Assembly (NCBI RefSeq): GCF_001280845.1
Contig: NZ_LGHP01000001.1
Span: 1,047,178-1,111,177, forward strand
DNA from: Bacillus sp. FJAT-28004
Lineage (GTDB): Bacteria; Bacillota; Bacilli; Paenibacillales; Paenibacillaceae
Direction: 5' to 3'
DNA: 64,000 nt
The position numbers and the translations under genes were made by a program. Positions 1 to 64,000 of this stretch are shown here, piece after piece (the first letter of the stretch is position 1; each line of letters opens with the position of its first letter). The notes below the pieces were generated by a model. That model was not told where the DNA came from. It did not search any database and saw only the letters and a list, made by a program, of their open reading frames with translations.

Positions 1-35
1 TGACGAATACTAATCGGTCGAGGGCTTATCCTAAA
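1..35 (+). rRNA. 23S rRNA, 3' end (partial)
   Basis: The first bases match the conserved 3' end of Bacillota 23S rRNA (GACGAATACTAATCGGTCGA, then GGGCTTATCC). The gene enters from the left edge. The 142 bases between this end and the first tRNA hold no recognisable 5S rRNA gene. Confidence 0.85.
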
Positions 36-177
36 CACGTTTACCGTGACCCATACATCCGGTAGACAGCAGCATTAAGGCTTCAGCAAGCCTAACTTTC
101 GTATCCAGTTTTCAGGGCGCAACTTGAATACCTGATTATAAACAATTGATCTTACATAAGATTTATGTTTATGCTTA

Positions 178-254
<77 letters not shown>

Positions 255-259
255 TATTT

Positions 260-335
260 TCCCTGATAGCTCAGTTGGTAGAGCACTCGACTGTTAATCG
301 AGTTGTCACAGGTTCGAGTCCTGTTCGGGGAGCCA
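260..335 (+). tRNA. tRNA-Asn (GTT)
   Basis: Acceptor TCCCTGA/TCGGGGA with a T-G pair, anticodon GTT in stem ACTCGACTGTTAATCGAGT, CCA encoded. Confidence 0.97.
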
Positions 336-340
336 AGTTT

Positions 341-428
341 GGAGAGATACCCAAGTGGCTCAAGGGGACCCTCTGCTAAGGGGTTAGACTGCGTAAGTGG
401 TGCGAGGGTTCGAATCCCTCTCTCTCCG
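341..428 (+). tRNA. tRNA-Ser (GCT)
   Basis: 88-nt class II tRNA with a long variable arm, acceptor GGAGAGA/TCTCTCC and anticodon GCT. No CCA is encoded: the discriminator G is followed by TTCC, unlike its neighbours. Confidence 0.95.
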
Positions 429-442
429 TTCCAATTTTTCAA

Positions 443-517
443 GGCCCGTTGGTCAAGTGGTTAAGACACCTCCCTTTCACGGAGGTAACAGGGGTTCGAG
501 TCCCCTACGGGTCACCA
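443..517 (+). tRNA. tRNA-Glu (TTC)
   Basis: Acceptor GGCCCGT/ACGGGTC, anticodon TTC in loop CTTTCAC, CCA encoded. Confidence 0.96.
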
Positions 518-537
518 TATTTTTTCTTTCAAAATGA

Positions 538-614
<77 letters not shown>

Positions 615-646
615 AATCACCTTTAAATGGTGCAAAAAATCCATAT

Positions 647-722
<76 letters not shown>

Positions 723-796
723 TTTTTCTTATGATGTTCCTTGGTTATTGCCAGGCAAGCATCAAAACTACCTGCAATGGTAGACATAACCGATAC

Positions 797-872
<76 letters not shown>

Positions 873-944
873 TTTTCTTAAGATGCTTCTGGTTATGCCA
901 GGCAAGCATCAAAAACCACCAGCATTGGTGGACATAATCGATGT

Positions 945-1020
<76 letters not shown>

Positions 1021-1028
1021 TCTTTTCT

Positions 1029-1105
1029 CGGGACGTAGCTCAGCTTGGTAGAGCACCTGGTTTGGGACCAGGGGGTCGCATGTTCAAATCGTGTCGTCCC
1101 GACCA
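1029..1105 (+). tRNA. tRNA-Pro (TGG)
   Basis: Acceptor CGGGACG/CGTCCCG, anticodon loop TTTGGGA (TGG), CCA encoded. Last tRNA of the cluster. Confidence 0.96.
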
Positions 1106-1131
1106 TTTTTCAAGTGAATGAACGACTACAT

Positions 1132-1181
1132 AAACCGCTATTCTCAAAGTCCGCTGGACTTATGGGAATAGCGGTTTTTTT
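1132..1181 (+). terminator. terminator of the rRNA/tRNA operon
   Basis: AAACCGCTATTC pairs with GAATAGCGGTTT and is followed by a T run. It lies just downstream of tRNA-Pro. Confidence 0.85.
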
Positions 1182-1256
1182 ATGCGCTTATGGGGAAATA
1201 TAAACGCAATATGCCGATGAAGTGCAATCACTTCATTGAATAAGGAGGCTTTACTG

Positions 1257-2042
1257 TTGAGGCAAAGGGTTAGAGTCGCTGTCATGCTTATTGCGATCTT
1301 ATGGGGCTTAATAAGCCCTTCAGCTGCATATGGGCAGCCAGGGGTATTCCACTTCGGGTTTAAGAAAAGTGTGGAGGGGCGTCTGCCTTCGATCGATGAG
1401 GAGGGCTTTAAAGAGATCGTAACCAAGCACGGAGCTTTGTTTCTGGGGGATACGACGCAAAAGGAGCTATATCTTACTTTCGATAACGGTTACGAAAATG
1501 GCTACACACCGCGTATCCTAGATGTATTAAAAGATAAGCAGGTACCAGCGGTCTTTTTTGTAACGGGTCATTATGTCAAAGATCAGCCGGACCTATTAAA
1601 GCGGATGGTGCAGGAAGGCCATATCGTAGGTAACCATTCATGGAGTCATCCAGATATGTCGACCCTCTCGGAATCGAGCATCAAAACGGAACTCGATAAG
1701 GTCAAGGAGCACGTAGAAACTTTGACTGGTCAGAAGGAAATGAAATATCTACGGCCTCCAAGAGGCATATTCAGCGAACGGGTACTTGCGGCGAGCAAGC
1801 AATTCGGCTATACGAATGTATTTTGGTCAGTGGCATACAAGGACTGGGATGTGAATGCGCAAAGAGGCTCACAATATGCGTATAACGAGGTTGTTAAACA
1901 GCTCCACCCCGGTGCGATCATCCTGCTGCATTCCGTTTCCAAAGACAACACCGAGGCGCTCGGCAGAATTATAGACGAGGCCCGCCGGCAAGGATATCTC
2001 TTCAAAAGCCTGGATCAGCTGGGCATTGATTTAAATATCTAG
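1257..2042 (+). CDS. pdaA: delta-lactam-biosynthetic polysaccharide deacetylase PdaA
   Basis: PdaA removes the acetyl group from N-acetylmuramic acid, the step that leads to muramic-delta-lactam in spore cortex peptidoglycan. The protein has a signal sequence, then a carbohydrate-esterase-4 NodB domain with TFDNGYEN (the PdaA-type variant of the metal motif), HSWSHPD, RPPRGIFSE and LLLHSVSKDN. Length (about 261 residues) fits B. subtilis PdaA. TTG at 1257 is chosen because AAGGAGG at 1242-1248 lies 8 bases before it; the upstream TTG at 1236 would place that site inside the gene. It is a single-gene unit ended by its own terminator. Confidence 0.92.
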   Translation: MRQRVRVAVMLIAILWGLISPSAAYGQPGVFHFGFKKSVEGRLPSIDEEGFKEIVTKHGALFLGDTTQKELYLTFDNGYENGYTPRILDVLKDKQVPAVFFVTGHYVKDQPDLLKRMVQEGHIVGNHSWSHPDMSTLSESSIKTELDKVKEHVETLTGQKEMKYLRPPRGIFSERVLAASKQFGYTNVFWSVAYKDWDVNAQRGSQYAYNEVVKQLHPGAIILLHSVSKDNTEALGRIIDEARRQGYLFKSLDQLGIDLNI

Positions 2043-2063
2043 TAAAGTATGGGCAAAAGCCTT

Positions 2064-2092
2064 AACCTCATTACAGGGGTTGAGGTTTTTTT
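2064..2092 (+). terminator. terminator after pdaA
   Basis: Stem AACCTCA/TGAGGTT followed by seven T. Confidence 0.85.
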
Positions 2093-2295
2093 GCTATTTT
2101 GAACCCATTTACGTTGCAATAGCGGCGCAAAGACCTTTAAAATTCTGCCCTCATCCCTTGCTTTGCCGCATGTTTAGCTTTTTTAACTTCCTTTATATTC
2201 GACAGATGTATGCTTAAACAGGCTTGATCAGAAATGGTTTAAGCATAAAAACAGGCTTGCAGCTGCAGGAGTTTCCGGAGGAACGCTATCTTTTT

Positions 2296-2303
2296 GCTAT
2301 AAT
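2296..2303 (+). promoter_or_regulatory. probable extended -10 promoter for the cupin pair
   Basis: TGCTATAAT about 30 bases before the small gene at 2333. No convincing -35 box is visible, so this rests on the extended -10 alone. The rest of 2093-2295 shows nothing I can name. Confidence 0.4.
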
Positions 2304-2332
2304 ATGGAGAATGGGAGCTTGAGGCAGCATCT

Positions 2333-2521
2333 GTGGAGCGCCTAGCCAGTGGAGATCTATTCGGAATTGAGATGATAGTGAAAACGGAAACTTTAGAGAT
2401 TAAAGAAATGTCGGATCAGAGCTACACAATGACAATCAAAACAGATAGAGTCAGAGATGAGTACTCGCTGGTGTGGGCGGATGGCGGAGCACTTCTAGAT
2501 AAATGGGATGGTAAAAGCTAA
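2333..2521 (+). CDS. small hypothetical protein (62 aa)
   Basis: Unrecognised small protein, acidic and polar, with no signal or membrane segment. It begins at a GTG with a modest GAGG site 8 bases before it. The frame stays open upstream to a TAA at 2300, so an alternative start within 2303-2332 cannot be excluded. The stop sits directly against the AAGGAGG of the cupin gene, 13 bases before its ATG, so the two are probably co-transcribed. Composition looks like real coding sequence, but no motif gives a function. Confidence 0.55.
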   Translation: MERLASGDLFGIEMIVKTETLEIKEMSDQSYTMTIKTDRVRDEYSLVWADGGALLDKWDGKS

Positions 2522-2534
2522 AGGAGGAAATTGG

Positions 2535-2849
2535 ATGAGCAATATCGGAGTGTGGGAAAATGCGGAGCCTGGGGTTACACGTAAAATTTTGCAGCCGGGC
2601 AAAACGCTGATGCTGATGGAGGTTCATTTTGAGCCTGGTGCGGTTGGTTATGAGCATGCTCACCCGCATGAGCAGCTGAGCTATTGCTTGAAAGGGGCCA
2701 TTGAGTTTACGATTGACGGCGAGAAACAAGTGATCCGGGAAGGAGAGTCCATCGTCATACCAAGCGGGGCTAGGCACGGGGTAACCGCACTGGAAGCCTC
2801 GGCGCTGCTCGATTCCTTCACGCCGCTGCGTGATGATTTGATTAAGTAA
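2535..2849 (+). CDS. small cupin-domain protein
   Basis: Single-domain cupin of 104 residues. Cupin motif 1 is visible as HAHPHEQLSYCLKG, with the usual two His and one Glu metal ligands. Motif 2 appears as VIPSGARHGVTA, supplying the last His. Such proteins are small beta-barrels that bind a metal and act as sugar isomerases, dioxygenases or ligand sensors; the substrate cannot be told here. ATG 2535 follows AAGGAGG at 2521-2527, whereas the frame's upstream GTG at 2508 has no site. It ends with its own strong terminator. Confidence 0.85.
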   Translation: MSNIGVWENAEPGVTRKILQPGKTLMLMEVHFEPGAVGYEHAHPHEQLSYCLKGAIEFTIDGEKQVIREGESIVIPSGARHGVTALEASALLDSFTPLRDDLIK

Positions 2850-2888
2850 GGGTGATGATACGGTTATAGAAAGAAGAGCGATTCCACG

Positions 2889-2921
2889 GAAGAGCAACCA
2901 TGGGTTGCTCTTCTTTTTTTT
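2889..2921 (+). terminator. terminator after the cupin gene
   Basis: Near-perfect stem AGAGCAACC/GGTTGCTCT with an ATG loop, followed by a T-rich run. Confidence 0.9.
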
Positions 2922-3151
2922 GAATGTGATGGTTATCGACCATTGTAGAGGGGATATTCGTTGCTGCAGTCTTAGGGTGCTTGAATGTTTGTTTACAGAG
3001 GAACTATAGTTCCGCCGAGTTGGCAACACTAGAAGCAGGGGCTTTAACCATTAGAAACTTTGAAAACGTGTTAATATAGAGTAGCATATCCACACAAATA
3101 GAAAATGCCGCCTAGTCAATAGAGCTTGAGCATAGGGTAAGGGGTCTTCAT

Positions 3152-4393
3152 ATGAGGAAAATGGAATTGCTGCGCGAGCCGAAACAGCGGAAACTGTTGT
3201 TTAGCGCGGGGCTTAGCTGGCTTTTTGATGCGATGGAGGTCGGAATGATCTCCTTTATCGTTGCTGCTTTGGCCGCAGAATGGCAGCTTGGTTCACAACA
3301 GGTTGGCTTACTGATGGCAATTAATTCGATCGGTATGGCTGTAGGAGCCGCTGTATCCGGTTTGATGGCCGATCGATACGGACGCAGGGCTATCCTGCTC
3401 TGGACACTACTGATTTTCTCAATTGCGAGCGGTCTGTCGGCTCTGGCAACGAGTTTTATCGTCTTATGCGCACTGCGTTTCATAGCCGGTTTTGGGCTCG
3501 GCGGGGAGCTGCCAGTCGCGTCGACGCTTGTATCGGAATCTGTGCCTGCCAAGGAGCGGGGCCGGGCAGTCGTCCTATTGGAGAGCTTCTGGGCGATCGG
3601 TTGGATTGCTGCGGCTTTGATCGCTTACTTCATTATTCCGGATTACGGATGGAGGATGGCGTTCGCCATTGGTGCTGTTCCTGCACTTTTTGCTTTATAT
3701 TTGAGAAGAGCCATTAAAGACTCGCCCAGCTTCAATGCGCAGCAGAGCCGTAAGCTGAGTCTAGGTGACAGAATCAAATCCATATGGTCTTTACGCTACC
3801 GAAAAGCAACAGTAACGTTGTGGATCTTATGGTTCACAGTCGTTTTTTCCTATTACGGCATGTTCCTGTGGCTGCCTTCCGTCATGGTGCTCAAAGGCTT
3901 CGATTTGGTGAAGAGCTTCCAATATGTTCTGATTATGACACTCGCCCAACTGCCGGGTTATTTCACCGCTGCTTACTTTATCGAGAAATTCGGGCGAAAA
4001 TTTGTGCTGGTGGTTTATTTGCTGCTAACCGCAGGCAGTGCCCTTTGGTTCGGCAACGCGGAGACTGAAGGGGTATTGCTGGCTTCGGGTATTTGTCTCT
4101 CCTTCTTTAACCTTGGAGCATGGGGAGGCATGTACGCCTATACGCCGGAGCTGTATCCAGCCTCTGTTCGTGGAACTGGCGTCGGCTTTGCCGCCTCATT
4201 CGGCCGTGTCGGCGGCATTATTGGGCCATATCTTGTTGGTATGCTCGTTGCCAAACAAGTTGCGATTCCATCTATTTTTATGATCTTTTTTGTAACGATT
4301 GTCATAGGAGCGCTAACGGTATTATTTTTTGGCAAAGAAACGAAAGGGATCGATCCGGATAAAGAGGGCTCTGATTCTGCTCTTTCAAGTTGA
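3152..4393 (+). CDS. niaP: MFS transporter, niacin permease NiaP (YceI) type
   Basis: Twelve-helix major facilitator of 413 residues. It resembles B. subtilis YceI/NiaP closely over long stretches: GLSWLFDAMEVG at the start, GLGGELPVASTLVSE, LLESFWAIGW and MTLAQLPGYF. The sugar-porter signature DRYGRR lies after helix 2. NiaP imports nicotinate for NAD synthesis, which is the likely role. ATG 3152 is preceded by AAGGGG. The gene stands alone between two terminators and converges on yhbH. Substrate assignment is by similarity recalled from the family, not tested. Confidence 0.78.
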   Translation: MRKMELLREPKQRKLLFSAGLSWLFDAMEVGMISFIVAALAAEWQLGSQQVGLLMAINSIGMAVGAAVSGLMADRYGRRAILLWTLLIFSIASGLSALATSFIVLCALRFIAGFGLGGELPVASTLVSESVPAKERGRAVVLLESFWAIGWIAAALIAYFIIPDYGWRMAFAIGAVPALFALYLRRAIKDSPSFNAQQSRKLSLGDRIKSIWSLRYRKATVTLWILWFTVVFSYYGMFLWLPSVMVLKGFDLVKSFQYVLIMTLAQLPGYFTAAYFIEKFGRKFVLVVYLLLTAGSALWFGNAETEGVLLASGICLSFFNLGAWGGMYAYTPELYPASVRGTGVGFAASFGRVGGIIGPYLVGMLVAKQVAIPSIFMIFFVTIVIGALTVLFFGKETKGIDPDKEGSDSALSS

Positions 4394-4417
4394 AGGGATG
4401 TTTATTCAAAATGCAAA

Positions 4418-4461
4418 TAAGCCGTCCAGAATGGGGTAGAACCCATCGGGACGGCTTTCTT
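4418..4461 (+). terminator. terminator between niaP and yhbH
   Basis: Stem AAGCCGTCC/GGGACGGCTT followed by TTCTTCT. It sits between two convergent genes and could serve both. Confidence 0.8.
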
Positions 4462-4472
4462 CTGTGCTTTTA

Positions 4473-5636
4473 TTAGGCGCCGCTCACTTGCTTAGAGAAA
4501 AAGGTTTTAAGTGCTTTGTACACTTCGCCTTTCTCCTTAATCACCGAATACATAAACTTTTTATGGTTAATATGCTTATACGCGGACATCAATGTGCTGC
4601 TTCTATTGTATTGATTGACCTCTCCGTATCCGAACATATTGCTTCGCTCCATCAGCTGACCAATTAGCTTCACGCAGCGTTCGTTATCTGATGTTAGGTT
4701 GTCGCCATCGGAGAAGTGGAAGGGGTATATATTCCAATTTGGCGTCGGGTACCGGCTATCGATGATGTCGATCGCTTTCTGATAAGCGGACGAACAGATG
4801 GTGCCACCGCTTTCACCACGGTTGAAAAACTCCTCTTCTGTAACCTCCTTGGCTTCCGTATGATGTGCAATAAACACAATTTCCACATGCTCATATTTGC
4901 GCCTTAGGAAGCGAGTCATCCAGAAGAAAAAGCTGCGCGCGCAATATTTCTCGAACGACCCCATGCTTCCTGACGTGTCCATGAGTGCAAGAATGACCGC
5001 GTTGGATTGGGGTTTGATGACTTCATTCCATGTTTTGTAACGAAGATCATCAGGTGAAATGCCTCCAATGCCAGACTTGCCCGCATTGGCGTTGCGGCGC
5101 AGATTTTCAATTAACGTACGCTTCTTATCGATATTGGACATGATGCCTTTTTTGCGGATATCGTGAAAAACGATTTCTGTCGTTTGCAGCTGATCCTTCT
5201 GCTTTTGCTCCAGATTAGGAAGCTCCAGCTCCTCGAACAACATATCCTCCAATTGATCGATGCTTATCTCGGTATCCACAACGTCCTCACCGGGCTGATC
5301 GCCTGCATCCTGACCTTTGCCTGGCCCCTTAGCGGCTTGTGGGTCAACGCCGAGCACATCGCCAACCTGTGAGTCGCCATCGCCTTGTCCGACGTGCTGC
5401 TTCTTGTTGTAGTTGTATATAAAGTGGGACTCGTCGAGACTTTTAATAGGGACCTTGATTGTTCGTCTTCCATCGGATAATACGATGCTTTCGTCGGAAA
5501 CCAGATCGGGAAGGTTTTGCTTAATGGCTTCGTGCACCTTCTCCTGATGTCGTGCTTGATCCTCATGACCTTTGCGGTGGAGCGACCAATCTTCCCTTGA
5601 AACAATAAATAGCGGCTCTGACTCCAATTCCCTCAC
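4473..5636 (-). CDS. yhbH: sporulation protein YhbH (DUF444, VWA-type)
   Basis: Member of the YhbH/DUF444 family needed for normal sporulation in Bacillus, where it usually sits beside the PrkA kinase. The N-terminal [14 protein letters not shown] is typical. The C-terminal half is a von Willebrand A-like domain with the metal-site motif MDTSGSMG and later HFSDGDN. The middle is a low-complexity Gln/Gly/Asp-rich linker. The longest start is GTG 5636; TTG 5627, 5-8 bases after GAGGTGAGG, gives a length closer to B. subtilis and may be the true start. No prkA is visible nearby. Confidence 0.88.
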
Positions 5637-5781
5637 CTCATTCCACTAAGTTAACATTGCTGATTGAAAAAAGCCTGAGATGCTGATCGCGTAATTCTTG
5701 TCTGTTACTCAATATATTCAAGAGCAGAGTGGTTATGTGAAGGAAAATGTTATAGCAGCTATTAAAAAACAATTTTGGAAG

Positions 5782-5801
5782 ATGCGGCGAAGCAGCCGCA
5801 T
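5782..5801 (+). other. hairpin in the leader of the pyrimidine operon
   Basis: ATGCGGC/GCCGCAT with a 6-base loop, within 5637-5885 upstream of the aminotransferase gene. There is no T run, so it is not a plain terminator. The rest of this 249-base stretch shows no clear promoter. Confidence 0.35.
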
Positions 5802-5885
5802 AAGCTAGTCTGTAAGGATCGCAGATGGTCTCATCCACGGTCTATTCTAATATAGAAGCTTCAGCCGTAAAGGAGGAATGCAGGC

Positions 5886-7247
5886 ATGGGCGTGAACGAG
5901 GCAGCAATGGATCAGGAAGCGAAAGCAGCGCTGTTAGAGAAGGATCGCAAATACTTATGGCATCATATTTCTCCTCATAATGAGAATCCAATGGTTATCG
6001 TGTCAGGTGAGGGAAGCTGGATAACGGATATGGACGGGAACCGCTATTTCGACGGCATGTCTGGGATGTGGTGCGTCAATGTGGGTCATGGCCGGGTCGA
6101 AATTGCTGAAGCGGCTGCGGAGCAGATGAAGACGGTAGCGTACTCGACACTCATTCAATCACATATTCCTGCAATTGAGCTTGCTGCGAAGTTGAATGAA
6201 TGGCTTGAAGGTGATTATCGATTTTTCTTCTCGAACTCAGGTTCTGATGCCAATGAGGTCGCCTTCAAAATCGGTCGTCAGTATCATCATCAACGAGGGA
6301 AGGGCTCTAAATACAAGTATATTTCGCGCCATCGCGCCTATCACGGTAATTCTATGGGCGCACTTAGCGCTACGGGTCAAGCGCAGCGCAAGCTGAAATA
6401 TGAGCCGCTTGGTGTTGGTTTTTCTCATGTGCCTCCACCATATTGCTATCGTTGTCCTTTCGGGCAAACAAAGGACACCTGCAAAATGCAATGCGCTCAA
6501 GCCTACGAGGATGCAATCATCTGGGAGGGTGCGGATTCGGTCGCTGGCATTATCGTCGAGCCCGTTATTACAGGCGGAGGAATGATCGTGCCGCCTGATC
6601 CATACTTGGCAAGGCTGCGAGCGATTTGCGATAAACATGATGTACTGCTTATCGTCGATGAGGTTATTTGCGGTTTCGGCCGCTCAGGAGAGAAGTTTGG
6701 GCATCAGAACTTCGGGGTCAAGCCAGATATGGTGACGATGGCGAAAGGGCTGACAAGCGCATATTCTCCTTTATCTGCAACGGCTGTGTCGGCTGAGATG
6801 TATGAGAGCTTCAAAGAGATCGGTGCGGACAATCATTTCCGCCATGTGAACACCTTCGGAGGCAATCCTGTTTCCTGCGCGGTTGCACTAAAAAATATTG
6901 AAATCATCGAGCGCGAAAATTTAGTCAGCCGTTCTGCTTATATTGGCAAAGAGCTGTTTAGCCGGATAAAGTCACTAGAATCACATCAGCATGTTGGTGA
7001 ACTCCGAATTTTCGGCTCTGCTATCGGTATTGAACTGGTAGAGGATAAACAAACGAAGGAGCCAGCCTCCGCTGCTAGAGTTACCGCTATTATTGCGGGA
7101 TGCAAGCAAAAAGGATTGCTCATCAGCAAAAATGGCGATACGGTACCGGGTTTTATGAATATTTTGACGCTGAGTCCTCCATTATCGACGACGGATGATG
7201 AAATAGTATTTATCGCCGAAACGCTGCTTCAGGTTTTCAATGTCTGA
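5886..7247 (+). CDS. class III (omega) aminotransferase, probably beta-alanine transaminase
   Basis: PLP enzyme of 453 residues. It shows SNSGSDANEVAFK, HRAYHGNSMGA, the cofactor Asp in LLIVDEVICGFGR and the Schiff-base Lys in MAKGLTSAY. First gene of the operon, with AAGGAGG 8 bases before ATG. The downstream genes turn uracil or thymine into beta-alanine or 3-aminoisobutyrate, so this enzyme probably passes that amino group to pyruvate or 2-oxoglutarate, giving malonate semialdehyde. An insert rich in Cys (PPYCYRCPFGQ, then TCKMQC) is unusual and might bind a metal. The amino acceptor is inference. Confidence 0.85.
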   Translation: MGVNEAAMDQEAKAALLEKDRKYLWHHISPHNENPMVIVSGEGSWITDMDGNRYFDGMSGMWCVNVGHGRVEIAEAAAEQMKTVAYSTLIQSHIPAIELAAKLNEWLEGDYRFFFSNSGSDANEVAFKIGRQYHHQRGKGSKYKYISRHRAYHGNSMGALSATGQAQRKLKYEPLGVGFSHVPPPYCYRCPFGQTKDTCKMQCAQAYEDAIIWEGADSVAGIIVEPVITGGGMIVPPDPYLARLRAICDKHDVLLIVDEVICGFGRSGEKFGHQNFGVKPDMVTMAKGLTSAYSPLSATAVSAEMYESFKEIGADNHFRHVNTFGGNPVSCAVALKNIEIIERENLVSRSAYIGKELFSRIKSLESHQHVGELRIFGSAIGIELVEDKQTKEPASAARVTAIIAGCKQKGLLISKNGDTVPGFMNILTLSPPLSTTDDEIVFIAETLLQVFNV

Positions 7248-7264
7248 GTGAGGTGGAGATGAAG

Positions 7265-8509
7265 ATGGAGAAAGGCTTTAACATTGATGCCAAGAGGCTG
7301 CACAAACATATATATGAGCTTGCGCAGATCGGGAAAATCGGTGATACAGGCGTTTGCCGCCTCGCGCTGTCGAAGGAAGATCTGGCAGGTGTAGAGCTGG
7401 TGAGGAATTGGATGATTGAAGCAGGGATGGAGGCGCGGATTGATCCGTTCGGCAATTTGATTGGCGTGCTAAAGGGAGCTGATCCAGCGTCACCGGTATT
7501 AATGCTTGGCTCCCATATTGATTCGCAGCCGTACGGCGGGCGGTTCGATGGCGTTATTGGCGTGCTAGGAGCTATCGAAGCGGTCCATACGATGGTTGAA
7601 AAAGGCTTGCGACCAACTAGGAACATCGAGGTTGTGGCTTTTTGTGATGAAGAAGGCTGCAGATTTAACAAAGGGTTATTTGGCGTAAGAGGAATGACAG
7701 GGAGGCTCGAGGATGGAGAGCTGGATCGCGCGGATAAAAATGGTGTGACCCGCAGGGAAGCGCTGATGGAATTTGGGTGTGATCCCGCTGCGTTTAAAGG
7801 ATATGTCTTTGAGGAAGGACGGATAGCTGCTTTTCTAGAGCTGCATATTGAGCAAGGTCCGGTGCTGGAGTCGCTCAGTGAACCGATTGGTATCGTCAGT
7901 GGCATATCCGGTCCCGTATGGTGGACGGTTGAAATGACTGGCTTCGCAGGTCATGCGGGCTCCGTGCCAATGTCTATGCGGCAAGATGCACTGGTTGGCA
8001 GCGCCAAGGTTATTATAGCACTCCACGAATTAGCTAGCCGGGAGCCTGGCGCACCGACTGTTGGTACGGTTGGTTCGCTGTCTGTATTTCCGGACTCCCG
8101 CAACATTATTGCTGAGAAAGTAAGCTTCACCGTCGATTTCCGCGATATTGATCTAGCGCGCAGGAATATGCTGGAGGAGCAGCTTCTCGCAAGAATCGAT
8201 GCTGTTTGTTTAGAACATGGCTTGACGTACACCATTCGTGAGGATACGAAGAGTGATCCCCGCTACTGTGCGCCTGAGCTTAGGGAGATTATGCAGGAGG
8301 AAGCAGCAGAGATGGGTCTTCAGCCGCCAGGGCTGATGAGCGGTCCCTTCCATGATTCGTTAACGATGTCTTATGTATGCAAGTACGGGATGATTTTTGT
8401 TCGTTGCAAGGACGGGATCAGCCATAATCCGAAAGAGTATTCATCACCGGAAGATATTGAGCTCGGGGTGGAGCTCCTTTACCGGACGGCCCGCAGATTA
8501 AGTGAATAG
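7265..8509 (+). CDS. M20-family N-carbamoyl amidohydrolase (probable beta-ureidopropionase)
   Basis: Zinc-dependent amidohydrolase of the allantoate amidohydrolase / N-carbamoyl-L-amino-acid hydrolase group. Metal motifs are GSHIDSQPYGGRFDG and the CDEEGCRF pair, followed by LELHIEQGPVLE. In this operon it should cleave N-carbamoyl-beta-alanine to beta-alanine, CO2 and ammonia, a job done in animals by a nitrilase-family enzyme. I choose ATG 7265, 8 bases after GAGGTGG; ATG 7259 is too close to that site. The gap to the aminotransferase stop is 17 bases, implying co-transcription. Confidence 0.87.
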   Translation: MEKGFNIDAKRLHKHIYELAQIGKIGDTGVCRLALSKEDLAGVELVRNWMIEAGMEARIDPFGNLIGVLKGADPASPVLMLGSHIDSQPYGGRFDGVIGVLGAIEAVHTMVEKGLRPTRNIEVVAFCDEEGCRFNKGLFGVRGMTGRLEDGELDRADKNGVTRREALMEFGCDPAAFKGYVFEEGRIAAFLELHIEQGPVLESLSEPIGIVSGISGPVWWTVEMTGFAGHAGSVPMSMRQDALVGSAKVIIALHELASREPGAPTVGTVGSLSVFPDSRNIIAEKVSFTVDFRDIDLARRNMLEEQLLARIDAVCLEHGLTYTIREDTKSDPRYCAPELREIMQEEAAEMGLQPPGLMSGPFHDSLTMSYVCKYGMIFVRCKDGISHNPKEYSSPEDIELGVELLYRTARRLSE

Positions 8510-8541
8510 ATGTGAAGTAAGTTTATAAGGAGGAGACGGGC

Positions 8542-9915
8542 ATGAGCGCGACGGGAAATGCGGTGTTTATTCCTGTTGAATCACTGCGGCGGAATTTTGC
8601 TGAGGTGAAGGCAGGGATGCGGCCAAAGGAGGCCATAGAGGAATCGAACCGCTGTTTATACTGCTATGATGCTCCTTGTATAAAGGCGTGTCCGACAGGT
8701 ATTAACATCCCTTCATTCATAAAAAAAATTGCTTCCGGCAATATGAAAGGATCAGCTCGCACCATTATGGATGCGAACCCGGTCGGGGCAACCTGCGCTC
8801 GGGTTTGTCCCACAGAAGAGCTGTGCGAGGGAGCTTGTGTAATGAACCATTCTTCTAAGCCTATCATGATTGGCAGCCTGCAGCGCTATGCGACAGATTG
8901 GGCGATTAAGAACAAGCAAAATCTATTTGCAGCTGGTCAAAGTAATGGCAAATCGGTCGCAATAATAGGCGGAGGTCCGGCGGGGCTTTCTACGGCACGC
9001 GAGCTTGCGAGATTTGGCTTCGCCGTTACGATCTTTGAAGCGAAAGAGCAGGCGGGCGGTCTGGATACGTATGGCATCGTTTCGTTCCGCTTGCCGCAGA
9101 GCATCTCGCTTTGGGAGGTCGAGCAGGTAAAAGAGCTGGGCGTTGATATTCGGACGAGCGCAAAAATCGGTACTGACGTTAGCGTGGATGCGCTGCTTGA
9201 ACAATTTGACGCTATTGTGCTTGCGATTGGGATGTCCAAGGTGCCTTATCTTAGCATCGAAGGCGAACAATTATCAGGTGTTTATGATGCCATTGATTTT
9301 GTCGAAGCGACCAAAACGGAGCTTACAACAGACTTTATCGGTAAACGTGTAGCCGTCATCGGGGCGGGCAACACAGCCGTTGATGCTGCAACCTGTTCGG
9401 TGAGGCTCGGAGCAGCGAATGTGAAGATGGTTTATCGCCGAACGAGAGAGGAAATGACCGCATACGATTTTGAATTTGAATTCGCTAAGCAGGACGGAGT
9501 CGAATTTGAATGGCTAAGCGCTCCAAGCCGGATTATCGGAGATGCTGAAGGAAATGTCGAGGCGCTGGAATGCATGAGAATGCAGCTTGAAGAGGACGAA
9601 CAAGGCGGAAGAAAGAGGGCGATTCCGATAGAAGGCTCTTCTTTCCTGCTTGATGTTGATGTCGTAATTAAGGCGATTGGACAGACACGTCATTTGCCAC
9701 TTATTGAGCATCTTGGCTTGAATCATAAACGGGGGATTGTGATGGTGAATACGGAAACCTATCAGACCTCCAATCCTCGTATTTATGCTGCTGGCGACGT
9801 TATTTTCGGCGAAGGCCAAGGTGATGCGATGGTGGTAGCAGCAGCGCAGCAAGGCAAGCTGGCAGCCAATTCGATTTACAAAACGCTTATAGCGAGGAGT
9901 GAAAATGATGGCTGA
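8542..9915 (+). CDS. preT: NAD-dependent dihydropyrimidine dehydrogenase, PreT subunit
   Basis: Flavoprotein subunit of 457 residues, similar to the GltD/PreT electron-transfer domain. The N-terminal Fe-S domain shows CLYCYDAPCIKACPTGINIP and GATCARVCPTEELCEGAC. Next comes an FAD-binding GGGPAGLSTAREL and a second nucleotide fold with GAGNTAVDAA. It passes electrons between NAD(P)H and PreA. AAGGAGG precedes ATG 8542. Its stop overlaps the start of preA by 8 bases, so the two subunits are translationally coupled. Confidence 0.93.
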   Translation: MSATGNAVFIPVESLRRNFAEVKAGMRPKEAIEESNRCLYCYDAPCIKACPTGINIPSFIKKIASGNMKGSARTIMDANPVGATCARVCPTEELCEGACVMNHSSKPIMIGSLQRYATDWAIKNKQNLFAAGQSNGKSVAIIGGGPAGLSTARELARFGFAVTIFEAKEQAGGLDTYGIVSFRLPQSISLWEVEQVKELGVDIRTSAKIGTDVSVDALLEQFDAIVLAIGMSKVPYLSIEGEQLSGVYDAIDFVEATKTELTTDFIGKRVAVIGAGNTAVDAATCSVRLGAANVKMVYRRTREEMTAYDFEFEFAKQDGVEFEWLSAPSRIIGDAEGNVEALECMRMQLEEDEQGGRKRAIPIEGSSFLLDVDVVIKAIGQTRHLPLIEHLGLNHKRGIVMVNTETYQTSNPRIYAAGDVIFGEGQGDAMVVAAAQQGKLAANSIYKTLIARSENDG

Positions 9916-11212
9916 TCTGCGCATACAGTTAGCAGGTATATCTTCGCCTAATCCTTTTTGGCTCGCATCAGCGCCCCCAACGAATACCGGCTATCAAGTA
10001 CAGCGAGCATTCGAAGCGGGCTGGGGTGGAGCTGTGTGGAAGACGCTGGGCGATCCAATCATTAATACTTCATCTCGATTTGCAGCTATTCATTTCAACG
10101 GACAACGAGTAGCAGGATTCAATAATATTGAGCTGATTTCGGATCGGCCGCTTGAGGTCAACTTAAAGGAAATCTACGAGACAAAGAGGAGGTTCCCGGA
10201 ACATGCGCTTGTCGTATCGTTGATGGTGGAGCCAAAACGCGAGAAATGGCATGAAATTGTAAAAAAGGTTGAAGCCATCGGTGTCGATGGGCTGGAATTG
10301 AATTTTGGATGTCCTCATGGCATGGCTGAGCGGGGAATGGGCGCTGCTTCCGGACAACAGCCGGATTTGGTTGAAATGCAGACGATGTGGGTCAAGGAAG
10401 CAGCGAGGACGCCAGTCATTGTCAAGCTTACGCCGAATATTACAGACATTACCGCCACCGCCAAAGCGGCCGTTCGTGGGGGAGCGGATGCGATCTCGCT
10501 GATCAATACGATTAACTCTCTTGCTGGAGTTGATATCGATACATGGAATACGATTCCGCATGTTGGCGGAAAAGGTGCCCATGGCGGTTACTGCGGGCCT
10601 GCTGTTAAGCCAATTGCGCTTAATATGGTCGCGGAATGCGCCCGTAATCCTTTAGTTGGCGTGCCAATCTCTGGCATAGGCGGTGTATCGAACTGGCGGG
10701 ACGCGGTTGAATTTATATTGATGGGCTCGACCGGAGTTCAGGTATGTACGGCTGCGATGCATCATGGCTTCAGTATCGTAGAGGATATGATCGATGGTCT
10801 GAACAATTATTTAGATGAAAAGGGCTTGAAATCGGTCAATGAACTGATCGGCAAATCGGTAGAGCGGTATTCGGATTGGGGAGACCTTGATCTTAATTAT
10901 GCGGTAGTCGCAAGAATTGAACAGGATACGTGCATCGTTTGCAATAAATGCCATATTGCTTGCGAGGACACCTCGCATCAGTGTATTGAGCGGCATACTG
11001 ATGACAATGGTGCCGCGTACCTTAAGGTTCGCGAGGAAGATTGTGTAGGCTGCAATCTCTGTTCGATTGTTTGTCCGGTTGAAGGTGCCATTACGATGAT
11101 AGAAGTACCTTCTACAGAGCCGTCTCTAAGCTGGAATCAGCGGCAAGCAGCAATCGCGTCACTAGGAAAAGGAAATGATTCTGACGATGGCAATAAGAAG
11201 GAGGCTGTATAG
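9908..11212 (+). CDS. preA: NAD-dependent dihydropyrimidine dehydrogenase, PreA subunit
   Basis: Catalytic subunit: an FMN TIM barrel (SPNPFWLASAPP, ELNFGCPHGM, KLTPNITDI, SGIGGVSNW) followed by a ferredoxin domain with two 4Fe-4S motifs (CIVCNKCHIAC and CVGCNLCSIVCP). It reduces uracil and thymine to the dihydro forms. The loop that carries the active-site Cys in the mammalian enzyme reads GMGAASGQ here, with Ser; other bacterial PreA proteins I recall also lack that Cys, so this need not mean inactivity. ATG 9908 is 8 bases after GAGGAG; ATG 9905 is an equal alternative. One base separates its stop from the next start. Confidence 0.92.
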   Translation: MADLRIQLAGISSPNPFWLASAPPTNTGYQVQRAFEAGWGGAVWKTLGDPIINTSSRFAAIHFNGQRVAGFNNIELISDRPLEVNLKEIYETKRRFPEHALVVSLMVEPKREKWHEIVKKVEAIGVDGLELNFGCPHGMAERGMGAASGQQPDLVEMQTMWVKEAARTPVIVKLTPNITDITATAKAAVRGGADAISLINTINSLAGVDIDTWNTIPHVGGKGAHGGYCGPAVKPIALNMVAECARNPLVGVPISGIGGVSNWRDAVEFILMGSTGVQVCTAAMHHGFSIVEDMIDGLNNYLDEKGLKSVNELIGKSVERYSDWGDLDLNYAVVARIEQDTCIVCNKCHIACEDTSHQCIERHTDDNGAAYLKVREEDCVGCNLCSIVCPVEGAITMIEVPSTEPSLSWNQRQAAIASLGKGNDSDDGNKKEAV

Positions 11213-11213
11213 G

Positions 11214-12653
11214 ATGACGGTGAGGCTCATTAAAAATGGGATTATTGTAACGGCAGCCGATACGTATAAAGCCGATGTGCTGATTAAAGAGGGCATAATC
11301 GCCAAAATCGGGATTGACCTCGAATCGGAAGCTGATGAGATCATCGATGCTTCAGGCAAATATGTATTTCCCGGCGGCATTGATCCGCATACCCATCTTG
11401 ACATGCCGTTCGGCGGCACGGTTACGGCAGATGATTTTGAGACCGGCACAAAAGCTGCAGCTTTCGGAGGAACGACAACCATTGTTGACTTTTGCTTAAC
11501 GACGAAGGGGAAGCCACTTAAGGATTCCATTGCGGCATGGCACCAAAAAGCGGATGGAAAAGCCGTCATCGATTACGGCTTTCATCTCATGATTAGTGAA
11601 ATAAACGAAGAGGTGCTTGCTGAGCTTCCATTGATTATTAAGGAAGAGGGAATCACGTCTTTGAAGGTATTTATGGCGTACAAAAACGTGTTTCAAGCCG
11701 ATGATGGCACATTATTTCGGACAATGCTCGCTGCCAAGGAGCTTGGAGCGATGGTGATGGTGCATGCCGAAAATGGCGACGTCATCGATTTTCTCATCAA
11801 AAAAGCGTTGGAGGAAGGTCATACTGATCCCATCTATCATGCGCTTACGAGACCCTCTATTATTGAAGGAGAGGCAACTGGACGGGCAGCAAAGCTGGCG
11901 GAGCTTGCTGGTGCAAGGTTGTATGTCGTGCATGTGACCTGTGAAGAAGCCGTCAAGCAAATCGCAGAGGCTCGTAATCAAGGCGTGGATATTTGGGGCG
12001 AAACCTGCCCGCAGTATTTGGTGCTCGACCAGGCGCAGCTTGAGAAGCCGGATTTTGAAGGGGCAAAATACGTATGGTCGCCTCCTCTTCGTGAAACATT
12101 CCATCAAGAGGTGCTCTGGAATGCACTTAAGAGCGGCCAATTGCAAACGCTGGGTTCTGACCACTGCTCCTTTAATTTTGATGGACAAAAGGACTTGGGG
12201 CGGGGAGATTTTAGTAAAATTCCAAATGGCGGCCCCGTCATAGAGGATCGTTACTCGCTGTTTTACTCGGAGGGCGTTCATCAAGGGCGTATTACGCTTA
12301 ATCAATTTGTAGACATCGTTTCGACGCGCAGCGCCAAGCTGTTTGGCCTTTTTCCACAGAAGGGGACGATTGCGGTTGGCAGCGATGCGGATATCGTAAT
12401 CTTTGATCCACTAGCAGAGCGTACACTATCAGCTGAAACGCATCATATGAACGTGGATTATAACCCGTTTGAAGGGATGCAGGTGACAGGTTTACCAGTA
12501 AGCGTACTTTCACGCGGTGAATTTGTTATTGAGGATCGTCAATATGTTGGCTCTCTTGGAGCAGGGCGATATGTGAAGCGAGCTCCTTACAAGGCAGCTG
12601 GTGCTCCTACTCATTATGCGCCACTCGGCACGAAGGACAAAATGAAGCAATAG
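11214..12653 (+). CDS. hydA: dihydropyrimidinase (D-hydantoinase)
   Basis: Amidohydrolase-superfamily enzyme of 479 residues that opens the dihydropyrimidine ring to N-carbamoyl-beta-amino acid. Visible are the metal motif GGIDPHTHLDMPFGG, the Lys that becomes carboxylated in LKVFMAYKN, MVHAENGD, VVHVTCEEA and the final metal Asp region GSDHCSFNF. ATG 11214 follows AAGGAGG by 9 bases. It sits between preA and a 70-residue unknown, completing the uracil to beta-alanine route of this operon. Confidence 0.94.
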   Translation: MTVRLIKNGIIVTAADTYKADVLIKEGIIAKIGIDLESEADEIIDASGKYVFPGGIDPHTHLDMPFGGTVTADDFETGTKAAAFGGTTTIVDFCLTTKGKPLKDSIAAWHQKADGKAVIDYGFHLMISEINEEVLAELPLIIKEEGITSLKVFMAYKNVFQADDGTLFRTMLAAKELGAMVMVHAENGDVIDFLIKKALEEGHTDPIYHALTRPSIIEGEATGRAAKLAELAGARLYVVHVTCEEAVKQIAEARNQGVDIWGETCPQYLVLDQAQLEKPDFEGAKYVWSPPLRETFHQEVLWNALKSGQLQTLGSDHCSFNFDGQKDLGRGDFSKIPNGGPVIEDRYSLFYSEGVHQGRITLNQFVDIVSTRSAKLFGLFPQKGTIAVGSDADIVIFDPLAERTLSAETHHMNVDYNPFEGMQVTGLPVSVLSRGEFVIEDRQYVGSLGAGRYVKRAPYKAAGAPTHYAPLGTKDKMKQ

Positions 12654-12672
12654 TACCAGAGGAGGGAGTGGC

Positions 12673-12885
12673 ATGTCCACATATAAACAATTTATTGATG
12701 AGAAGATCAAAATTGACGCGTATCTGAAGCAGGAGTATGTCATTACAGGTGTACGCGAAGGATTGAGCGGCGATTGGCTTGAGCTGAGGCATCCCGGAGG
12801 GGATGAAGCTTCGCTGCTTATTGAGACGGCTGATGCTCGCAAATATTATGTGAATGTACTCCTCAAACAAGCAGCTGTCAAATAA
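12673..12885 (+). CDS. small protein of unknown function at the end of the pyrimidine operon
   Basis: A 70-residue protein with AGAGGAGGG and a good spacing to ATG 12673, 19 bases after the dihydropyrimidinase stop. It is charged, has no membrane segment and contains no Cys or metal motif. It could be an accessory or regulatory factor for one of the enzymes; I do not recognise a family. Its place in the operon and strong ribosome-binding site make translation likely. Confidence 0.7.
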   Translation: MSTYKQFIDEKIKIDAYLKQEYVITGVREGLSGDWLELRHPGGDEASLLIETADARKYYVNVLLKQAAVK

Positions 12886-12991
12886 AAGGATGCGAAAAAA
12901 AATTCGGCTCAGCTCATCAAAAGGTGATAGTAATTCGGAGCTGTTACTGGAAGGTACGAATTCGAGATATTTTAACGAGGCTGCTCAGAAT

Positions 12992-13039
12992 AAAAAAATG
13001 CTCCTGCGGTATGCTGAATTTCAGCGTATGCAGGGGCAT
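12992..13039 (-). terminator. terminator for the transporter at 13046
   Basis: On the minus strand a long interrupted stem (ATGCCCCTGCATACGCTGAA with its complement, ending GCAGGAGCAT) runs into seven T. It lies between convergent genes. Confidence 0.8.
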
Positions 13040-13045
13040 TCCTAT

Positions 13046-14290
13046 TTACAATATGGCATTCCTATTCCTCAGCATGCGATAGAGAATGATCGATGTGACC
13101 GAGCAGGCAAGCGCACAAGCGCCGATAAATAAATAACCGCCTTGTAAGCCTGCAACGAGGCTAGCATGCGAATTTTCGCTTCCGGCAAACAGCTGCTTCG
13201 TCCATTCCGTAATAGCGCCGATTGCGAGGTTGCCGATTACGCTCGCAATGCCCATCAAGGTTACGGTAAATGTAATGGCGGTATCGGCGTTATTCGGATA
13301 ACGTTTTGCAAGCAAGGCCATTACGGTTGGATATATTGGAGCGATTCCGACTCCTGCAAGAGCAAAAAGAAATGCCCCGGGTTCGCCGATGATAATAGCA
13401 GCGATTGAGCACAAACCGGAAAAAGCAGATAGCAAAATGAGCGACTTCGTATAGCCGATTTTGTCGGTGACGGGCCCAAGAACGAGCCGTGCCAGCATGA
13501 AGCAGAAGAAAAAGGCAGACAACATTTTAGCCGATGCATCACCGCTCCAGCCATAAGCCTTCTCCAAAAAGTTTACGAGCCATCCGCCAACAGCAAGCTC
13601 CGAAATAACTCCGAAAGATAGCACCACTACAATGAGCCAAGCGATCTTGTCTTGGGCAAATTCCTTTAAGGATATCCGCTCCTCGTGTTTTTGTTCATCA
13701 CCAGCATATTTTGCGAATAGTCCTGGGAGCATGGGCAAAATCGAAAGCAGAAGCATAAGCATGTACATTCCCCGCCAGCCAAGCGCAGAGCCAAATACAT
13801 TTACACCCATCAGCGATGCAGCGATGATCGGTGCAAAGGTTGAGCTTAGCCCGTAAAAAAAGTGTGCGAGATTCATCATCGTGCCTGTGTTTTTGATGAA
13901 AATTCGTGCAGCGAGTATGGCGAGTGCAATTTCGAGCATGCCGTTCCCGACGTACATGAGGAAATATGCGGAAGATATAGAGGTGTAGTTGGCCGCAAAA
14001 TAGATGCAAACACCCGATATCGCCATAGAGCCGAAAGATAGCGCCAATGTGAGCTTCATTCCGGCTTTGCGAGTAAGCCAGCCGGTAAAGCTGCATGCAA
14101 GCAAATAGCCGAGAGAGTTAAAAGCTAGCAAAATACCGACTTGCAGCTCGTCAAGCTTCAAATCGCCCTGCATTCTAGGAAGTGCAGGTCCTTTAATATT
14201 TTCAGAAAAACCAAAAATGAGAAAGCCTCCGAACACAACAGTAAGAAGCAGTATGTAGTTTTTGGATAAAGAAGCATTAAAACGAGACAA
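13046..14290 (-). CDS. MFS transporter
   Basis: A 414-residue, roughly twelve-helix major facilitator that resembles the FHS/fucose-permease branch (FSENIKGPALPRMQGDL, NSLGYLLACSFTGWL). TTG 14290 follows GGAGG by 9 bases on the minus strand. It converges with the pyrimidine operon, so a role in uptake of a pyrimidine or a related metabolite is possible, but nothing in the sequence fixes the substrate. Confidence 0.8.
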   Translation of the reverse strand: MSRFNASLSKNYILLLTVVFGGFLIFGFSENIKGPALPRMQGDLKLDELQVGILLAFNSLGYLLACSFTGWLTRKAGMKLTLALSFGSMAISGVCIYFAANYTSISSAYFLMYVGNGMLEIALAILAARIFIKNTGTMMNLAHFFYGLSSTFAPIIAASLMGVNVFGSALGWRGMYMLMLLLSILPMLPGLFAKYAGDEQKHEERISLKEFAQDKIAWLIVVVLSFGVISELAVGGWLVNFLEKAYGWSGDASAKMLSAFFFCFMLARLVLGPVTDKIGYTKSLILLSAFSGLCSIAAIIIGEPGAFLFALAGVGIAPIYPTVMALLAKRYPNNADTAITFTVTLMGIASVIGNLAIGAITEWTKQLFAGSENSHASLVAGLQGGYLFIGACALACSVTSIILYRMLRNRNAIL

Positions 14291-14505
14291 TTTTGAAGTC
14301 CTCCATCGTTGTATTTATAATAGTAATAGTGTTTGATAAACGTATGCCGTGTCTAACTTTAACGTGTATTTATATGATGCGCAAGGGTAAACGGCAGGCA
14401 ATATTGGCTTTACTATGCGATATGAGGATACGGATGTTAAAATAAATGATAGAGCAATATCGTGTTAAGATAGATAGAATTGCAAGGAAGGGATGTTTGG
14501 GACGA

Positions 14506-15672
14506 ATGAAGCTATTTCATACTGCGGACTGGCATTTGGGCAAGCTCGTTCAAGGCGTATATATGACAGAAGATCAGCGTTACGTGCTGATGCAGCTGCT
14601 GCAAGCGATAGAAATAGAACGGCCGGATGCGGTAATTATTGCTGGAGATCTCTATGATCGTGCTGTACCGCCTACGGAAGCGGTAGAACTGCTAGATGAG
14701 CTGCTCAGCCGTATCGTCATTGATTTGGGTACGCCAGTGCTTGCGATATCCGGAAATCACGACAGTCCAGATCGTATCAATTTTGGGACAAAAATGATGG
14801 AGAATCGCGGTTTATATCTGGCAGGACAGCTTCGCAAAACACTTCAGCCGATCATTCTGAACGATGAATTCGGTGAGGTTCACTTCCATCTCGTGCCGTA
14901 CGCCGATCCGGCGCAAGTACGCTACGAGTTTGGCGACGAATCGATTAAGACGCATGACGATGCGATGCGGGCAGTTACAGCAACAATTGCTGCGTCTATG
15001 AAATCAGAAGCTCGACATGTGTTTGTCGGGCACGCTTTCGTTACGGCAACAGGAGAGCCAGAGCTTAATACGAGCGACTCTGAACGGCCATTGGCGGTTG
15101 GCGGGGCTGAACATGTGAGTGCAGCTTATTTTGAGCAATTCCATTATACAGCGCTCGGGCATTTGCATCAGGCCCATTTCGTTCGCAATCACAAAATAAG
15201 GTATGCGGGTTCCCCGCTAAAATATTCGATTTCTGAGGAAAACCATGCGAAGGGTTATTTCGTAATTGAGCTTAATGAATCTGGCGAAGTGGAGATCGAG
15301 AAGCGTGAGCTGCTGCCGCTTCGAAATATGCGCCGCATCGCTGCTCCAATTGAAGAAATAACGAAACATGAAATAAACGAGGATTATGTTTTTATCACCC
15401 TTTTGAATGATAATCCCGTGTTGTTTCCGATGGAAAAGGTGCGTGCGGTTTATCCGAATGCGCTTCATGTGGAGCGCAGGCCATTGTCATCCAGCAGTAA
15501 TGCTGGTGATGGAAGCAGCTTGGATGTTAAAGGACGACGCGAAGCGGATCCAATCGAGCTGTTTGCAGCTTTCTATCAAGAGGTAAAGCAACAACCGCTC
15601 TCTGAAGCGAAAAAACAGTTGTTTGCGAATACTTATGCAGAGCTGCTGCGTGAGGAAGGAGGTATACTATGA
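14506..15672 (+). CDS. sbcD: exonuclease subunit SbcD
   Basis: Mre11-type nuclease of the SbcCD complex, which trims hairpins and protein-blocked DNA ends. Phosphoesterase motifs: HTADWHLGK, AGDLYDRAVPP, SGNHDSPDR, VGHAFV and ALGHLHQAH. ATG 14506 starts the conserved MKLFHTADWH; TTG 14497 is better placed behind AAGGAAGGG and would add three residues. The stop overlaps sbcC by 4 bases (ATGA). Confidence 0.95.
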   Translation: MKLFHTADWHLGKLVQGVYMTEDQRYVLMQLLQAIEIERPDAVIIAGDLYDRAVPPTEAVELLDELLSRIVIDLGTPVLAISGNHDSPDRINFGTKMMENRGLYLAGQLRKTLQPIILNDEFGEVHFHLVPYADPAQVRYEFGDESIKTHDDAMRAVTATIAASMKSEARHVFVGHAFVTATGEPELNTSDSERPLAVGGAEHVSAAYFEQFHYTALGHLHQAHFVRNHKIRYAGSPLKYSISEENHAKGYFVIELNESGEVEIEKRELLPLRNMRRIAAPIEEITKHEINEDYVFITLLNDNPVLFPMEKVRAVYPNALHVERRPLSSSSNAGDGSSLDVKGRREADPIELFAAFYQEVKQQPLSEAKKQLFANTYAELLREEGGIL

Positions 15673-18600
15673 GGCCGATCAAACTAACGATGACAGCGTT
15701 TGGCTCCTATCGGGACACAGAGGCTATTGATTTTAGCTTGCTGGAGCATCGGCGACTGTTCGTTATTTCAGGTAATACAGGCGCAGGGAAAACATCGATT
15801 TTTGATGCGATTTGTTTCGCTATTTATGGAACGGCAAGCGGTGAGGATAGAGCTGATCCTCGCATGCTGCGCAGTCATTTTGCAGCTGAGGAAACGCACA
15901 CCGCGGTACATTTCGATTTTGCTATCGGTCGCAGAAGCTACTTGGTCATTAGACAGATGCCTCATCGCAAGGGCGGAAACAAAAGTGAAACAGGCGGTAA
16001 ATGTGAGCTGTACGAGACGACTAGCGGGGAACCGGTCCCAGCGGTCGACCGCTTTATCGTGTCTGACGTAAATGCTAAGCTCGAGCAGATCATCGGTTTG
16101 ACCAAGGAGCAATTTAGTCAGATTGTCATGCTTCCTCAAGGAGAATTTCGCAAGCTGCTAACTTCCGATACTGACAATAAGGAAGAGATTTTACGTCGAA
16201 TTTTTCGAACGGAGTTATATGAGCGCTTGGAGAGTCGATTTCAGCAAAAAAATCGTGCACTGCAGGATCAACTGAAGGAAGCGAAGGCGACACTTAATGC
16301 TTATATGAAGCAAGTGCAGGAAGCACTGCCAGACCGAGCGGAAAGCCAGCTAGCGGAAACCTTCAAGCAGGAAGTGTATAGTGCGACGCAAGTGACCGAC
16401 GCACTGGCGCTAGAGTACGAATTTTATAAGCAGCTTGCTGGAGAGGCTGAAGAGCAAAAGGGAGTATTAGCGGATAAGCTTGAAGCAGCGGAAGTGCAGC
16501 TGAGACTTGCCATGACGCTTAATAGCAAGTATGAGGAACATGCTAGGAAGCGGTCGCAGTTTGAGCAGCTGGATGGACAGAAGCCGGATTATGCGATGAA
16601 GGAGCAGCGGCTTGCGCTTGCAGAGAAAGCTGCACATTTGGCCCCTTATCAGGAGCATGCTGAACGAACCGTTGCTGATGCGAAGACGAAGCGGGACCAA
16701 TTAGTTATAAGGCGAGCTGAACTGGAAACCGCTGAGCGTGACTATAATCTTGTTGTTGAACGATATGCAATAGAAGAGCAGCGCGGCGAGGAGCGACGTG
16801 AAGCGGAGCGTGAGCTGAACAGATTGCTAGAGATGGCTCCAATCGTAAGAACGCTCGCTAGTCAGCAGCAAGCGATCGACAAGCTGGTGCAAGCGGAGAA
16901 GGACTGCGCGAATAAGCTTGCGGCATCGGAAGCAGAGCTCATACAACTCAGGGAAGCGAAGCTTGCTGCAAATGCGCAAGTGAAAGAAACGGAGCTTGAA
17001 ACGGCAGAGCTGACGGATAAACTGGACAAGCTGCGTCTTATTGAGCAGCAAGGGAAACAATTAAAGCGATTAGTTGACTTAGAGAAGGAAATGACGCGAA
17101 TCGCTCTGCTAGAGAAAGAATTCGCTCAATCATTCAACAAAGCAAAAGACAACCATGATCAGCTTGAGGCTACATGGCTCGGAGGGCAAGCCTCACTGTT
17201 GGCTGCTCATTTGCAGGCGGGCATGCCTTGTCCTGTGTGTGGCAGCGAGGAGCATCCAGCAAAGTCGGTCATTCATGCAGAGATTCCTTCACGTGAACGA
17301 CTACAAGAAGCGAAATTACATTTAGCAGCAGTGGAGCGGGAATGGCTTGAAGCGCGGGCGCAAGCAGCTGCAGCACGAGCAACACGCGAGGATGGTGCCA
17401 GAGAGCTAGCGGAATTCGGTTTGCAAGCCGTGATGCTGGAGGAGCAAAGAGCGCAGTTGCTGCAGCTTTGGCGCGGGCTCAAGGAAGAAACGGACAAGCT
17501 CCTGTTGAAAGTGAAGCAGCTCCCTGAGCTCAAACAGTTGATCGAACGTCAGGATCAGCAGCTCGAGAAGCATCGACTTATAAAGGAACAGCTGCAGCAG
17601 GAGCAGCAGCGCTTAATCGTTGAGAGAACATCACAGCAATCGGCGCTGCAGCAGGAACTGGTACGCATTCCAGAAGCACTGCGTACGCCAGAGAAGCTGA
17701 CTGCAAAGCTTAATGAGCAGCAGATCGTTTATGACCGAATGTCAGCAGCTTGGAAGTCCGTTCAAGAGCTGCAGCAAAAAATGACCGCGAAGCTAGCGGA
17801 ACAAAAAGCCTATGCCGTGCAATCAGAGCAACAGCAGCTGGAAACGGAAAAAAATATGCAGCTTGCTGAGCAGCGGCTGATGGATGAGCTTGTGAAGGCG
17901 GGTTTTGACACTGTTCAGCAATATCGAGCGGCAGCTTTGCCAGACGCTGGCAGAGAACAGCTGAGAAAGGAAATTGCTGAATATCAAGCTGCAGTAGCAT
18001 CGCTTATGCAGCAGCTGGTGGAGCTCCAAGGAGAGCTTGCGGGCAAGCCTAAAGCCGATTTGGCACATCTTCAGGAACAGCTTGCTGCCTTGAAGCAGCA
18101 ACAGGAGCAAATCATTGCCGCCGCTCAAACTGCACTGCGGACCGGTCAAGTTGTACAGCGGCTAGCTGCCTCGATTGGAAGAGCTAATGAGCATGTGGGC
18201 GAGCTTGAGGCTAAACTTGAAGAGGTTATGGATGTATTCCATATGCTGAAAGGGGATAATGCTCTCAAGGTATCGTTTGAGCGATATATTTTAATCGAGT
18301 TTTTGGAGCAAATTCTCTTTGCTGCTAATACGCGTTTGCATGATTTATCGAACGGGCAGTTTTCGTTGCAAAGAAGTGATCGCCTTGAAAATCGTGGAAA
18401 GCAAAGTGGTCTTGGTCTTGATGTCTATGATGCATATACGGGTCAAAATCGTGATGTGAAGACATTGTCCGGGGGTGAGAAATTTAACGCCTCATTATGT
18501 CTTGCACTAGGAATGACAGATGTTATTCAATCTCATATGGGTGGCGTGACGATTGAAATGATGTTCATTGATGAGGGCTTTGGTTCGCTTGATGAGGAAT

Positions 18601-18761
18601 CGTTGCAGAAAGCAATTACAGCGCTCGTTGATTTGCAGAAATCAGGAAGGATGATTGGCGTTATATCTCATGTTCAGGAGCTTAAGGATGCATTCCCGGC
18701 TTGCCTTGAGGTTAATAAGACGAAGGAAGGGTTTAGTCGGACGAAATTATCAGTGAGATAA
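15669..18761 (+). CDS. sbcC: exonuclease subunit SbcC
   Basis: Rad50-like ATPase of 1030 residues. Walker A GNTGAGKTS lies near residue 36, a long Gln/Glu/Leu-rich coiled coil follows with a zinc hook CPVC near residue 520, then the ABC signature LSGGEKF near 932 and Walker B MMFIDEGFGSLDEES near 965. Length and order are normal for the family. Translationally coupled to sbcD. Confidence 0.95.
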   Translation: MRPIKLTMTAFGSYRDTEAIDFSLLEHRRLFVISGNTGAGKTSIFDAICFAIYGTASGEDRADPRMLRSHFAAEETHTAVHFDFAIGRRSYLVIRQMPHRKGGNKSETGGKCELYETTSGEPVPAVDRFIVSDVNAKLEQIIGLTKEQFSQIVMLPQGEFRKLLTSDTDNKEEILRRIFRTELYERLESRFQQKNRALQDQLKEAKATLNAYMKQVQEALPDRAESQLAETFKQEVYSATQVTDALALEYEFYKQLAGEAEEQKGVLADKLEAAEVQLRLAMTLNSKYEEHARKRSQFEQLDGQKPDYAMKEQRLALAEKAAHLAPYQEHAERTVADAKTKRDQLVIRRAELETAERDYNLVVERYAIEEQRGEERREAERELNRLLEMAPIVRTLASQQQAIDKLVQAEKDCANKLAASEAELIQLREAKLAANAQVKETELETAELTDKLDKLRLIEQQGKQLKRLVDLEKEMTRIALLEKEFAQSFNKAKDNHDQLEATWLGGQASLLAAHLQAGMPCPVCGSEEHPAKSVIHAEIPSRERLQEAKLHLAAVEREWLEARAQAAAARATREDGARELAEFGLQAVMLEEQRAQLLQLWRGLKEETDKLLLKVKQLPELKQLIERQDQQLEKHRLIKEQLQQEQQRLIVERTSQQSALQQELVRIPEALRTPEKLTAKLNEQQIVYDRMSAAWKSVQELQQKMTAKLAEQKAYAVQSEQQQLETEKNMQLAEQRLMDELVKAGFDTVQQYRAAALPDAGREQLRKEIAEYQAAVASLMQQLVELQGELAGKPKADLAHLQEQLAALKQQQEQIIAAAQTALRTGQVVQRLAASIGRANEHVGELEAKLEEVMDVFHMLKGDNALKVSFERYILIEFLEQILFAANTRLHDLSNGQFSLQRSDRLENRGKQSGLGLDVYDAYTGQNRDVKTLSGGEKFNASLCLALGMTDVIQSHMGGVTIEMMFIDEGFGSLDEESLQKAITALVDLQKSGRMIGVISHVQELKDAFPACLEVNKTKEGFSRTKLSVR

Positions 18762-18777
18762 GAGGTATGAAAAAGAA

Positions 18778-18822
18778 AAGCCTGCTTCAAGCGCTCCACT
18801 GAGGCTGAGGCAGACTTTCTTT
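18778..18822 (+). terminator. bidirectional terminator between sbcC and the gene at 18839
   Basis: Stem AAGCCTGC/GCAGACTT with T-rich flanks on both strands. Confidence 0.7.
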
Positions 18823-18838
18823 ACAAGGCGGATATTAA

Positions 18839-19336
18839 TTATGCAACGGATGATGCTATAGCTGCAGAACCAGCGAAAAATAAGCCGATACCGCCTACAA
18901 ATACAAGAATGTTCAGTACAATACCAATAACGCCAAATGTTTTACGGCGTTTGCTGGAGACGGCACCGATAATTGCTAATACAAGACCTGCAAGTGAGAG
19001 CAATCCTGCTCCGAAGATGCAAACGATGGCTAGCATCATAGAAACTAGAACCTCTTGACCAAGCGCTTCGATAGAAGCTTGAAAAGCTGCGGTATCAGAA
19101 GGATCTGCTATAGTAATGTCGGTATTTGCGATCTGATCAGCGAATGTGGAGCCCGAGACGAAAGCAATAATAAGTAATACGACTGCAAGCAAACCAATGA
19201 TGAAGGATGTAATGCCAATTCCTGAATGTTTCTTAGGACCTTCATTGATAGGTTGTTCGTTTGAGAAAACAGGTCTTGATGCATAAGGCTCGTTGCTGGA
19301 AGGTTGTTTTTCATTGTTATTGGTTTCATTTTCCAT
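18839..19336 (-). CDS. small membrane protein, DUF4064/DUF4190-like
   Basis: A 165-residue protein with a polar, Asn/Ser/Pro-rich N-terminal 40 residues and two or three hydrophobic segments (GITSFIIGLLAVVLLIIAFV; a central Ala/Leu/Gly segment; then a C-terminal one after SSKRRKTFG). This layout is typical of DUF4190/DUF4064 proteins of Bacillota, whose function is unknown. ATG at 19336 has an AAAGGAG-like site upstream. Confidence 0.7.
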   Translation of the reverse strand: MENETNNNEKQPSSNEPYASRPVFSNEQPINEGPKKHSGIGITSFIIGLLAVVLLIIAFVSGSTFADQIANTDITIADPSDTAAFQASIEALGQEVLVSMMLAIVCIFGAGLLSLAGLVLAIIGAVSSKRRKTFGVIGIVLNILVFVGGIGLFFAGSAAIASSVA

Positions 19337-19399
19337 TTATATCAGCTCCTTTACTAATTACGGTAAAATTATACACAAATACGAGAGGAATGAAAACAA

Positions 19400-19780
19400 A
19401 TGTTTCCAAAATATTTTGCAATAGGTGCTATAAACGCTGCATTAGCCATTGCTTTAGGTGCTTTCGGAGCACATGGATTAGAAAAACAACTGACTGATCA
19501 TTATTTAGAGGTTTTCGAAACAGGAGTTAGATATCATATGTATAGCGCTCTCGGTTTAATGCTTATTTCCTTGTTCGCTAAACAAATCGGTGCGAGCAAA
19601 CTTGTTTTAAATGGAGGCCGGCTAATTTTAACAGGTACGATTCTATTTAGCGGAAGTTTGTATGTATTAGCGCTTACGAGCTTCAGTAAGCTTGGCATCA
19701 TTACACCTTTTGGCGGTGTTGCTATTATTGCTGGTTGGATATGTATTATTACTGCAGCATTTAAGAAAGAAAGTAATTAG
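19400..19780 (+). CDS. DUF423 membrane protein (YwdK type)
   Basis: A 126-residue, four-helix membrane protein. The N-terminal AINAALAIALGAFGAHGLE and the later FETGVRYHMYSALGLML are characteristic of the DUF423 family, which includes B. subtilis YwdK and has no settled function. AGAGGAATG precedes the ATG. It is transcribed divergently from the gene at 18839. Confidence 0.88.
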   Translation: MFPKYFAIGAINAALAIALGAFGAHGLEKQLTDHYLEVFETGVRYHMYSALGLMLISLFAKQIGASKLVLNGGRLILTGTILFSGSLYVLALTSFSKLGIITPFGGVAIIAGWICIITAAFKKESN

Positions 19781-19799
19781 TTTAGAAATAAATATAGAT

Positions 19800-19827
19800 T
19801 TGACGACATATTTTTTTGTATTATAAC
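19800..19827 (+). promoter_or_regulatory. promoter for the GGDEF-EAL gene
   Basis: TTGACG at 19800-19805, a 16-base AT-rich spacer, then TATAAC at 19822-19827, roughly 100 bases before the start codon. Confidence 0.5.
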
Positions 19828-19926
19828 AATAAAACAAGTTGCTTTAGTAAATATTTCTATACCGGAGCGCATACATCGTTTATAATAAAGCGAACACTGA
19901 CTTGACTCGAAATAGAGGAAGGACGT

Positions 19927-21834
19927 TTGTGCGTGACGAAACGGATAGATGGTTTTCCTGAAAGAAAGCGACAACTCCTCAAGCAATCATTGGATGGATC
20001 GTTGGTTATTAGCTGTTTGTTAATAGCACTCGGGTTGGTCTGGATTATCGTATCATTTATATTAATATCTAACACGATGTACAAATGGACAGCTTTGGCC
20101 ATCGCTTCATCGTTAATCGTAACCGCAGTAATTGTTTATATAAAACGAAATAAGTCATTTAGTTTCCAGAATTATCATACGGCAATTGTAGAGACCTTGC
20201 TTCGTTCAGAGGCTGTTCCACTTGCGATATTGGATAAAACCGGTATTGTCATAGAGTTGAACGAAGCTTCCGGCCGGACGCTTGGTTATGATCGGAACGA
20301 GCTTTTAGGAGAATCTATTTTACGATTAGTCGAGCCAGGCAGTCGGCAATTGCTGCAAGAAACATTCGAGCATGCTCTACACGGTGAAACGAAACAGATC
20401 AATATTAACATTACGCATGGTTCCGGCTTTCCGCTAGAGCTTCAAGTTGTTTGCTCTCCTATGATCCAAGAAGAGGAAGTTATCGGAACGGTATTAATAA
20501 GTCAGGATTTAAGTGATCGCAAACGCAATGTTGAACGGATTCGCTACATGGCATATCACGATGATATGACTGGGCTACCGAATCGCACTTTGTTTCAAAT
20601 GAAACTGACGGAGACGTTGACAAGGGCGAAGGAAGAAAACCGTATCGTTGGTATCTGTTATTTGGATCTAGATCGTTTTAAGCTGGTTAACGCATCCTTT
20701 GGACGCGAATTTGGTGATATTCTTCTCATGCAGGTTGCAGAGAGACTGAACCGAGATCTTGCCGATAACGACTTTGCAGCTCGTATGGAAGGCGATGAAT
20801 TTGCTTTATTATTTTGCAATTTACAGTCGGAGGAGCATTTGCTTGAGCTGTGTAGGAATCTCGTCAAGTCGATTGAAGAGCCCTATGAGCTAAGCGGCTT
20901 CCCGTTACATATTACAGCGAGCATTGGTTTAGTTACAAACAAGAGCGAGGATGACGATAGTTATTCTCTGATCAAGAAAGCAGATATGGCGCTCGTCAAA
21001 GTAAAAGAAAGCGGAAAAAATGATTGCCTGCTTTATTCGGAGAGCTGGAGCAATTCATCGCTCGAGCGGCTTACGCTGCAGCATGAGATGTACCGAGCGA
21101 TTCAGCGTGAGGAATTTATTTTACATTATCAGCCGCAATATGATTTGAGCTCAGGTACGATGGTTGGTGTGGAGGCGCTTGTGCGATGGAATCATCCAAT
21201 TAAAGGCATGATACCGCCAGGAAGCTTCATCCCTTTGGCTGAGGAGAGCGGTATGATTGTCCAAATTGGTGATTGGGTGCTGGAAGAGGCATGCCGTCAA
21301 AACAAAGCATGGCAAGATGCAGGGTTGCCCTTAATGCCGGTATCCGTCAATTTGTCGATTAGACAATTCGTCCAAACTGATCTGGCAAGCAAGGTAGATG
21401 CCGTACTCAAGAAAACGGGTCTTGATCCCAAATTCTTGGATCTGGAAATTACGGAGTCGATGACGATGGATGTTAGCCATGTGTCTCGATGCTTGCTCGA
21501 TTTAACGGAACTAGGCGTCAATATTAGCGTCGATGATTTTGGCACTGGTTATAGTTCGTTTCATTATTTAAAAAATTTCCCGATCGATCGGTTAAAAATT
21601 GACCGTTCCTTCGTACGTGATATCCAACAGGACCCAAGCGATGCAGAAATCGTTGCAGCTATTATCGCAATGGCCCATAACCTTAATATTCAAGTTATTG
21701 CAGAAGGCGTGGAGACGGAAGGGCAAATGGAGTTTCTTCGTAAGCATAAATGCGATGAAATGCAGGGTTTCTTCTGGAGTCCTCCGGTGACTAGCGACAA
21801 CATTGAACAGATGTTATCTCCGGGCTATGCATAA
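19927..21834 (+). CDS. membrane-anchored PAS-GGDEF-EAL protein (cyclic-di-GMP turnover)
   Basis: A 635-residue protein: two transmembrane helices within the first 75 residues, a PAS domain around 95-195, GGDEF around 200-360 and EAL around 385-630. The GGDEF signature is degenerate (MEGDEF), and the inhibitory RxxD site is replaced by ADND, so synthase activity is doubtful. The EAL domain keeps VEALVRW, the NLS and E-T-E region (LEITES) and DDFGTGYSS, so it is probably an active phosphodiesterase. TTG 19927 and GTG 19933 both fit the AGGAAGG site. A terminator follows the stop. Confidence 0.9.
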   Translation: MCVTKRIDGFPERKRQLLKQSLDGSLVISCLLIALGLVWIIVSFILISNTMYKWTALAIASSLIVTAVIVYIKRNKSFSFQNYHTAIVETLLRSEAVPLAILDKTGIVIELNEASGRTLGYDRNELLGESILRLVEPGSRQLLQETFEHALHGETKQININITHGSGFPLELQVVCSPMIQEEEVIGTVLISQDLSDRKRNVERIRYMAYHDDMTGLPNRTLFQMKLTETLTRAKEENRIVGICYLDLDRFKLVNASFGREFGDILLMQVAERLNRDLADNDFAARMEGDEFALLFCNLQSEEHLLELCRNLVKSIEEPYELSGFPLHITASIGLVTNKSEDDDSYSLIKKADMALVKVKESGKNDCLLYSESWSNSSLERLTLQHEMYRAIQREEFILHYQPQYDLSSGTMVGVEALVRWNHPIKGMIPPGSFIPLAEESGMIVQIGDWVLEEACRQNKAWQDAGLPLMPVSVNLSIRQFVQTDLASKVDAVLKKTGLDPKFLDLEITESMTMDVSHVSRCLLDLTELGVNISVDDFGTGYSSFHYLKNFPIDRLKIDRSFVRDIQQDPSDAEIVAAIIAMAHNLNIQVIAEGVETEGQMEFLRKHKCDEMQGFFWSPPVTSDNIEQMLSPGYA

Positions 21835-21878
21835 AAAACCGTTCTATGACTGATAAAAGTCATTGGAACGGTTTTTTT
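21834..21878 (+). terminator. terminator after the GGDEF-EAL gene
   Basis: Long stem AAAACCGTTC-ATGACT paired with AGTCAT-GGAACGGTTTT and a T8 run. Confidence 0.92.
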
Positions 21879-21894
21879 TACTTTTAAGCGTGGA

Positions 21895-22386
21895 TTAGTA
21901 GGAGAAGTCTTCAATTTCATTCATTCGAAACGTATATACTTGTTTCTCGTCAACATGGTAAACGGTAATAATATTCTCGGCCTCATTCATATTAATGATA
22001 CGGCAAGGAATACTGAGCTTAATACCTAAACCTTTATTTACGATTAAACGAACTAAGGTATTGTTTTTCATAATCGCTCTTATTTTGTCGAAATAACTTA
22101 AAGCTTCTAGATCATCTGCATCAGGTTTGTCAGGTTGTATTGCATTAGCATTTTTAGTTAGATTAGACGGCAAAGGAATTTCTTGAGGTGAACTTGTATT
22201 GTTCTTGCGATGATCGATTTGCTCTCCAAGTTGGATACCGGACAATATACGGAAATCAACAAAGTCAGAACCATTTAGCGAGTGAAGCAATTGCTCAAGC
22301 GCTGCAGCGTTGTTTTTCCCTTCAACAAGCACCTCAATATTAAAAATAAAGGATGCTCGGTCTTGGGAAGAGCTGTGTTTTTCCAT
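21895..22386 (-). CDS. hypothetical cytoplasmic protein (163 aa)
   Basis: No family recognised. The N-terminal half looks like a small alpha/beta unit, a Pro/Asn/Asp-rich linker follows, and the C-terminal part (residues about 115-163) reads like a short beta-barrel (LSIPCRIINMNEAENIITVY). ATG 22386 follows GGAGG by four bases, so translation is likely. It converges with the GGDEF-EAL gene. Confidence 0.6.
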   Translation of the reverse strand: MEKHSSSQDRASFIFNIEVLVEGKNNAAALEQLLHSLNGSDFVDFRILSGIQLGEQIDHRKNNTSSPQEIPLPSNLTKNANAIQPDKPDADDLEALSYFDKIRAIMKNNTLVRLIVNKGLGIKLSIPCRIINMNEAENIITVYHVDEKQVYTFRMNEIEDFSY

Positions 22387-22622
22387 AGGACCTCCGGACG
22401 ATGTGATATAGCACTAATATACCACTAAATCGATTTTTCATGTAGTAGTAAACAAGGATAAAACGAGTGAGCCTGTCGAGAGAAGTTAGAGGCAAGCATT
22501 TTTTTAGAAGAATATAGGAGTATAAATAAGCAAACATTCAACACTGTAAACCGATTTTTGCATATACTGATGTTGCAGTGTATTGCCTCTTACATTATGT
22601 AAAAGAAGGGGGTGGATCCTAT

Positions 22623-22928
22623 ATGATGCGGATGGTTCCTTTCACACTGGAGAATGGAGAAACCGTACTTGGTGTTGAAGTGAAGCTGCCCAAAACAACA
22701 TTGCTCGCCATCATGACGGACAAAGGATATATTATGTGCGGTGCGTTAGATGTTGCTCTGCTTAACGAGCGTCTCAAAGACCGGGAAATTATAGCTGGCA
22801 GGGCTGTCGGTGTAAAAACGTTGGAAGAGTTGATGGAAGCCCCTTTGGAGTCCGTTACTTTAACAGCAGAGACAAAGGGTGTTGTCGTAGGCATGAAGGG
22901 TTCGGACGCGCTCCAATTGATGCTTTGA
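22623..22928 (+). CDS. yunC: DUF1805 protein YunC
   Basis: A 101-residue protein of the YunC/DUF1805 family (LENGETVLGVEVKLPKTTLL, IMCGALDVALLNERLKDREI). Function unknown. In B. subtilis yunC is next to yunD; here yunD is about 25 kb away at 47894. ATG 22623, or 22626, is supported by AAGGGGGTGG; the longer reading from 22578 has no site. Confidence 0.88.
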   Translation: MMRMVPFTLENGETVLGVEVKLPKTTLLAIMTDKGYIMCGALDVALLNERLKDREIIAGRAVGVKTLEELMEAPLESVTLTAETKGVVVGMKGSDALQLML

Positions 22929-22943
22929 AAAAAGCAAATAAAG

Positions 22944-22998
22944 AGCCCTAATCGAACGGAACGCGTTTAAACCGCGAACAACCGATTAGGGCTTTATT
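22944..22998 (+). terminator. terminator between yunC and mtnA
   Basis: Stem AGCCCTAATCG/CGATTAGGGCT with T-rich sequence on both sides, between two convergent genes. Confidence 0.8.
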
Positions 22999-23007
22999 AT
23001 CTAGTGA

Positions 23008-24060
23008 TTATTCGAATAGCTTGCGCAGGTTAACATCGTAAGGTGCTTGGACGATGCCTTTTTCCGTAATAATTGCTGTTACATATTCATTTGGTGTTAC
23101 GTCAAACGCCGGATTGTACACTTTGATGCCTTGAGGAGCTGTACGCTTACCGAAGCCTTCTGTAATTTCTTCCGCATTACGCTCTTCAATTGGAATTTCA
23201 GAGCCTGTTGGCGTATTCAAATCAATCGTCGAAAGTGGACTTGCTACATAAAAAGGAATGCCATGAGCTTTGGCTAGTACTGCAACGCTATAAGTTCCGA
23301 TTTTGTTAGCAACATCGCCATTTGCGGCAACGCGGTCAGTACCTACGATTACAGCATCAACCCAGCCTTTAGCCATAATCATACCTGCCATGTTGTCACA
23401 AATGAGCGTGACATCAACGCCTGCCTGCTGCAGTTCGAATGCAGTTAAGCGAGCGCCTTGAAGAACAGGACGCGTCTCATCAGCATATACACGCAGTGTA
23501 ATACCACGTTCTAGTGCTAAGTAGAAAGGCGCAAGCGCTGTGCCGTATTTGGCTGTAGCTAAGCCGCCAGCATTGCAGTGCGTCAGCACGCCCATATCAT
23601 CCTTGAACAATGACAATGCATGTTCACCAATCATTCTGTTCGTTTCTTCATCTTCGCTTTGAATCGCGATTGCTTCCGTTAGCAATGCAGCTTTGCTTGC
23701 TTCAAGCGACAAGCCTTGTTCGATGAAAGAAGCGGCTGCGGCTTTCATACGATCAAGAGCCCAGAACAGGTTAACTGCAGTTGGTCTTGAAGTAGCGAGA
23801 TATTCCGCTTGTTTGACGACTTGTGCGAGCCATGCTTCAGTGGTTTGCTCGTCACGACTGCCTAGAACTACCCCATAGGCAGCGGAAATACCGATTGCTG
23901 GTGCTCCGCGTACTTTTAAGTGTCGAATCGCTTCCCATACATCCTCTGCCGTCGTTAAAGGCAAATAAACGATTTCTTCAGGTAAAAGCCGTTGGTCAAG
24001 TAGATCAAGCCTGTCTTCGGTCCAGATAACCGATTGCAAGCCAGCATAATTTGTTGTCAT
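23008..24060 (-). CDS. mtnA: S-methyl-5-thioribose-1-phosphate isomerase MtnA
   Basis: Methionine-salvage enzyme, 350 residues, of the eIF2B-like family. Diagnostic motifs: [30 protein letters not shown] with the catalytic Cys, and [21 protein letters not shown] with the catalytic Asp. It follows mtnK by 25 bases, so the two form one transcription unit that recycles methylthioribose. Confidence 0.95.
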
Positions 24061-24085
24061 GATGTCATTTCCTCTCTGTGTTCAA

Positions 24086-25297
24086 TCATTTATTTGCAAG
24101 TGATAGTGCAACGTCGATAACTTCCTCGATGGATTGCGTATTGCGGTTATTGCGAATGAGCGATGTTCCAATAGCAAGAGCTAGACGTTGAGCTTTTTCT
24201 TTAGTCGCTGCGTCCGGTATACGATCGATATCGACTACATGAGACAAGCCGACGATACGACGCACGATTTTGCAGCCTGCAAAACCTACTGCGTCCTGCA
24301 GCAAACGATTCATATAATAGTCCTGATATCCGGGTGTTGAAGAAGCAATGCGATCCGAACCATGCTCATTCCACAGCGCACGGAATTTTTGGTCAAACAA
24401 ATTCCAAACATCGCGAACCGAATCGGTTAAATAACGGCGGAAGTCACTTCTTTGGTCTGAATCCAGGCTCCAATGCTCTTGCCCTGCAAAGTTGAGAAGC
24501 AGATTCGCGATAACAGCACCGATATCGAAGCCAATTGGCCCGTAATATGCGAATTCAGGATCGATGACCTTTGTAGAATCAGGCGTTACGAATACACTGC
24601 CCGTATGAAGATCTCCATGTAACAGAGCTTGTGCATTTGTCAAAAACTTGTCACGAAGTATAGCCACTTCGAGGTGAAGCTCGGAATCCTGCCAGAGCGC
24701 TTCAGCAGCATCCTGAATGGCTGGATCGAAGCTGTTGTTAGGCGAATTGGTATAAGGATCGTCGAATATAAGATCCTCTGTGATTTTGCATAGTTCCGGA
24801 TTAATAAAAGCTTTTACGCGTTGCTTCTTTTCCTGTTGGTTCATTCCGAGATCAGAGGTGAAAAATAAGGTTCGCGCAATAAATGTGGAAATATCGTCCG
24901 CGAATTTAGGATAGCGAATTCCGCCAATCAACCCTTGCCGCATGATAATATGATCGCTGAGATCTTCCATAATGGTGAGATAAAGCTCAGGGTCATACTT
25001 ATAAACGTTTGGAACAAGTCCGGGAGCAAGTTCGCCCTCCAAAATAAGTTTATCGCTCTCGATGCGGGCGCGATCAAGAGTAAGCGGCCAAGACTCACCT
25101 ACAACTTTAGCATAAGGAAGTGCCTGTTTCATAATTAAGCTCTTGCCACTTCCAGAGTCAATGATGTGAAATACCAAGTTTAAATTGCCGTCTCCAATTT
25201 CTCGGCTTGTTAGACTTGCACCCTCTGGGAAAAAACCGTCAAGCGATAGAGCTATTTGAATGGCTTCTTGTTCTGATAATGGATGATATGCAGACAC
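24086..25297 (-). CDS. mtnK: S-methyl-5-thioribose kinase MtnK
   Basis: Kinase of 403 residues that phosphorylates methylthioribose, the substrate step before MtnA. Motifs: IGDGNLNLVF (P-loop-like), catalytic HGDLHTGSVFVT and DPEFAYYGPIGFDIGAV. GTG 25297 is chosen because GGAGGTGG lies 6-8 bases upstream; the longer reading frame to 25348 has no site. No S-box riboswitch is visible upstream, unlike B. subtilis. Confidence 0.93.
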   Translation of the reverse strand: MSAYHPLSEQEAIQIALSLDGFFPEGASLTSREIGDGNLNLVFHIIDSGSGKSLIMKQALPYAKVVGESWPLTLDRARIESDKLILEGELAPGLVPNVYKYDPELYLTIMEDLSDHIIMRQGLIGGIRYPKFADDISTFIARTLFFTSDLGMNQQEKKQRVKAFINPELCKITEDLIFDDPYTNSPNNSFDPAIQDAAEALWQDSELHLEVAILRDKFLTNAQALLHGDLHTGSVFVTPDSTKVIDPEFAYYGPIGFDIGAVIANLLLNFAGQEHWSLDSDQRSDFRRYLTDSVRDVWNLFDQKFRALWNEHGSDRIASSTPGYQDYYMNRLLQDAVGFAGCKIVRRIVGLSHVVDIDRIPDAATKEKAQRLALAIGTSLIRNNRNTQSIEEVIDVALSLANK

Positions 25298-25356
25298 GGC
25301 TGTCCACCTCCGGTTTATAGTAGTTGGGCAGCAATGCCCAGTATTCATCTCAACAT

Positions 25357-25385
25357 AGTATAATGTATATTATTTCGCCTTGGAA
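25357..25385 (-). promoter_or_regulatory. promoter for mtnK-mtnA
   Basis: On the minus strand TTCCAA, a 17-base spacer, then TATACT. The leader to the GTG start is only about 55 bases. Confidence 0.5.
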
Positions 25386-25441
25386 TACCCTCATTTGATA
25401 TAATGTTATCAATTATAGACAAGTTGGATGGAGGAAGTATA

Positions 25442-26023
25442 GTGACTGCAAAAAAAGAACAACAGTCGATCGCTTTGAAAGAGTGGGCTGTCAGTGTAAA
25501 AGCGCTCGCAGAGGGGCAGCAAATTATAGTCATGCGCAAAGGCGGTATTATTGAGGAAACCCGTGATTTTCAGCTTATTAGCCCAAGCTTCTATTTAATG
25601 CCCGCTTACGAGCACCAGAAAAAACATCTCTTAAAAGAACAATTCATAGACGGCTTGGATGAAACGTTAGCTGATTGGTCGTTGGACATGGAAACGATCA
25701 AGCTGGAAACCTATGCCGAGGTCGTAGAAGATATTGAAGTAACAGATCAGGAGACACTCAATCGTTTGCGCGATTTGCATATATGGACAGATACATTTGC
25801 AGAGGAAAGATTGCGCTGGAAAAAAACAAAACCACTGCATGTTTTGGTGCTTCGAGTATACCGACTAGAGGCGCCTTTCGAAATATCGATGCGTCCTGCT
25901 TATAATGGATGCAAATCTTGGGTAAGAATGGAAGATGAAATACCTTCTCTCAAGATGATACCTGTACTGGATGAAGATGAATTTGATTTAGAAGTTCAAA
26001 AAATCAAAAACGCATTGGCATAA
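25442..26023 (+). CDS. DUF1802 family protein
   Basis: A 193-residue cytoplasmic protein. ALKEWAVSVKALAEGQQIIVMRKGGI and FYLMPAYEHQKKHLLKE are typical of the DUF1802 family, which has no assigned function. GTG 25442 follows GGAGG by 7 bases. It is divergent from mtnK, with TATAAT at 25399-25404 as a possible -10. Confidence 0.8.
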   Translation: MTAKKEQQSIALKEWAVSVKALAEGQQIIVMRKGGIIEETRDFQLISPSFYLMPAYEHQKKHLLKEQFIDGLDETLADWSLDMETIKLETYAEVVEDIEVTDQETLNRLRDLHIWTDTFAEERLRWKKTKPLHVLVLRVYRLEAPFEISMRPAYNGCKSWVRMEDEIPSLKMIPVLDEDEFDLEVQKIKNALA

Positions 26024-26204
26024 AAGATTTATTTTTAAAAAAAGGATCATGTGCTGAAATGCGCCTGGTTGTCGATTTAAGGTGAAATAGGAGAATTATA
26101 AGCGAAAATGAAGTGATAACTTATCGTTTTATATCTACAACAAAAGGACATTATCAACGATACAAGGACATCCTTCATTGATTTATAACAAAAACTATAT
26201 TAAA

Positions 26205-26230
26205 ATGATTATTGAGAATCATTGAGAATC
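26205..26230 (+). promoter_or_regulatory. Fur-like operator over the suf promoter
   Basis: Two direct copies of ATTGAGAATC (26211-26220 and 26221-26230), preceded by TGATT, overlap the -35 box and spacer. Partial matches to the 7-1-7 Fur box (TGATAATNATTATCA) are visible. Regulator identity is inference. Confidence 0.5.
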
Positions 26231-26240
26231 ACTCTATAAT
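26212..26240 (+). promoter_or_regulatory. promoter of the suf operon
   Basis: TTGAGA at 26212-26217, exactly 17 bases, then TATAAT at 26235-26240. This is a strong vegetative promoter 65 bases before sufC. Confidence 0.8.
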
Positions 26241-26305
26241 AGAAAGTCTATTGTTTATAGAAGTGACTGAGCGAATTAAACCAACCTTGGAGGGATCAGC
26301 ATATT

Positions 26306-27085
26306 ATGGCAACGCATTTTGTCATCGAAGGCCTGAAAGCGGCTATCGAAGGAAAAGAGATTTTGAAAGGTATCAACCTAGAAATTAAAGGTGGAGAAAT
26401 TCACGCGATCATGGGCCCAAACGGTACCGGTAAATCCACACTGGCATCTGCTTTGATGGGACATCCTAAATATGAAGTAACAGAAGGTACAGCAGTACTA
26501 GACGGCGCTGACATTCTTGAAATGGGCGTTGACGAGCGCGCGCTTGCTGGATTATTTCTTGCAATGCAATATCCGAGTGAAATTCCAGGCGTAACGAACT
26601 CTGACTTTCTACGCAGTGCACTCAATGCACGTCTTGGCGAAGGCAATGAGATCTCGTTGATTAAATTCATTCGCAAAATGGAAAGCAAAATGAAAGAACT
26701 TGAAATGAATGCTGAATTCGCTCACCGTTACCTTAACGAAGGTTTCTCTGGCGGCGAGAAAAAACGTAACGAAATTTTGCAAATGATGCTTCTTGATCCA
26801 AAAATCGTCGTTCTTGATGAAATCGATTCGGGTCTTGACATCGATGCTCTTCGTATCGTATCGCAAGGCGTAAACGCTATGCGTTCGGAAGATCGCGGTT
26901 TCCTTATCATTACTCACTATCAGCGTTTGCTTAACTATATTACTCCAGACTACGTACATGTTATGATGCAAGGCCGCATCGTTAAATCGGGTGGTCCTGA
27001 GCTTGCAGAGCGTCTGGAAAACGAAGGTTATGATTGGGTAAAAGAAGAACTTGGCATCGAAGATGAAACGGTCGGCCAGGCTTAA
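26306..27085 (+). CDS. sufC: Fe-S cluster assembly ATPase SufC
   Basis: ABC-type ATPase of 259 residues that drives the SufBCD scaffold. Walker [10 protein letters not shown] at about residue 37, signature [10 protein letters not shown] near 146, Walker [12 protein letters not shown], switch ITHYQRLL. First gene of a complete sufCDSUB operon in the Bacillus order. The site GGAGG precedes ATG. Confidence 0.97.
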
Positions 27086-27106
27086 GCAGAGAAGGGGGCA
27101 AAACGG

Positions 27107-30055
<2,949 letters not shown>

Positions 30056-30077
30056 ACTAGATTTATGAGGAGCGTGA

Positions 30078-31481
30078 ATGACCATGGCTAAATCAATGCC
30101 GGAAATGGAAGATTATAAGTATGGTTTCCGTGACGAGCACAAAGCCGTATTCGAATCAGGCAAAGGTTTAACAGAGGAAATCGTTCGCACGATTTCGGAT
30201 ATTAAAGGCGAGCCGGAGTGGATGCTGGATTTCCGCTTGAAATCACTTGAGCAATTTTTCAAAATGCCGATGCCTAAATGGGGCGGCAACATGGATGAGC
30301 TTGATTTTGACGACATCCAATATTATGTTCGTGCTTCCGATAAGCAAGGAAAAACATGGGAGGAAGTTCCTTCCGAAATTAAAGAAACGTTCGACAAGCT
30401 GGGTATTCCTGAAGCTGAGCAAAAGTTTCTTGCCGGCGTATCGGCTCAATATGAGTCCGAGGTCGTTTACCACAGCATGCAAGAGGATCTTGAGAAGCAA
30501 GGTGTTATCTTCACAGATACAGATACAGCGCTTCGTGAGTACCCTGAGCTTATGAAAGAATATTTCGGAACGATTATTCCTCCGAATGACAATAAATTTG
30601 CAGCTTTGAACAGTGCGGTATGGTCAGGCGGAAGCTTTATCTACGTGCCAAAAGGCGTTAAATGTGAAGTGCCTTTGCAAGCATACTTCCGTATTAACTC
30701 CGAGAACATGGGTCAATTCGAGCGTACGCTTATTATTGCCGATGAAGACAGCTCTGTTCACTACGTTGAAGGCTGTACGGCTCCCGTATACAGCACGAAC
30801 TCTTTGCATAGTGCGGTAGTTGAAATTTTGGTTAAGAAAAATGCCCGCGTTCGTTACACAACGATTCAAAACTGGGCACCGAATATTTATAACCTTGTTA
30901 CTAAACGTGCAGTAGCAGATGAGAATGCAACAATGGAGTGGGTAGACGGAAACATCGGCTCTAAGCTGACGATGAAGTACCCAGCAGTTGTTCTTCGCGG
31001 TCGCGGCGCAAAAGGCATGGTATTGTCCATTGCCGTTGCCGGCAAAGGTCAGCATCAGGACGCAGGGGCTAAAATGACTCACCTTGCACCAGACACTAGC
31101 TCGACGATCATCTCGAAGTCAATCAGTAAGCATGGCGGTAAAGTAACTTACCGTGGTCTTGCATCCTTCGGACGCAACTCCGACGGCGCTAAAGCGAATA
31201 TCAAATGTGATACGCTCATTCTCGATAATGAATCAACGTCAGATACGATTCCTTACAACGAGATCATGAACGATAACATTACACTTGAGCATGAAGCAAC
31301 GGTGTCGAAGGTTTCTGAAGATCAACTGTTCTACCTGATGAGCCGTGGTCTAAGCGAAGCGGAAGCAACGCAAATGATCGTAATGGGCTTCATCGAACCG
31401 TTCACGAAAGAGCTGCCGATGGAATATGCGGTAGAGATGAACCGTTTGATCAAGTTCGAGATGGAAGGTTCCATCGGTTAA
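30078..31481 (+). CDS. sufB: Fe-S cluster assembly scaffold SufB
   Basis: Scaffold subunit of 467 residues on which clusters are assembled. Conserved [36 protein letters not shown] and the C-terminal [14 protein letters not shown] are present. ATG 30078 follows GAGGAG. The final codons (EGSIG and stop) lie inside the 20-bp repeat that forms the left end of a genomic island. The coding sequence is intact, but no terminator follows it directly; a strong one is found only beyond the right end of the island. Confidence 0.96.
31462..31481 (+). repeat. left attachment site (attL)
   Basis: TGGAAGGTTCCATCGGTTAA, including the last codons and stop of sufB. Identical to 41811-41830; flanking bases differ on both sides. 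Confidence 0.9.
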
Positions 31482-31506
31482 TAAAAACGTAGTCGTATCA
31501 AGGGCT

Positions 31507-31549
31507 AAACGGTTTCAAAATATCGTATGATACCGTTTTGATACCGTTT
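31507..31549. repeat. putative integrase arm-type sites
   Basis: TGATACCGTTT occurs twice head to tail (31528-31538 and 31539-31549), with an inverted near-copy AAACGGTTTCA at 31507-31517. They lie between attL and the integrase and overlap its stop codon, where integrase or excisionase arm sites are expected. Confidence 0.5.
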
Positions 31550-32588
31550 AGTCAAATACGCTCATTACTTCGTGCTTTCTTTCCGTGTATAAGTGACCGT
31601 AAGTGTTGGCAGTTTGCTGAATATCATCATGACGTAAGAGCTCTTTAACAAGGTAGATATCCACTCCCTTGTTGATGAGATATGAAGCATAGCTGTGACG
31701 AAGGTCATGAATACGCAATTCCGGAAACACCATTTTATAGCGCTTGTGAAAGTGCGAATAATGGTAGGGTGCTAATCCACCGAACACATATAACGAATCG
31801 TTGAATCCGTAGATTTTTTCTGCGGATTCTTTTTTTATTTCTCTAAGCATATCTGCAATAAAAGCGGGAAATGGAACATATCCCACGCTGCCGGCAGTTT
31901 TTGGAGTCGTTGGCGTTCGTGTCTTTTGATCTAATGTTTTATTAACAAATAACTGCTGCTTTTGCAGGTCTATATCAGCCCATGTTAGAGCGAAAGCTTC
32001 TCCTACTCGAAGCCCTGTGTAAAGTAACAATCTAGTTAGTTCCTGATATTTATTGCTGGTTAAGCTCATAACACTCTGTTCAAATTCTTCCCGTATAATA
32101 AAGTTTATCTTTGGTTTCACTCTTTGAATCGCACCAGCAGCTAATGTAGGATCAATCTTAAGGCCAAAGAATTTTATAGCGTGGTTTACTAGTATTTTGA
32201 AATTGCTGTACACGGTCCTGGCGCTATTAAGAGAAACAAAGTTATTCTCCAGATGCGTCTTAAAATCCATGGCATGTTGGATATTGGCATCCTTTACTTT
32301 CATATGACCGAATCGCGGATTGATATGCAAATTATACTCGTTTCGGCGCCTACGAATTGTTTTGTCCTTGAGTTTTGTATGTTTAATGTTATGTTCAAAT
32401 ATTTCGTCAAAGGTAACATCCTCCGCATATAAGTCTTTAATACTGGATAGAAAATCAGCCTCGGCAATTATTGCCTCGCTCCTCTTGGCGAATCCTCTTC
32501 TCATTGCTTGTTTATATCTTCCATAGAGATCCTTATAACGAACTTTGAAATACCAAGTTTTGCGTTCTTCGTCCTTATAGACTGGCAT
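31548..32588 (-). CDS. int: tyrosine-type site-specific integrase
   Basis: Phage-type integrase of 346 residues. The N-terminal AP2-like arm-binding region ([16 protein letters not shown]) is followed by a SAM-like core domain and the catalytic domain with Arg in [18 protein letters not shown], and [14 protein letters not shown] holding the Tyr nucleophile. All catalytic residues are present, so it may be active. It points towards attL and starts at ATG 32588 with AAGGGA upstream. It most likely recombines the sufB-derived att core. Confidence 0.93.
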
Positions 32589-32668
32589 ATTCGATATTTC
32601 CCTTCATCTTCATAAATTATCTTTTAACGAATACTGCAATGTTTCTTCAATGTCGCTGAGTTGAAGCA

Positions 32669-32983
32669 CTAAACGTTGTATGCTTGTCGGATCGTAAAAT
32701 GATGGTTTTTCATCAAATGTTTTAAAGCTGAATCCCATACGATAGGTAGTGATATTCCAATTAATTGATCATTATCAATATGTCTTGTATATGCCGTACT
32801 CGGGACAGTGACGGCGGCACATTCTGGATCAATATCTTCAAAGGTTGTTCGTTCAAATGGAACTTTAATATTAATAAATAACGTCATTCCCCAATCAAAA
32901 TATGGGCTATCAATGATCATCCATATTGGTATCAAAAGGTTATCCTCGCCTGAATCTTCATAAATTACTTTGACGTTTAACAC
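32669..32983 (-). CDS. hypothetical island protein (104 aa)
   Basis: Unrecognised, acidic protein with no membrane segment. It starts at GTG 32983 behind AGAGGAAG and overlaps the end of the ImmA/IrrE-like gene by 26 bases, so it is probably co-translated with it. Function unknown. Confidence 0.55.
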   Translation of the reverse strand: MLNVKVIYEDSGEDNLLIPIWMIIDSPYFDWGMTLFINIKVPFERTTFEDIDPECAAVTVPSTAYTRHIDNDQLIGISLPIVWDSALKHLMKNHHFTIRQAYNV

Positions 32984-33599
32984 TATAGTTCAACTTCCTC
33001 TCAGCAACTTGATTACTTAATCTATCTAAAATTTTCATTGTTTCATCAGAATAGTTGCAGATGCTTGGTTTATTAGTTTGTTTGATTCGAATACTGCGAT
33101 CACGTCGTTCTTGCTCAATCCTTGCAATTACCTGCTGCAACCTACTTTCAACAAAGTCGACTGGGTAATGAAAGGCTTCGGCAATCGAATGGATGTAATC
33201 TTGCCAGTGTCTTTCGGGCTGTATTTCAGATAGTAGGTAGATAGGCATTGAAGCAACCAATTGAAACTGTGATGCTTGAGCTTCTTGAAGCTCTTGGAAC
33301 ATTATTGGCATGTTACCTTGAATTCCTGTGTGTCTTAATGGATGACATAACTCATGGAAAAACTCCATCCTCTGTTCTTCATCAGACATTTTATTATTAA
33401 TAAAAATGAGTGAGTAGCCGCCTTCTTCCCATTCGGCAAAGCAAGGGCCACTATAAAAATTCACAGCGATATTGAATATCTCCGAAACAGATTTAATAGT
33501 TAAGTCTGATGGTGAAAAAATACCATGATACTTGTATAGATTTGTTAACCATATTTCAATATCAGTTGACCTATAAAGATGAAAATCCAAGGTGCGCAT
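32958..33599 (-). CDS. ImmA/IrrE-family metallopeptidase
   Basis: A 213-residue protein with the zinc motif HELCH in EFFHELCHPLRH. In mobile elements such as ICEBs1 this family cleaves the immunity repressor to induce excision. No separate helix-turn-helix repressor gene is visible beside it, which is unusual for a working ImmA-ImmR pair. The Shine-Dalgarno (AGAGAAG) is weak. Confidence 0.8.
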   Translation of the reverse strand: MRTLDFHLYRSTDIEIWLTNLYKYHGIFSPSDLTIKSVSEIFNIAVNFYSGPCFAEWEEGGYSLIFINNKMSDEEQRMEFFHELCHPLRHTGIQGNMPIMFQELQEAQASQFQLVASMPIYLLSEIQPERHWQDYIHSIAEAFHYPVDFVESRLQQVIARIEQERRDRSIRIKQTNKPSICNYSDETMKILDRLSNQVAERKLNYSVKRQSNL

Positions 33600-33646
33600 G
33601 TATGACTTCTCTAATCAGGAACGTATGTTCGTATTTATGGGTAAAA

Positions 33647-33671
33647 AATATAGCCTAAGAAAAGGCTATAA
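33647..33671 (-). terminator. terminator for the small gene at 33689
   Basis: On the minus strand ATAGCCT/AGGCTAT with a short loop, followed by a T run. Confidence 0.75.
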
Positions 33672-33688
33672 ATTGTGTATTAACGAAA

Positions 33689-33799
33689 TTACGATTGATT
33701 CTCGTCCTTTTTACGTTGAGCCTTCCTATAAGCTTCAACAGCAGCTTTAGCAGCAGCTCGAGCGAGATCTAATTCTTCTTCTGTATATTTAGGGGTCAC
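33689..33799 (-). CDS. 36-residue charged alpha-helical protein
   Basis: GTG start at 33799, 7 bases after AAAGG. The peptide begins MTPKYTEEELDLARAAAKAA, is rich in Ala, Glu and Lys and ends near a terminator, which supports real expression. It is too short to classify. Confidence 0.5.
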   Translation of the reverse strand: MTPKYTEEELDLARAAAKAAVEAYRKAQRKKDENQS

Positions 33800-33919
33800 G
33801 CACGAACCTTTATGAGCTTTAGGCGTGATTCAGACAGTAAATATATCCCTATGTTTTTTATCAGATGTTTCAGAGGTTTTGAAGAGAAATCAAGAGGGTC
33901 AAGAAAGGAGGGGGCGTTT

Positions 33920-34885
33920 TTGGCATGGATAGAGAGTCATCAAGAACTAGCAAGGCATCCGAAAACGAAGCGTCTATCACGGCGATTAGGGGTTAATGTA
34001 CCGACAGCAATCGGTCATCTACATATGCTTTGGTGGTGGGCACTTGATTATGCCCCAGGCGGCGATATAACAGCCTACGAGTCAGAAGATATAGCGGAGG
34101 CAGTGAATTGGCCTATAGAAACTGCGGACATGCTTATGACCGCACTTATCGATTCAGGATTTATTGATAAAACAGATAATGTCACTGTACATGACTGGTT
34201 TGATTATGCGGGACGGCTAGTGGACAAGCGCGAACAAAACAAGCAAAGGAAACGGAAGTCACGCGCCAAGCAAGGGGAAAGCGAAGCAAGTCACAGCGTT
34301 GTCACGCGTGACACAAGTGTGACGCAGAGTGACGACAAGCGCGGTCACGGGGCTACAGAAAGAACCCAACAGAACCCAACAGAACCCAACAGAACCATAC
34401 CCAACCATACCAGTACCCAACCAAAACAAGCGGCAACACCGCCTGCTGCTGGTAGCATTAATCCTGTTTATAATCCTTTTCGTCTTTACGAAGCAGAAGG
34501 ATTCGGAACGATCAGCTCTATAACCGCTGATAAAATTAATGATTTTATAAAGGATTATGGTGAGCGATGGGTATGTGAGGCTATGAAAACTGCAACTGTC
34601 GCTGGTAAAAGAAATCTGACCTACGTCAACGGAATACTTAAGCGATACAAAGCAGAGGGAGTGGACGAACCATGGAATGTCGAGCGGAAATCTTCCAGCA
34701 CTAATCAATCATCTTCCCGTTCAGGCAAACCAAGGATTGAGATTGTCTCTGACAACAGACCTAAAGCAGTTGTTACGGATGAAACTCTTCGAGAGTTATG
34801 TGATTTAAGTAGGAAGGCAGATGGTCTTCCACAAGCTACCGAAGCTGATTATCTTGATTTTATCCGAACAGCAAGAAAGGAGTGA
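33920..34885 (+). CDS. phage-type replication protein with DnaD-like C-terminal domain
   Basis: A 321-residue protein. The N-terminal part (WIESHQELARHPKTKRLSRRLG) is a winged-helix replisome-organiser type. A Thr/Gln/Pro-rich linker follows, then a C-terminal DnaD-like domain (NPFRLYEAEGFGTISS, GERWVCEAM, YVNGILKRY). It would open an origin and load helicase, suggesting that the excised island can, or once could, replicate. TTG 33920 follows AAAGGAGGGGG; the frame extends to 33812 without a site. The linker is encoded by a 10-bp tandem repeat. Confidence 0.82.
   Translation: MAWIESHQELARHPKTKRLSRRLGVNVPTAIGHLHMLWWWALDYAPGGDITAYESEDIAEAVNWPIETADMLMTALIDSGFIDKTDNVTVHDWFDYAGRLVDKREQNKQRKRKSRAKQGESEASHSVVTRDTSVTQSDDKRGHGATERTQQNPTEPNRTIPNHTSTQPKQAATPPAAGSINPVYNPFRLYEAEGFGTISSITADKINDFIKDYGERWVCEAMKTATVAGKRNLTYVNGILKRYKAEGVDEPWNVERKSSSTNQSSSRSGKPRIEIVSDNRPKAVVTDETLRELCDLSRKADGLPQATEADYLDFIRTARKE
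34361..34396 (+). repeat. 10-bp tandem repeat inside the replication gene
   Basis: AGAACCCAAC three times plus a partial fourth copy. Because 10 is not a multiple of 3, gain or loss of one unit would shift the frame before the DnaD domain. Confidence 0.85.
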
Positions 34886-34889
34886 TTCA

Positions 34890-35174
34890 ATGCCAGCAGA
34901 TAAGAAAGAGCGTAAAACTATAGTCTGTGATGGGTTCAATCTTACATGGAAAAGTGAGCAATTAGATGACTTGTTAAGACTGCGTAGTGAAGACTATTCC
35001 ATTCAACAAATGGCTAAATACTTCCGTCGTCCTCGTAAAGAGAATCTTGTCGCATTATCAGACATCTTGCAGGAAACCGAATTAGCAGCAATGTTAGGAG
35101 ATTGGTGGGGGGAAAGGTATATAACAAGCCGCAGAAATTTGAGTGTAAGGACTAATATGGTAGGTCGCTTCTGA
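34890..35174 (+). CDS. hypothetical island protein downstream of the replication gene
   Basis: A 94-residue protein, Lys/Arg/Leu-rich, possibly a small DNA-binding helical protein (EDYSIQQMAKYFRRP suggests a helix-turn-helix). ATG 34890 follows AAAGGAG and lies 4 bases after the preceding stop, so the two form an operon. A longer frame from 34821 has no support. Confidence 0.6.
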   Translation: MPADKKERKTIVCDGFNLTWKSEQLDDLLRLRSEDYSIQQMAKYFRRPRKENLVALSDILQETELAAMLGDWWGERYITSRRNLSVRTNMVGRF

Positions 35175-35192
35175 ATGAATAAGCGGTGTACA

Positions 35193-35279
35193 TTAAAGGC
35201 GCTTCCATAAACGGTATTTTACTGTGAAATAAATTGATAATAGAGCGACTAGAATAACTCCTACTGTTTTGAAAGCCAT
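35193..35279 (-). CDS. 28-residue membrane micro-protein
   Basis: ATG at 35279 behind AAAGGAGG. One hydrophobic segment (VGVILVALLSIYFTV) is followed by a basic end (KYRLWKRL). No family recognised. Confidence 0.6.
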   Translation of the reverse strand: MAFKTVGVILVALLSIYFTVKYRLWKRL

Positions 35280-35401
35280 TAGGTTCGCCTCCTTTAATAT
35301 GATCAAGATAAACATACCATATTTTTACTATTCACTCAAAGGTAATTGAAATAACAAAATGAGGGAGGCAAGAACGAACCTCCCTGCTAATCTCGCCAAA
35401 C

Positions 35402-35560
35402 CTACCGGTGTTCTACCAAGTCGATTGCACCAAGAATAAGATGGGCAAGTCCAAAACCTAGAACACCAGTACCAACAAGTTTGTACTTGCTTTTAAGCAG
35501 TGTAGCACCAGAAGCAGATACCACAGTTCCAAGAACGGCAGGAATCAAACCTTCGCGCAT
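35402..35560 (-). CDS. 52-residue hydrophobic protein
   Basis: ATG at 35560 behind AAGGGGTG. Starts MREGLIPAVLGTVVSASGA and has a second Gly/Leu-rich segment (VGTGVLGFGLAHLILGAIDL), so two short membrane helices are likely. A copy of the island's recurrent upstream element lies about 90 bases upstream. Confidence 0.65.
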   Translation of the reverse strand: MREGLIPAVLGTVVSASGATLLKSKYKLVGTGVLGFGLAHLILGAIDLVEHR

Positions 35561-35682
35561 ATACAGCACCCCTTTTGGTTTTGTTTAGCAAGACATTTTA
35601 TTATGTTTCAAAACTACTTTTTTAATCCAAATTGGGGAAAGAACCGACTGAATACCGAAGAGCATGAGAGGAGGGAGGGACG

Positions 35683-35748
35683 ATGAATAGTGTTCCTGTA
35701 CAACAGACTGAAGTAATACCGGCTATCGACTTATTGGACCTTTCTTAA
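35683..35748 (+). CDS. possible 21-residue peptide or gene remnant
   Basis: ATG at 35683 is preceded by GAGGAGGGAGGG, but the frame closes after MNSVPVQQTEVIPAIDLLDL and one more residue. Either a tiny peptide or the 5' remnant of a decayed gene. Confidence 0.3.
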   Translation: MNSVPVQQTEVIPAIDLLDLS

Positions 35749-35897
35749 ATCGTAACACAGTGGATGGTCTTATCAAAAATATGACGCATTATTTTTCCTT
35801 GTAGATTCTTTGCGTATTTGGGTACATTCACATAAACAGTCACCCATTCGTACGACCTGAGCAGGAACAGACCTGAATATTTAGTATCTTTCTGAAC
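35749..35897. other. gene-free stretch in the island
   Basis: No reading frame with a ribosome-binding site and no recognisable RNA gene seen on either strand. It may be remnant sequence. Confidence 0.4.
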
Positions 35898-35930
35898 AAA
35901 AAAATACCCCCCATTAATTTTGGAGGGTAT
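35898..35930 (-). terminator. minus-strand terminator without an obvious gene
   Basis: ATACCCTCC/GGGGGGTAT stem followed by T7 on the minus strand. No gene lies between it and the next terminator to the right, suggesting a lost gene. Confidence 0.65.
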
Positions 35931-36010
35931 ATGGAGTTGAGTTGTCCTCTAAATTATATGAACTTTTTATAAAATATGTTAATTAATATTGAAGAACATG
36001 GGAAAATGCT

Positions 36011-36037
36011 AAAAAAATCCCGCCCGAGGGGCAGGAT
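36011..36037 (-). terminator. terminator of the DUF3231 gene
   Basis: ATCCTGCCC/GGGCGGGAT followed by T7 on the minus strand. Confidence 0.85.
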
Positions 36038-36047
36038 TAATTAATAT

Positions 36048-36566
36048 TTATGCGTTAGCAGTCTCTGGTCGCTTAACTTGAAGTGGAGGAGGTATAAGCC
36101 AACCTTTTTCTTTGCTCAGTTCGAGTATTTTAACGCCTAGTACAGTTTTAGTAAGATGATATTTCGCAAATAAAGCTCCAATATCTTCTCTAATAGACTG
36201 ACCCATAACTTGGCTACAAGCAACTAGTCCAAGTGATGTGTCAGCGGCAATTTTAGCAGCGATTTCAGGATCAGTGAATCTTGCACCTACAGGGATGTCT
36301 TCGAGTTTAACAGGGGGTCTTTCAGGCATCATAGGTACGGAAGCAATTCCGTTATCAGTAAGCAATGTATCACATTCTTTAATCTCCATCTTTGCTTGAT
36401 CAATGAGGGCGTCCAGTATTTTTTTTAAGTCTTTGTCTCCAGCGTGATTTAAGTATGCTTGGTAACAGGATACGGCGCCTTTTGCTACAGTTGAAGCCTG
36501 CCAAACACTAAATATTTCACCGTAGTGCATTGGTTCATCCTTTGGATTACCGCTTAAAATTCCCAT
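36048..36566 (-). CDS. DUF3231 family protein, single domain
   Basis: A 172-residue helical protein. MGILSGNPKDEPMHYGEIF and the following STVAKGAVSCYQAYLNHAGD are typical of the DUF3231 family found in spore-formers, probably ferritin-like; most members have two such domains, this one only one. ATG 36566 is chosen because AAAGGAG lies 8 bases before it; the frame extends a further 49 codons without a site. Function not known. Confidence 0.75.
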   Translation of the reverse strand: MGILSGNPKDEPMHYGEIFSVWQASTVAKGAVSCYQAYLNHAGDKDLKKILDALIDQAKMEIKECDTLLTDNGIASVPMMPERPPVKLEDIPVGARFTDPEIAAKIAADTSLGLVACSQVMGQSIREDIGALFAKYHLTKTVLGVKILELSKEKGWLIPPPLQVKRPETANA

Positions 36567-36770
36567 TCGATTTGCTCCTTTTGATTCATTAATTTTTTGA
36601 ACTGACTTAATATGCTTAACTACACATAAATAATACGAGCAAGGCTGAAATTCACAAAAATACTTGGAAACACTTCGAATTAGGCGGGAAAAATGAACGA
36701 AGCTATTTTGCACTCAAATGAACCCCCCAATAAATGCAGGGGTTCATGAAAAACGATTCTCTATTCTTGC

Positions 36771-37094
36771 TTAAGTACGTTCCCGATCTCGGCTTCTTAA
36801 TCCGATTAAGCCCGTTAAGCCAAGCAAACCAAGCCAGCCCCAATTATTTCTTCTATCGTCTGTTGTCGCATTTGTCCGATAGTTGTTTGCATTCATACCA
36901 GTGTTATTTGCTCCATAGCCATCTCCATAGCCGTTTATTTGATTAGTGGTTGTGTTGTTTGTTCCATAACTGTTCATACGATTGTTATCTGTTGTCATCC
37001 TATCTACTTGATTTGATTGTTCCGCGAAGGCAGGGAAGCATAGTGCGGAAGATAGGATTGTAAAGGCAAATAGCAACGAGTAAATTTTTTTCAT
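36771..37094 (-). CDS. WGxxGxxG-type small surface protein
   Basis: A 107-residue protein with a signal peptide (MKKIYSLLFAFTILSSALCF), an Asn/Thr/Tyr/Gly-rich middle (NNTTTNQINGYGDGYG) and a C-terminal WGWLGLLGLTGLIGL segment followed by RSRDRE. The last part matches the WGxxGxxG C-terminal anchor or sorting pattern. Probably exported and anchored at the membrane. AAGGAG precedes the ATG. Confidence 0.7.
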   Translation of the reverse strand: MKKIYSLLFAFTILSSALCFPAFAEQSNQVDRMTTDNNRMNSYGTNNTTTNQINGYGDGYGANNTGMNANNYRTNATTDDRRNNWGWLGLLGLTGLIGLRSRDRERT

Positions 37095-37245
37095 TTTTAC
37101 TAATTCTCCTTGTGTTCAAATTTTTTACGTTTATAAGTTACCCTTATTGAAAATAAAATATTCTGTTCGCTAAGATACGTTAAAGTAACAAAATGAATAT
37201 TAAGTAGCTTGGGAAGTTATCGAATTGTATTTGAAAGATCTGAAT

Positions 37246-37347
37246 TTATAAACACCGTCTGATTACTGAAATGAAAGCAATAATCACCAACAAAGTGAAT
37301 AATAACAGGATAATAACGATATTAGAACCACCAACAAATTCACCCAT
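37246..37347 (-). CDS. 33-residue YjcZ/YtzI-like membrane micro-protein
   Basis: ATG at 37347 behind GGAGGTGA. It begins MGEFVGGSNIVIILLLFTLL, continues with a second hydrophobic run and ends RRCL. The Gly-rich start plus single Ile/Leu/Val helix is typical of small sporulation-associated YjcZ-type proteins. A CATAGCGTA box (sigma-K-like -10) lies at 37373-37381. Confidence 0.7.
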   Translation of the reverse strand: MGEFVGGSNIVIILLLFTLLVIIAFISVIRRCL

Positions 37348-37481
37348 CAAATACTCACCTCCCAATATTTAATACGCTATGCAGATTATATACGGATGAC
37401 AATTTGGGATTGGACGTTTGCTCTGCAGTGATGAGTGACCAGATTGGATATTGAAGATTTTGATATGAATTATTAGAACGC

Positions 37482-37504
37482 AAAAGACCCATAGAATGGG
37501 TCTT
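37482..37504 (-). terminator. terminator for the micro-gene at 37582
   Basis: AAGACCCAT/ATGGGTCTT with a 3-base loop, then TTTTGCG on the minus strand. Confidence 0.65.
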
Positions 37505-37581
37505 CTGAATAGATCTTGTTCGAATAATTCTATATTTTGTAAGAAGGTAAAAGTTGAAATCGAGCTGCAAAATTAATAGTC

Positions 37582-37743
37582 TCAGAAGTTGCAGCCTGTG
37601 CTGATACCTTCAACTCTTCTTTCATCTTTTCTGTCTTCTCTTCTTTCTTCTCTTCTCTCGTTGCGGCCGAGGACGCCAACACTACAAGCAATAATCACTA
37701 ATAGAATGAAAAGCACCAGAATCGTACCAAGGTTATTGTTCAT
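37582..37743 (-). CDS. 53-residue YjcZ-like micro-protein with charged tail
   Basis: ATG at 37743 behind AAGGAGGT. It begins MNNNLGTILVLFILLVIIAC, the same helix as the gene at 37812, then continues with a repeated Arg/Glu tail (RNERREERREDRKDERR). Its first 20 codons and leader are a direct duplicate of its neighbour. The opposite-strand frame here is a shadow. Confidence 0.7.
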   Translation of the reverse strand: MNNNLGTILVLFILLVIIACSVGVLGRNERREERREDRKDERRVEGISTGCNF

Positions 37744-37759
37744 TATTCAATTTACCTCC
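37681..37759. repeat. direct repeat, copy 1 of the micro-gene duplication
   Basis: 79 bases that match 37842-37920 with about five differences. The repeat covers the ribosome-binding site and the first 20 codons of the two micro-genes. Confidence 0.9.
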
Positions 37760-37811
37760 TTAAGTCTTAGTGAATTATAAAAGTTAGCGTACACAGTTTA
37801 AGTCTATGGGA

Positions 37812-37904
37812 TTAGTAATTGTCATGGTGGCGGCGGTTGCAACTACAAGCGATAATCACTAATAAAATGAAAAGCACCAGAATCGTACCAAGGTTATTGT
37901 GCAC
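37812..37904 (-). CDS. 30-residue YjcZ-like micro-protein
   Basis: GTG start at 37904 behind GGAGGTGA. It begins MHNNLGTILVLFILLVIIAC and ends with a short Cys/Asn/His-rich tail (SCNRRHHDNY). Paralogue of the gene at 37582. A CATACTCTA box (sigma-K-like -10) lies at 37940-37948. Confidence 0.7.
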   Translation of the reverse strand: MHNNLGTILVLFILLVIIACSCNRRHHDNY

Positions 37905-37920
37905 TATTCAATTCACCTCC
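37842..37920. repeat. direct repeat, copy 2 of the micro-gene duplication
   Basis: Partner of 37681-37759, 161 bases away and about 94 percent identical by eye. Confidence 0.9.
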
Positions 37921-38191
37921 CTGTGTTTTGACTACCATGTAGAGTATGTATTGATAGAATTTAGTGATTGGATGTTTGTTCCGGTATGATACTAGCCTTA
38001 TATAAAAGGATAGGACAAAAGTGTGGACGATTTGCTGAGACAATATTGAATGAATATTGAAGATCATGGATGCAAGAGAAAATCATAATTGAAGACGTCG
38101 TTTCTCAAACCACATGCATTGTGCTTCCTAATAGGGCAGCTGGGAAGTTATGATGCAATATTTTATCCCAGACAGCCCTATAAAATGGCTA

Positions 38192-38371
38192 TCATTTTAT
38201 TTTTGAGTACTCATGTGATAAGGAATTAAGGATCTGCTGAAACAGAATCTTAGAATTTGTACTTTGACGGGGTTCCAAATGATCAAGCTCATTAAATGAA
38301 CTTTCAATGCGTTCTCCGTGCAAGCGAACGTATGATTTTAATTTCTTTGATTTCTTTTTCATGCTAATCAT
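38192..38371 (-). CDS. 59-residue basic protein
   Basis: ATG at 38371 behind CAGGAGG. It begins MISMKKKSKKLKSYVRLHGE and continues as a polar, probably helical protein ending HEYSKIK. No family recognised. It shares the recurrent upstream element (38461-38483) with other island genes, which supports its being real. Confidence 0.65.
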   Translation of the reverse strand: MISMKKKSKKLKSYVRLHGERIESSFNELDHLEPRQSTNSKILFQQILNSLSHEYSKIK

Positions 38372-38483
38372 TAAGGCCTCCTGAATTTTAAGATCTTAGA
38401 TTGTAAGTTTGGGGAATGTAACTTGTCAGTGCATTCGTCTAAGTGATTGGAATGAACACTGTCTGAATATTAAGCTTCATTGG

Positions 38484-38510
38484 AAAAAGAAAGCCCATAG
38501 AATGGGCCTT
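38484..38510 (-). terminator. orphan minus-strand terminator next to the IS remnant
   Basis: AAGGCCCAT/ATGGGCTT stem then TCTTTTTCC on the minus strand, resembling the one at 37482. No minus-strand gene ends near it; the IS remnant begins 80 bases to the right, so a small gene may have been lost there. Confidence 0.55.
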
Positions 38511-38589
38511 CTTATTAATGCGATTTTATAAGTTAACGAAAGGAGGTTACGCAATTAAATAATAAATGAAATGAATTTAATCAAATAAA

Positions 38590-39366
38590 AAATCCTCCGG
38601 CGTCTACGTGAAACGATTGCACACAGATAAGGATAAGCAGGATAAGCAGCTGATTCGTGGCACTTTTGAATATTATAGAGGCGTGTATGGGTACCGCCAG
38701 ACTCAATTATTCTTGTACCAAGATCATGGCGTGTGGATGAACCACAAGAAGGTTTTCCGGCTAATGCAAGAAATGGAGCTGTGCTCTAGAGTACGTTGTA
38801 AGTACCATCACAGTTCACGAAACTGGAACATCAGTGACCGCGTTACTAAGAATATCCTGGAACGCAAGTTTCAAGCTGAAGCGCCCAATCAAAAGTGGGT
38901 AACTGAGGTCACACAGTCTAGAATTGGTGATGTTTGGCTATATCTATCTGCCATTAAAGACTTGTGCCAGAACGAAATTATCGCTTACCAAACTAGTCTT
39001 CACAATGACAAGCAACTTGTTCTGCAGACGTTCTCTAAGGCGTTTGAAAAGGAAAAGGACGTGACGGGGCTGATCGTTCACAGCGATCAATGATCCCAGT
39101 ACACGTCCTACGATTACCACGACAATCTGACAAAGGTTGGCACCCAAATCAGCATGACTCGACGAGGCAATTGTAACGACAATGCCTCAATGGAGAGCTT
39201 CTTCTCGCATTTGAAGACAGAAGCGCTCTATCCTTATGATATTCGATCGGTAGAAGAAGCACAAAGCCGAATTGAAGAATATATACACTTTTACAACAAC
39301 AAGCGTCCGCAAAGAAAACTAAACAAGCTGGCTCCGGTTCAATACCGGCTCCAGCTTGTTAGGTAG
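38590..39366 (+). pseudogene. IS3-family transposase OrfB, broken
   Basis: The rve integrase domain is recognisable: YRGVYGYRQ, KWVTEVTQS, IVHSDQ, then SQYTSYDYH, SMTRRGNCNDNASMESFF and HFYNNKRPQRKLN. It is broken in three ways: the start is missing, a TGA stands at 39091-39093 where GGA (Gly of HSDQGSQY) is expected, and the first catalytic Asp of the DDE triad is Glu (WVTEVT). The frame continues unchanged after the stop, so this is a point nonsense mutation. Confidence 0.88.
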
Positions 39367-39405
39367 GGTCTTTTATTCAGTGTCCGCTATCTGGGGTCTT
39401 GACCA
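38590..39405 (+). mobile_element. IS3-family (IS150-like) element, 5'-truncated remnant
   Basis: Holds the 3' two thirds of a transposase orfB and a terminal sequence TGTCCGCTATCTGGGGTCTT plus GACCA at 39381-39405, the typical right end of this group. orfA, the start of orfB and the left inverted repeat are absent. Confidence 0.8.
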
Positions 39406-39523
39406 ATCCACGAAGGGTTTTTATGATTATGCTGAAAATGGTGAAGCAGTTTATTGATTTACAAGAAACAAAATAAATATAAGAGTATGTAAGAGCGCTT
39501 GTATAAGCAAGCGCTCCACAAAG

Positions 39524-39637
39524 TTAGCAATGGTGTTTTTTTCTTCTGTGCTTCTTGCCGATAATAAGAACTTTTTGACCAGGTTTAACAAAAATAACTT
39601 TAATCTCTTTCTCTCTGCAAGCATCTCCGAATCCCAT
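39524..39637 (-). CDS. 37-residue basic, His-tailed protein
   Basis: ATG at 39637 lies 9 bases after AAAAGGAG. It begins MGFGDACREKEIKVIFVKPG and ends with a Lys/Arg/His/Cys-rich tail (KKHRRKKHHC). The beta-strand-like middle and basic tail suggest a spore-coat or nucleic-acid-binding peptide, but I recognise no family. Confidence 0.65.
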   Translation of the reverse strand: MGFGDACREKEIKVIFVKPGQKVLIIGKKHRRKKHHC

Positions 39638-39737
39638 GCCAATCAACTCCTTTTCCTCAAGTTAATCTAGTATATTCATAGATTAATAGGTTTGATTGGG
39701 TATTTGATATTCCAGAGGTAATTGAGTTTTCAGCAGA

Positions 39738-40547
39738 TTAAGCTGGCTTACCTGTCAGACTGTTTTCAAACATATCGATTATAACGAGGAAATGTTCTGC
39801 TTCGCGGAATACATGATCCGCCAATAACGGATGAATGATACTTTTTATACGGCAAGCTTCAATAAGGTCTCGAGCTGTTCTCTTAAAGTCACGAAGCGAT
39901 TTAACTGACACTCTATTTTGATCAAGAAATTGGTCAAGTAGTGGAACAGTTTGCGATTGAGGACGCATAGATTCCAAGTCCTTTGCTTGAAACAGTAAGG
40001 TGTCAAATTCTTGACTGAAGTTATTTGCTTGTTCCACTAGCTGTCGCTCAGAAGGATCAAGCAAGTGACTAATGAATTTGGCGTGATCAGCCATGATTCT
40101 TAGAAAGAAAACATTCTCGTCGATAATAGCATCAGGCAGCGGCTCCAACCGACCCAAATTTAATTCTGACAAGCGATTTCTGAAATAATTCGCTTCTCTA
40201 CTCACATGATCAACTAACAATGGAAAGTTGTTTGCACCTGGAAGTTGGCATGTCAGTATTAAACCGAGCACTTTTCTTTTGAAAGCCCAAATATAAGAAA
40301 CAGCAGTATGCACCTCTTCATTGAATCTTTTAATTACAGTGGGATCAGTTCCAACAGTAAATGCATTAGCTCTATTTTCGATTGCTTCAAAAATGGCATA
40401 GAAATGATTTGCCTCATTAATTAATTGGGTATCCTCACAACGGAAACCCAATTTAAGAAAAAGAGAATGCTCTTTCATAATTCGAGACCAAAACCTAACT
40501 TCTTCTAAAGAACGAGATACAAATAACTGATCTAACAATGGCAGCAT
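39738..40547 (-). CDS. DUF2935 family protein
   Basis: A 269-residue helical protein with two similar halves: EVRFWSRIMKEHSLFLKLG near the start and ENVFFLRIMADHAKFISHL in the middle, and HVSREANYFRNRL matched by HVFREAEHFL near the end. The repeated Glu and His pairs suggest a ferritin-like di-metal four-helix bundle. DUF2935 proteins are common in spore-formers; function is not established. A sporulation-type promoter precedes it. Confidence 0.85.
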   Translation of the reverse strand: MLPLLDQLFVSRSLEEVRFWSRIMKEHSLFLKLGFRCEDTQLINEANHFYAIFEAIENRANAFTVGTDPTVIKRFNEEVHTAVSYIWAFKRKVLGLILTCQLPGANNFPLLVDHVSREANYFRNRLSELNLGRLEPLPDAIIDENVFFLRIMADHAKFISHLLDPSERQLVEQANNFSQEFDTLLFQAKDLESMRPQSQTVPLLDQFLDQNRVSVKSLRDFKRTARDLIEACRIKSIIHPLLADHVFREAEHFLVIIDMFENSLTGKPA

Positions 40548-40571
40548 CTCCCTCGTAGCTTAATCTTTAAG

Positions 40572-40602
40572 TACTGTATGAAAGGAGAGTTTGTACTATT
40601 CC
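40572..40602 (-). promoter_or_regulatory. sporulation sigma-E/K-like promoter of the DUF2935 gene
   Basis: On the minus strand GGAATA, a 16-base spacer, then CATACAGTA, close to the sigma-E -10 (CATACANT) and sigma-K -10 (CATANNNTA) patterns, 25 bases before the start codon. Confidence 0.5.
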
Positions 40603-40625
40603 CTACCTAGGTTTCTGTGAATGTA

Positions 40626-40650
40626 AAAAAAACCTCCTGTTGATTGGAGG
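40626..40650 (-). terminator. terminator of the gene at 40668
   Basis: CCTCC/GGAGG stem, loop of 8, followed by T8 on the minus strand. Confidence 0.75.
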
Positions 40651-40667
40651 GCGGAATGAATATTGTA

Positions 40668-41132
40668 TTACTTCACTACTTTAATATGCACTTTAGCAAT
40701 TATCCATGCTGTTGTAACACATAGATACGCAATTGAGTAGGAAATGAATGTCCAACCTATATTCCATCCGTTTCCGTATGTTAAGAATCCAAATAGAAAG
40801 GCCATATATTCAAGGACAGTAGTGATTATGCTGAAAATCAAAATAATGATGACTGGATGGAGTCGAAAAGGTCTTTTTGAAAGTGTGTAAATTAATAGAG
40901 AACCTAGAACAGCGTATAGGCCAAAATCAAATGGTAATGCGGAAATAGTTTCAATTTTCTCGAAATAAGGTTTAAAGTTCCAAAAGCCAAAATAGATGCC
41001 TATTGTATTTATTAACAATGAAATTACTATGGTTACAGGACTAATGACAATAAATAAGATCGGTTGTTTCCGAACCATGAACGATGCTAAAACCCAAGGA
41101 ATTATGAAGCCAAAAATAATATTGATAAGCAT
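40668..41132 (-). CDS. CBO0543-type integral membrane protein
   Basis: A 154-residue protein with about five transmembrane helices. FGFWNFKPYFEKIETISALP and the following FDFGLYAVLGS match the CBO0543 family of Bacillota membrane proteins, whose function is unknown. ATG 41132 is chosen because GGAGTGA lies upstream; the frame continues to 41216 with no site. Very AT-rich compared with the core genes. Confidence 0.65.
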   Translation of the reverse strand: MLINIIFGFIIPWVLASFMVRKQPILFIVISPVTIVISLLINTIGIYFGFWNFKPYFEKIETISALPFDFGLYAVLGSLLIYTLSKRPFRLHPVIIILIFSIITTVLEYMAFLFGFLTYGNGWNIGWTFISYSIAYLCVTTAWIIAKVHIKVVK

Positions 41133-41216
41133 TTTTAGTTTCACTCCGTAATTAAAGTGTTTTATATTAAGTTTCGTCATAAAAGCGAGTAGATATTCAA
41201 TTAACTTTATATTCAA

Positions 41217-41239
41217 GTCTGAATATTGAAGAACATTGG
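41217..41239 (-). repeat. recurrent upstream element of island genes (one copy)
   Basis: Minus strand CCAATGTTCTTCAATATTCA followed by GAC. Related copies: 35648-35667, 35985-36001, 37194-37212, 37446-37462, 38051-38069, 38461-38483. The rest of 41133-41432 holds no clear gene. Confidence 0.6.
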
Positions 41240-41432
41240 AGGATTAACCTAAGAAATTTTTAAGGTGCAAATGAAGCGTTACGAATGATATACCATAATC
41301 CAAGCAAGCCTGCGTAAATTATTATTAGAATCGTTGATAATTGCCTAACACATACATTTGTTTGCCTTAATAGGATGTTGTGAGCCACATAATCAGTTAT
41401 GGGTCACGTAATCATTAGGAGGCATGCGACGA

Positions 41433-41795
41433 ATGCAGAGGAAAAAAGCTAAAATAATAAAGAGAACTAGATCTTGTAAAAAGGTACAGCGCCACGTACA
41501 TGAGTTTGAAGGTAGTACAAAACTGGCTGAAGAAGGCGATGATCGACATAATCATCGCTTTGCAGGCGTTACAGGCCAAGCGATTCGAGTAGGAAAAAGT
41601 CATGTCCATGAAATTGATCTTACGAACACGGATTTCTTAGACCATTTTCATAAACTGAAAAAGATTGTAACAGGACCGGCTATTGCAGTGGGAAATGGCA
41701 AACACGTTCATTTTGTAACAGGCCAAACGACATTAAATGATGGTCATGTTCACCCATTTAAATTCGCAACATTGATTCAAGCACCTCTTGTTTAA
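41433..41795 (+). CDS. YmaF family protein
   Basis: A 120-residue protein with repeated His motifs: RHVHEFEGSTKLAEEG, DRHNHRFAGVTGQAI, SHVHEI, KHVHFVTGQTT and GHVHPFKF. This matches the YmaF family of Bacillus, whose function is unknown; the four or five HxH units suggest metal binding. ATG 41433 lies 10 bases after AGGAGG, while ATG 41424 is too close. It is the last gene of the island, ending 15 bases before attR. Confidence 0.8.
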   Translation: MQRKKAKIIKRTRSCKKVQRHVHEFEGSTKLAEEGDDRHNHRFAGVTGQAIRVGKSHVHEIDLTNTDFLDHFHKLKKIVTGPAIAVGNGKHVHFVTGQTTLNDGHVHPFKFATLIQAPLV

Positions 41796-41810
41796 TTAAT
41801 AAAAGCTATT

Positions 41811-41830
41811 TGGAAGGTTCCATCGGTTAA
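41811..41830 (+). repeat. right attachment site (attR)
   Basis: TGGAAGGTTCCATCGGTTAA, identical to the end of sufB, here outside any gene. Confidence 0.9.
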
Positions 41831-41846
41831 CGATAAGCCAAAAGTA

Positions 41847-41896
41847 AAAAGGAGCTGTCCCAAAGTAGAACTTTCTACTTTAGGGCAGCTCCTTTT
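41847..41896 (+). terminator. probable original terminator of the suf operon
   Basis: Very strong stem (AAAAGGAGCTGTCCC, then AAAGTAGAA, paired with TTCTACTTT and GGGCAGCTCCTTTT). It begins 17 bases after attR, which before insertion would have been 17 bases after the sufB stop. Confidence 0.85.
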
Positions 41897-41959
41897 CCAT
41901 GAATAGAAATTACTATTAAACATGGTCTTGATCAAGAATGACATTGAGGACAATTCTTT

Positions 41960-43084
41960 TTATTTTGCCATTAAGAGCTCAACTGCTTTATCGAAATAGC
42001 TGCCAAGCTTAGCTGGTTCATCCATGTTGCTATGTGCCCAATAAAAGATCATCGCATTTTTTAATTTATAAATTCGAGGGTACAGCATATTAATCATTTC
42101 GGTTTGCTTTTGAAAATCCTTTAGACCTTCCTCTATCTGTTGTTCAGAATCGAATATATAAATGGAAAGCTGCTCTAGGCGGGTGGAATCCGTTTCTTTG
42201 TTAATAAGACTGACCGTATATCTGCTTGGCTTAATACCATCCAATACCCAATCCTTATCTAAGCTGATAGGAGTCAAAAGCAGTTGTTGGTTGCTTAATT
42301 CTTCTTCAATTAAATCTAAGTATAGGGAGGACTCCTCTACTGCTGGTTCAATGATTTGGACGGTAATTGCGAATCGAATCGGTGGAAAAGAATCCAGCTG
42401 AATATTTGCTGCTCTGACTGCAATAGGTTGGCCAATATGCAGCTTCGAATAAACTTCTTTGTCCATTTCATACCACGCTAGCTCGCGATTATTCACTGCT
42501 TTATCGATCCATTCATCCATCGTATATCTGTTTTTCTCTTGTTCAGACCAATTTGTCGCGACTAAAGCTCGGTACGATTCATTTTGAGCAATGATTTTTT
42601 TATCCATAACAAGACCTTGTACAACTTTCTCAGGCTCTGACCATGATAGGATTTCCCGAATCTTAATCGTTGCAGAAGGAGATAGTCTAAACATCGTATG
42701 CGAGTCATCTAAATTAACGATTGAATCTGTTTTATCATCACCAATCAAAAGATAATATTCGGAGCTGCCGATTAAAACTTTATAAGTTGGAGGCGCCATT
42801 TTCACGATACCTTTTAATGGTTCAGCTTCTTCAAAAGCTTTTTTAAACACATCAATGAGATCAGATTCCGTTATGGTCTGAAAAATGTTATCGGTTTTTT
42901 CAGAACTGTTATCACCGTTTTTGAGATTATAAATAATGACTTTTTCACTCGTATGAGTGGGTTGCTGAGTTGGTTCAATGCTTGCTAGCACACTTGGCTG
43001 AACAGTTGGTTTATTGTTTATTTCTGCGGATTTGCATCCTGTCATCATTATAACGATCATGATTATCCCCGAAATGCTTTTCAA
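41960..43084 (-). CDS. hypothetical lipoprotein (374 aa)
   Basis: N-terminal signal with lipobox IMMTGCKS, so it is probably lipid-anchored outside the membrane, followed by a Thr/Gln/Pro-rich linker. The body has no domain I recognise. TTG 43084 follows AGAGGTGA by 6 bases. First gene after the island; no clear partner. Likely an envelope or stress-related protein, but that is only inference. Confidence 0.7.
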   Translation of the reverse strand: MKSISGIIMIVIMMTGCKSAEINNKPTVQPSVLASIEPTQQPTHTSEKVIIYNLKNGDNSSEKTDNIFQTITESDLIDVFKKAFEEAEPLKGIVKMAPPTYKVLIGSSEYYLLIGDDKTDSIVNLDDSHTMFRLSPSATIKIREILSWSEPEKVVQGLVMDKKIIAQNESYRALVATNWSEQEKNRYTMDEWIDKAVNNRELAWYEMDKEVYSKLHIGQPIAVRAANIQLDSFPPIRFAITVQIIEPAVEESSLYLDLIEEELSNQQLLLTPISLDKDWVLDGIKPSRYTVSLINKETDSTRLEQLSIYIFDSEQQIEEGLKDFQKQTEMINMLYPRIYKLKNAMIFYWAHSNMDEPAKLGSYFDKAVELLMAK

Positions 43085-43190
43085 CCAATCACCTCTAGTC
43101 TTTTTTTTTCACATTTGGTAACATTTACAATAACAACGACGAAAACGTTGGATATGTTGCGAGCGTAGATCTATATCGCAGCATAACAAT

Positions 43191-43236
43191 AAAAAAATAA
43201 CCCTCAATCGCAGATATGATCGGCGTTGAGAGTTAT
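43191..43236 (-). terminator. terminator of the HD-GYP gene at 43248
   Basis: AACTCTCAACGCCG/CGATTGAGGGTT stem followed by ATTTTTTTATT on the minus strand. Confidence 0.8.
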
Positions 43237-43247
43237 TATATAAATAC

Positions 43248-44303
43248 TTAAATGTATACCTGCCCAATTTCGTATTCACGCTCAATCGTCATATCGATGA
43301 ACTCTTCACCAATTTGAATAAGTGGCCGGAAAAACTCGGTAGGGTGGGTCATGACAATTATTCCGATTTCACCACTTACAAGCTCGATTCGTTTACCTAT
43401 GAAATTAGGCATCATATGCTTAATAAAGGTGTGAGTTGTATGAGGATCAAGCTCTTTGAAGCTTAGCTGGTAAAGTTCCTTTAAGACGTAAAGCAGGTCG
43501 CGTTTCTGCTGATAGACGCGCTCGGAGATCATCGCACTATAGATGTCGACTACGGCTATAATTTTGGAAACGGGATGAATTTCATCGCCCTTCAGTCCGT
43601 GAGGATACCCTGTGCCATCGTTCCGCTCATGATGTTGAAGCGCTCCAATGGCTACAAACGGTTCATCCAGTGAGCTTGAAATAATTTCATGGCCATACAC
43701 GGTGTGTCTCTTCACTTCTTCATATTCTTCATCGGTAAGCCGACCAGGCTTATTCAAGATGCTTTCTTCAATTCTACACTTTCCGATATCATGCAGGAAT
43801 CCAGCATTGCCAATCTGAACGGACTCTTCATTGGAGTATCCGGTCCAATTAGCAAGATAATAGGATAACATGCCGACCTGTACGGAATGCTGGTAGGTAT
43901 AGTCATCCTTTGAATTGAGGAGAAGAAGCATAGATACGACATCGCGTTCCATTTGAAGATTGCTCAGTAGAGGCTGAAGAATGGACGTTACTTCGTCGAC
44001 GTCGATTTTCCCTTGCTGATTTGCTTTTGTGAATAGGCCCTCAAAGCTTTTGACAGCGTTTTCGTAAAGAGGTTGAACAGTAGGAAGCCACTTGGGATTT
44101 ACAGTAGATTCAAGTGTTCGACCTTCCGTTTCTTCGCTAGTTCGTTCATCTATATCAATATAGTCCATTTGATGTTGAAATAGTCTTGATATATCTTGGT
44201 TATTGAGTACTGTTCCTTTGGAGAGTACATGAAGTCCGAAATTATTAAAAGTGTCATTGCTTAAACGGTCTCCATTTATTAATTCTGTAATATGAACCCT
44301 CAT
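43248..44303 (-). CDS. HD-GYP domain phosphodiesterase 1
   Basis: A 351-residue cytoplasmic protein. The HD-GYP domain shows DYTYQHSVQVGML, AGFLHDIGK, HTVYGHEII and the diagnostic HHERNDGTGYPHGLKGDEI, with later VVDIYSAMISERVYQ. HD-GYP enzymes hydrolyse cyclic-di-GMP. The N-terminal 100 residues and C-terminal 60 residues match those of the other HD-GYP protein at 49490 in layout. ATG 44303; single-gene unit. Confidence 0.92.
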   Translation of the reverse strand: MRVHITELINGDRLSNDTFNNFGLHVLSKGTVLNNQDISRLFQHQMDYIDIDERTSEETEGRTLESTVNPKWLPTVQPLYENAVKSFEGLFTKANQQGKIDVDEVTSILQPLLSNLQMERDVVSMLLLLNSKDDYTYQHSVQVGMLSYYLANWTGYSNEESVQIGNAGFLHDIGKCRIEESILNKPGRLTDEEYEEVKRHTVYGHEIISSSLDEPFVAIGALQHHERNDGTGYPHGLKGDEIHPVSKIIAVVDIYSAMISERVYQQKRDLLYVLKELYQLSFKELDPHTTHTFIKHMMPNFIGKRIELVSGEIGIIVMTHPTEFFRPLIQIGEEFIDMTIEREYEIGQVYI

Positions 44304-44395
44304 CGTGACACCTCATTGATAGTAGTAGAAGAGATATACCTACAATAGTAGCAATGATAGATCATATTGGCAATATGATGGTAATATAATAGCGA

Positions 44396-45472
44396 CTAAT
44401 TACCTAATAATTCAGCATAAATCGACCTTGCTTTTGTCAATTGATCGGTTCCTTGGACGATAGCCCTGCCATCTTGGAACAGGACAAAGGTCAGGTCAGC
44501 CCCCAACTCAATTCGCAATAAAAAACGGTTGCTTGTTACATTACCGACCGATTTCAATCGTTCAGCTAACTCATCCAAATTAAGCATAACATTATGGCTC
44601 GGTGATACTTGAACGGAATGACGGCCACAAAGTGCAGCAGCAGACCCCGACACTTGATCATCCAAAAATTCAAATCGCGCATCACCACAACAGATACAAT
44701 TGCTGCGCTTCGAATGGGCAACAGAAATTGGGAGCCAAGCATGATTCCAAAGATCTACTTGAAATAACGTACCGTGAAGTGCCTTCCTATTGCTGGAGAG
44801 CAGCTTAATGGCTTCTGTCGCTTGAAGTGAGCCAATAATGTCAACGATTGGCGAGATGACTCCTGCGGTTTCACAGGTATCCGTTGTTCCAGGAGGAGGC
44901 GGTTCATTGAACAAGCATCGGTAGCATGGGGATTCACCTGGTATAATCGTCATAGTCATGCCCGAAGCGCCGACTGCTCCGCCATAAATCCAAGGGATGC
45001 TGTGCTTAACACTATAATCATTAATTAGATATCTTACAGAGAAGTTATCGCTGCCATCAACAATAAGATCGACATCAGCCAGCAAATCCTCGGCATTCAT
45101 TGCTGTTAAATCAGCAACGATCGGATCAATGAAAACAGAGCTGTTCATGGCGTGCAAGTGAGCAGCAGCGGCTTGTGCCTTTGGCAGAAGAGATAATACA
45201 TCCTGTTCGGTATAAAGCATTTGCCGCTGTAAATTGCTCCATTCAATAATATCTCGGTCAATTATACGTACATATCCAACGCCGGATCTGACAAGATGCT
45301 GAGCGATGACAGAACCAAGCGCACCCATGCCAACGACCGCTGCGCGACTGCCTGCAAGGAGCTGCTGTCCATTCTCTCCGACAGGAGAAAAACGGACTTG
45401 TCTGGCATAGCGACCTTGCCCCATGGTGGTTGTTTCAGGCGCTGCGTTAATTTGTGTGATTGGTTTGTTCAT
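44396..45472 (-). CDS. moeB: ThiF/MoeB-type sulfur-carrier adenylyltransferase, Moco cluster
   Basis: E1-like enzyme of 358 residues that adenylates the C-terminal Gly of a MoaD-type carrier. Motifs: VVGMGALGS, IDRDIIEWSNLQRQML, DGSDNFSVRYLIND, zinc pairs CYRCLF and CICC, and the catalytic Cys in DTCETAGV. The last 65 residues form an extension ending RFLLRIELGADLTFVLFQDG and VQGT, also present in the thiF gene at 55221; there is no rhodanese domain. ATG 45472 follows AAGGAG by 10 bases. It follows the MoaD-MoaE fusion, so MoeB activity is inferred. Confidence 0.87.
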   Translation of the reverse strand: MNKPITQINAAPETTTMGQGRYARQVRFSPVGENGQQLLAGSRAAVVGMGALGSVIAQHLVRSGVGYVRIIDRDIIEWSNLQRQMLYTEQDVLSLLPKAQAAAAHLHAMNSSVFIDPIVADLTAMNAEDLLADVDLIVDGSDNFSVRYLINDYSVKHSIPWIYGGAVGASGMTMTIIPGESPCYRCLFNEPPPPGTTDTCETAGVISPIVDIIGSLQATEAIKLLSSNRKALHGTLFQVDLWNHAWLPISVAHSKRSNCICCGDARFEFLDDQVSGSAAALCGRHSVQVSPSHNVMLNLDELAERLKSVGNVTSNRFLLRIELGADLTFVLFQDGRAIVQGTDQLTKARSIYAELLGN

Positions 45473-45528
45473 TTTTGATAATCTCCTTAAAAGCATCATG
45501 AAGCCTTGCATCCCACATCGTGGGAGTA

Positions 45529-46263
45529 TTAAAAATCCTTAAGCTGTTCAGTAGGATTCCAAGGTCCAAGCTGATGCCCCTTCCATTCTGATCCGTCCTC
45601 CCAAATTTCTTTCTTCCAAATGGGGACGATTTGTTTAAGACGTTCAATGGCATATCGGCTCGCCTCGTAACAGCTGTCACGATGGGGGGAGGACACCGCG
45701 ATAACGACACTTGTCTCCGCGAGGCCAACAACGCCAATTCTATGGCTGATGGCACATAAGGCCCCGTGCCAGCGTTCGGCAATTTCATTGCCGATTTGCT
45801 GCATGGTTGCAACGGCCATCGGTGCATAGGCTTCATATTCTAGCTTTACCGTTCGCTGGCCATGTGTCCATTCTCGCGTTGTTCCAACAAATGCAATAGA
45901 AGCACCATTCTCCGGTACGATAACTTTTGCAAGCACAGCATCGGAGCTAATGACTTCAGATGTTACGATATAGCGTTCTATAGGCTCTTTGGCAAGCTCT
46001 TGTTTCTGTTCTCCTCCGGATACAGGCGGAAGCAGCGCAAGCTCGTCAGAGGCATGCAAGATCGTATCCTCGGCTGCGTAAACATGGTTGCGTGCGATAA
46101 ATGCGATCTGTATTAATGCTTGATGATCGGGGTACTCGGCAGAAATGGCGGCCTTCAGCTCAGTTACGCTCATTTGCTCCACTTCGGATTGTAGATTTAT
46201 GGAAGGGGACCCAAGTCGCTCAGGAAGCCCTGCAAATAGTTTGATTAACCAGTCATATTTCAT
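45529..46263 (-). CDS. molybdopterin synthase, MoaD-MoaE fusion (MoaX-like)
   Basis: Molybdopterin synthase with both subunits in one chain. Residues 1-84 are MoaD (IKLFAGLPERLG to LALLPPVSGG), so the Gly-Gly that must carry the thiocarboxylate is internal at 83-84. Residues about 94-244 are MoaE, with EYEAYAPMA, HRIGVV, SSPHRDSCYEA and PIWKKEIWEDG. A fused protein would need cleavage after Gly-84, as known for MoaX of Mycobacterium. It is transcribed ahead of moeB and divergent from moaA. Confidence 0.9.
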   Translation of the reverse strand: MKYDWLIKLFAGLPERLGSPSINLQSEVEQMSVTELKAAISAEYPDHQALIQIAFIARNHVYAAEDTILHASDELALLPPVSGGEQKQELAKEPIERYIVTSEVISSDAVLAKVIVPENGASIAFVGTTREWTHGQRTVKLEYEAYAPMAVATMQQIGNEIAERWHGALCAISHRIGVVGLAETSVVIAVSSPHRDSCYEASRYAIERLKQIVPIWKKEIWEDGSEWKGHQLGPWNPTEQLKDF

Positions 46264-46365
46264 GTTATAAAACCTCTCATCGTTTGGGCTTGAAGCTGTT
46301 TATAGAATACCATAATTCGAGAAAAAATGTTATGCTTATACCTAGGCAGAAAGGGAGTGGAAGTC

Positions 46366-47367
46366 ATGCCGACATTGACGGATCGTTTTGGACGGGTTCA
46401 TGATTATTTGCGAATTTCAGTAACGGATCGTTGTAATTTGCGATGCTTATATTGCATGCCTGAGGAAGGTATGGAATTCACAGAATCAGAAAATTTACTT
46501 TCCTATGATCAAATTGTCGAGGTAGTAGAAGCTGGCGCTGCTCTTGGCATTACGAAACTGCGCATTACAGGTGGCGAGCCGCTTATAAGGCCAGGTCTCG
46601 ATGGGTTAATTAAAAGATTGTCTGCTATAGCAGGCATTAAGGATATAGCATTAACGACTAATGGTATTTTTCTAGCCAAACAAGCCGAATCGCTTCGAGC
46701 TGCAGGATTGAACCGAGTGAATATAAGTTTAGATACACTGGACTCAGCGAGGTTTCGATTTATCGCACGAAGCGGGGAATTGAAACGTGTTATGGAGGGA
46801 ATCGAAGCGGCTGCAGCTGTAGGCTTCGATCCGATTAAGCTGAATTGTGTACTCTTAAAAGAAGTGAATGAAGATGAAATTGCTGCATTTCTTAAGCTCG
46901 CATACGAGCAGCCGATGCATGTTAGATTTATTGAATATATGCCTATCGGCCACGCCGATGAGAATTGGAAAAAGCATTACTTGCCATTGTCCCGTGTTCT
47001 GGAAGTAGCTGAGCAAGAGGGTTATGACATAAGCCGAGGACCAAACGTACATGGAAATGGCCCCTCAGAAGACTATCAAATGAAGGGTGGACGCGGCTCA
47101 TTCGGACTTATACATCCGATAAGCGATCACTTCTGCAGCAATTGCAACCGGCTGCGCTTAACAGCGGACGGGTCCATTAAACCTTGCTTATATTGGGTAG
47201 ATGAGCTGAATGTAAGAGAAGCATTCGGGCATCCAGAAGAAATGCAGCAATTGTTGCTGCGAGCGATGGACATTAAGCCGGAAAATCATGAAATGGCGGC
47301 TAAGCTGGCGGATAGTGCACAAACTCACATTCCCACAGAACGGCGCATGTCGCAAATTGGAGGCTAA
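46366..47367 (+). CDS. moaA: GTP 3',8-cyclase MoaA
   Basis: Radical-SAM enzyme of 333 residues for the first step of molybdenum cofactor synthesis. N-terminal cluster CNLRCLYC, RITGGEPLIR, C-terminal cluster FCSNCNRLRL with the distal Cys in SIKPC, and the essential C-terminal Gly-Gly (QIGG). ATG 46366 follows AAAGGGAG. Confidence 0.96.
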   Translation: MPTLTDRFGRVHDYLRISVTDRCNLRCLYCMPEEGMEFTESENLLSYDQIVEVVEAGAALGITKLRITGGEPLIRPGLDGLIKRLSAIAGIKDIALTTNGIFLAKQAESLRAAGLNRVNISLDTLDSARFRFIARSGELKRVMEGIEAAAAVGFDPIKLNCVLLKEVNEDEIAAFLKLAYEQPMHVRFIEYMPIGHADENWKKHYLPLSRVLEVAEQEGYDISRGPNVHGNGPSEDYQMKGGRGSFGLIHPISDHFCSNCNRLRLTADGSIKPCLYWVDELNVREAFGHPEEMQQLLLRAMDIKPENHEMAAKLADSAQTHIPTERRMSQIGG

Positions 47368-47377
47368 CGAACAGCTG

Positions 47378-47851
47378 ATGCATGAGATCAAGATTGAGCA
47401 TTTTGAGCTTGGTGCTTCCGTTACGACTCCAGAGGAGATGGCAAAGCTTACGGGAGCAGGTTTCCCAATTTCTGAGAGAGTGCCTGAAGCGGATGGAGAA
47501 GCATTTGATTGGCTATTATGGTACGCTGCATGGCTGAGGGATAAGAATCCTGATAAAGCTGCAAAATTAATGAAGCCCTCCTATCTGATCGTTGAAGCAG
47601 CGGATACTTTCGAGGCTACTATTCCATGGGAGCAGCTTGAGCAGGCTGCTGTGCTGTACCGAATGAATGGTTTGCCGTTGCAGAAGGCCGGGCCTATCCG
47701 GCTTTATGTGCCTAACGGGAGCAGCAAGTGCTTAAATGTAAAAAACATTGTCAAACTCAAGATTGGACGCGATCTGCAAAATACTCAGGTTGAGGCGGCA
47801 TATGGATTTAAGCATACATTTTCGATGGACGATTTGCGTAATAACAAGTAG
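47378..47851 (+). CDS. small protein resembling the C-terminal half of a molybdopterin-binding domain
   Basis: A 157-residue protein 10 bases after moaA. The C-terminal part (LYRMNGLPLQKAGPIRLYVP, KCLNVKNIVKLKI) resembles the end of sulfite-oxidase-type molybdopterin-binding domains, but the N-terminal Cys-ligand region of that fold is not visible. It may therefore be a carrier or non-catalytic relative. ATG 47378 lies 14 bases after GGAGG, a long spacing; TTG 47357 is possible. Function uncertain. Confidence 0.6.
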   Translation: MHEIKIEHFELGASVTTPEEMAKLTGAGFPISERVPEADGEAFDWLLWYAAWLRDKNPDKAAKLMKPSYLIVEAADTFEATIPWEQLEQAAVLYRMNGLPLQKAGPIRLYVPNGSSKCLNVKNIVKLKIGRDLQNTQVEAAYGFKHTFSMDDLRNNK

Positions 47852-47893
47852 ATTGGTTTTGTGTCGCTGAGGAAAGGCAATAAGGAGGCGTGC

Positions 47894-49342
47894 ATGAATT
47901 TGACGGACAGTTTTCGTACACGAGTAGTGCTTCTTCATAGCAATGATATACATAGTCGTCTGGAGCATGCCGCCAAGATAGCGTCATTCATCTCGGAGGA
48001 AAGACGAAGCTACGGTAATGAGCGGGTGCTGGCCGTTGACTGTGGCGACCATATGGACCGAATGCGGGTAGAAACGGAAGGCAGCGATGGGATTGTTAAT
48101 GTAGAGCTGCTAAATCAGGCTGGCTATGAAGTGATAACGCTTGGCAATAATGAAGGACTTACTTATTCCTTCAAAACGATTTCAGAGGCGTATACGGATC
48201 GCGCCCATTTTGCGGTCGTTTGTGCAAATATGCACGATACTGCTACAGGAGAGCAGCCCGGGTGGCTGCTTCCAAGCACCATCATTGATAAAAATGGACT
48301 TCGAATCGGCATCATAGGCGTCACAGCAGCTTTCTCTGATTTTTATTCATTGCTTGGTTGGCAAGTGTCGGAACCATTGACGGCGGTACAAGAGCAGGCA
48401 GCCAAGCTGCGAGAAAAGGTAGATGTGCTGGTGGTGATGTCCCATCTAGGGATCTTCTTGGATAAGCAAATGGCGGAGAAGCTTGAGGGCATCGATCTTA
48501 TTCTGGGAGCTCATACCCATCATTTATTGGAAGAACCGATTGTCATCGGTGAAACGACGATTTGTGCAGCCGGGAAATTCGGCGAGTATATCGGGCGAGT
48601 AGAAATCGGAATGGATGACGTTACTTCACGCCCAGTGTTTCGTGCTGCCTGCATACCTACGGCCGCAATGGCAGAGCACCCCGAAGCTGCCGCCATAATC
48701 GGCAGCTACCTGAAGGCGGGACAGCAGCGCCTGAGCCGGGTTATCGCCCGGCTCACCACGCCGCTGCCCGCCAGAGCCGAGCGGGAATCACCGCTCGGCA
48801 ACCTGCTGGCCGCTGGCTTGCGCCGCTGGACCGATGCCGAGATCGGCATCGTCAACGCTGGACAGCTGCTCGGCGGCCTCGCACAAGGGGACGTGACAGC
48901 GGGCGAATTGCACGCCCTCTGTCCGTCGCCAATTAATCCGTGCCTGATGCTTATCGCAGGCACGGATATAAGGACAGCGCTGGAGCAAGCGCTGCTGCCA
49001 GAATTCATTCATAAGCCGATTAAGGGTTACGGCTTTCGCGGTGAAGTGCTTGGAACGCTCGCTATTGACGGTTTGTCCGTTACCTATGATTCGAATAGAT
49101 TGCCGATGGATCGGCTCATTAAGGTAACAGTCAATGGAGAGACGCTGGATGACGAACGTCTATATAAGCTAGGAACGATTGATATGTTCAGTTTTAAAGC
49201 AGGTTATGAGTCGCTCGCTAATGCCGTACAAGTCAATTATTATTTGCCTGAGTTCATACGAGACGTCATTGAAGCTCAACTGCAAAATTCGTCTGAAATT
49301 ACGGAATGTTGTCAGCTCAGGTGGCAAAATGTTTCGATTTGA
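47894..49342 (+). CDS. yunD: bifunctional metallophosphatase/5'-nucleotidase YunD
   Basis: A two-domain nucleotidase of 482 residues. The metallophosphatase domain has LLHSNDIHSRLEH, VDCGDHMD, TLGNNEG, VMSHLG and LGAHTHH; the C-terminal 5'-nucleotidase domain includes ESPLGNLLAAGLRR and IGIVNAGQLLGG. No signal peptide, so it is probably cytoplasmic like YunD of B. subtilis. ATG 47894 follows AAGGAGG. The stretch 48650-48960 is strikingly GC-rich compared with the rest of the gene and contains a perfect 8-bp inverted repeat (GAGCCGGG/CCCGGCTC at 48733-48754). Confidence 0.88.
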   Translation: MNLTDSFRTRVVLLHSNDIHSRLEHAAKIASFISEERRSYGNERVLAVDCGDHMDRMRVETEGSDGIVNVELLNQAGYEVITLGNNEGLTYSFKTISEAYTDRAHFAVVCANMHDTATGEQPGWLLPSTIIDKNGLRIGIIGVTAAFSDFYSLLGWQVSEPLTAVQEQAAKLREKVDVLVVMSHLGIFLDKQMAEKLEGIDLILGAHTHHLLEEPIVIGETTICAAGKFGEYIGRVEIGMDDVTSRPVFRAACIPTAAMAEHPEAAAIIGSYLKAGQQRLSRVIARLTTPLPARAERESPLGNLLAAGLRRWTDAEIGIVNAGQLLGGLAQGDVTAGELHALCPSPINPCLMLIAGTDIRTALEQALLPEFIHKPIKGYGFRGEVLGTLAIDGLSVTYDSNRLPMDRLIKVTVNGETLDDERLYKLGTIDMFSFKAGYESLANAVQVNYYLPEFIRDVIEAQLQNSSEITECCQLRWQNVSI

Positions 49343-49489
49343 CAAAGAATATGAAAAATATCGACATTTCATGTCGAAAAAATAGTATAAAATGGTTGCG
49401 GTTTTCTCGTATATCCCGTACATTAACATTACGAACGATTTTTTCCGATGTAATAGTTAGCTGACATTTAGTGGGGAAGGATCGAGAAA

Positions 49490-50608
49490 ATGCGGTTGTT
49501 GCCAATAGTGAAATGTAAGCCGGGAATGAAACTGGCTAAAAAAATATTTTCTCAAGAAGGTATCGTTCTTCTTGGCGAAAACATGGAACTGACTGAGAGA
49601 TTAATTTCCCGCTTGGATCAGTGTGGGATTCAATATGTTTATATATCAGATCCGAAGACGGATGATATTGTGCTGCCTTCTTTAATTAGAGAGGAAACGA
49701 TGCAGATCGCGTTGAAGGAAATTCGAACGAATTTCCGCGAGATGATGGATCGACCGAAACGTAAAAAAGGCGTGACCTACCCTTATATCGCACAGCCTTT
49801 TAAAAATATGATGAATATGATTATCGATGATCTCTCCGGTCATAAAGATGCGATGATCATGTTGATGGACATGAGCTCAGTAGATCATTATTTGTTCCAG
49901 CATTCCTTAAACGTCTGCGTATACACGACACTGTTAGGCATGTCGAATGGTTATTCGAAGGAAGAGCTTACGACGCTTGGCATGGGTGCTCTTCTTCATG
50001 ATATCGGTAAAACTCAAATTGCGATCGATGTATTAAGAAAGCCAGGTTCCCTCTCGAAAGAGGAGTTCGAAGCAATGAAGCAGCATGCCAGAATTGGTTA
50101 TGAGCTTCTTAAGGATGAGCCTAACTTGCCGCTGCTTGTTGCTCACTGTGCATTCCAGCATCATGAGCGAATTGACGGAAGCGGTTATCCGCGCGGCATA
50201 AAAGGCAATGAAATTCATGATTATGCGAAGTGGATCGGCTTGGTCGATTCGTATGACGCCATGACAACAAACCGCGTATATAGCGCTCCGATGCTTCCGC
50301 ATCACGCGATTGAGCGGTTATATGCGGGAACGGGAACACTATATGAGCAACGAATGCTGCAGCTGTTCCGCGATAAGGTTGCTATTTATCCCATTGGAAT
50401 AACGGTAAAGTTGCAAACAGGAGAGTCGGGTATTGTGGCAGATCTTAATCACTCTTACCCACATCGACCTATTATCCGTGTACTATATAATGAAGCGGGC
50501 GAGGAACTGAAAGCACCATACGAGATCGATTTGTCGAAGCAGCTCACGATGATGATCGTAAGCGTGAACGATGATGCGAGTGAAGTGCAGTTTGCCTCGG
50601 GCATTTAA
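49490..50608 (+). CDS. HD-GYP domain phosphodiesterase 2
   Basis: A 372-residue cytoplasmic protein with SSVDHYLFQHSLNVCVY, ALLHDIGKTQI, QHARIGYELL, the diagnostic HHERIDGSGYPRGIKGNEI and VDSYDAMTTNRVY. Cyclic-di-GMP hydrolysis is the known activity of the family. ATG 49490 follows GGGGAAGG. Paralogue of the gene at 43248, about 30 percent similar by eye. It follows yunD after 147 bases and is probably separately transcribed. Confidence 0.92.
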   Translation: MRLLPIVKCKPGMKLAKKIFSQEGIVLLGENMELTERLISRLDQCGIQYVYISDPKTDDIVLPSLIREETMQIALKEIRTNFREMMDRPKRKKGVTYPYIAQPFKNMMNMIIDDLSGHKDAMIMLMDMSSVDHYLFQHSLNVCVYTTLLGMSNGYSKEELTTLGMGALLHDIGKTQIAIDVLRKPGSLSKEEFEAMKQHARIGYELLKDEPNLPLLVAHCAFQHHERIDGSGYPRGIKGNEIHDYAKWIGLVDSYDAMTTNRVYSAPMLPHHAIERLYAGTGTLYEQRMLQLFRDKVAIYPIGITVKLQTGESGIVADLNHSYPHRPIIRVLYNEAGEELKAPYEIDLSKQLTMMIVSVNDDASEVQFASGI

Positions 50609-50622
50609 AGATTTACAGATTG

Positions 50623-50644
50623 GGAGCCGTCGAGGCTCCTTTTT
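50623..50644 (+). terminator. terminator after HD-GYP gene 2
   Basis: GGAGCC/GGCTCC stem with a short loop, followed by T5. Confidence 0.8.
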
Positions 50645-50731
50645 CGCCGTTTTATTTGCTTCCTTCGCAGTCGCGCATTACAATAAAAACAGAATGATTC
50701 ATTCCAGAACATAAGTCAGGTGCTGAAAAAA

Positions 50732-51871
50732 ATGAACACAATACCATTTCAACAATCAAGTAGACCATTATCCACACTTTCGCCAATGAATGATCCGTGG
50801 GATCCCATTCGTTCATTGCAGCAATATGGAAGACATCGATTAACAAGCGTCGAAATGACCGTGTCCAACCTATGCAATATGCGATGTGAGCATTGCGCCG
50901 TTGGAGACACACTCGTAATGACAGAGCCCGCCAAGCTGCCGCTTAAGCAGATGCTGGACCGACTGGATGAAGTGGAGCATCTCGAAACGATAAGCATCAC
51001 AGGCGGCGAGCCATCCTTCTCCGATCGAACGGTTCGTGATTACATGGTGCCGTTGCTTCAATACGCCCGCAGTCGCGGCATTCGCTCCCAAATTAATTCA
51101 AACGTGACTCTGCCTTATAGCCGTTATGAGCAGCTGGCTCCTTATTTAGATGTCATGCACATTTCGTTTAACTACACGTCTCCTGAAGATTTTCACCAAA
51201 TTGGATTTGCGAAAGCCAATCACCATGTATCGCTCGAAGCTGCGACCAAGCTTTATGAACGAATGATAGAAAATACGCGTAGGCTTAGCGAGACAGGTGT
51301 ACTTGTATCCGCGGAGTCAATGATTAATTACAAAACGTATGACAAAATCGATGAGATTCATAAGCTGATCGTGGATATGGGCTGTCAGAGGCATGAGGTG
51401 CATCCGATGTATCCAAGCTCCTTCGCGAAGGACTTGCCGGTGCTCACAAGGGAACAAATGCTGGAGGCTATTGAACGATTGTTGCGGGCACGAGACCAAT
51501 CCGTATGGATGCTGTTCGGCACGCTTCCCTTTTATCCATGCAGCGATAGCACATCAGAGCGTGAACTGCTGCGAAGATTGGCGAAGGAGCCAAATGTAAC
51601 CGTACGTAATGATCCTGATGGCCGCAATCGACTAAACGTCAACTTGTTTACAGGCGATGTATTTGTCACAGATTTTTCAGATGTACCCGCTTTTGGCAAC
51701 ATCGGCTCATCCAAATTGGAAGATTTATTTGATAAATGGCTGGATCATTCCCTTGCGCAAAGCGTGAATTGTCATTGTCCGGTTGCCTCATGCTGCGGTC
51801 CTAATCTCCTTGTCAAAGATATGTACTATAAAAATGTTAATTTCCATGAGCGCAGCGCAATACTTGATTAG
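50732..51871 (+). CDS. yfkAB: radical SAM CxCxxxxC protein YfkAB
   Basis: Radical-SAM protein of 379 residues. The cluster motif is NLCNMRCEHC, followed by SITGGEPSF; the C-terminal CHCPVASC gives the CxCxxxxC motif that names this family in Bacillus. The N-terminal SPMNDPWDPIRSL is also typical. The physiological reaction is not known to me. ATG 50732 has AGGTG about 11 bases before it. Its neighbours are not obviously related. Confidence 0.9.
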   Translation: MNTIPFQQSSRPLSTLSPMNDPWDPIRSLQQYGRHRLTSVEMTVSNLCNMRCEHCAVGDTLVMTEPAKLPLKQMLDRLDEVEHLETISITGGEPSFSDRTVRDYMVPLLQYARSRGIRSQINSNVTLPYSRYEQLAPYLDVMHISFNYTSPEDFHQIGFAKANHHVSLEAATKLYERMIENTRRLSETGVLVSAESMINYKTYDKIDEIHKLIVDMGCQRHEVHPMYPSSFAKDLPVLTREQMLEAIERLLRARDQSVWMLFGTLPFYPCSDSTSERELLRRLAKEPNVTVRNDPDGRNRLNVNLFTGDVFVTDFSDVPAFGNIGSSKLEDLFDKWLDHSLAQSVNCHCPVASCCGPNLLVKDMYYKNVNFHERSAILD

Positions 51872-51935
51872 TATGAAAGAGCTGGTTTAAGAGTGGCTTA
51901 AAGTGCATATAAAAGAATAGAGAGGAGGATAAGCT

Positions 51936-52967
51936 GTGTCTATTAAGACAATCGTATTTATCGCTTTAGGGTTGCTGTTGCTCTATTTGTTTTTTACGGT
52001 AGGTGCTCCTTTCTTGCTTGCGCTTGTTGTGGCTATCTTTCTAGAGCCGCTTAATCAGCTGTTTATGAAAAAATTTCGAATGAATCGGCTTTTGGCAGCC
52101 ACGATATCAAGCAGCCTATTTACGGTTATTCTCATAGGTCTAATCGCGTTGCTTGGCGTGAAAATTGTAGCCGAATTGATAGCTTTTTTCAAAAAAGTGC
52201 CTCAATACTTCGAAGATGCCAATGGGATGGTAGACGATCTCATGTTTCAGGCACAATCGTTATATCAAAATTTCCCTCCCGATGCGATTGAAACGCTAGA
52301 GAAATGGCTAATGGAGCTAACGAGTACTTTAACGAAAATGGTGGGCACTTTATCGAACACAGTTATCGCCTTCGCCTCAAGTATCCCGGGCATGTTCATC
52401 TTCTTTATCGTCTTTTTGGTAGCGGTATACATGATGAGCTTCAGCTTAAATACGATGAAGGCAACGGTGCTGTCATTGTTTGAAGTGAAATCGCAGCCCC
52501 AGGTCAATGATTTGCTGAACAATCTTAAAAAGTCGATTTTTGGTTTCTTGCGCTCACAGTTTATTTTGAGTGCTCTAACCTACATCATTTCGTTAATTGG
52601 TCTGCTGATACTTCATGTCAAATATCCGCTTGCCATCGCGCTGCTAATTATCATTGTTGATATTATGCCGATTCTTGGAACAGGCTCGGTACTGGTACCA
52701 TGGGGCAGTTATTTGTTGCTGACGGGTAATGTTTATGTTGGCGTAGGGCTTATCGTTTTATTTGTAGTCATTACTGTATTCCGCCGCATCGTAGAGCCTA
52801 AAATTCTCGGTGATTCTGTAGGTATCGGTTCATTGTCTGCACTTGTAAGCTTATATGTCGGTTTCAAGTTGGTCGGCGTTATCGGTGTATTCATCGGGCC
52901 GCTAGTCGTTATCATTTACATGGCTGCTCGTAGAGCTGGTTTATTCCAAATGAAATTTAAGTTATAG
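51936..52967 (+). CDS. AI-2E family membrane protein, YtvI-like
   Basis: A 343-residue permease-like protein with about eight transmembrane helices. The family core is recognisable in PFLLALVVAIFLEPLNQLF, FGFLRSQFILSALTYIIS, VDIMPILGTGSVLVPWG and GFKLVGVIGVFIGPLVVI. YtvI-type members belong to sporulation in Bacillus. GTG 51936 follows GAGAGGAGG. Transport substrate unknown. Confidence 0.87.
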   Translation: MSIKTIVFIALGLLLLYLFFTVGAPFLLALVVAIFLEPLNQLFMKKFRMNRLLAATISSSLFTVILIGLIALLGVKIVAELIAFFKKVPQYFEDANGMVDDLMFQAQSLYQNFPPDAIETLEKWLMELTSTLTKMVGTLSNTVIAFASSIPGMFIFFIVFLVAVYMMSFSLNTMKATVLSLFEVKSQPQVNDLLNNLKKSIFGFLRSQFILSALTYIISLIGLLILHVKYPLAIALLIIIVDIMPILGTGSVLVPWGSYLLLTGNVYVGVGLIVLFVVITVFRRIVEPKILGDSVGIGSLSALVSLYVGFKLVGVIGVFIGPLVVIIYMAARRAGLFQMKFKL

Positions 52968-53039
52968 CCAATTTTGCAGTGGCATGGAAAATAGAGGGTT
53001 GACACCCTTCTTTACTAAACGGTATAGTCAAACAAGGAA

Positions 53040-53132
53040 ATCCACTAGGGGCGCCGTCATGGCTGAGATAAAGCGAAACGCTTTGGTCCCTTTGAACCTG
53101 ATCTGGGTTATGCCAGCGTAGGAAAGTGGGAT
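53040..53132 (+). ncRNA. TPP riboswitch (THI element)
   Basis: Canonical sequence: AGGGGCGCC, CTGAGA, a variable stem-loop, CCCTTTGAACCTGATCTGG, then TTATGCCAGCGTAGGAAAGT. It lies upstream of thiC and is followed by a terminator, so control by TPP through early termination is expected. Confidence 0.97.
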
Positions 53133-53257
53133 TGTGCGTTTATGCTTTGCGTGTGAAAGCTCTGCCGGAATAAGCTGAAGCCTCAGCTTGTGCGGCATAA
53201 CTTTATCTGCTTTGGGGAGACCTTGGCATGATAACATACGCATGACGACACTCTTCG

Positions 53258-53286
53258 ACCGCTCCTTCGCTGGAGCGGTTTTTTTG
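53258..53286 (+). terminator. riboswitch-linked terminator
   Basis: ACCGCTCC/GGAGCGGT with a 6-base loop, followed by seven T. It lies 125 bases after the aptamer and about 180 bases before thiC. Confidence 0.85.
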
Positions 53287-53383
53287 TTTGGCTCCTATTG
53301 AAGCTTTTCGTCAGAAATGCTTCGATACGACCATGCTCGCTCCAGCGATTGCAGCTCATGCAGCGACCTAGCTGCATGTATAG

Positions 53384-56300
<2,917 letters not shown>

Positions 56301-56332
56301 ATAATTTCGATGAAGGAAGGATGTGTTCGTGA

Positions 56333-57187
56333 ATGAGTAGACCAGACTGGCGAGATTTCCAGCTCTACGCCATTACGGCGAAATCCAATCACCCTGGAAA
56401 ATCGGTCGTTGAAGTGATGGAACAGGCGTTGATCGGAGGAGCTCAAATTGTCCAGCTTCGCAACAAAACGGGCACGAGGGAAGAGGTGCTTGAAGAGGCC
56501 AAAGCCCTTCGTATACTCACGCGGCGATATAATGTTCCTTTCATCATCAATGATTATCCCGATATTGTTCTTGAGACGGATGCTGACGGCGTTCATTTGG
56601 GGCAAGATGATATGCCAATTGCCAAAGCAAGAGAATTGCTTGGTCCTGATCGCATAATTGGAATATCCACCCATAACCTGCTGCAGGCGTTAGCTGCTGA
56701 GCAGGAGGGAGCTGACTATATCGGAGTCGGGCCAGTATATCCAACCGAAACGAAGCCGGGCCGTACCGCTGTTACGACAAGCTATGTAGCGGAGGCGGCT
56801 CATCATGTAACCATACCGTTCGTGGCTATAGGCGGCATTACCCTCGGGAATGTTGATGCTGTGCTTGCGGCTGGGGCATCGCGTATATGCGCGGTTTCAG
56901 CAATTGTTGGCAATGATGATCCGGCAAGCGTTTGCCGGGCTTTCTTAAAGAAGATCGAAACGCGCCATTCCGAGAATGTTCTTCCAGTAAAAACAGTGAA
57001 GATTAACGGTCGCGAAGAGCAGATAAGTGCAAGAACGGTCGAAGAGCTGGTTATCCAGCTTGGACAGCAAAATAAGAAGCTCGTCATTGAGCTTGACGGA
57101 ATGATCGTACAGCGTGCGCTTTGGGCAGAAACCGAATTGCTTAGCGGGAGTTCCATTGAACTTGTACATTTTGTCGGAGGGGGCTGA
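56333..57187 (+). CDS. thiamine phosphate synthase ThiE fused to sulfur carrier ThiS
   Basis: Residues 1-210 are Thi[46 protein letters not shown] and [11 protein letters not shown]. It couples the pyrimidine and thiazole units. Residues about 219-284 are ThiS, beginning VKINGREEQ and ending VHFVGGG with the free C-terminal Gly-Gly needed for thiocarboxylate formation. No separate thiS or thiE exists nearby. The Shine-Dalgarno GAAGGAAGG is about 12 bases before ATG. Confidence 0.93.
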
Positions 57188-57192
57188 ACCGT

Positions 57193-58011
57193 TTGAAAGA
57201 TTGGGTAAATGAAGATTCACTCCTAATTGGAGGGCAGGTGCTGCGATCGCGATTTCTGTTCGGTACGGGACGGTTTCCAAGTCCGGCCATACTGCAGCAA
57301 GCGCTTGTTGCATCGGGTTCGGAGGTCATTACGTTCGCAGTTAGACGGGTCAATCTGGAGAGTGTGGAGGATGATTCGGTACTTCAGCACGTTGAAGACA
57401 GACAAATGCAATATTTGCCGAATACATCAGGTGCGAGAACTGCTGAGGAGGCCGTCCGAATCGCAAGGCTGGCAAGGGAAGCTGGGCTTGGCAATTGGAT
57501 CAAGGTTGAAATCAGCGGAGATCATCGAACGCTTCTGCCTGATCCAATTGAGACGCTGCGAGCTACGGAGCAGCTTGCAAACGAAGGTTTTATTGTACTT
57601 CCTTATACATCTGATGACCCTATCTTATGTCGGAGGCTAGAAGAAGCAGGTGCATCCGCAATTATGCCTGGCGGATCGCCAATTGGATCTGGACTTGGAT
57701 TGCTCAATCCTTATAACCTTGGGCTTATTGCGGAGCAGTCAAGTGTTCCGGTTATTATAGATGCGGGCATTGGATCAGCGAAGGACGCTGCGGAAGCGAT
57801 GGAGCTGGGCGCGGATGGTATTTTGGCTAATACGCCGATCGCTAAGGCGCAGGACCCGGTTTTGATGGCTCGCGCGTTTCGCTTAGCAATAGAAGCAGGC
57901 CGATTAGCGTGGCAGGCTGGCCGCATTCCGAAGAAACGTTATGCATCTGCAAGCAGTGATTGGGCAGGATCTTTATTTGAAACAGGAGTGAGCACAGGAG
58001 GGGAGCAATAA
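57193..58011 (+). CDS. thiG: thiazole synthase ThiG
   Basis: TIM-barrel enzyme of 272 residues that joins deoxyxylulose phosphate, dehydroglycine and the ThiS sulfur. [19 protein letters not shown], the Schiff-base Lys in [20 protein letters not shown] and [13 protein letters not shown] are conserved. TTG 57193 is 5 bases after the previous stop. The stop overlaps the thiO ATG by one base (TAATG). Confidence 0.95.
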
Positions 58012-59162
58012 TGTCCCAATCGGTAATCATACTCGGAGGCGGCATTATCGGTTTGTCCTGTGCTTTCGAGGCGGCAAGAAGGGGAATGAACGTGACTCTT
58101 ATTGAGCCAAGCGCACTTGGAGGGCAAGCATCTGGCGCAGCGGCAGGGATGCTTGCCCCGTTTTCAGAAAATACGGAGCAGCCCGATGCATTTTTTCATC
58201 TGTGTTTAAACAGTCTTCACAGTTATCCAGCATGGATAAAAGCGATAGAAGAACAATCCGGCATGTCTGCAGAGTGGGTCCAAAGCGGCAGCATCAATGT
58301 ATTCATGCATGAAGCCGATGCGCTCCCTATTCAGTCCAGATTGCAATGGCAAAATAAATGGGGCGCGGAAGCGCAGTTTATTGATGGAGCTCAGCTCAGG
58401 AAGCTCGAGCCGATGATTGCACAATCGGCGATTGCTGGTGTATTTACACAGAAGGAGAGCCATGTGTACGCGCCAAAGCTCGTTGCAGCGCTTGAAGAAG
58501 CATGCCGCACGCTCGGAGTCGTCATCCTACCGCATGCCGGGAAGATTGAAGAGGTAGTGGTACATCAGAGCGGCGGTGTTTCAGTCTATGCAGAAGCTAT
58601 CGCGAAGCCTATTCACGGAGACCGGCTTGTCGTAAGTGCGGGCGCTTGGTCAGGTGAATATGAACGATGGTTCGGATTATCTATTCCAATCCACCCTATT
58701 CGCGGACAAATATGTTCATATGAGCATCAGGCATCTGAGGTGCGTCATATGGTATTTTCCAGTCAAGCCTATTGGGTCGGAAAAAGAAATGCTCGTCTCG
58801 TATGCGGAGCTTCAGAGGATGTTGCAGGTTTCGAAACCAGTGTGACCGAGCGGGGCATCGCCCGTTTAATTCGGAGCAGCAATAAGCTTTTTCCATTTCT
58901 TGAAGGCAAAGAAACCGCACATCGATGGGCAGGCTTGCGTCCCGCAACACGAGACGGGCTTCCGCTGCTTGGGCAAGTGGAGGGAATGCCAGCTGTTATT
59001 ATGGCAGCAGGACATTATCGTAATGGTATTTTGTTAAGTCCGATAACCGCTCATATTGTCGCTGATATATTGGAAGAAAAGCAGGAAAAACAGTCGATCA
59101 GCAGATTCTCGCCAAATCGCTTTATGACTATTGCTCAAAAGGGTAGACTTTCCTCTTCCTAG
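58011..59162 (+). CDS. thiO: glycine oxidase ThiO
   Basis: FAD-dependent oxidase of 383 residues that makes dehydroglycine for ThiG. FAD motif IILGGGIIGLSCAFEAARRG, SGAAAGMLAP, the C-terminal HRWAGLRPATRDGLPLLG and AAGHYRNGILLSP are present. Last gene of the thiamine operon; thiD and thiM are not in the window. Confidence 0.95.
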   Translation: MSQSVIILGGGIIGLSCAFEAARRGMNVTLIEPSALGGQASGAAAGMLAPFSENTEQPDAFFHLCLNSLHSYPAWIKAIEEQSGMSAEWVQSGSINVFMHEADALPIQSRLQWQNKWGAEAQFIDGAQLRKLEPMIAQSAIAGVFTQKESHVYAPKLVAALEEACRTLGVVILPHAGKIEEVVVHQSGGVSVYAEAIAKPIHGDRLVVSAGAWSGEYERWFGLSIPIHPIRGQICSYEHQASEVRHMVFSSQAYWVGKRNARLVCGASEDVAGFETSVTERGIARLIRSSNKLFPFLEGKETAHRWAGLRPATRDGLPLLGQVEGMPAVIMAAGHYRNGILLSPITAHIVADILEEKQEKQSISRFSPNRFMTIAQKGRLSSS

Positions 59163-59203
59163 GAAGCAGCTTTAAGGGGACTTGAATAATCTTAATTATT
59201 GCA

Positions 59204-59232
59204 TTGAAAACAATTGAAAAATCTGCTATATT
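59204..59232 (+). promoter_or_regulatory. promoter of the siderophore permease genes
   Basis: TTGAAA at 59204-59209, exactly 17 bases, then TATATT at 59227-59232, with the TGC of an extended -10. Confidence 0.8.
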
Positions 59233-59251
59233 GAAAACGAGAATCGTTATC
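59233..59251 (+). promoter_or_regulatory. Fur box
   Basis: GAAAACGAGAATCGTTATC matches the 19-bp Fur consensus GATAATGATAATCATTATC at about 15 of 19 positions. It lies directly after the -10 box, where bound repressor would block transcription. Confidence 0.8.
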
Positions 59252-59344
59252 AGTTGAGTGGATTTTTTTTTTATGTCTGGAAACAGATCTTCCTTTGTGA
59301 AGCATATTTTCAACAAAAGTATACATACAGAAGGGTAGTTTTCA

Positions 59345-60385
59345 ATGTCTTCTCTATCAAGCAAGAAAGCGCTGGCAGGAACAAAGCTGCGCACACGGCC
59401 GCTAGTGGCTACGATTATTTTATTTGGCGGAATTGCAGCACTCCTATTATCGTTGGCATTATCAATCTCGGTCGGTGCAGCAGATATCAGTCTCTCTACG
59501 GTGTGGGAAGGCGTATTCCACTTCAATGAGGAAAATATTCAACATCAAATTATTAAAGAACTTCGTATGCCGCGTGCGTTAGCAGCCGCCTTGGTAGGAG
59601 CAGCATTTGCTGTCGCAGGTTCAGTCATGCAAGGCATGACTAGAAATCCGTTAGCAGACTCAAGCTTGCTCGGAATTAACGCAGGAGCAGGTTTTATGCT
59701 GGCGCTTTGCTTCGCTTTTTTCCCTTCGATATCCTATCTAGGCCTTATGTTTGTTTGCTTTGCAGGTGCAGCTGTTGCTATGGGACTCGTATACGGAATC
59801 GGCTCATTAGCGAAGGGCGGTTTAACACCTGTGCGGCTTACGCTAGCAGGTGCGGCTGTAGGGGCGTTGCTGCTTGCTATTACGGAAGGCATAGCGATTT
59901 ATTATAAAATTGGTCAGGATTTGGCTTTCTGGTACGCTGGCGGGGTAGCAGGAACCAAATGGCTGCAAATTCAAATTGTATCACCATGGGTAATAGGTGG
60001 ACTGCTTGGGGCCATAGTGTTATCGCGATCAATTACGTTACTAAGCTTAGGCGATGATGTCGCTGCAGGCCTTGGACAACGAACTGGCCTAGTGAAGGCA
60101 GCAGGTGTCATCATTGTCTTATTGCTGGCAGGTTCAGCTGTTTCAGCGGTAGGCTCTATCGGTTTTGTAGGCTTGATTATTCCTCATATCTCACGATTCC
60201 TTGTTGGCGTCGACTACAGGTGGATCATTCCTTGCTCGGCTGTTTTGGGAAGTTTACTTATGGTGTTGGCGGACATTGGGGGAAGACTTATTAACCCACC
60301 TCAGGAAGTAGCCATCGGCATTATAATCGCGGTGATAGGCGTTCCATTCTTCCTCTATCTTGTAACAAGAATGAAGGGAGAATAA
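59345..60385 (+). CDS. FecCD-family iron-siderophore ABC permease 1
   Basis: A 346-residue permease with about nine helices. The family motifs LRMPRALAAALVGAAFAVAG, GMTRNPLADSSLLGINAGAG and GSIGFVGLIIPHISRFLVG are clear. It forms the membrane channel with the next gene and is similar to FeuB/FhuB-type subunits. No binding protein or ATPase gene accompanies it here. AAGGG precedes ATG 59345. Confidence 0.92.
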   Translation: MSSLSSKKALAGTKLRTRPLVATIILFGGIAALLLSLALSISVGAADISLSTVWEGVFHFNEENIQHQIIKELRMPRALAAALVGAAFAVAGSVMQGMTRNPLADSSLLGINAGAGFMLALCFAFFPSISYLGLMFVCFAGAAVAMGLVYGIGSLAKGGLTPVRLTLAGAAVGALLLAITEGIAIYYKIGQDLAFWYAGGVAGTKWLQIQIVSPWVIGGLLGAIVLSRSITLLSLGDDVAAGLGQRTGLVKAAGVIIVLLLAGSAVSAVGSIGFVGLIIPHISRFLVGVDYRWIIPCSAVLGSLLMVLADIGGRLINPPQEVAIGIIIAVIGVPFFLYLVTRMKGE

Positions 60386-60387
60386 GC

Positions 60388-61419
60388 ATGGATACCTATT
60401 TTATTTCAGCAACTGAGCAGCGCAGAAGAAAACGCGCGATTCTAGTAATGACGGTGCTTAGCGTACTTATTGTCCTATCCGTTATCATTAGTATGAACAC
60501 AGGTTTTATCCGATTAGCGCCAATCGATGTATTCAAAACGTTATTTGGAGCAGGCACGGCGAAGCAGGAGCTTATTCTATTTAGTTTTCGCTTGCCTCGG
60601 ATTGTCATTTCGATTCTGATTGGAGCAGGCTTCGCTGTTTCCGGCTGCATTATTCAAGGATTATCCCGTAATCCGCTTTCTGATCCAGGGCTGCTTGGCA
60701 TAAATGCAGGTGCTGGGCTTGCTGTCATTTTATTTATTTCTTTTTATCCGACGACGGAAAAAGGCTCTATTTTTTTGATGCCGTTTCTTGCACTGATCGG
60801 AGCGTCATTAACAGCATTGGTTATCTTCGTGCTTTCGTATAAAAGACATCGCGGATTATTGCCGACACGGATGATCTTAGTTGGTATCGCTGTGGCCGCG
60901 GGCATTAGCGCAGCGATGCAGCTTTTGATTTTGCGCCTTACGCCGGAGAAATATCAGTTTTTCGCTGTTTGGATGGCAGGCAGCATATGGGGAACGAACT
61001 GGAAGTATGTTCTCGCACTGCTTCCATGGCTGATCGTTATTTTTCCGTTTGTGCTATTTAAGGCGAAATCGTTGAATGCTTTAAATTTAGGCGATCAGTT
61101 GGCAGTAGGCCTCGGAGCTCAAGTGAACAAAGAGAGGGCATGGTTGCTTGCAGCAGCAGTAGGTCTTGCAGGCTCTTGCGTCGCTGTCGGCGGGGGCATT
61201 GGGTTCGTCGGACTCATAGCACCTCATTTGGCAAGAAGACTTGTCGGTCCTCAGCATCAAGTGTTATTGCCAGCTTCGGCATTTGTAGGGGCGCTGCTCG
61301 TTATTGTGGCAGATACACTTGCCAGATGGGCATTCCAGCCAAATGAGATTCCAACAGGCATTGTTGTTGCTGTTATTGGAGCTCCTTATTTCTTATATTT
61401 ATTGTCGAGATCGAAATAA
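60388..61419 (+). CDS. FecCD-family iron-siderophore ABC permease 2
   Basis: A 343-residue permease partner, two bases after the first gene. Motifs FRLPRIVISILIGAGFAVSG, GLSRNPLSDPGLLGINAGAG and GGGIGFVGLIAPHLARRLVG match FeuC/FhuG-type subunits. It starts at ATG 60388 behind GGGAG and ends with a strong terminator, so the operon holds only the two permeases. Confidence 0.92.
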   Translation: MDTYFISATEQRRRKRAILVMTVLSVLIVLSVIISMNTGFIRLAPIDVFKTLFGAGTAKQELILFSFRLPRIVISILIGAGFAVSGCIIQGLSRNPLSDPGLLGINAGAGLAVILFISFYPTTEKGSIFLMPFLALIGASLTALVIFVLSYKRHRGLLPTRMILVGIAVAAGISAAMQLLILRLTPEKYQFFAVWMAGSIWGTNWKYVLALLPWLIVIFPFVLFKAKSLNALNLGDQLAVGLGAQVNKERAWLLAAAVGLAGSCVAVGGGIGFVGLIAPHLARRLVGPQHQVLLPASAFVGALLVIVADTLARWAFQPNEIPTGIVVAVIGAPYFLYLLSRSK

Positions 61420-61431
61420 TCGGCGTATGCC

Positions 61432-61475
61432 AAAAGAAAACCGCGGCGAGCAGGATGCTCCCGCGGTTTTCTTTT
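61432..61475 (+). terminator. terminator after the permease genes
   Basis: AAAAGAAAACCGCGG paired with CCGCGGTTTTCTTTT around a 14-base loop. Confidence 0.92.
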
Positions 61476-61577
61476 GTGGAAAGTCATATATCCGAATTTG
61501 TCTTCACTCTTAGTAGCCAGCCCATGGGTACCTGCATATATTACCTATGACATTTCAGGTGGAAGAAGGAGAGGACT

Positions 61578-64000
61578 ATGACAAAAAACAGAAAAGGGAA
61601 AAGCCCGAAGGGGCGAAAGCCGCTTTTTTATGTTGATAATCCGAATGCTTCCGAGTTAAAGTGGCTAGATGATTTGAACAGGAAGAAGGCCGCTGTGCAA
61701 AATTCGGTAGCCAAACGAACGGTAAAAGAAGTAGTGGAAGTCAATCAACCGACTTTGAATATTAATGCGGTTTCTGCTCCTTTGGTATCAGAAATAGAAA
61801 CAATTGAAGAAGAATTGTTAGACAATGCACAGCCGGATGTGATCGAGATTGAAGAGTCTGAACTAGTAGAAATATTTGAAGTCATTGATTATGAAGAAGT
61901 TAGCCGAGAAGAGAAGATGGAGAAACTTGCGGAAAAGAAAAGCCCGGAATCGTCTGTTCCGTTTATTTATACGGATGATTTGGTCGACTTCGCAGTTACC
62001 ACCGAAAAAATTGCATCAGGTGCAATCGAAAACAGTAAGCTCGGAGCGGGAAGTGTCAATTCAGACGTAATTGCAGATTACGCGGTAGATAGTATCCATA
62101 TTGCGGACGGCGCCATAAAATCCTCTAAAATCGCGCTGGAGTCGATAACGGGGAACCATTTGACTAACAATTCGATATCCGGCGATAAAATTTTGGATCA
62201 CTCCATCTACGGAAGCAAGCTGAAGGACGGGAGCATTTCGTCAGAGAAGTTAGCAGATCGCACGATAAGCTCACACAAATTAGCAGAAAGCTCGATCGAA
62301 TCCAGACATTTAAAATCGTTTATTATTAATTCAGAGCTGCTGGCAGACCAGTCGATTACGTCGGATAAAATAAAAAGCGGAGCGATTCGTACTGAAAATT
62401 TGTCTAATGAAATCATTAACAACTCCAAACTGGGTGAAGGTGCCGTTACTCGCTCCAAGCTGCGCGATGAGGCTGTAACAGGAGAGAAGATCGCGCCGGG
62501 AGCGATTGACGCTGTTCATTTGAGACCTGGCTTAATACTTGCAGAGCACGTTGCGGCTGGTGCCATTCAAGGAAAACATTTGTCCCCAGGCGAAATTACA
62601 GCCGAGCATCTGGTTGAGGGAGCAATTGGTACAAGAGAACTGCAGGCGGACACCGTCAAAGCCAAGCATTTAACGGCAGGGTCGGTAACTTCGGAACACC
62701 TACAAGCAGGAGCCGTTAGAAGCGGCCATGTCGGAGCGGAACAAATCCAAAGCGGAAATCTTGCTGACCAGTCTGTTACATCCACGAAGCTTGCTGATCA
62801 ATCGGTATCGACGATCAAAATTGTCGATCATTCGATTACTTTATCAAAGTTGTCCGACCAAAGTGTGAACGCGCAAAAGCTGTCAAATGATGCAGTACTT
62901 ACCCGTCATCTGGGACGTTTCAGCGTCACTTCAGACAAAATCGCTGAAGCTCAAGTGCTGCAGTGGCATCTGGCAGCAGATTCCGTGTCGATGGAGCAGC
63001 TCGCCCCGAACGCCATTTTGAGAGAGCATGTGCAAGATGGAATTATTAATGAAGATAAGCTTGCTCTTCATGCTGTTAAGAAGGAACATATCGGTTATGG
63101 CGCTGTCGGCATGACGCAATTAGCCGATGAGTCCGTTACGAAGAGTAAGTTAACCGAAGGTGCGGTGACGGCGTCCATTTTGGCGAATGGATCAGTGGAG
63201 TCGAGACATTTGAAGGATGATAGTATTACGTTTCAGAAAATAGCTCCGGAAACGCTAAGGGCGTATCATTTTTCGGCTGGTGCTGTAACGGAAGAGTCCA
63301 TTTCGCCGAAAGCTGTGAGCGGGGAGCACCTGCAGCTTGGTCTCATAGACAATCGCCATCTGGCGAATGACGCGGTTGATACGGAGAATCTGCAGGACGG
63401 ATCGGTAACGAGCAGTAAGCTGGCTTATGGTTCAGTGACGGAGCGTTATATCGGACCAGGAGTCGTATTTTCACATCATTTGGCCGATCATATCGTCAAT
63501 TCACTCAAGCTGTCCCCAGAATCTGTAACTACAGATAAGCTGGCTGATTTAAGTGTATTAGCTTCGAAGCTTGCGGATGGAAGCGTAATAAGTGCAAAAA
63601 TTGCGCCGAATACGGTTCAATCTGAGCATTTTTCAGATGGAGCTGTGATGACTCGGCATATCGGGCTTGGTGCGATTGATTCATCGCATTTACAGAATCG
63701 TATCATTGGAGCGAATCATCTGATTGCCCACTCGATTGGAACAGATGCGCTGCAGGATGGATTGATAAAGGTTGAAAAGTTATCAGCCGGCTCTGTCCAG
63801 TCCAAACAAATTGGGGATGAAGCCGTGCTGAGTCGTCATTTGGCCAATGCTTCGGTGCTCGGTATACATTTAAGTGACAATAGTGTGCACAGTACCCATA
63901 TTGTGGATGAATCGATTACAGAAGAGAAGCTGTCTCTAGACAGCGTAGGAAAAAAACAGCTGCAGATCGGCTCTGTCGGGGCTGCGGCATTGCAGCAAGG
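61578..64000 (+). CDS. giant decapeptide-repeat protein (5' part, runs off the window)
   Basis: Open from ATG 61578 (AAGGAGAGG upstream) to the window end: at least 807 residues. Residues 1-130 are a polar, then Glu-rich, non-repeated head starting MTKNRKGKSPKGRKPLFYVD, with no signal peptide. From residue 131 every 10 residues form one unit, 67 units in a row without a single insertion or deletion. The pattern is xxx(K/H)(L/I)AxGS(V/I); position 10 is Val or Ile in nearly all units and position 5 Leu, Ile or another hydrophobic residue. This predicts a long, regular beta-solenoid-like fibre. I recall similar Paenibacillus proteins ending in a WIAG-tail; the tail is not in this window. Confidence 0.85.
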   Translation, partial: MTKNRKGKSPKGRKPLFYVDNPNASELKWLDDLNRKKAAVQNSVAKRTVKEVVEVNQPTLNINAVSAPLVSEIETIEEELLDNAQPDVIEIEESELVEIFEVIDYEEVSREEKMEKLAEKKSPESSVPFIYTDDLVDFAVTTEKIASGAIENSKLGAGSVNSDVIADYAVDSIHIADGAIKSSKIALESITGNHLTNNSISGDKILDHSIYGSKLKDGSISSEKLADRTISSHKLAESSIESRHLKSFIINSELLADQSITSDKIKSGAIRTENLSNEIINNSKLGEGAVTRSKLRDEAVTGEKIAPGAIDAVHLRPGLILAEHVAAGAIQGKHLSPGEITAEHLVEGAIGTRELQADTVKAKHLTAGSVTSEHLQAGAVRSGHVGAEQIQSGNLADQSVTSTKLADQSVSTIKIVDHSITLSKLSDQSVNAQKLSNDAVLTRHLGRFSVTSDKIAEAQVLQWHLAADSVSMEQLAPNAILREHVQDGIINEDKLALHAVKKEHIGYGAVGMTQLADESVTKSKLTEGAVTASILANGSVESRHLKDDSITFQKIAPETLRAYHFSAGAVTEESISPKAVSGEHLQLGLIDNRHLANDAVDTENLQDGSVTSSKLAYGSVTERYIGPGVVFSHHLADHIVNSLKLSPESVTTDKLADLSVLASKLADGSVISAKIAPNTVQSEHFSDGAVMTRHIGLGAIDSSHLQNRIIGANHLIAHSIGTDALQDGLIKVEKLSAGSVQSKQIGDEAVLSRHLANASVLGIHLSDNSVHSTHIVDESITEEKLSLDSVGKKQLQIGSVGAAALQQ

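Follow-up and report, generated by a model that had tools for sequence, protein, structure and literature searches.

Integration at the 3′ end of sufB

The window, the whole 64,000-nucleotide stretch of Bacillus sp. FJAT-28004 DNA that was analyzed, contains sufB at 30078-31481 on the forward strand (ORF list; in 98 of 99 relatives a DNA match falls at sufB). The gene is the last of a sufCDSUB cluster (26306-31481) whose members sufC, D, S, U and B were named from ORF reading. A repeat search found the 20-mer TGGAAGGTTCCATCGGTTAA on the forward strand at 31462-31481 (attL) and at 41811-41830 (attR), where host sequence follows directly. The copies are 100% identical with a start-to-start distance of 10,349 bp, which bears out the original prediction of a perfect 20-bp repeat bounding 10.35 kb. 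The ORF list also agrees with the predicted placement of the left copy in the last codons of sufB and of the right copy outside genes; attR starts 16 nt past the end of the YmaF ORF (41795) and lies within no ORF taken as a gene. The complete tyrosine integrase predicted beside the left copy was found as a 346-residue protein (31548-32588, reverse strand) whose gene converges on sufB and ends 66 nt from attL.

A chance origin of the repeat was rejected. Scanning the window with up to 3 mismatches returned the two att copies and no others, and 100 dinucleotide-preserving shuffles of the window gave a mean of 0.02 matches and never two in one shuffle. The chance recurrence that could have undone the prediction was not seen in the whole assembly (7.48 Mb, up to 2 mismatches), where the 20-mer occurs at the two att positions and a third copy is absent. 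The window flanks join as one uninterrupted sequence in G050 and G028, the empty site that the prediction had proposed to look for in relatives. In 40 of 56 relatives no more than 1.4 kb separates the sufB stop from the next conserved gene, HD-GYP, versus 11.8 kb in the window. Relatives with the cargo at sufB and no repeat would have undone the prediction, but in the stretches compared none of the 56 has the gene set. G025 carries a DUF3231 gene (67%) along with other genes in the interval from sufB to HD-GYP, and the second att copy is absent. The empty sites and relatives support site-specific integration at the sufB 3′ end that leaves the SufB protein unchanged, as had been proposed.

The strand-exchange segment is probably only TGGAAGG (31462-31468), with the downstream GSIG-stop then supplied by the element, because the bases past GAGATGGAAGG differ between the two att copies of G042 and of a Lysinibacillus element, both coding GSIG-stop, and because the left side of the window repeat begins only at TGGAAGG. 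A comparison of 17 copies of the sufB-end core, using a search pattern that forces MEG and leaves SIG-stop free, found that 16 read MEGSIG-stop with differing codons; the window attR reads LEGSIG-stop.

A hairpin of the native type, the presumed sufB terminator, lies beyond the island at 41847-41896 on the forward strand. It is an inverted repeat with 24-nt arms (92% complementary) and a TTTT end, and its 2-nt loop kept it off the terminator-scan list. Its counterpart directly follows sufB at +23 in G050 and +19 in G028, so the 10.35-kb insertion lies between sufB and the presumed native terminator. This consequence was overlooked in the original prediction: the SufB protein is the same while the sufB transcription unit is changed.

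Gene content and class of the island

Upstream of the integrase gene are a 104-residue ORF without a family match (32669-32983, reverse) and an ImmA/IrrE-type metallopeptidase identified by profile matches (Peptidase_M78; 32958-33599, reverse). A DnaD-like phage replication initiator follows (33812-34885, forward; PHROG 9474 and 186, TIGR01446, DnaB_2), which along 69% of its length is 42% identical to a protein of Paenibacillus phage Harrison, and then a 94-residue ORF without a family match (34890-35174, forward). The cargo includes a DUF3231 protein (36048-36566, reverse; Pfam, solved relative 2rbd), a WGxxGxxG family protein (36771-37094, reverse; NCBIfam), a DUF2935 protein (39738-40547, reverse; Pfam, solved metalloprotein relative 3d19, E = 9e-129), a CBO0543 family protein (40668-41132, reverse; NCBIfam) and a YmaF family protein (41424-41795, forward; Pfam), for which a PDB search gave no match. 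Two small YjcZ-like ORFs (37582-37743 and 37812-37904, reverse) lie within an 88-nt duplication, and only the second matches TIGR01732, below cut-off. An IS3-family transposase remnant (38608-39366, forward) is in two pieces, the first recognized by NCBIfam NF033516 below cut-off and PHROG 157, the second (39154-39366) assigned by reading the ORF.

The cargo looks like a set of spore-type genes, judging by family names and by a single passage about a YmaF-like gene; a literature search linking DUF3231 to spores found no paper. Most of the cargo is also present in an island of a sister species at a different site, and neither species has an insertion at the site used in the other. A TGAATATT-type sequence lies upstream of several cargo genes and resembles no sporulation promoter that could be named. 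A defence island was rejected as a label; PADLOC on 9 proteins returned only weak matches, to the ImmA-like protein.

Overall, the island looks like a reduced, phage-derived prophage. Family scans covered the main island proteins, 10 per profile search. Terminase, capsid, tail and lysis genes had no match among these proteins in Pfam or PHROGs, which sets the island apart from a complete temperate prophage. PICIs and phage satellites are marked by an AlpA/Stl-type regulator, packaging-interference genes and helper dependence; neither these regulator and interference genes nor the relaxase that marks an ICE or mobilisable element, with or without a secretion system, had a match among the proteins scanned. 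No excisionase or phage structural gene was recognized in the island, so any present mobility would be hypothetical. A PICI-like satellite or a conjugative or mobilisable element is an unlikely identity. The small size would suit a satellite, as would the integrase, ImmA-like gene and replication initiator, which satellites share, but AlpA-type regulator, terminase, capsid and relaxase families are all missing from the main proteins scanned, and the integrase family also occurs in a 40-kb element and in phages.

A sufB-targeting integrase with an antisense hairpin

The integrase matches Pfam Phage_integrase, Arm-DNA-bind_4, Phage_int_SAM_3 and Phage_int_SAM_5. An alignment of 10 sequences shows conservation of R, H-x-x-R, H and Y, which we take to be the catalytic residues. 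Two direct TGATACCGTTT repeats (31528-31549) lie beside and overlap the integrase 3′ end; a similar repeat is found near int in relatives and staphylococcal phages, and these are likely arm-type integrase sites. Over its full 346 residues the protein is homologous (46-76% identity) to a family whose members occur at the sufB 3′ end in Paenibacillus, Brevibacillus, Lysinibacillus and staphylococcal phages. sufB adjoins the integrases of G053 (73% identical; 40-kb element with both att copies), G153 (72%), Brevibacillus (74%), Lysinibacillus (60%; 7.5-kb element, both att copies) and phage record phiSP44-1 (47%). The sufB-end core is next to int in PG1, SN8, SAP-26, phiETA2 and viral contig L096 and was not seen in L094, L095 or L097, the first two of which end at int. 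With a homologous integrase and insertion at the last sufB codons between attL and attR, the island belongs with the sufB-targeting (Sa1int-type) elements.

The staphylococcal phages phiETA2, SAP-26, SN8 and phiSP44-1 (the last two from S. pseudintermedius) resemble the window in a homologous integrase (46-47% identity), in last sufB codons that lie in attP or adjoin host sufB, in a direct repeat (TGATACC) beside int and in a core coding MEGSIG-stop. Unlike the island, they are complete phages, and their different antisense terminator-like hairpin sits elsewhere in int, at about +454. phiETA2 and SAP-26 are of the Sa1int type. Paenibacillus phage PG1 shares a 66% identical integrase, 19 of 20 att core bases and a hairpin of the same kind in int; unlike the island, it is a phage record with lysis and tail genes. 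The PG1 integrase is unannotated in that record and its frame is split.

The predicted rarity of sufB as a target did not hold up, since insertion there is already published. Passages in the literature place Sa1int prophages of S. aureus CC398 mostly at the sufB 3′ end (PMC11217367). In S. pseudintermedius, two prophages are reported to separate sufB from a protease gene (PMC8297860), islands of E. cecorum occupy the interval from dnaX to sufB (PMC10117131), and in Latilactobacillus sakei a sufB-like gene houses two prophages (PMC9641780). The L. sakei att sequences given there hold TGGAAGG on the complementary strand, a likeness to the window at the level of att.

Inside the integrase gene, antisense to it and 322 nt past the sufB stop, the sufB strand carries a hairpin (31803-31836) that reads GAATCCGTAGA-TTTTT-TCTGCGGATTC followed by TTTTTTT. 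The G+C-containing stem, short loop and immediate T-run give it the form of an intrinsic (rho-independent) terminator. The bare consensus match is unremarkable; a scan of 31300-42000 found 11 terminator-like sites versus 7.8 (SD 2.9) in shuffles. An antisense terminator-like hairpin is present in 11 of 13 family integrase genes, counts that are not independent because the copies are related by descent and some are near-identical. The sufB core was seen for 10 of the 13, and the two genes that failed the filter are L096, with a weaker form, and L097 (53% identical). Among other integrases the control frequency was 0/10, a set in which row L092 was translated in a frame with 15 stops. It was 1/26 among further integrases and 13/727 among background ORFs; before counting, 4 of 30 loci were dropped because they had no complete ORF, as were ORFs with the family's own HDLRHSYAS motif. 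One of the 26, L182, is itself an integrase beside sufB in G074, and one of the 13 background matches is the G041 integrase beside sufB. The antisense hairpin was not found in the G042 integrase (26% identical, at sufB), and the coding copies in V268, G053, PG1 and V264 are weak (-7.3 to -9.9 kcal/mol).

For each gene, 300 synonymous shuffles that kept the protein fixed matched the observed hairpin 0-3 times. Codons at conserved residues were identical in 434 of 494 cases (88%) within the hairpin versus 6816 of 15331 (44%) elsewhere in the gene, and of 338 codon-identity windows the top ones fall in the hairpin. The covariation score of the hairpin alignment, which leaves out the 26-nt G002 hairpin, was equalled in 0 of 500 shuffles.

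Apparent retention of the hairpin downstream of sufB

In 432 distinct genomes the hairpin pattern, with up to 2 mismatches, has 17 sites, every one of them on the sufB strand 19-581 nt downstream of sufB. Because the pattern is confined to sufB, a generic terminator type was rejected. Three of 15 regex matches (G006, G011 and G048) were left out as unrelated by eye. All 7 viral contigs with a related pattern carry it in an int relative, complete in 6. By structure, codon constraint and exclusive location, the 31803-31836 hairpin appears to be a putative replacement for the displaced sufB terminator.

An integrase is undetectable at 9 of the 17 sites, and fragments remain at 6. The hairpin is bare, 19-49 nt after sufB, in G026, G080, G107, G142, G386 and G002, and intermediates keep the element's left end (G020) or arm repeats (G043 and G401). 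Of 11 possible Watson-Crick pairs, means (G002 included) were 9.3 for coding copies (n = 13), 9.8 with an int fragment (n = 6) and 10.4 with int undetected (n = 10), and mean energies were -12.6, -14.0 and -15.8 kcal/mol, respectively; relics in G020, G023 and G047 fall below the coding mean in strength. At 12 of the 16 relic sites, the family hairpin is the first terminator-like hairpin downstream of sufB, a count that leaves out the G035 match (at +17, where the stem is different). A native-type hairpin precedes the relic in G047 and G401, where it is strong, and in G382, where it is weak. By eye, the sequence in G023 resembles this arrangement.

The hairpin may serve the element by blocking sufB transcripts antisense to int, with host retention incidental. 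Its position would limit antisense RNA over about the first 750 nt of the gene, and retention in fragments could be neutral. This remains a doubtful account of the whole pattern, as pairing is on average better in hairpins that lack a detectable integrase than in coding ones and most relics are the first terminator found after sufB. Element-serving and host-terminator roles are compatible with each other. An ancestral host sufB terminator, or a common terminator type, captured by the integrase gene is quite improbable. Bare hairpins close to sufB are what a host terminator would leave, and the G035 hairpin, a possible relative, is somewhat similar in sequence. Against capture, no site lies off sufB, the distribution is sporadic (15 of 394 family genomes), intermediates retain pieces of the element, and the hairpin lies inside the integrases of phage PG1 and of Brevibacillus and Lysinibacillus elements. 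A by-product of 11 integrase residues with no role in transcription is very hard to credit: those residues do show good conservation throughout the Paenibacillus-type part of the family, but synonymous shuffles rarely recreate the hairpin, its codons are far more conserved than the rest of the gene, it persists where no integrase is detected, and staphylococcal relatives have theirs elsewhere.

We favor as likely a reduced temperate phage at the sufB 3′ end with an int-borne antisense terminator that replaces the displaced one and is often kept after decay. From the anatomy and comparisons, the tyrosine integrase would recombine TGGAAGG near the sufB 3′ end, and the element would supply the final GSIG-stop codons, leaving SufB unchanged. 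Integration would separate sufB from its presumed native terminator by 10.35 kb, and the intrinsic terminator on the non-coding strand of int would end sufB transcripts in the integrated state. As elements decay, the relics suggest that the host often keeps the hairpin as its sufB terminator and that the stem improves on average once the coding constraint is gone; the cargo would be a set of spore-type genes. It is also likely that elements at the 3′ end of this essential operon evolved terminators on the back strand of int more than once, which replace the displaced one, are conserved synonymously, and are repeatedly kept as the sole remnant with the stem repaired.

A search of the open literature for a terminator within an integrase gene found none described, including in the passages of PMC10111431 and PMC10220527. 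In the fis PICIs of PMC10111431, the att block spans the gene end and stop codon, as in the island. Passages there state that the target's own terminator typically follows the att block, which can reach into it; unlike the window, a terminator inside the integrase is not described in them.

The island at sufB bears on how elements coexist with the genes they enter. That integrating elements restore the end of such a gene is well established. This case suggests that they may do likewise for the end of the transcription unit, through a signal on the antisense strand of the integrase gene. If true, this would go some way to explaining how insertions of up to 45 kb can be tolerated time after time by an essential operon, would make integrase back strands a place to seek such signals at other protein-gene targets, and would provide a clear route from phage coding DNA to a host regulatory element.

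Insertion site at the 3' end of sufB

The suf cluster in the window ends with sufB (30078-31481; assembly G000, 7.48 Mb), where a 10.35-kb element resembling a reduced prophage (31462-41830) is inserted. A repeat search of the window located the 20-bp repeat TGGAAGGTTCCATCGGTTAA at 31462-31481 and 41811-41830. These are the only copies in the window at up to 3 mismatches (shuffles average 0.02) and the only copies in the whole G000 genome at up to 2 mismatches, which bears out the original prediction that this repeat bounds the segment. That prediction also proposed comparison with related genomes for an uninterrupted sufB-terminator junction. The two flanks of the window were joined computationally and compared with relatives, and the junction was found in G050 and G028, where the joined flanks form a continuous sequence running from the sufB stop through CGATAA to a strong hairpin.

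The region downstream of sufB was read in 56 relatives, about 7 to 59 kb apiece. The next conserved gene, HD-GYP, lies at most 1.4 kb from the sufB stop in 40 of them, at a spacing of 2.3-6.3 kb in four (G023, G052, G027, and G025) and of 19.9-45.7 kb in five (G054, G017, G047, G053, and G042); it was not found within the stretch read in the other seven. Among the five with long spacing, a second att copy is present in G053 and G042 and was sought and not found in G017, G047, and G054. The locus downstream of sufB is an insertion site used recurrently. The G025 interval (L156 574-6582) has no second att copy and contains DUF3231 and, named by ORF reading, a HAD-type gene, a manganese-catalase-like gene, an aldehyde dehydrogenase, and a transporter.

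Comparison of 17 core copies (attL, attR, or attP from 13 sources) showed that 16 encode MEGSIG-stop with differing codons; the search pattern imposes MEG but not SIG-stop. The right core copy of the window encodes LEGSIG-stop. Because the att copies of G042 and of a Lysinibacillus element agree through GAGATGGAAGG and then diverge, yet still encode GSIG-stop, strand exchange probably occurs within TGGAAGG, and the last four codons plus the stop would come from the element. The G042 insertion at sufB is 45 kb long (from L056 462 to 45.1 kb further along, L057). Its integrase shares just 26% identity with that of the island, and synonymous codons at the attL end of the insertion seem to stand in for the last sufB codons of the host. 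A direct repeat, TGATACCGTTT-TGATACCGTTT (31528-31549), is like repeats beside the integrase gene in relatives and is likely an arm site of the integrase, a putative assignment made from sequence.

A predicted terminator antisense to the integrase gene

Terminator-like hairpins occur within 700 nt past sufB at 85 of 102 sufB sites, the median distance to the stop being 24 nt. The native-type hairpin, presumed to be the original terminator, starts 23 nt past the stop in G050 and 19 nt past it in G028; in the window it lies beyond the island at 41847-41896. Along the sufB strand of the window, the first terminator-like site past the stop comes 322 nt later, at 31803-31829, antisense inside the integrase gene int (31548-32588, minus strand). 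The hairpin is GAATCCGTAGA-TTTTT-TCTGCGGATTC followed by TTTTTTT. The arm-site repeats between sufB and this hairpin form a strong fold (-28.7 kcal/mol, z = -6.0) that lacks a T-run. The int-borne hairpin, which the original prediction missed, is a predicted substitute for the displaced, presumed sufB terminator. The plain consensus scan as a whole returned 11 terminator-like sites against 7.8 (sd 2.9) in shuffles, which is not above chance, and the case for a terminator therefore rests on the selection, distribution, and relic evidence. No description of such an int-borne candidate substitute terminator, or of its apparent repeated retention by hosts, was found in the literature searched.

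A set of 13 family integrases was assembled, 10 with the sufB core seen and three without (L094, L095, and L097). One fixed filter detected an antisense terminator in 11 of the 13 genes, each equalled by 0-3 of 300 synonymous-codon shuffles that kept the protein. The corresponding counts were 0/10 for other integrases (including L092, for which a broken frame was used), 1/26 for further integrases of relatives, and 13/727 for background ORFs of at least 250 aa. Codons were compared in 12 genes with the hairpin at the Paenibacillus-type position, at residues where two sequences agree. The same codon was used in 434/494 comparisons within the hairpin and in 6816/15331 elsewhere in the gene; the hairpin-bearing sequences are related by descent, some being nearly the same element, so these counts are not independent events. 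When the gene is scanned in 338 windows of nine codons, the eight with the highest codon identity begin at codons 247-254, corresponding to the hairpin and T-run. In 13/13 coding copies the sufB-strand form of the hairpin is more stable than the integrase-strand form.

Staphylococcal relatives of int have a different antisense hairpin at about +454. A third, weaker terminator-like position occurs antisense within a distant integrase lineage that also lies beside sufB, at +174 in G041 (L160; integrase 27-28% identical) and +155 in G074 (L218; 23%). The G042 integrase, also beside sufB, has no int-borne terminator by the filter.

Distribution of the hairpin and its proposed fate after integrase decay

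A search for the pattern GAATCCGTAGANNNNNTCTRCGGATTCTTTT with up to 2 mismatches in 98 genomes plus 394 family genomes, 432 different genomes in all, gave 17 sites, each in a separate genome (a near-palindrome counts as a single site). Every site follows sufB on its strand, between 19 and 581 nt past the stop. The integrase is complete at two sites (G000 and G153), fragmentary at six (G023, G027, G047, G055, G146, and G382), and undetected by tblastn at nine (G020, G026, G043, G080, G093, G107, G142, G386, and G401). Within this last group, G020 retains the left end of the element and G043 and G401 retain arm-type repeats; the only recognized trace of the element in G026 and G080 is the hairpin, beginning 19 nt past the sufB stop. 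A looser regular expression, which added the G002 site, matched 15 of 95 sites, and 12 of these were retained; the match rate beyond 2.5 kb downstream would predict 0.75. A related exact pattern gave seven matches in viral contigs, all within an integrase relative (six complete, L262 fragmentary). L262 carries sufB, and its match values are the same as those of the G382 site.

Mean Watson-Crick pairing, out of 11, is 9.3 in coding copies (n = 13), 9.8 with integrase fragments (n = 6), and 10.4 where no integrase was detected (n = 10), and the mean energies on the sufB strand are -12.6, -14.0, and -15.8 kcal/mol, respectively. Stem pair 8 is U.G in most coding copies and U-A in one (L096); in 15 aligned relics, sites where int is fragmentary or undetected, it is U-A in six, C-G in two, and still U.G in seven. 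Double changes occur at pair 4 in G107 and pair 9 in G093, and three stem pairs have changes on both sides. None of 500 shuffles reached the covariation score of 0.152, and the slid controls scored 0.045 at most. Improvement is not universal among the relics, since the hairpins of G020, G023, and G047 fall below the coding mean in strength.

The hairpin is the first terminator found past sufB at 12 of 16 relic sites. A strong native-type hairpin comes first in G047 and G401, a weak hairpin in G382, and another copy of the same hairpin type in G027; G023 has a native-looking hairpin by eye. The native-type hairpins of G047 (L248), G401 (L261), and G023 (L249) lie between sufB and the relic hairpin, inside the old attL, and those of G401 and G023 also precede the arm-type repeats.

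Integrase family and island cargo

The integrase is 346 aa long, with arm-binding, SAM-like, and catalytic domains. Matches were found in three genomes besides G000 among 99 relatives (E 1e-40) and in five among 394 family genomes (1e-45). The five distinct matches (G053, G153, G023, G047, and G382) all adjoin sufB, as do the matches in Brevibacillus centrosporus and Lysinibacillus. The sufB core also adjoins int in phages PG1 (66% identity), phiSP44-1 (47%; its record contains host sufB), SN8 (47%), and SAP-26 and phiETA2 (46%). At 25-34% identity, 10 bacterial loci among L083-L093 and four viral contigs (L098-L101) gave no SufB match in the DNA examined. Excerpts of PMC11217367, PMC9641780, PMC8297860, and PMC10117131 describe prophages or islands at sufB. 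The view of sufB as an unusual target does not hold given homologous integrases at sufB in several genera and phages and the published insertions; the integrase and its target are already known in kind, and the island is another element of that kind.

The PG1 integrase is unannotated in its record (L102 4001-5037), its reading frame split into two overlapping matches. Lysinibacillus sp. ZYM-1 carries a 7.5-kb reduced element at sufB with both att copies (L081 3674-11143), whose ORFs read as integrase, replication-type, holin-like, and amidase-like. An excerpt of PMC9341999 attributes SufB and NifU proteins to P. larvae prophages; a possible explanation is that host suf genes next to attL were included when the boundary of a prophage at sufB was misplaced.

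The left part of the island encodes the integrase, an ImmA-like peptidase, and a DnaD-like replication initiator; 69% of the initiator's length aligns at 42% identity with a protein of Paenibacillus phage Harrison. Family scans of the main island proteins (10 per scan) recognized no structural, lysis, or relaxase genes. The right part contains DUF3231, WGxxGxxG, YjcZ-like small ORFs, an IS3 remnant, DUF2935, CBO0543, and YmaF. A table in an excerpt of PMC3789822 lists a YmaF-like gene among the C. difficile genes under sporulation control, and the whole cargo set may have a spore role. A TGAATATT-type sequence recurs 5' of several cargo genes (37195, 38052, 38465, and 41221; also 35875) and is perhaps a shared promoter element.

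The sufB site is empty in G050, which has five matched segments of the cargo (91-96% identity) in a different order: DUF3231 with WGxxGxxG, two of the YjcZ-like region, DUF2935, and YmaF. CBO0543 and the left part of the island are absent from these segments. They sit in an 8.1-kb insertion (L131 7777-15886) upstream of a gene read as lipA, bounded by the 13-bp repeat CGAAACATGTTAT and also containing fragments of two other integrases and a DNA methyltransferase. G000 has one CGAAACATGTTAT copy at the same place (L173 16548) without the insertion, in flanking chromosome 89-91% identical between the two genomes. The islands are reciprocal, with cargo at sufB in G000 and before the lipA-like gene in G050, each site being empty in the other genome. 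Because G050 has most of the same cargo elsewhere with fragments of other integrases, the cargo appears to have moved on elements with different integrases.
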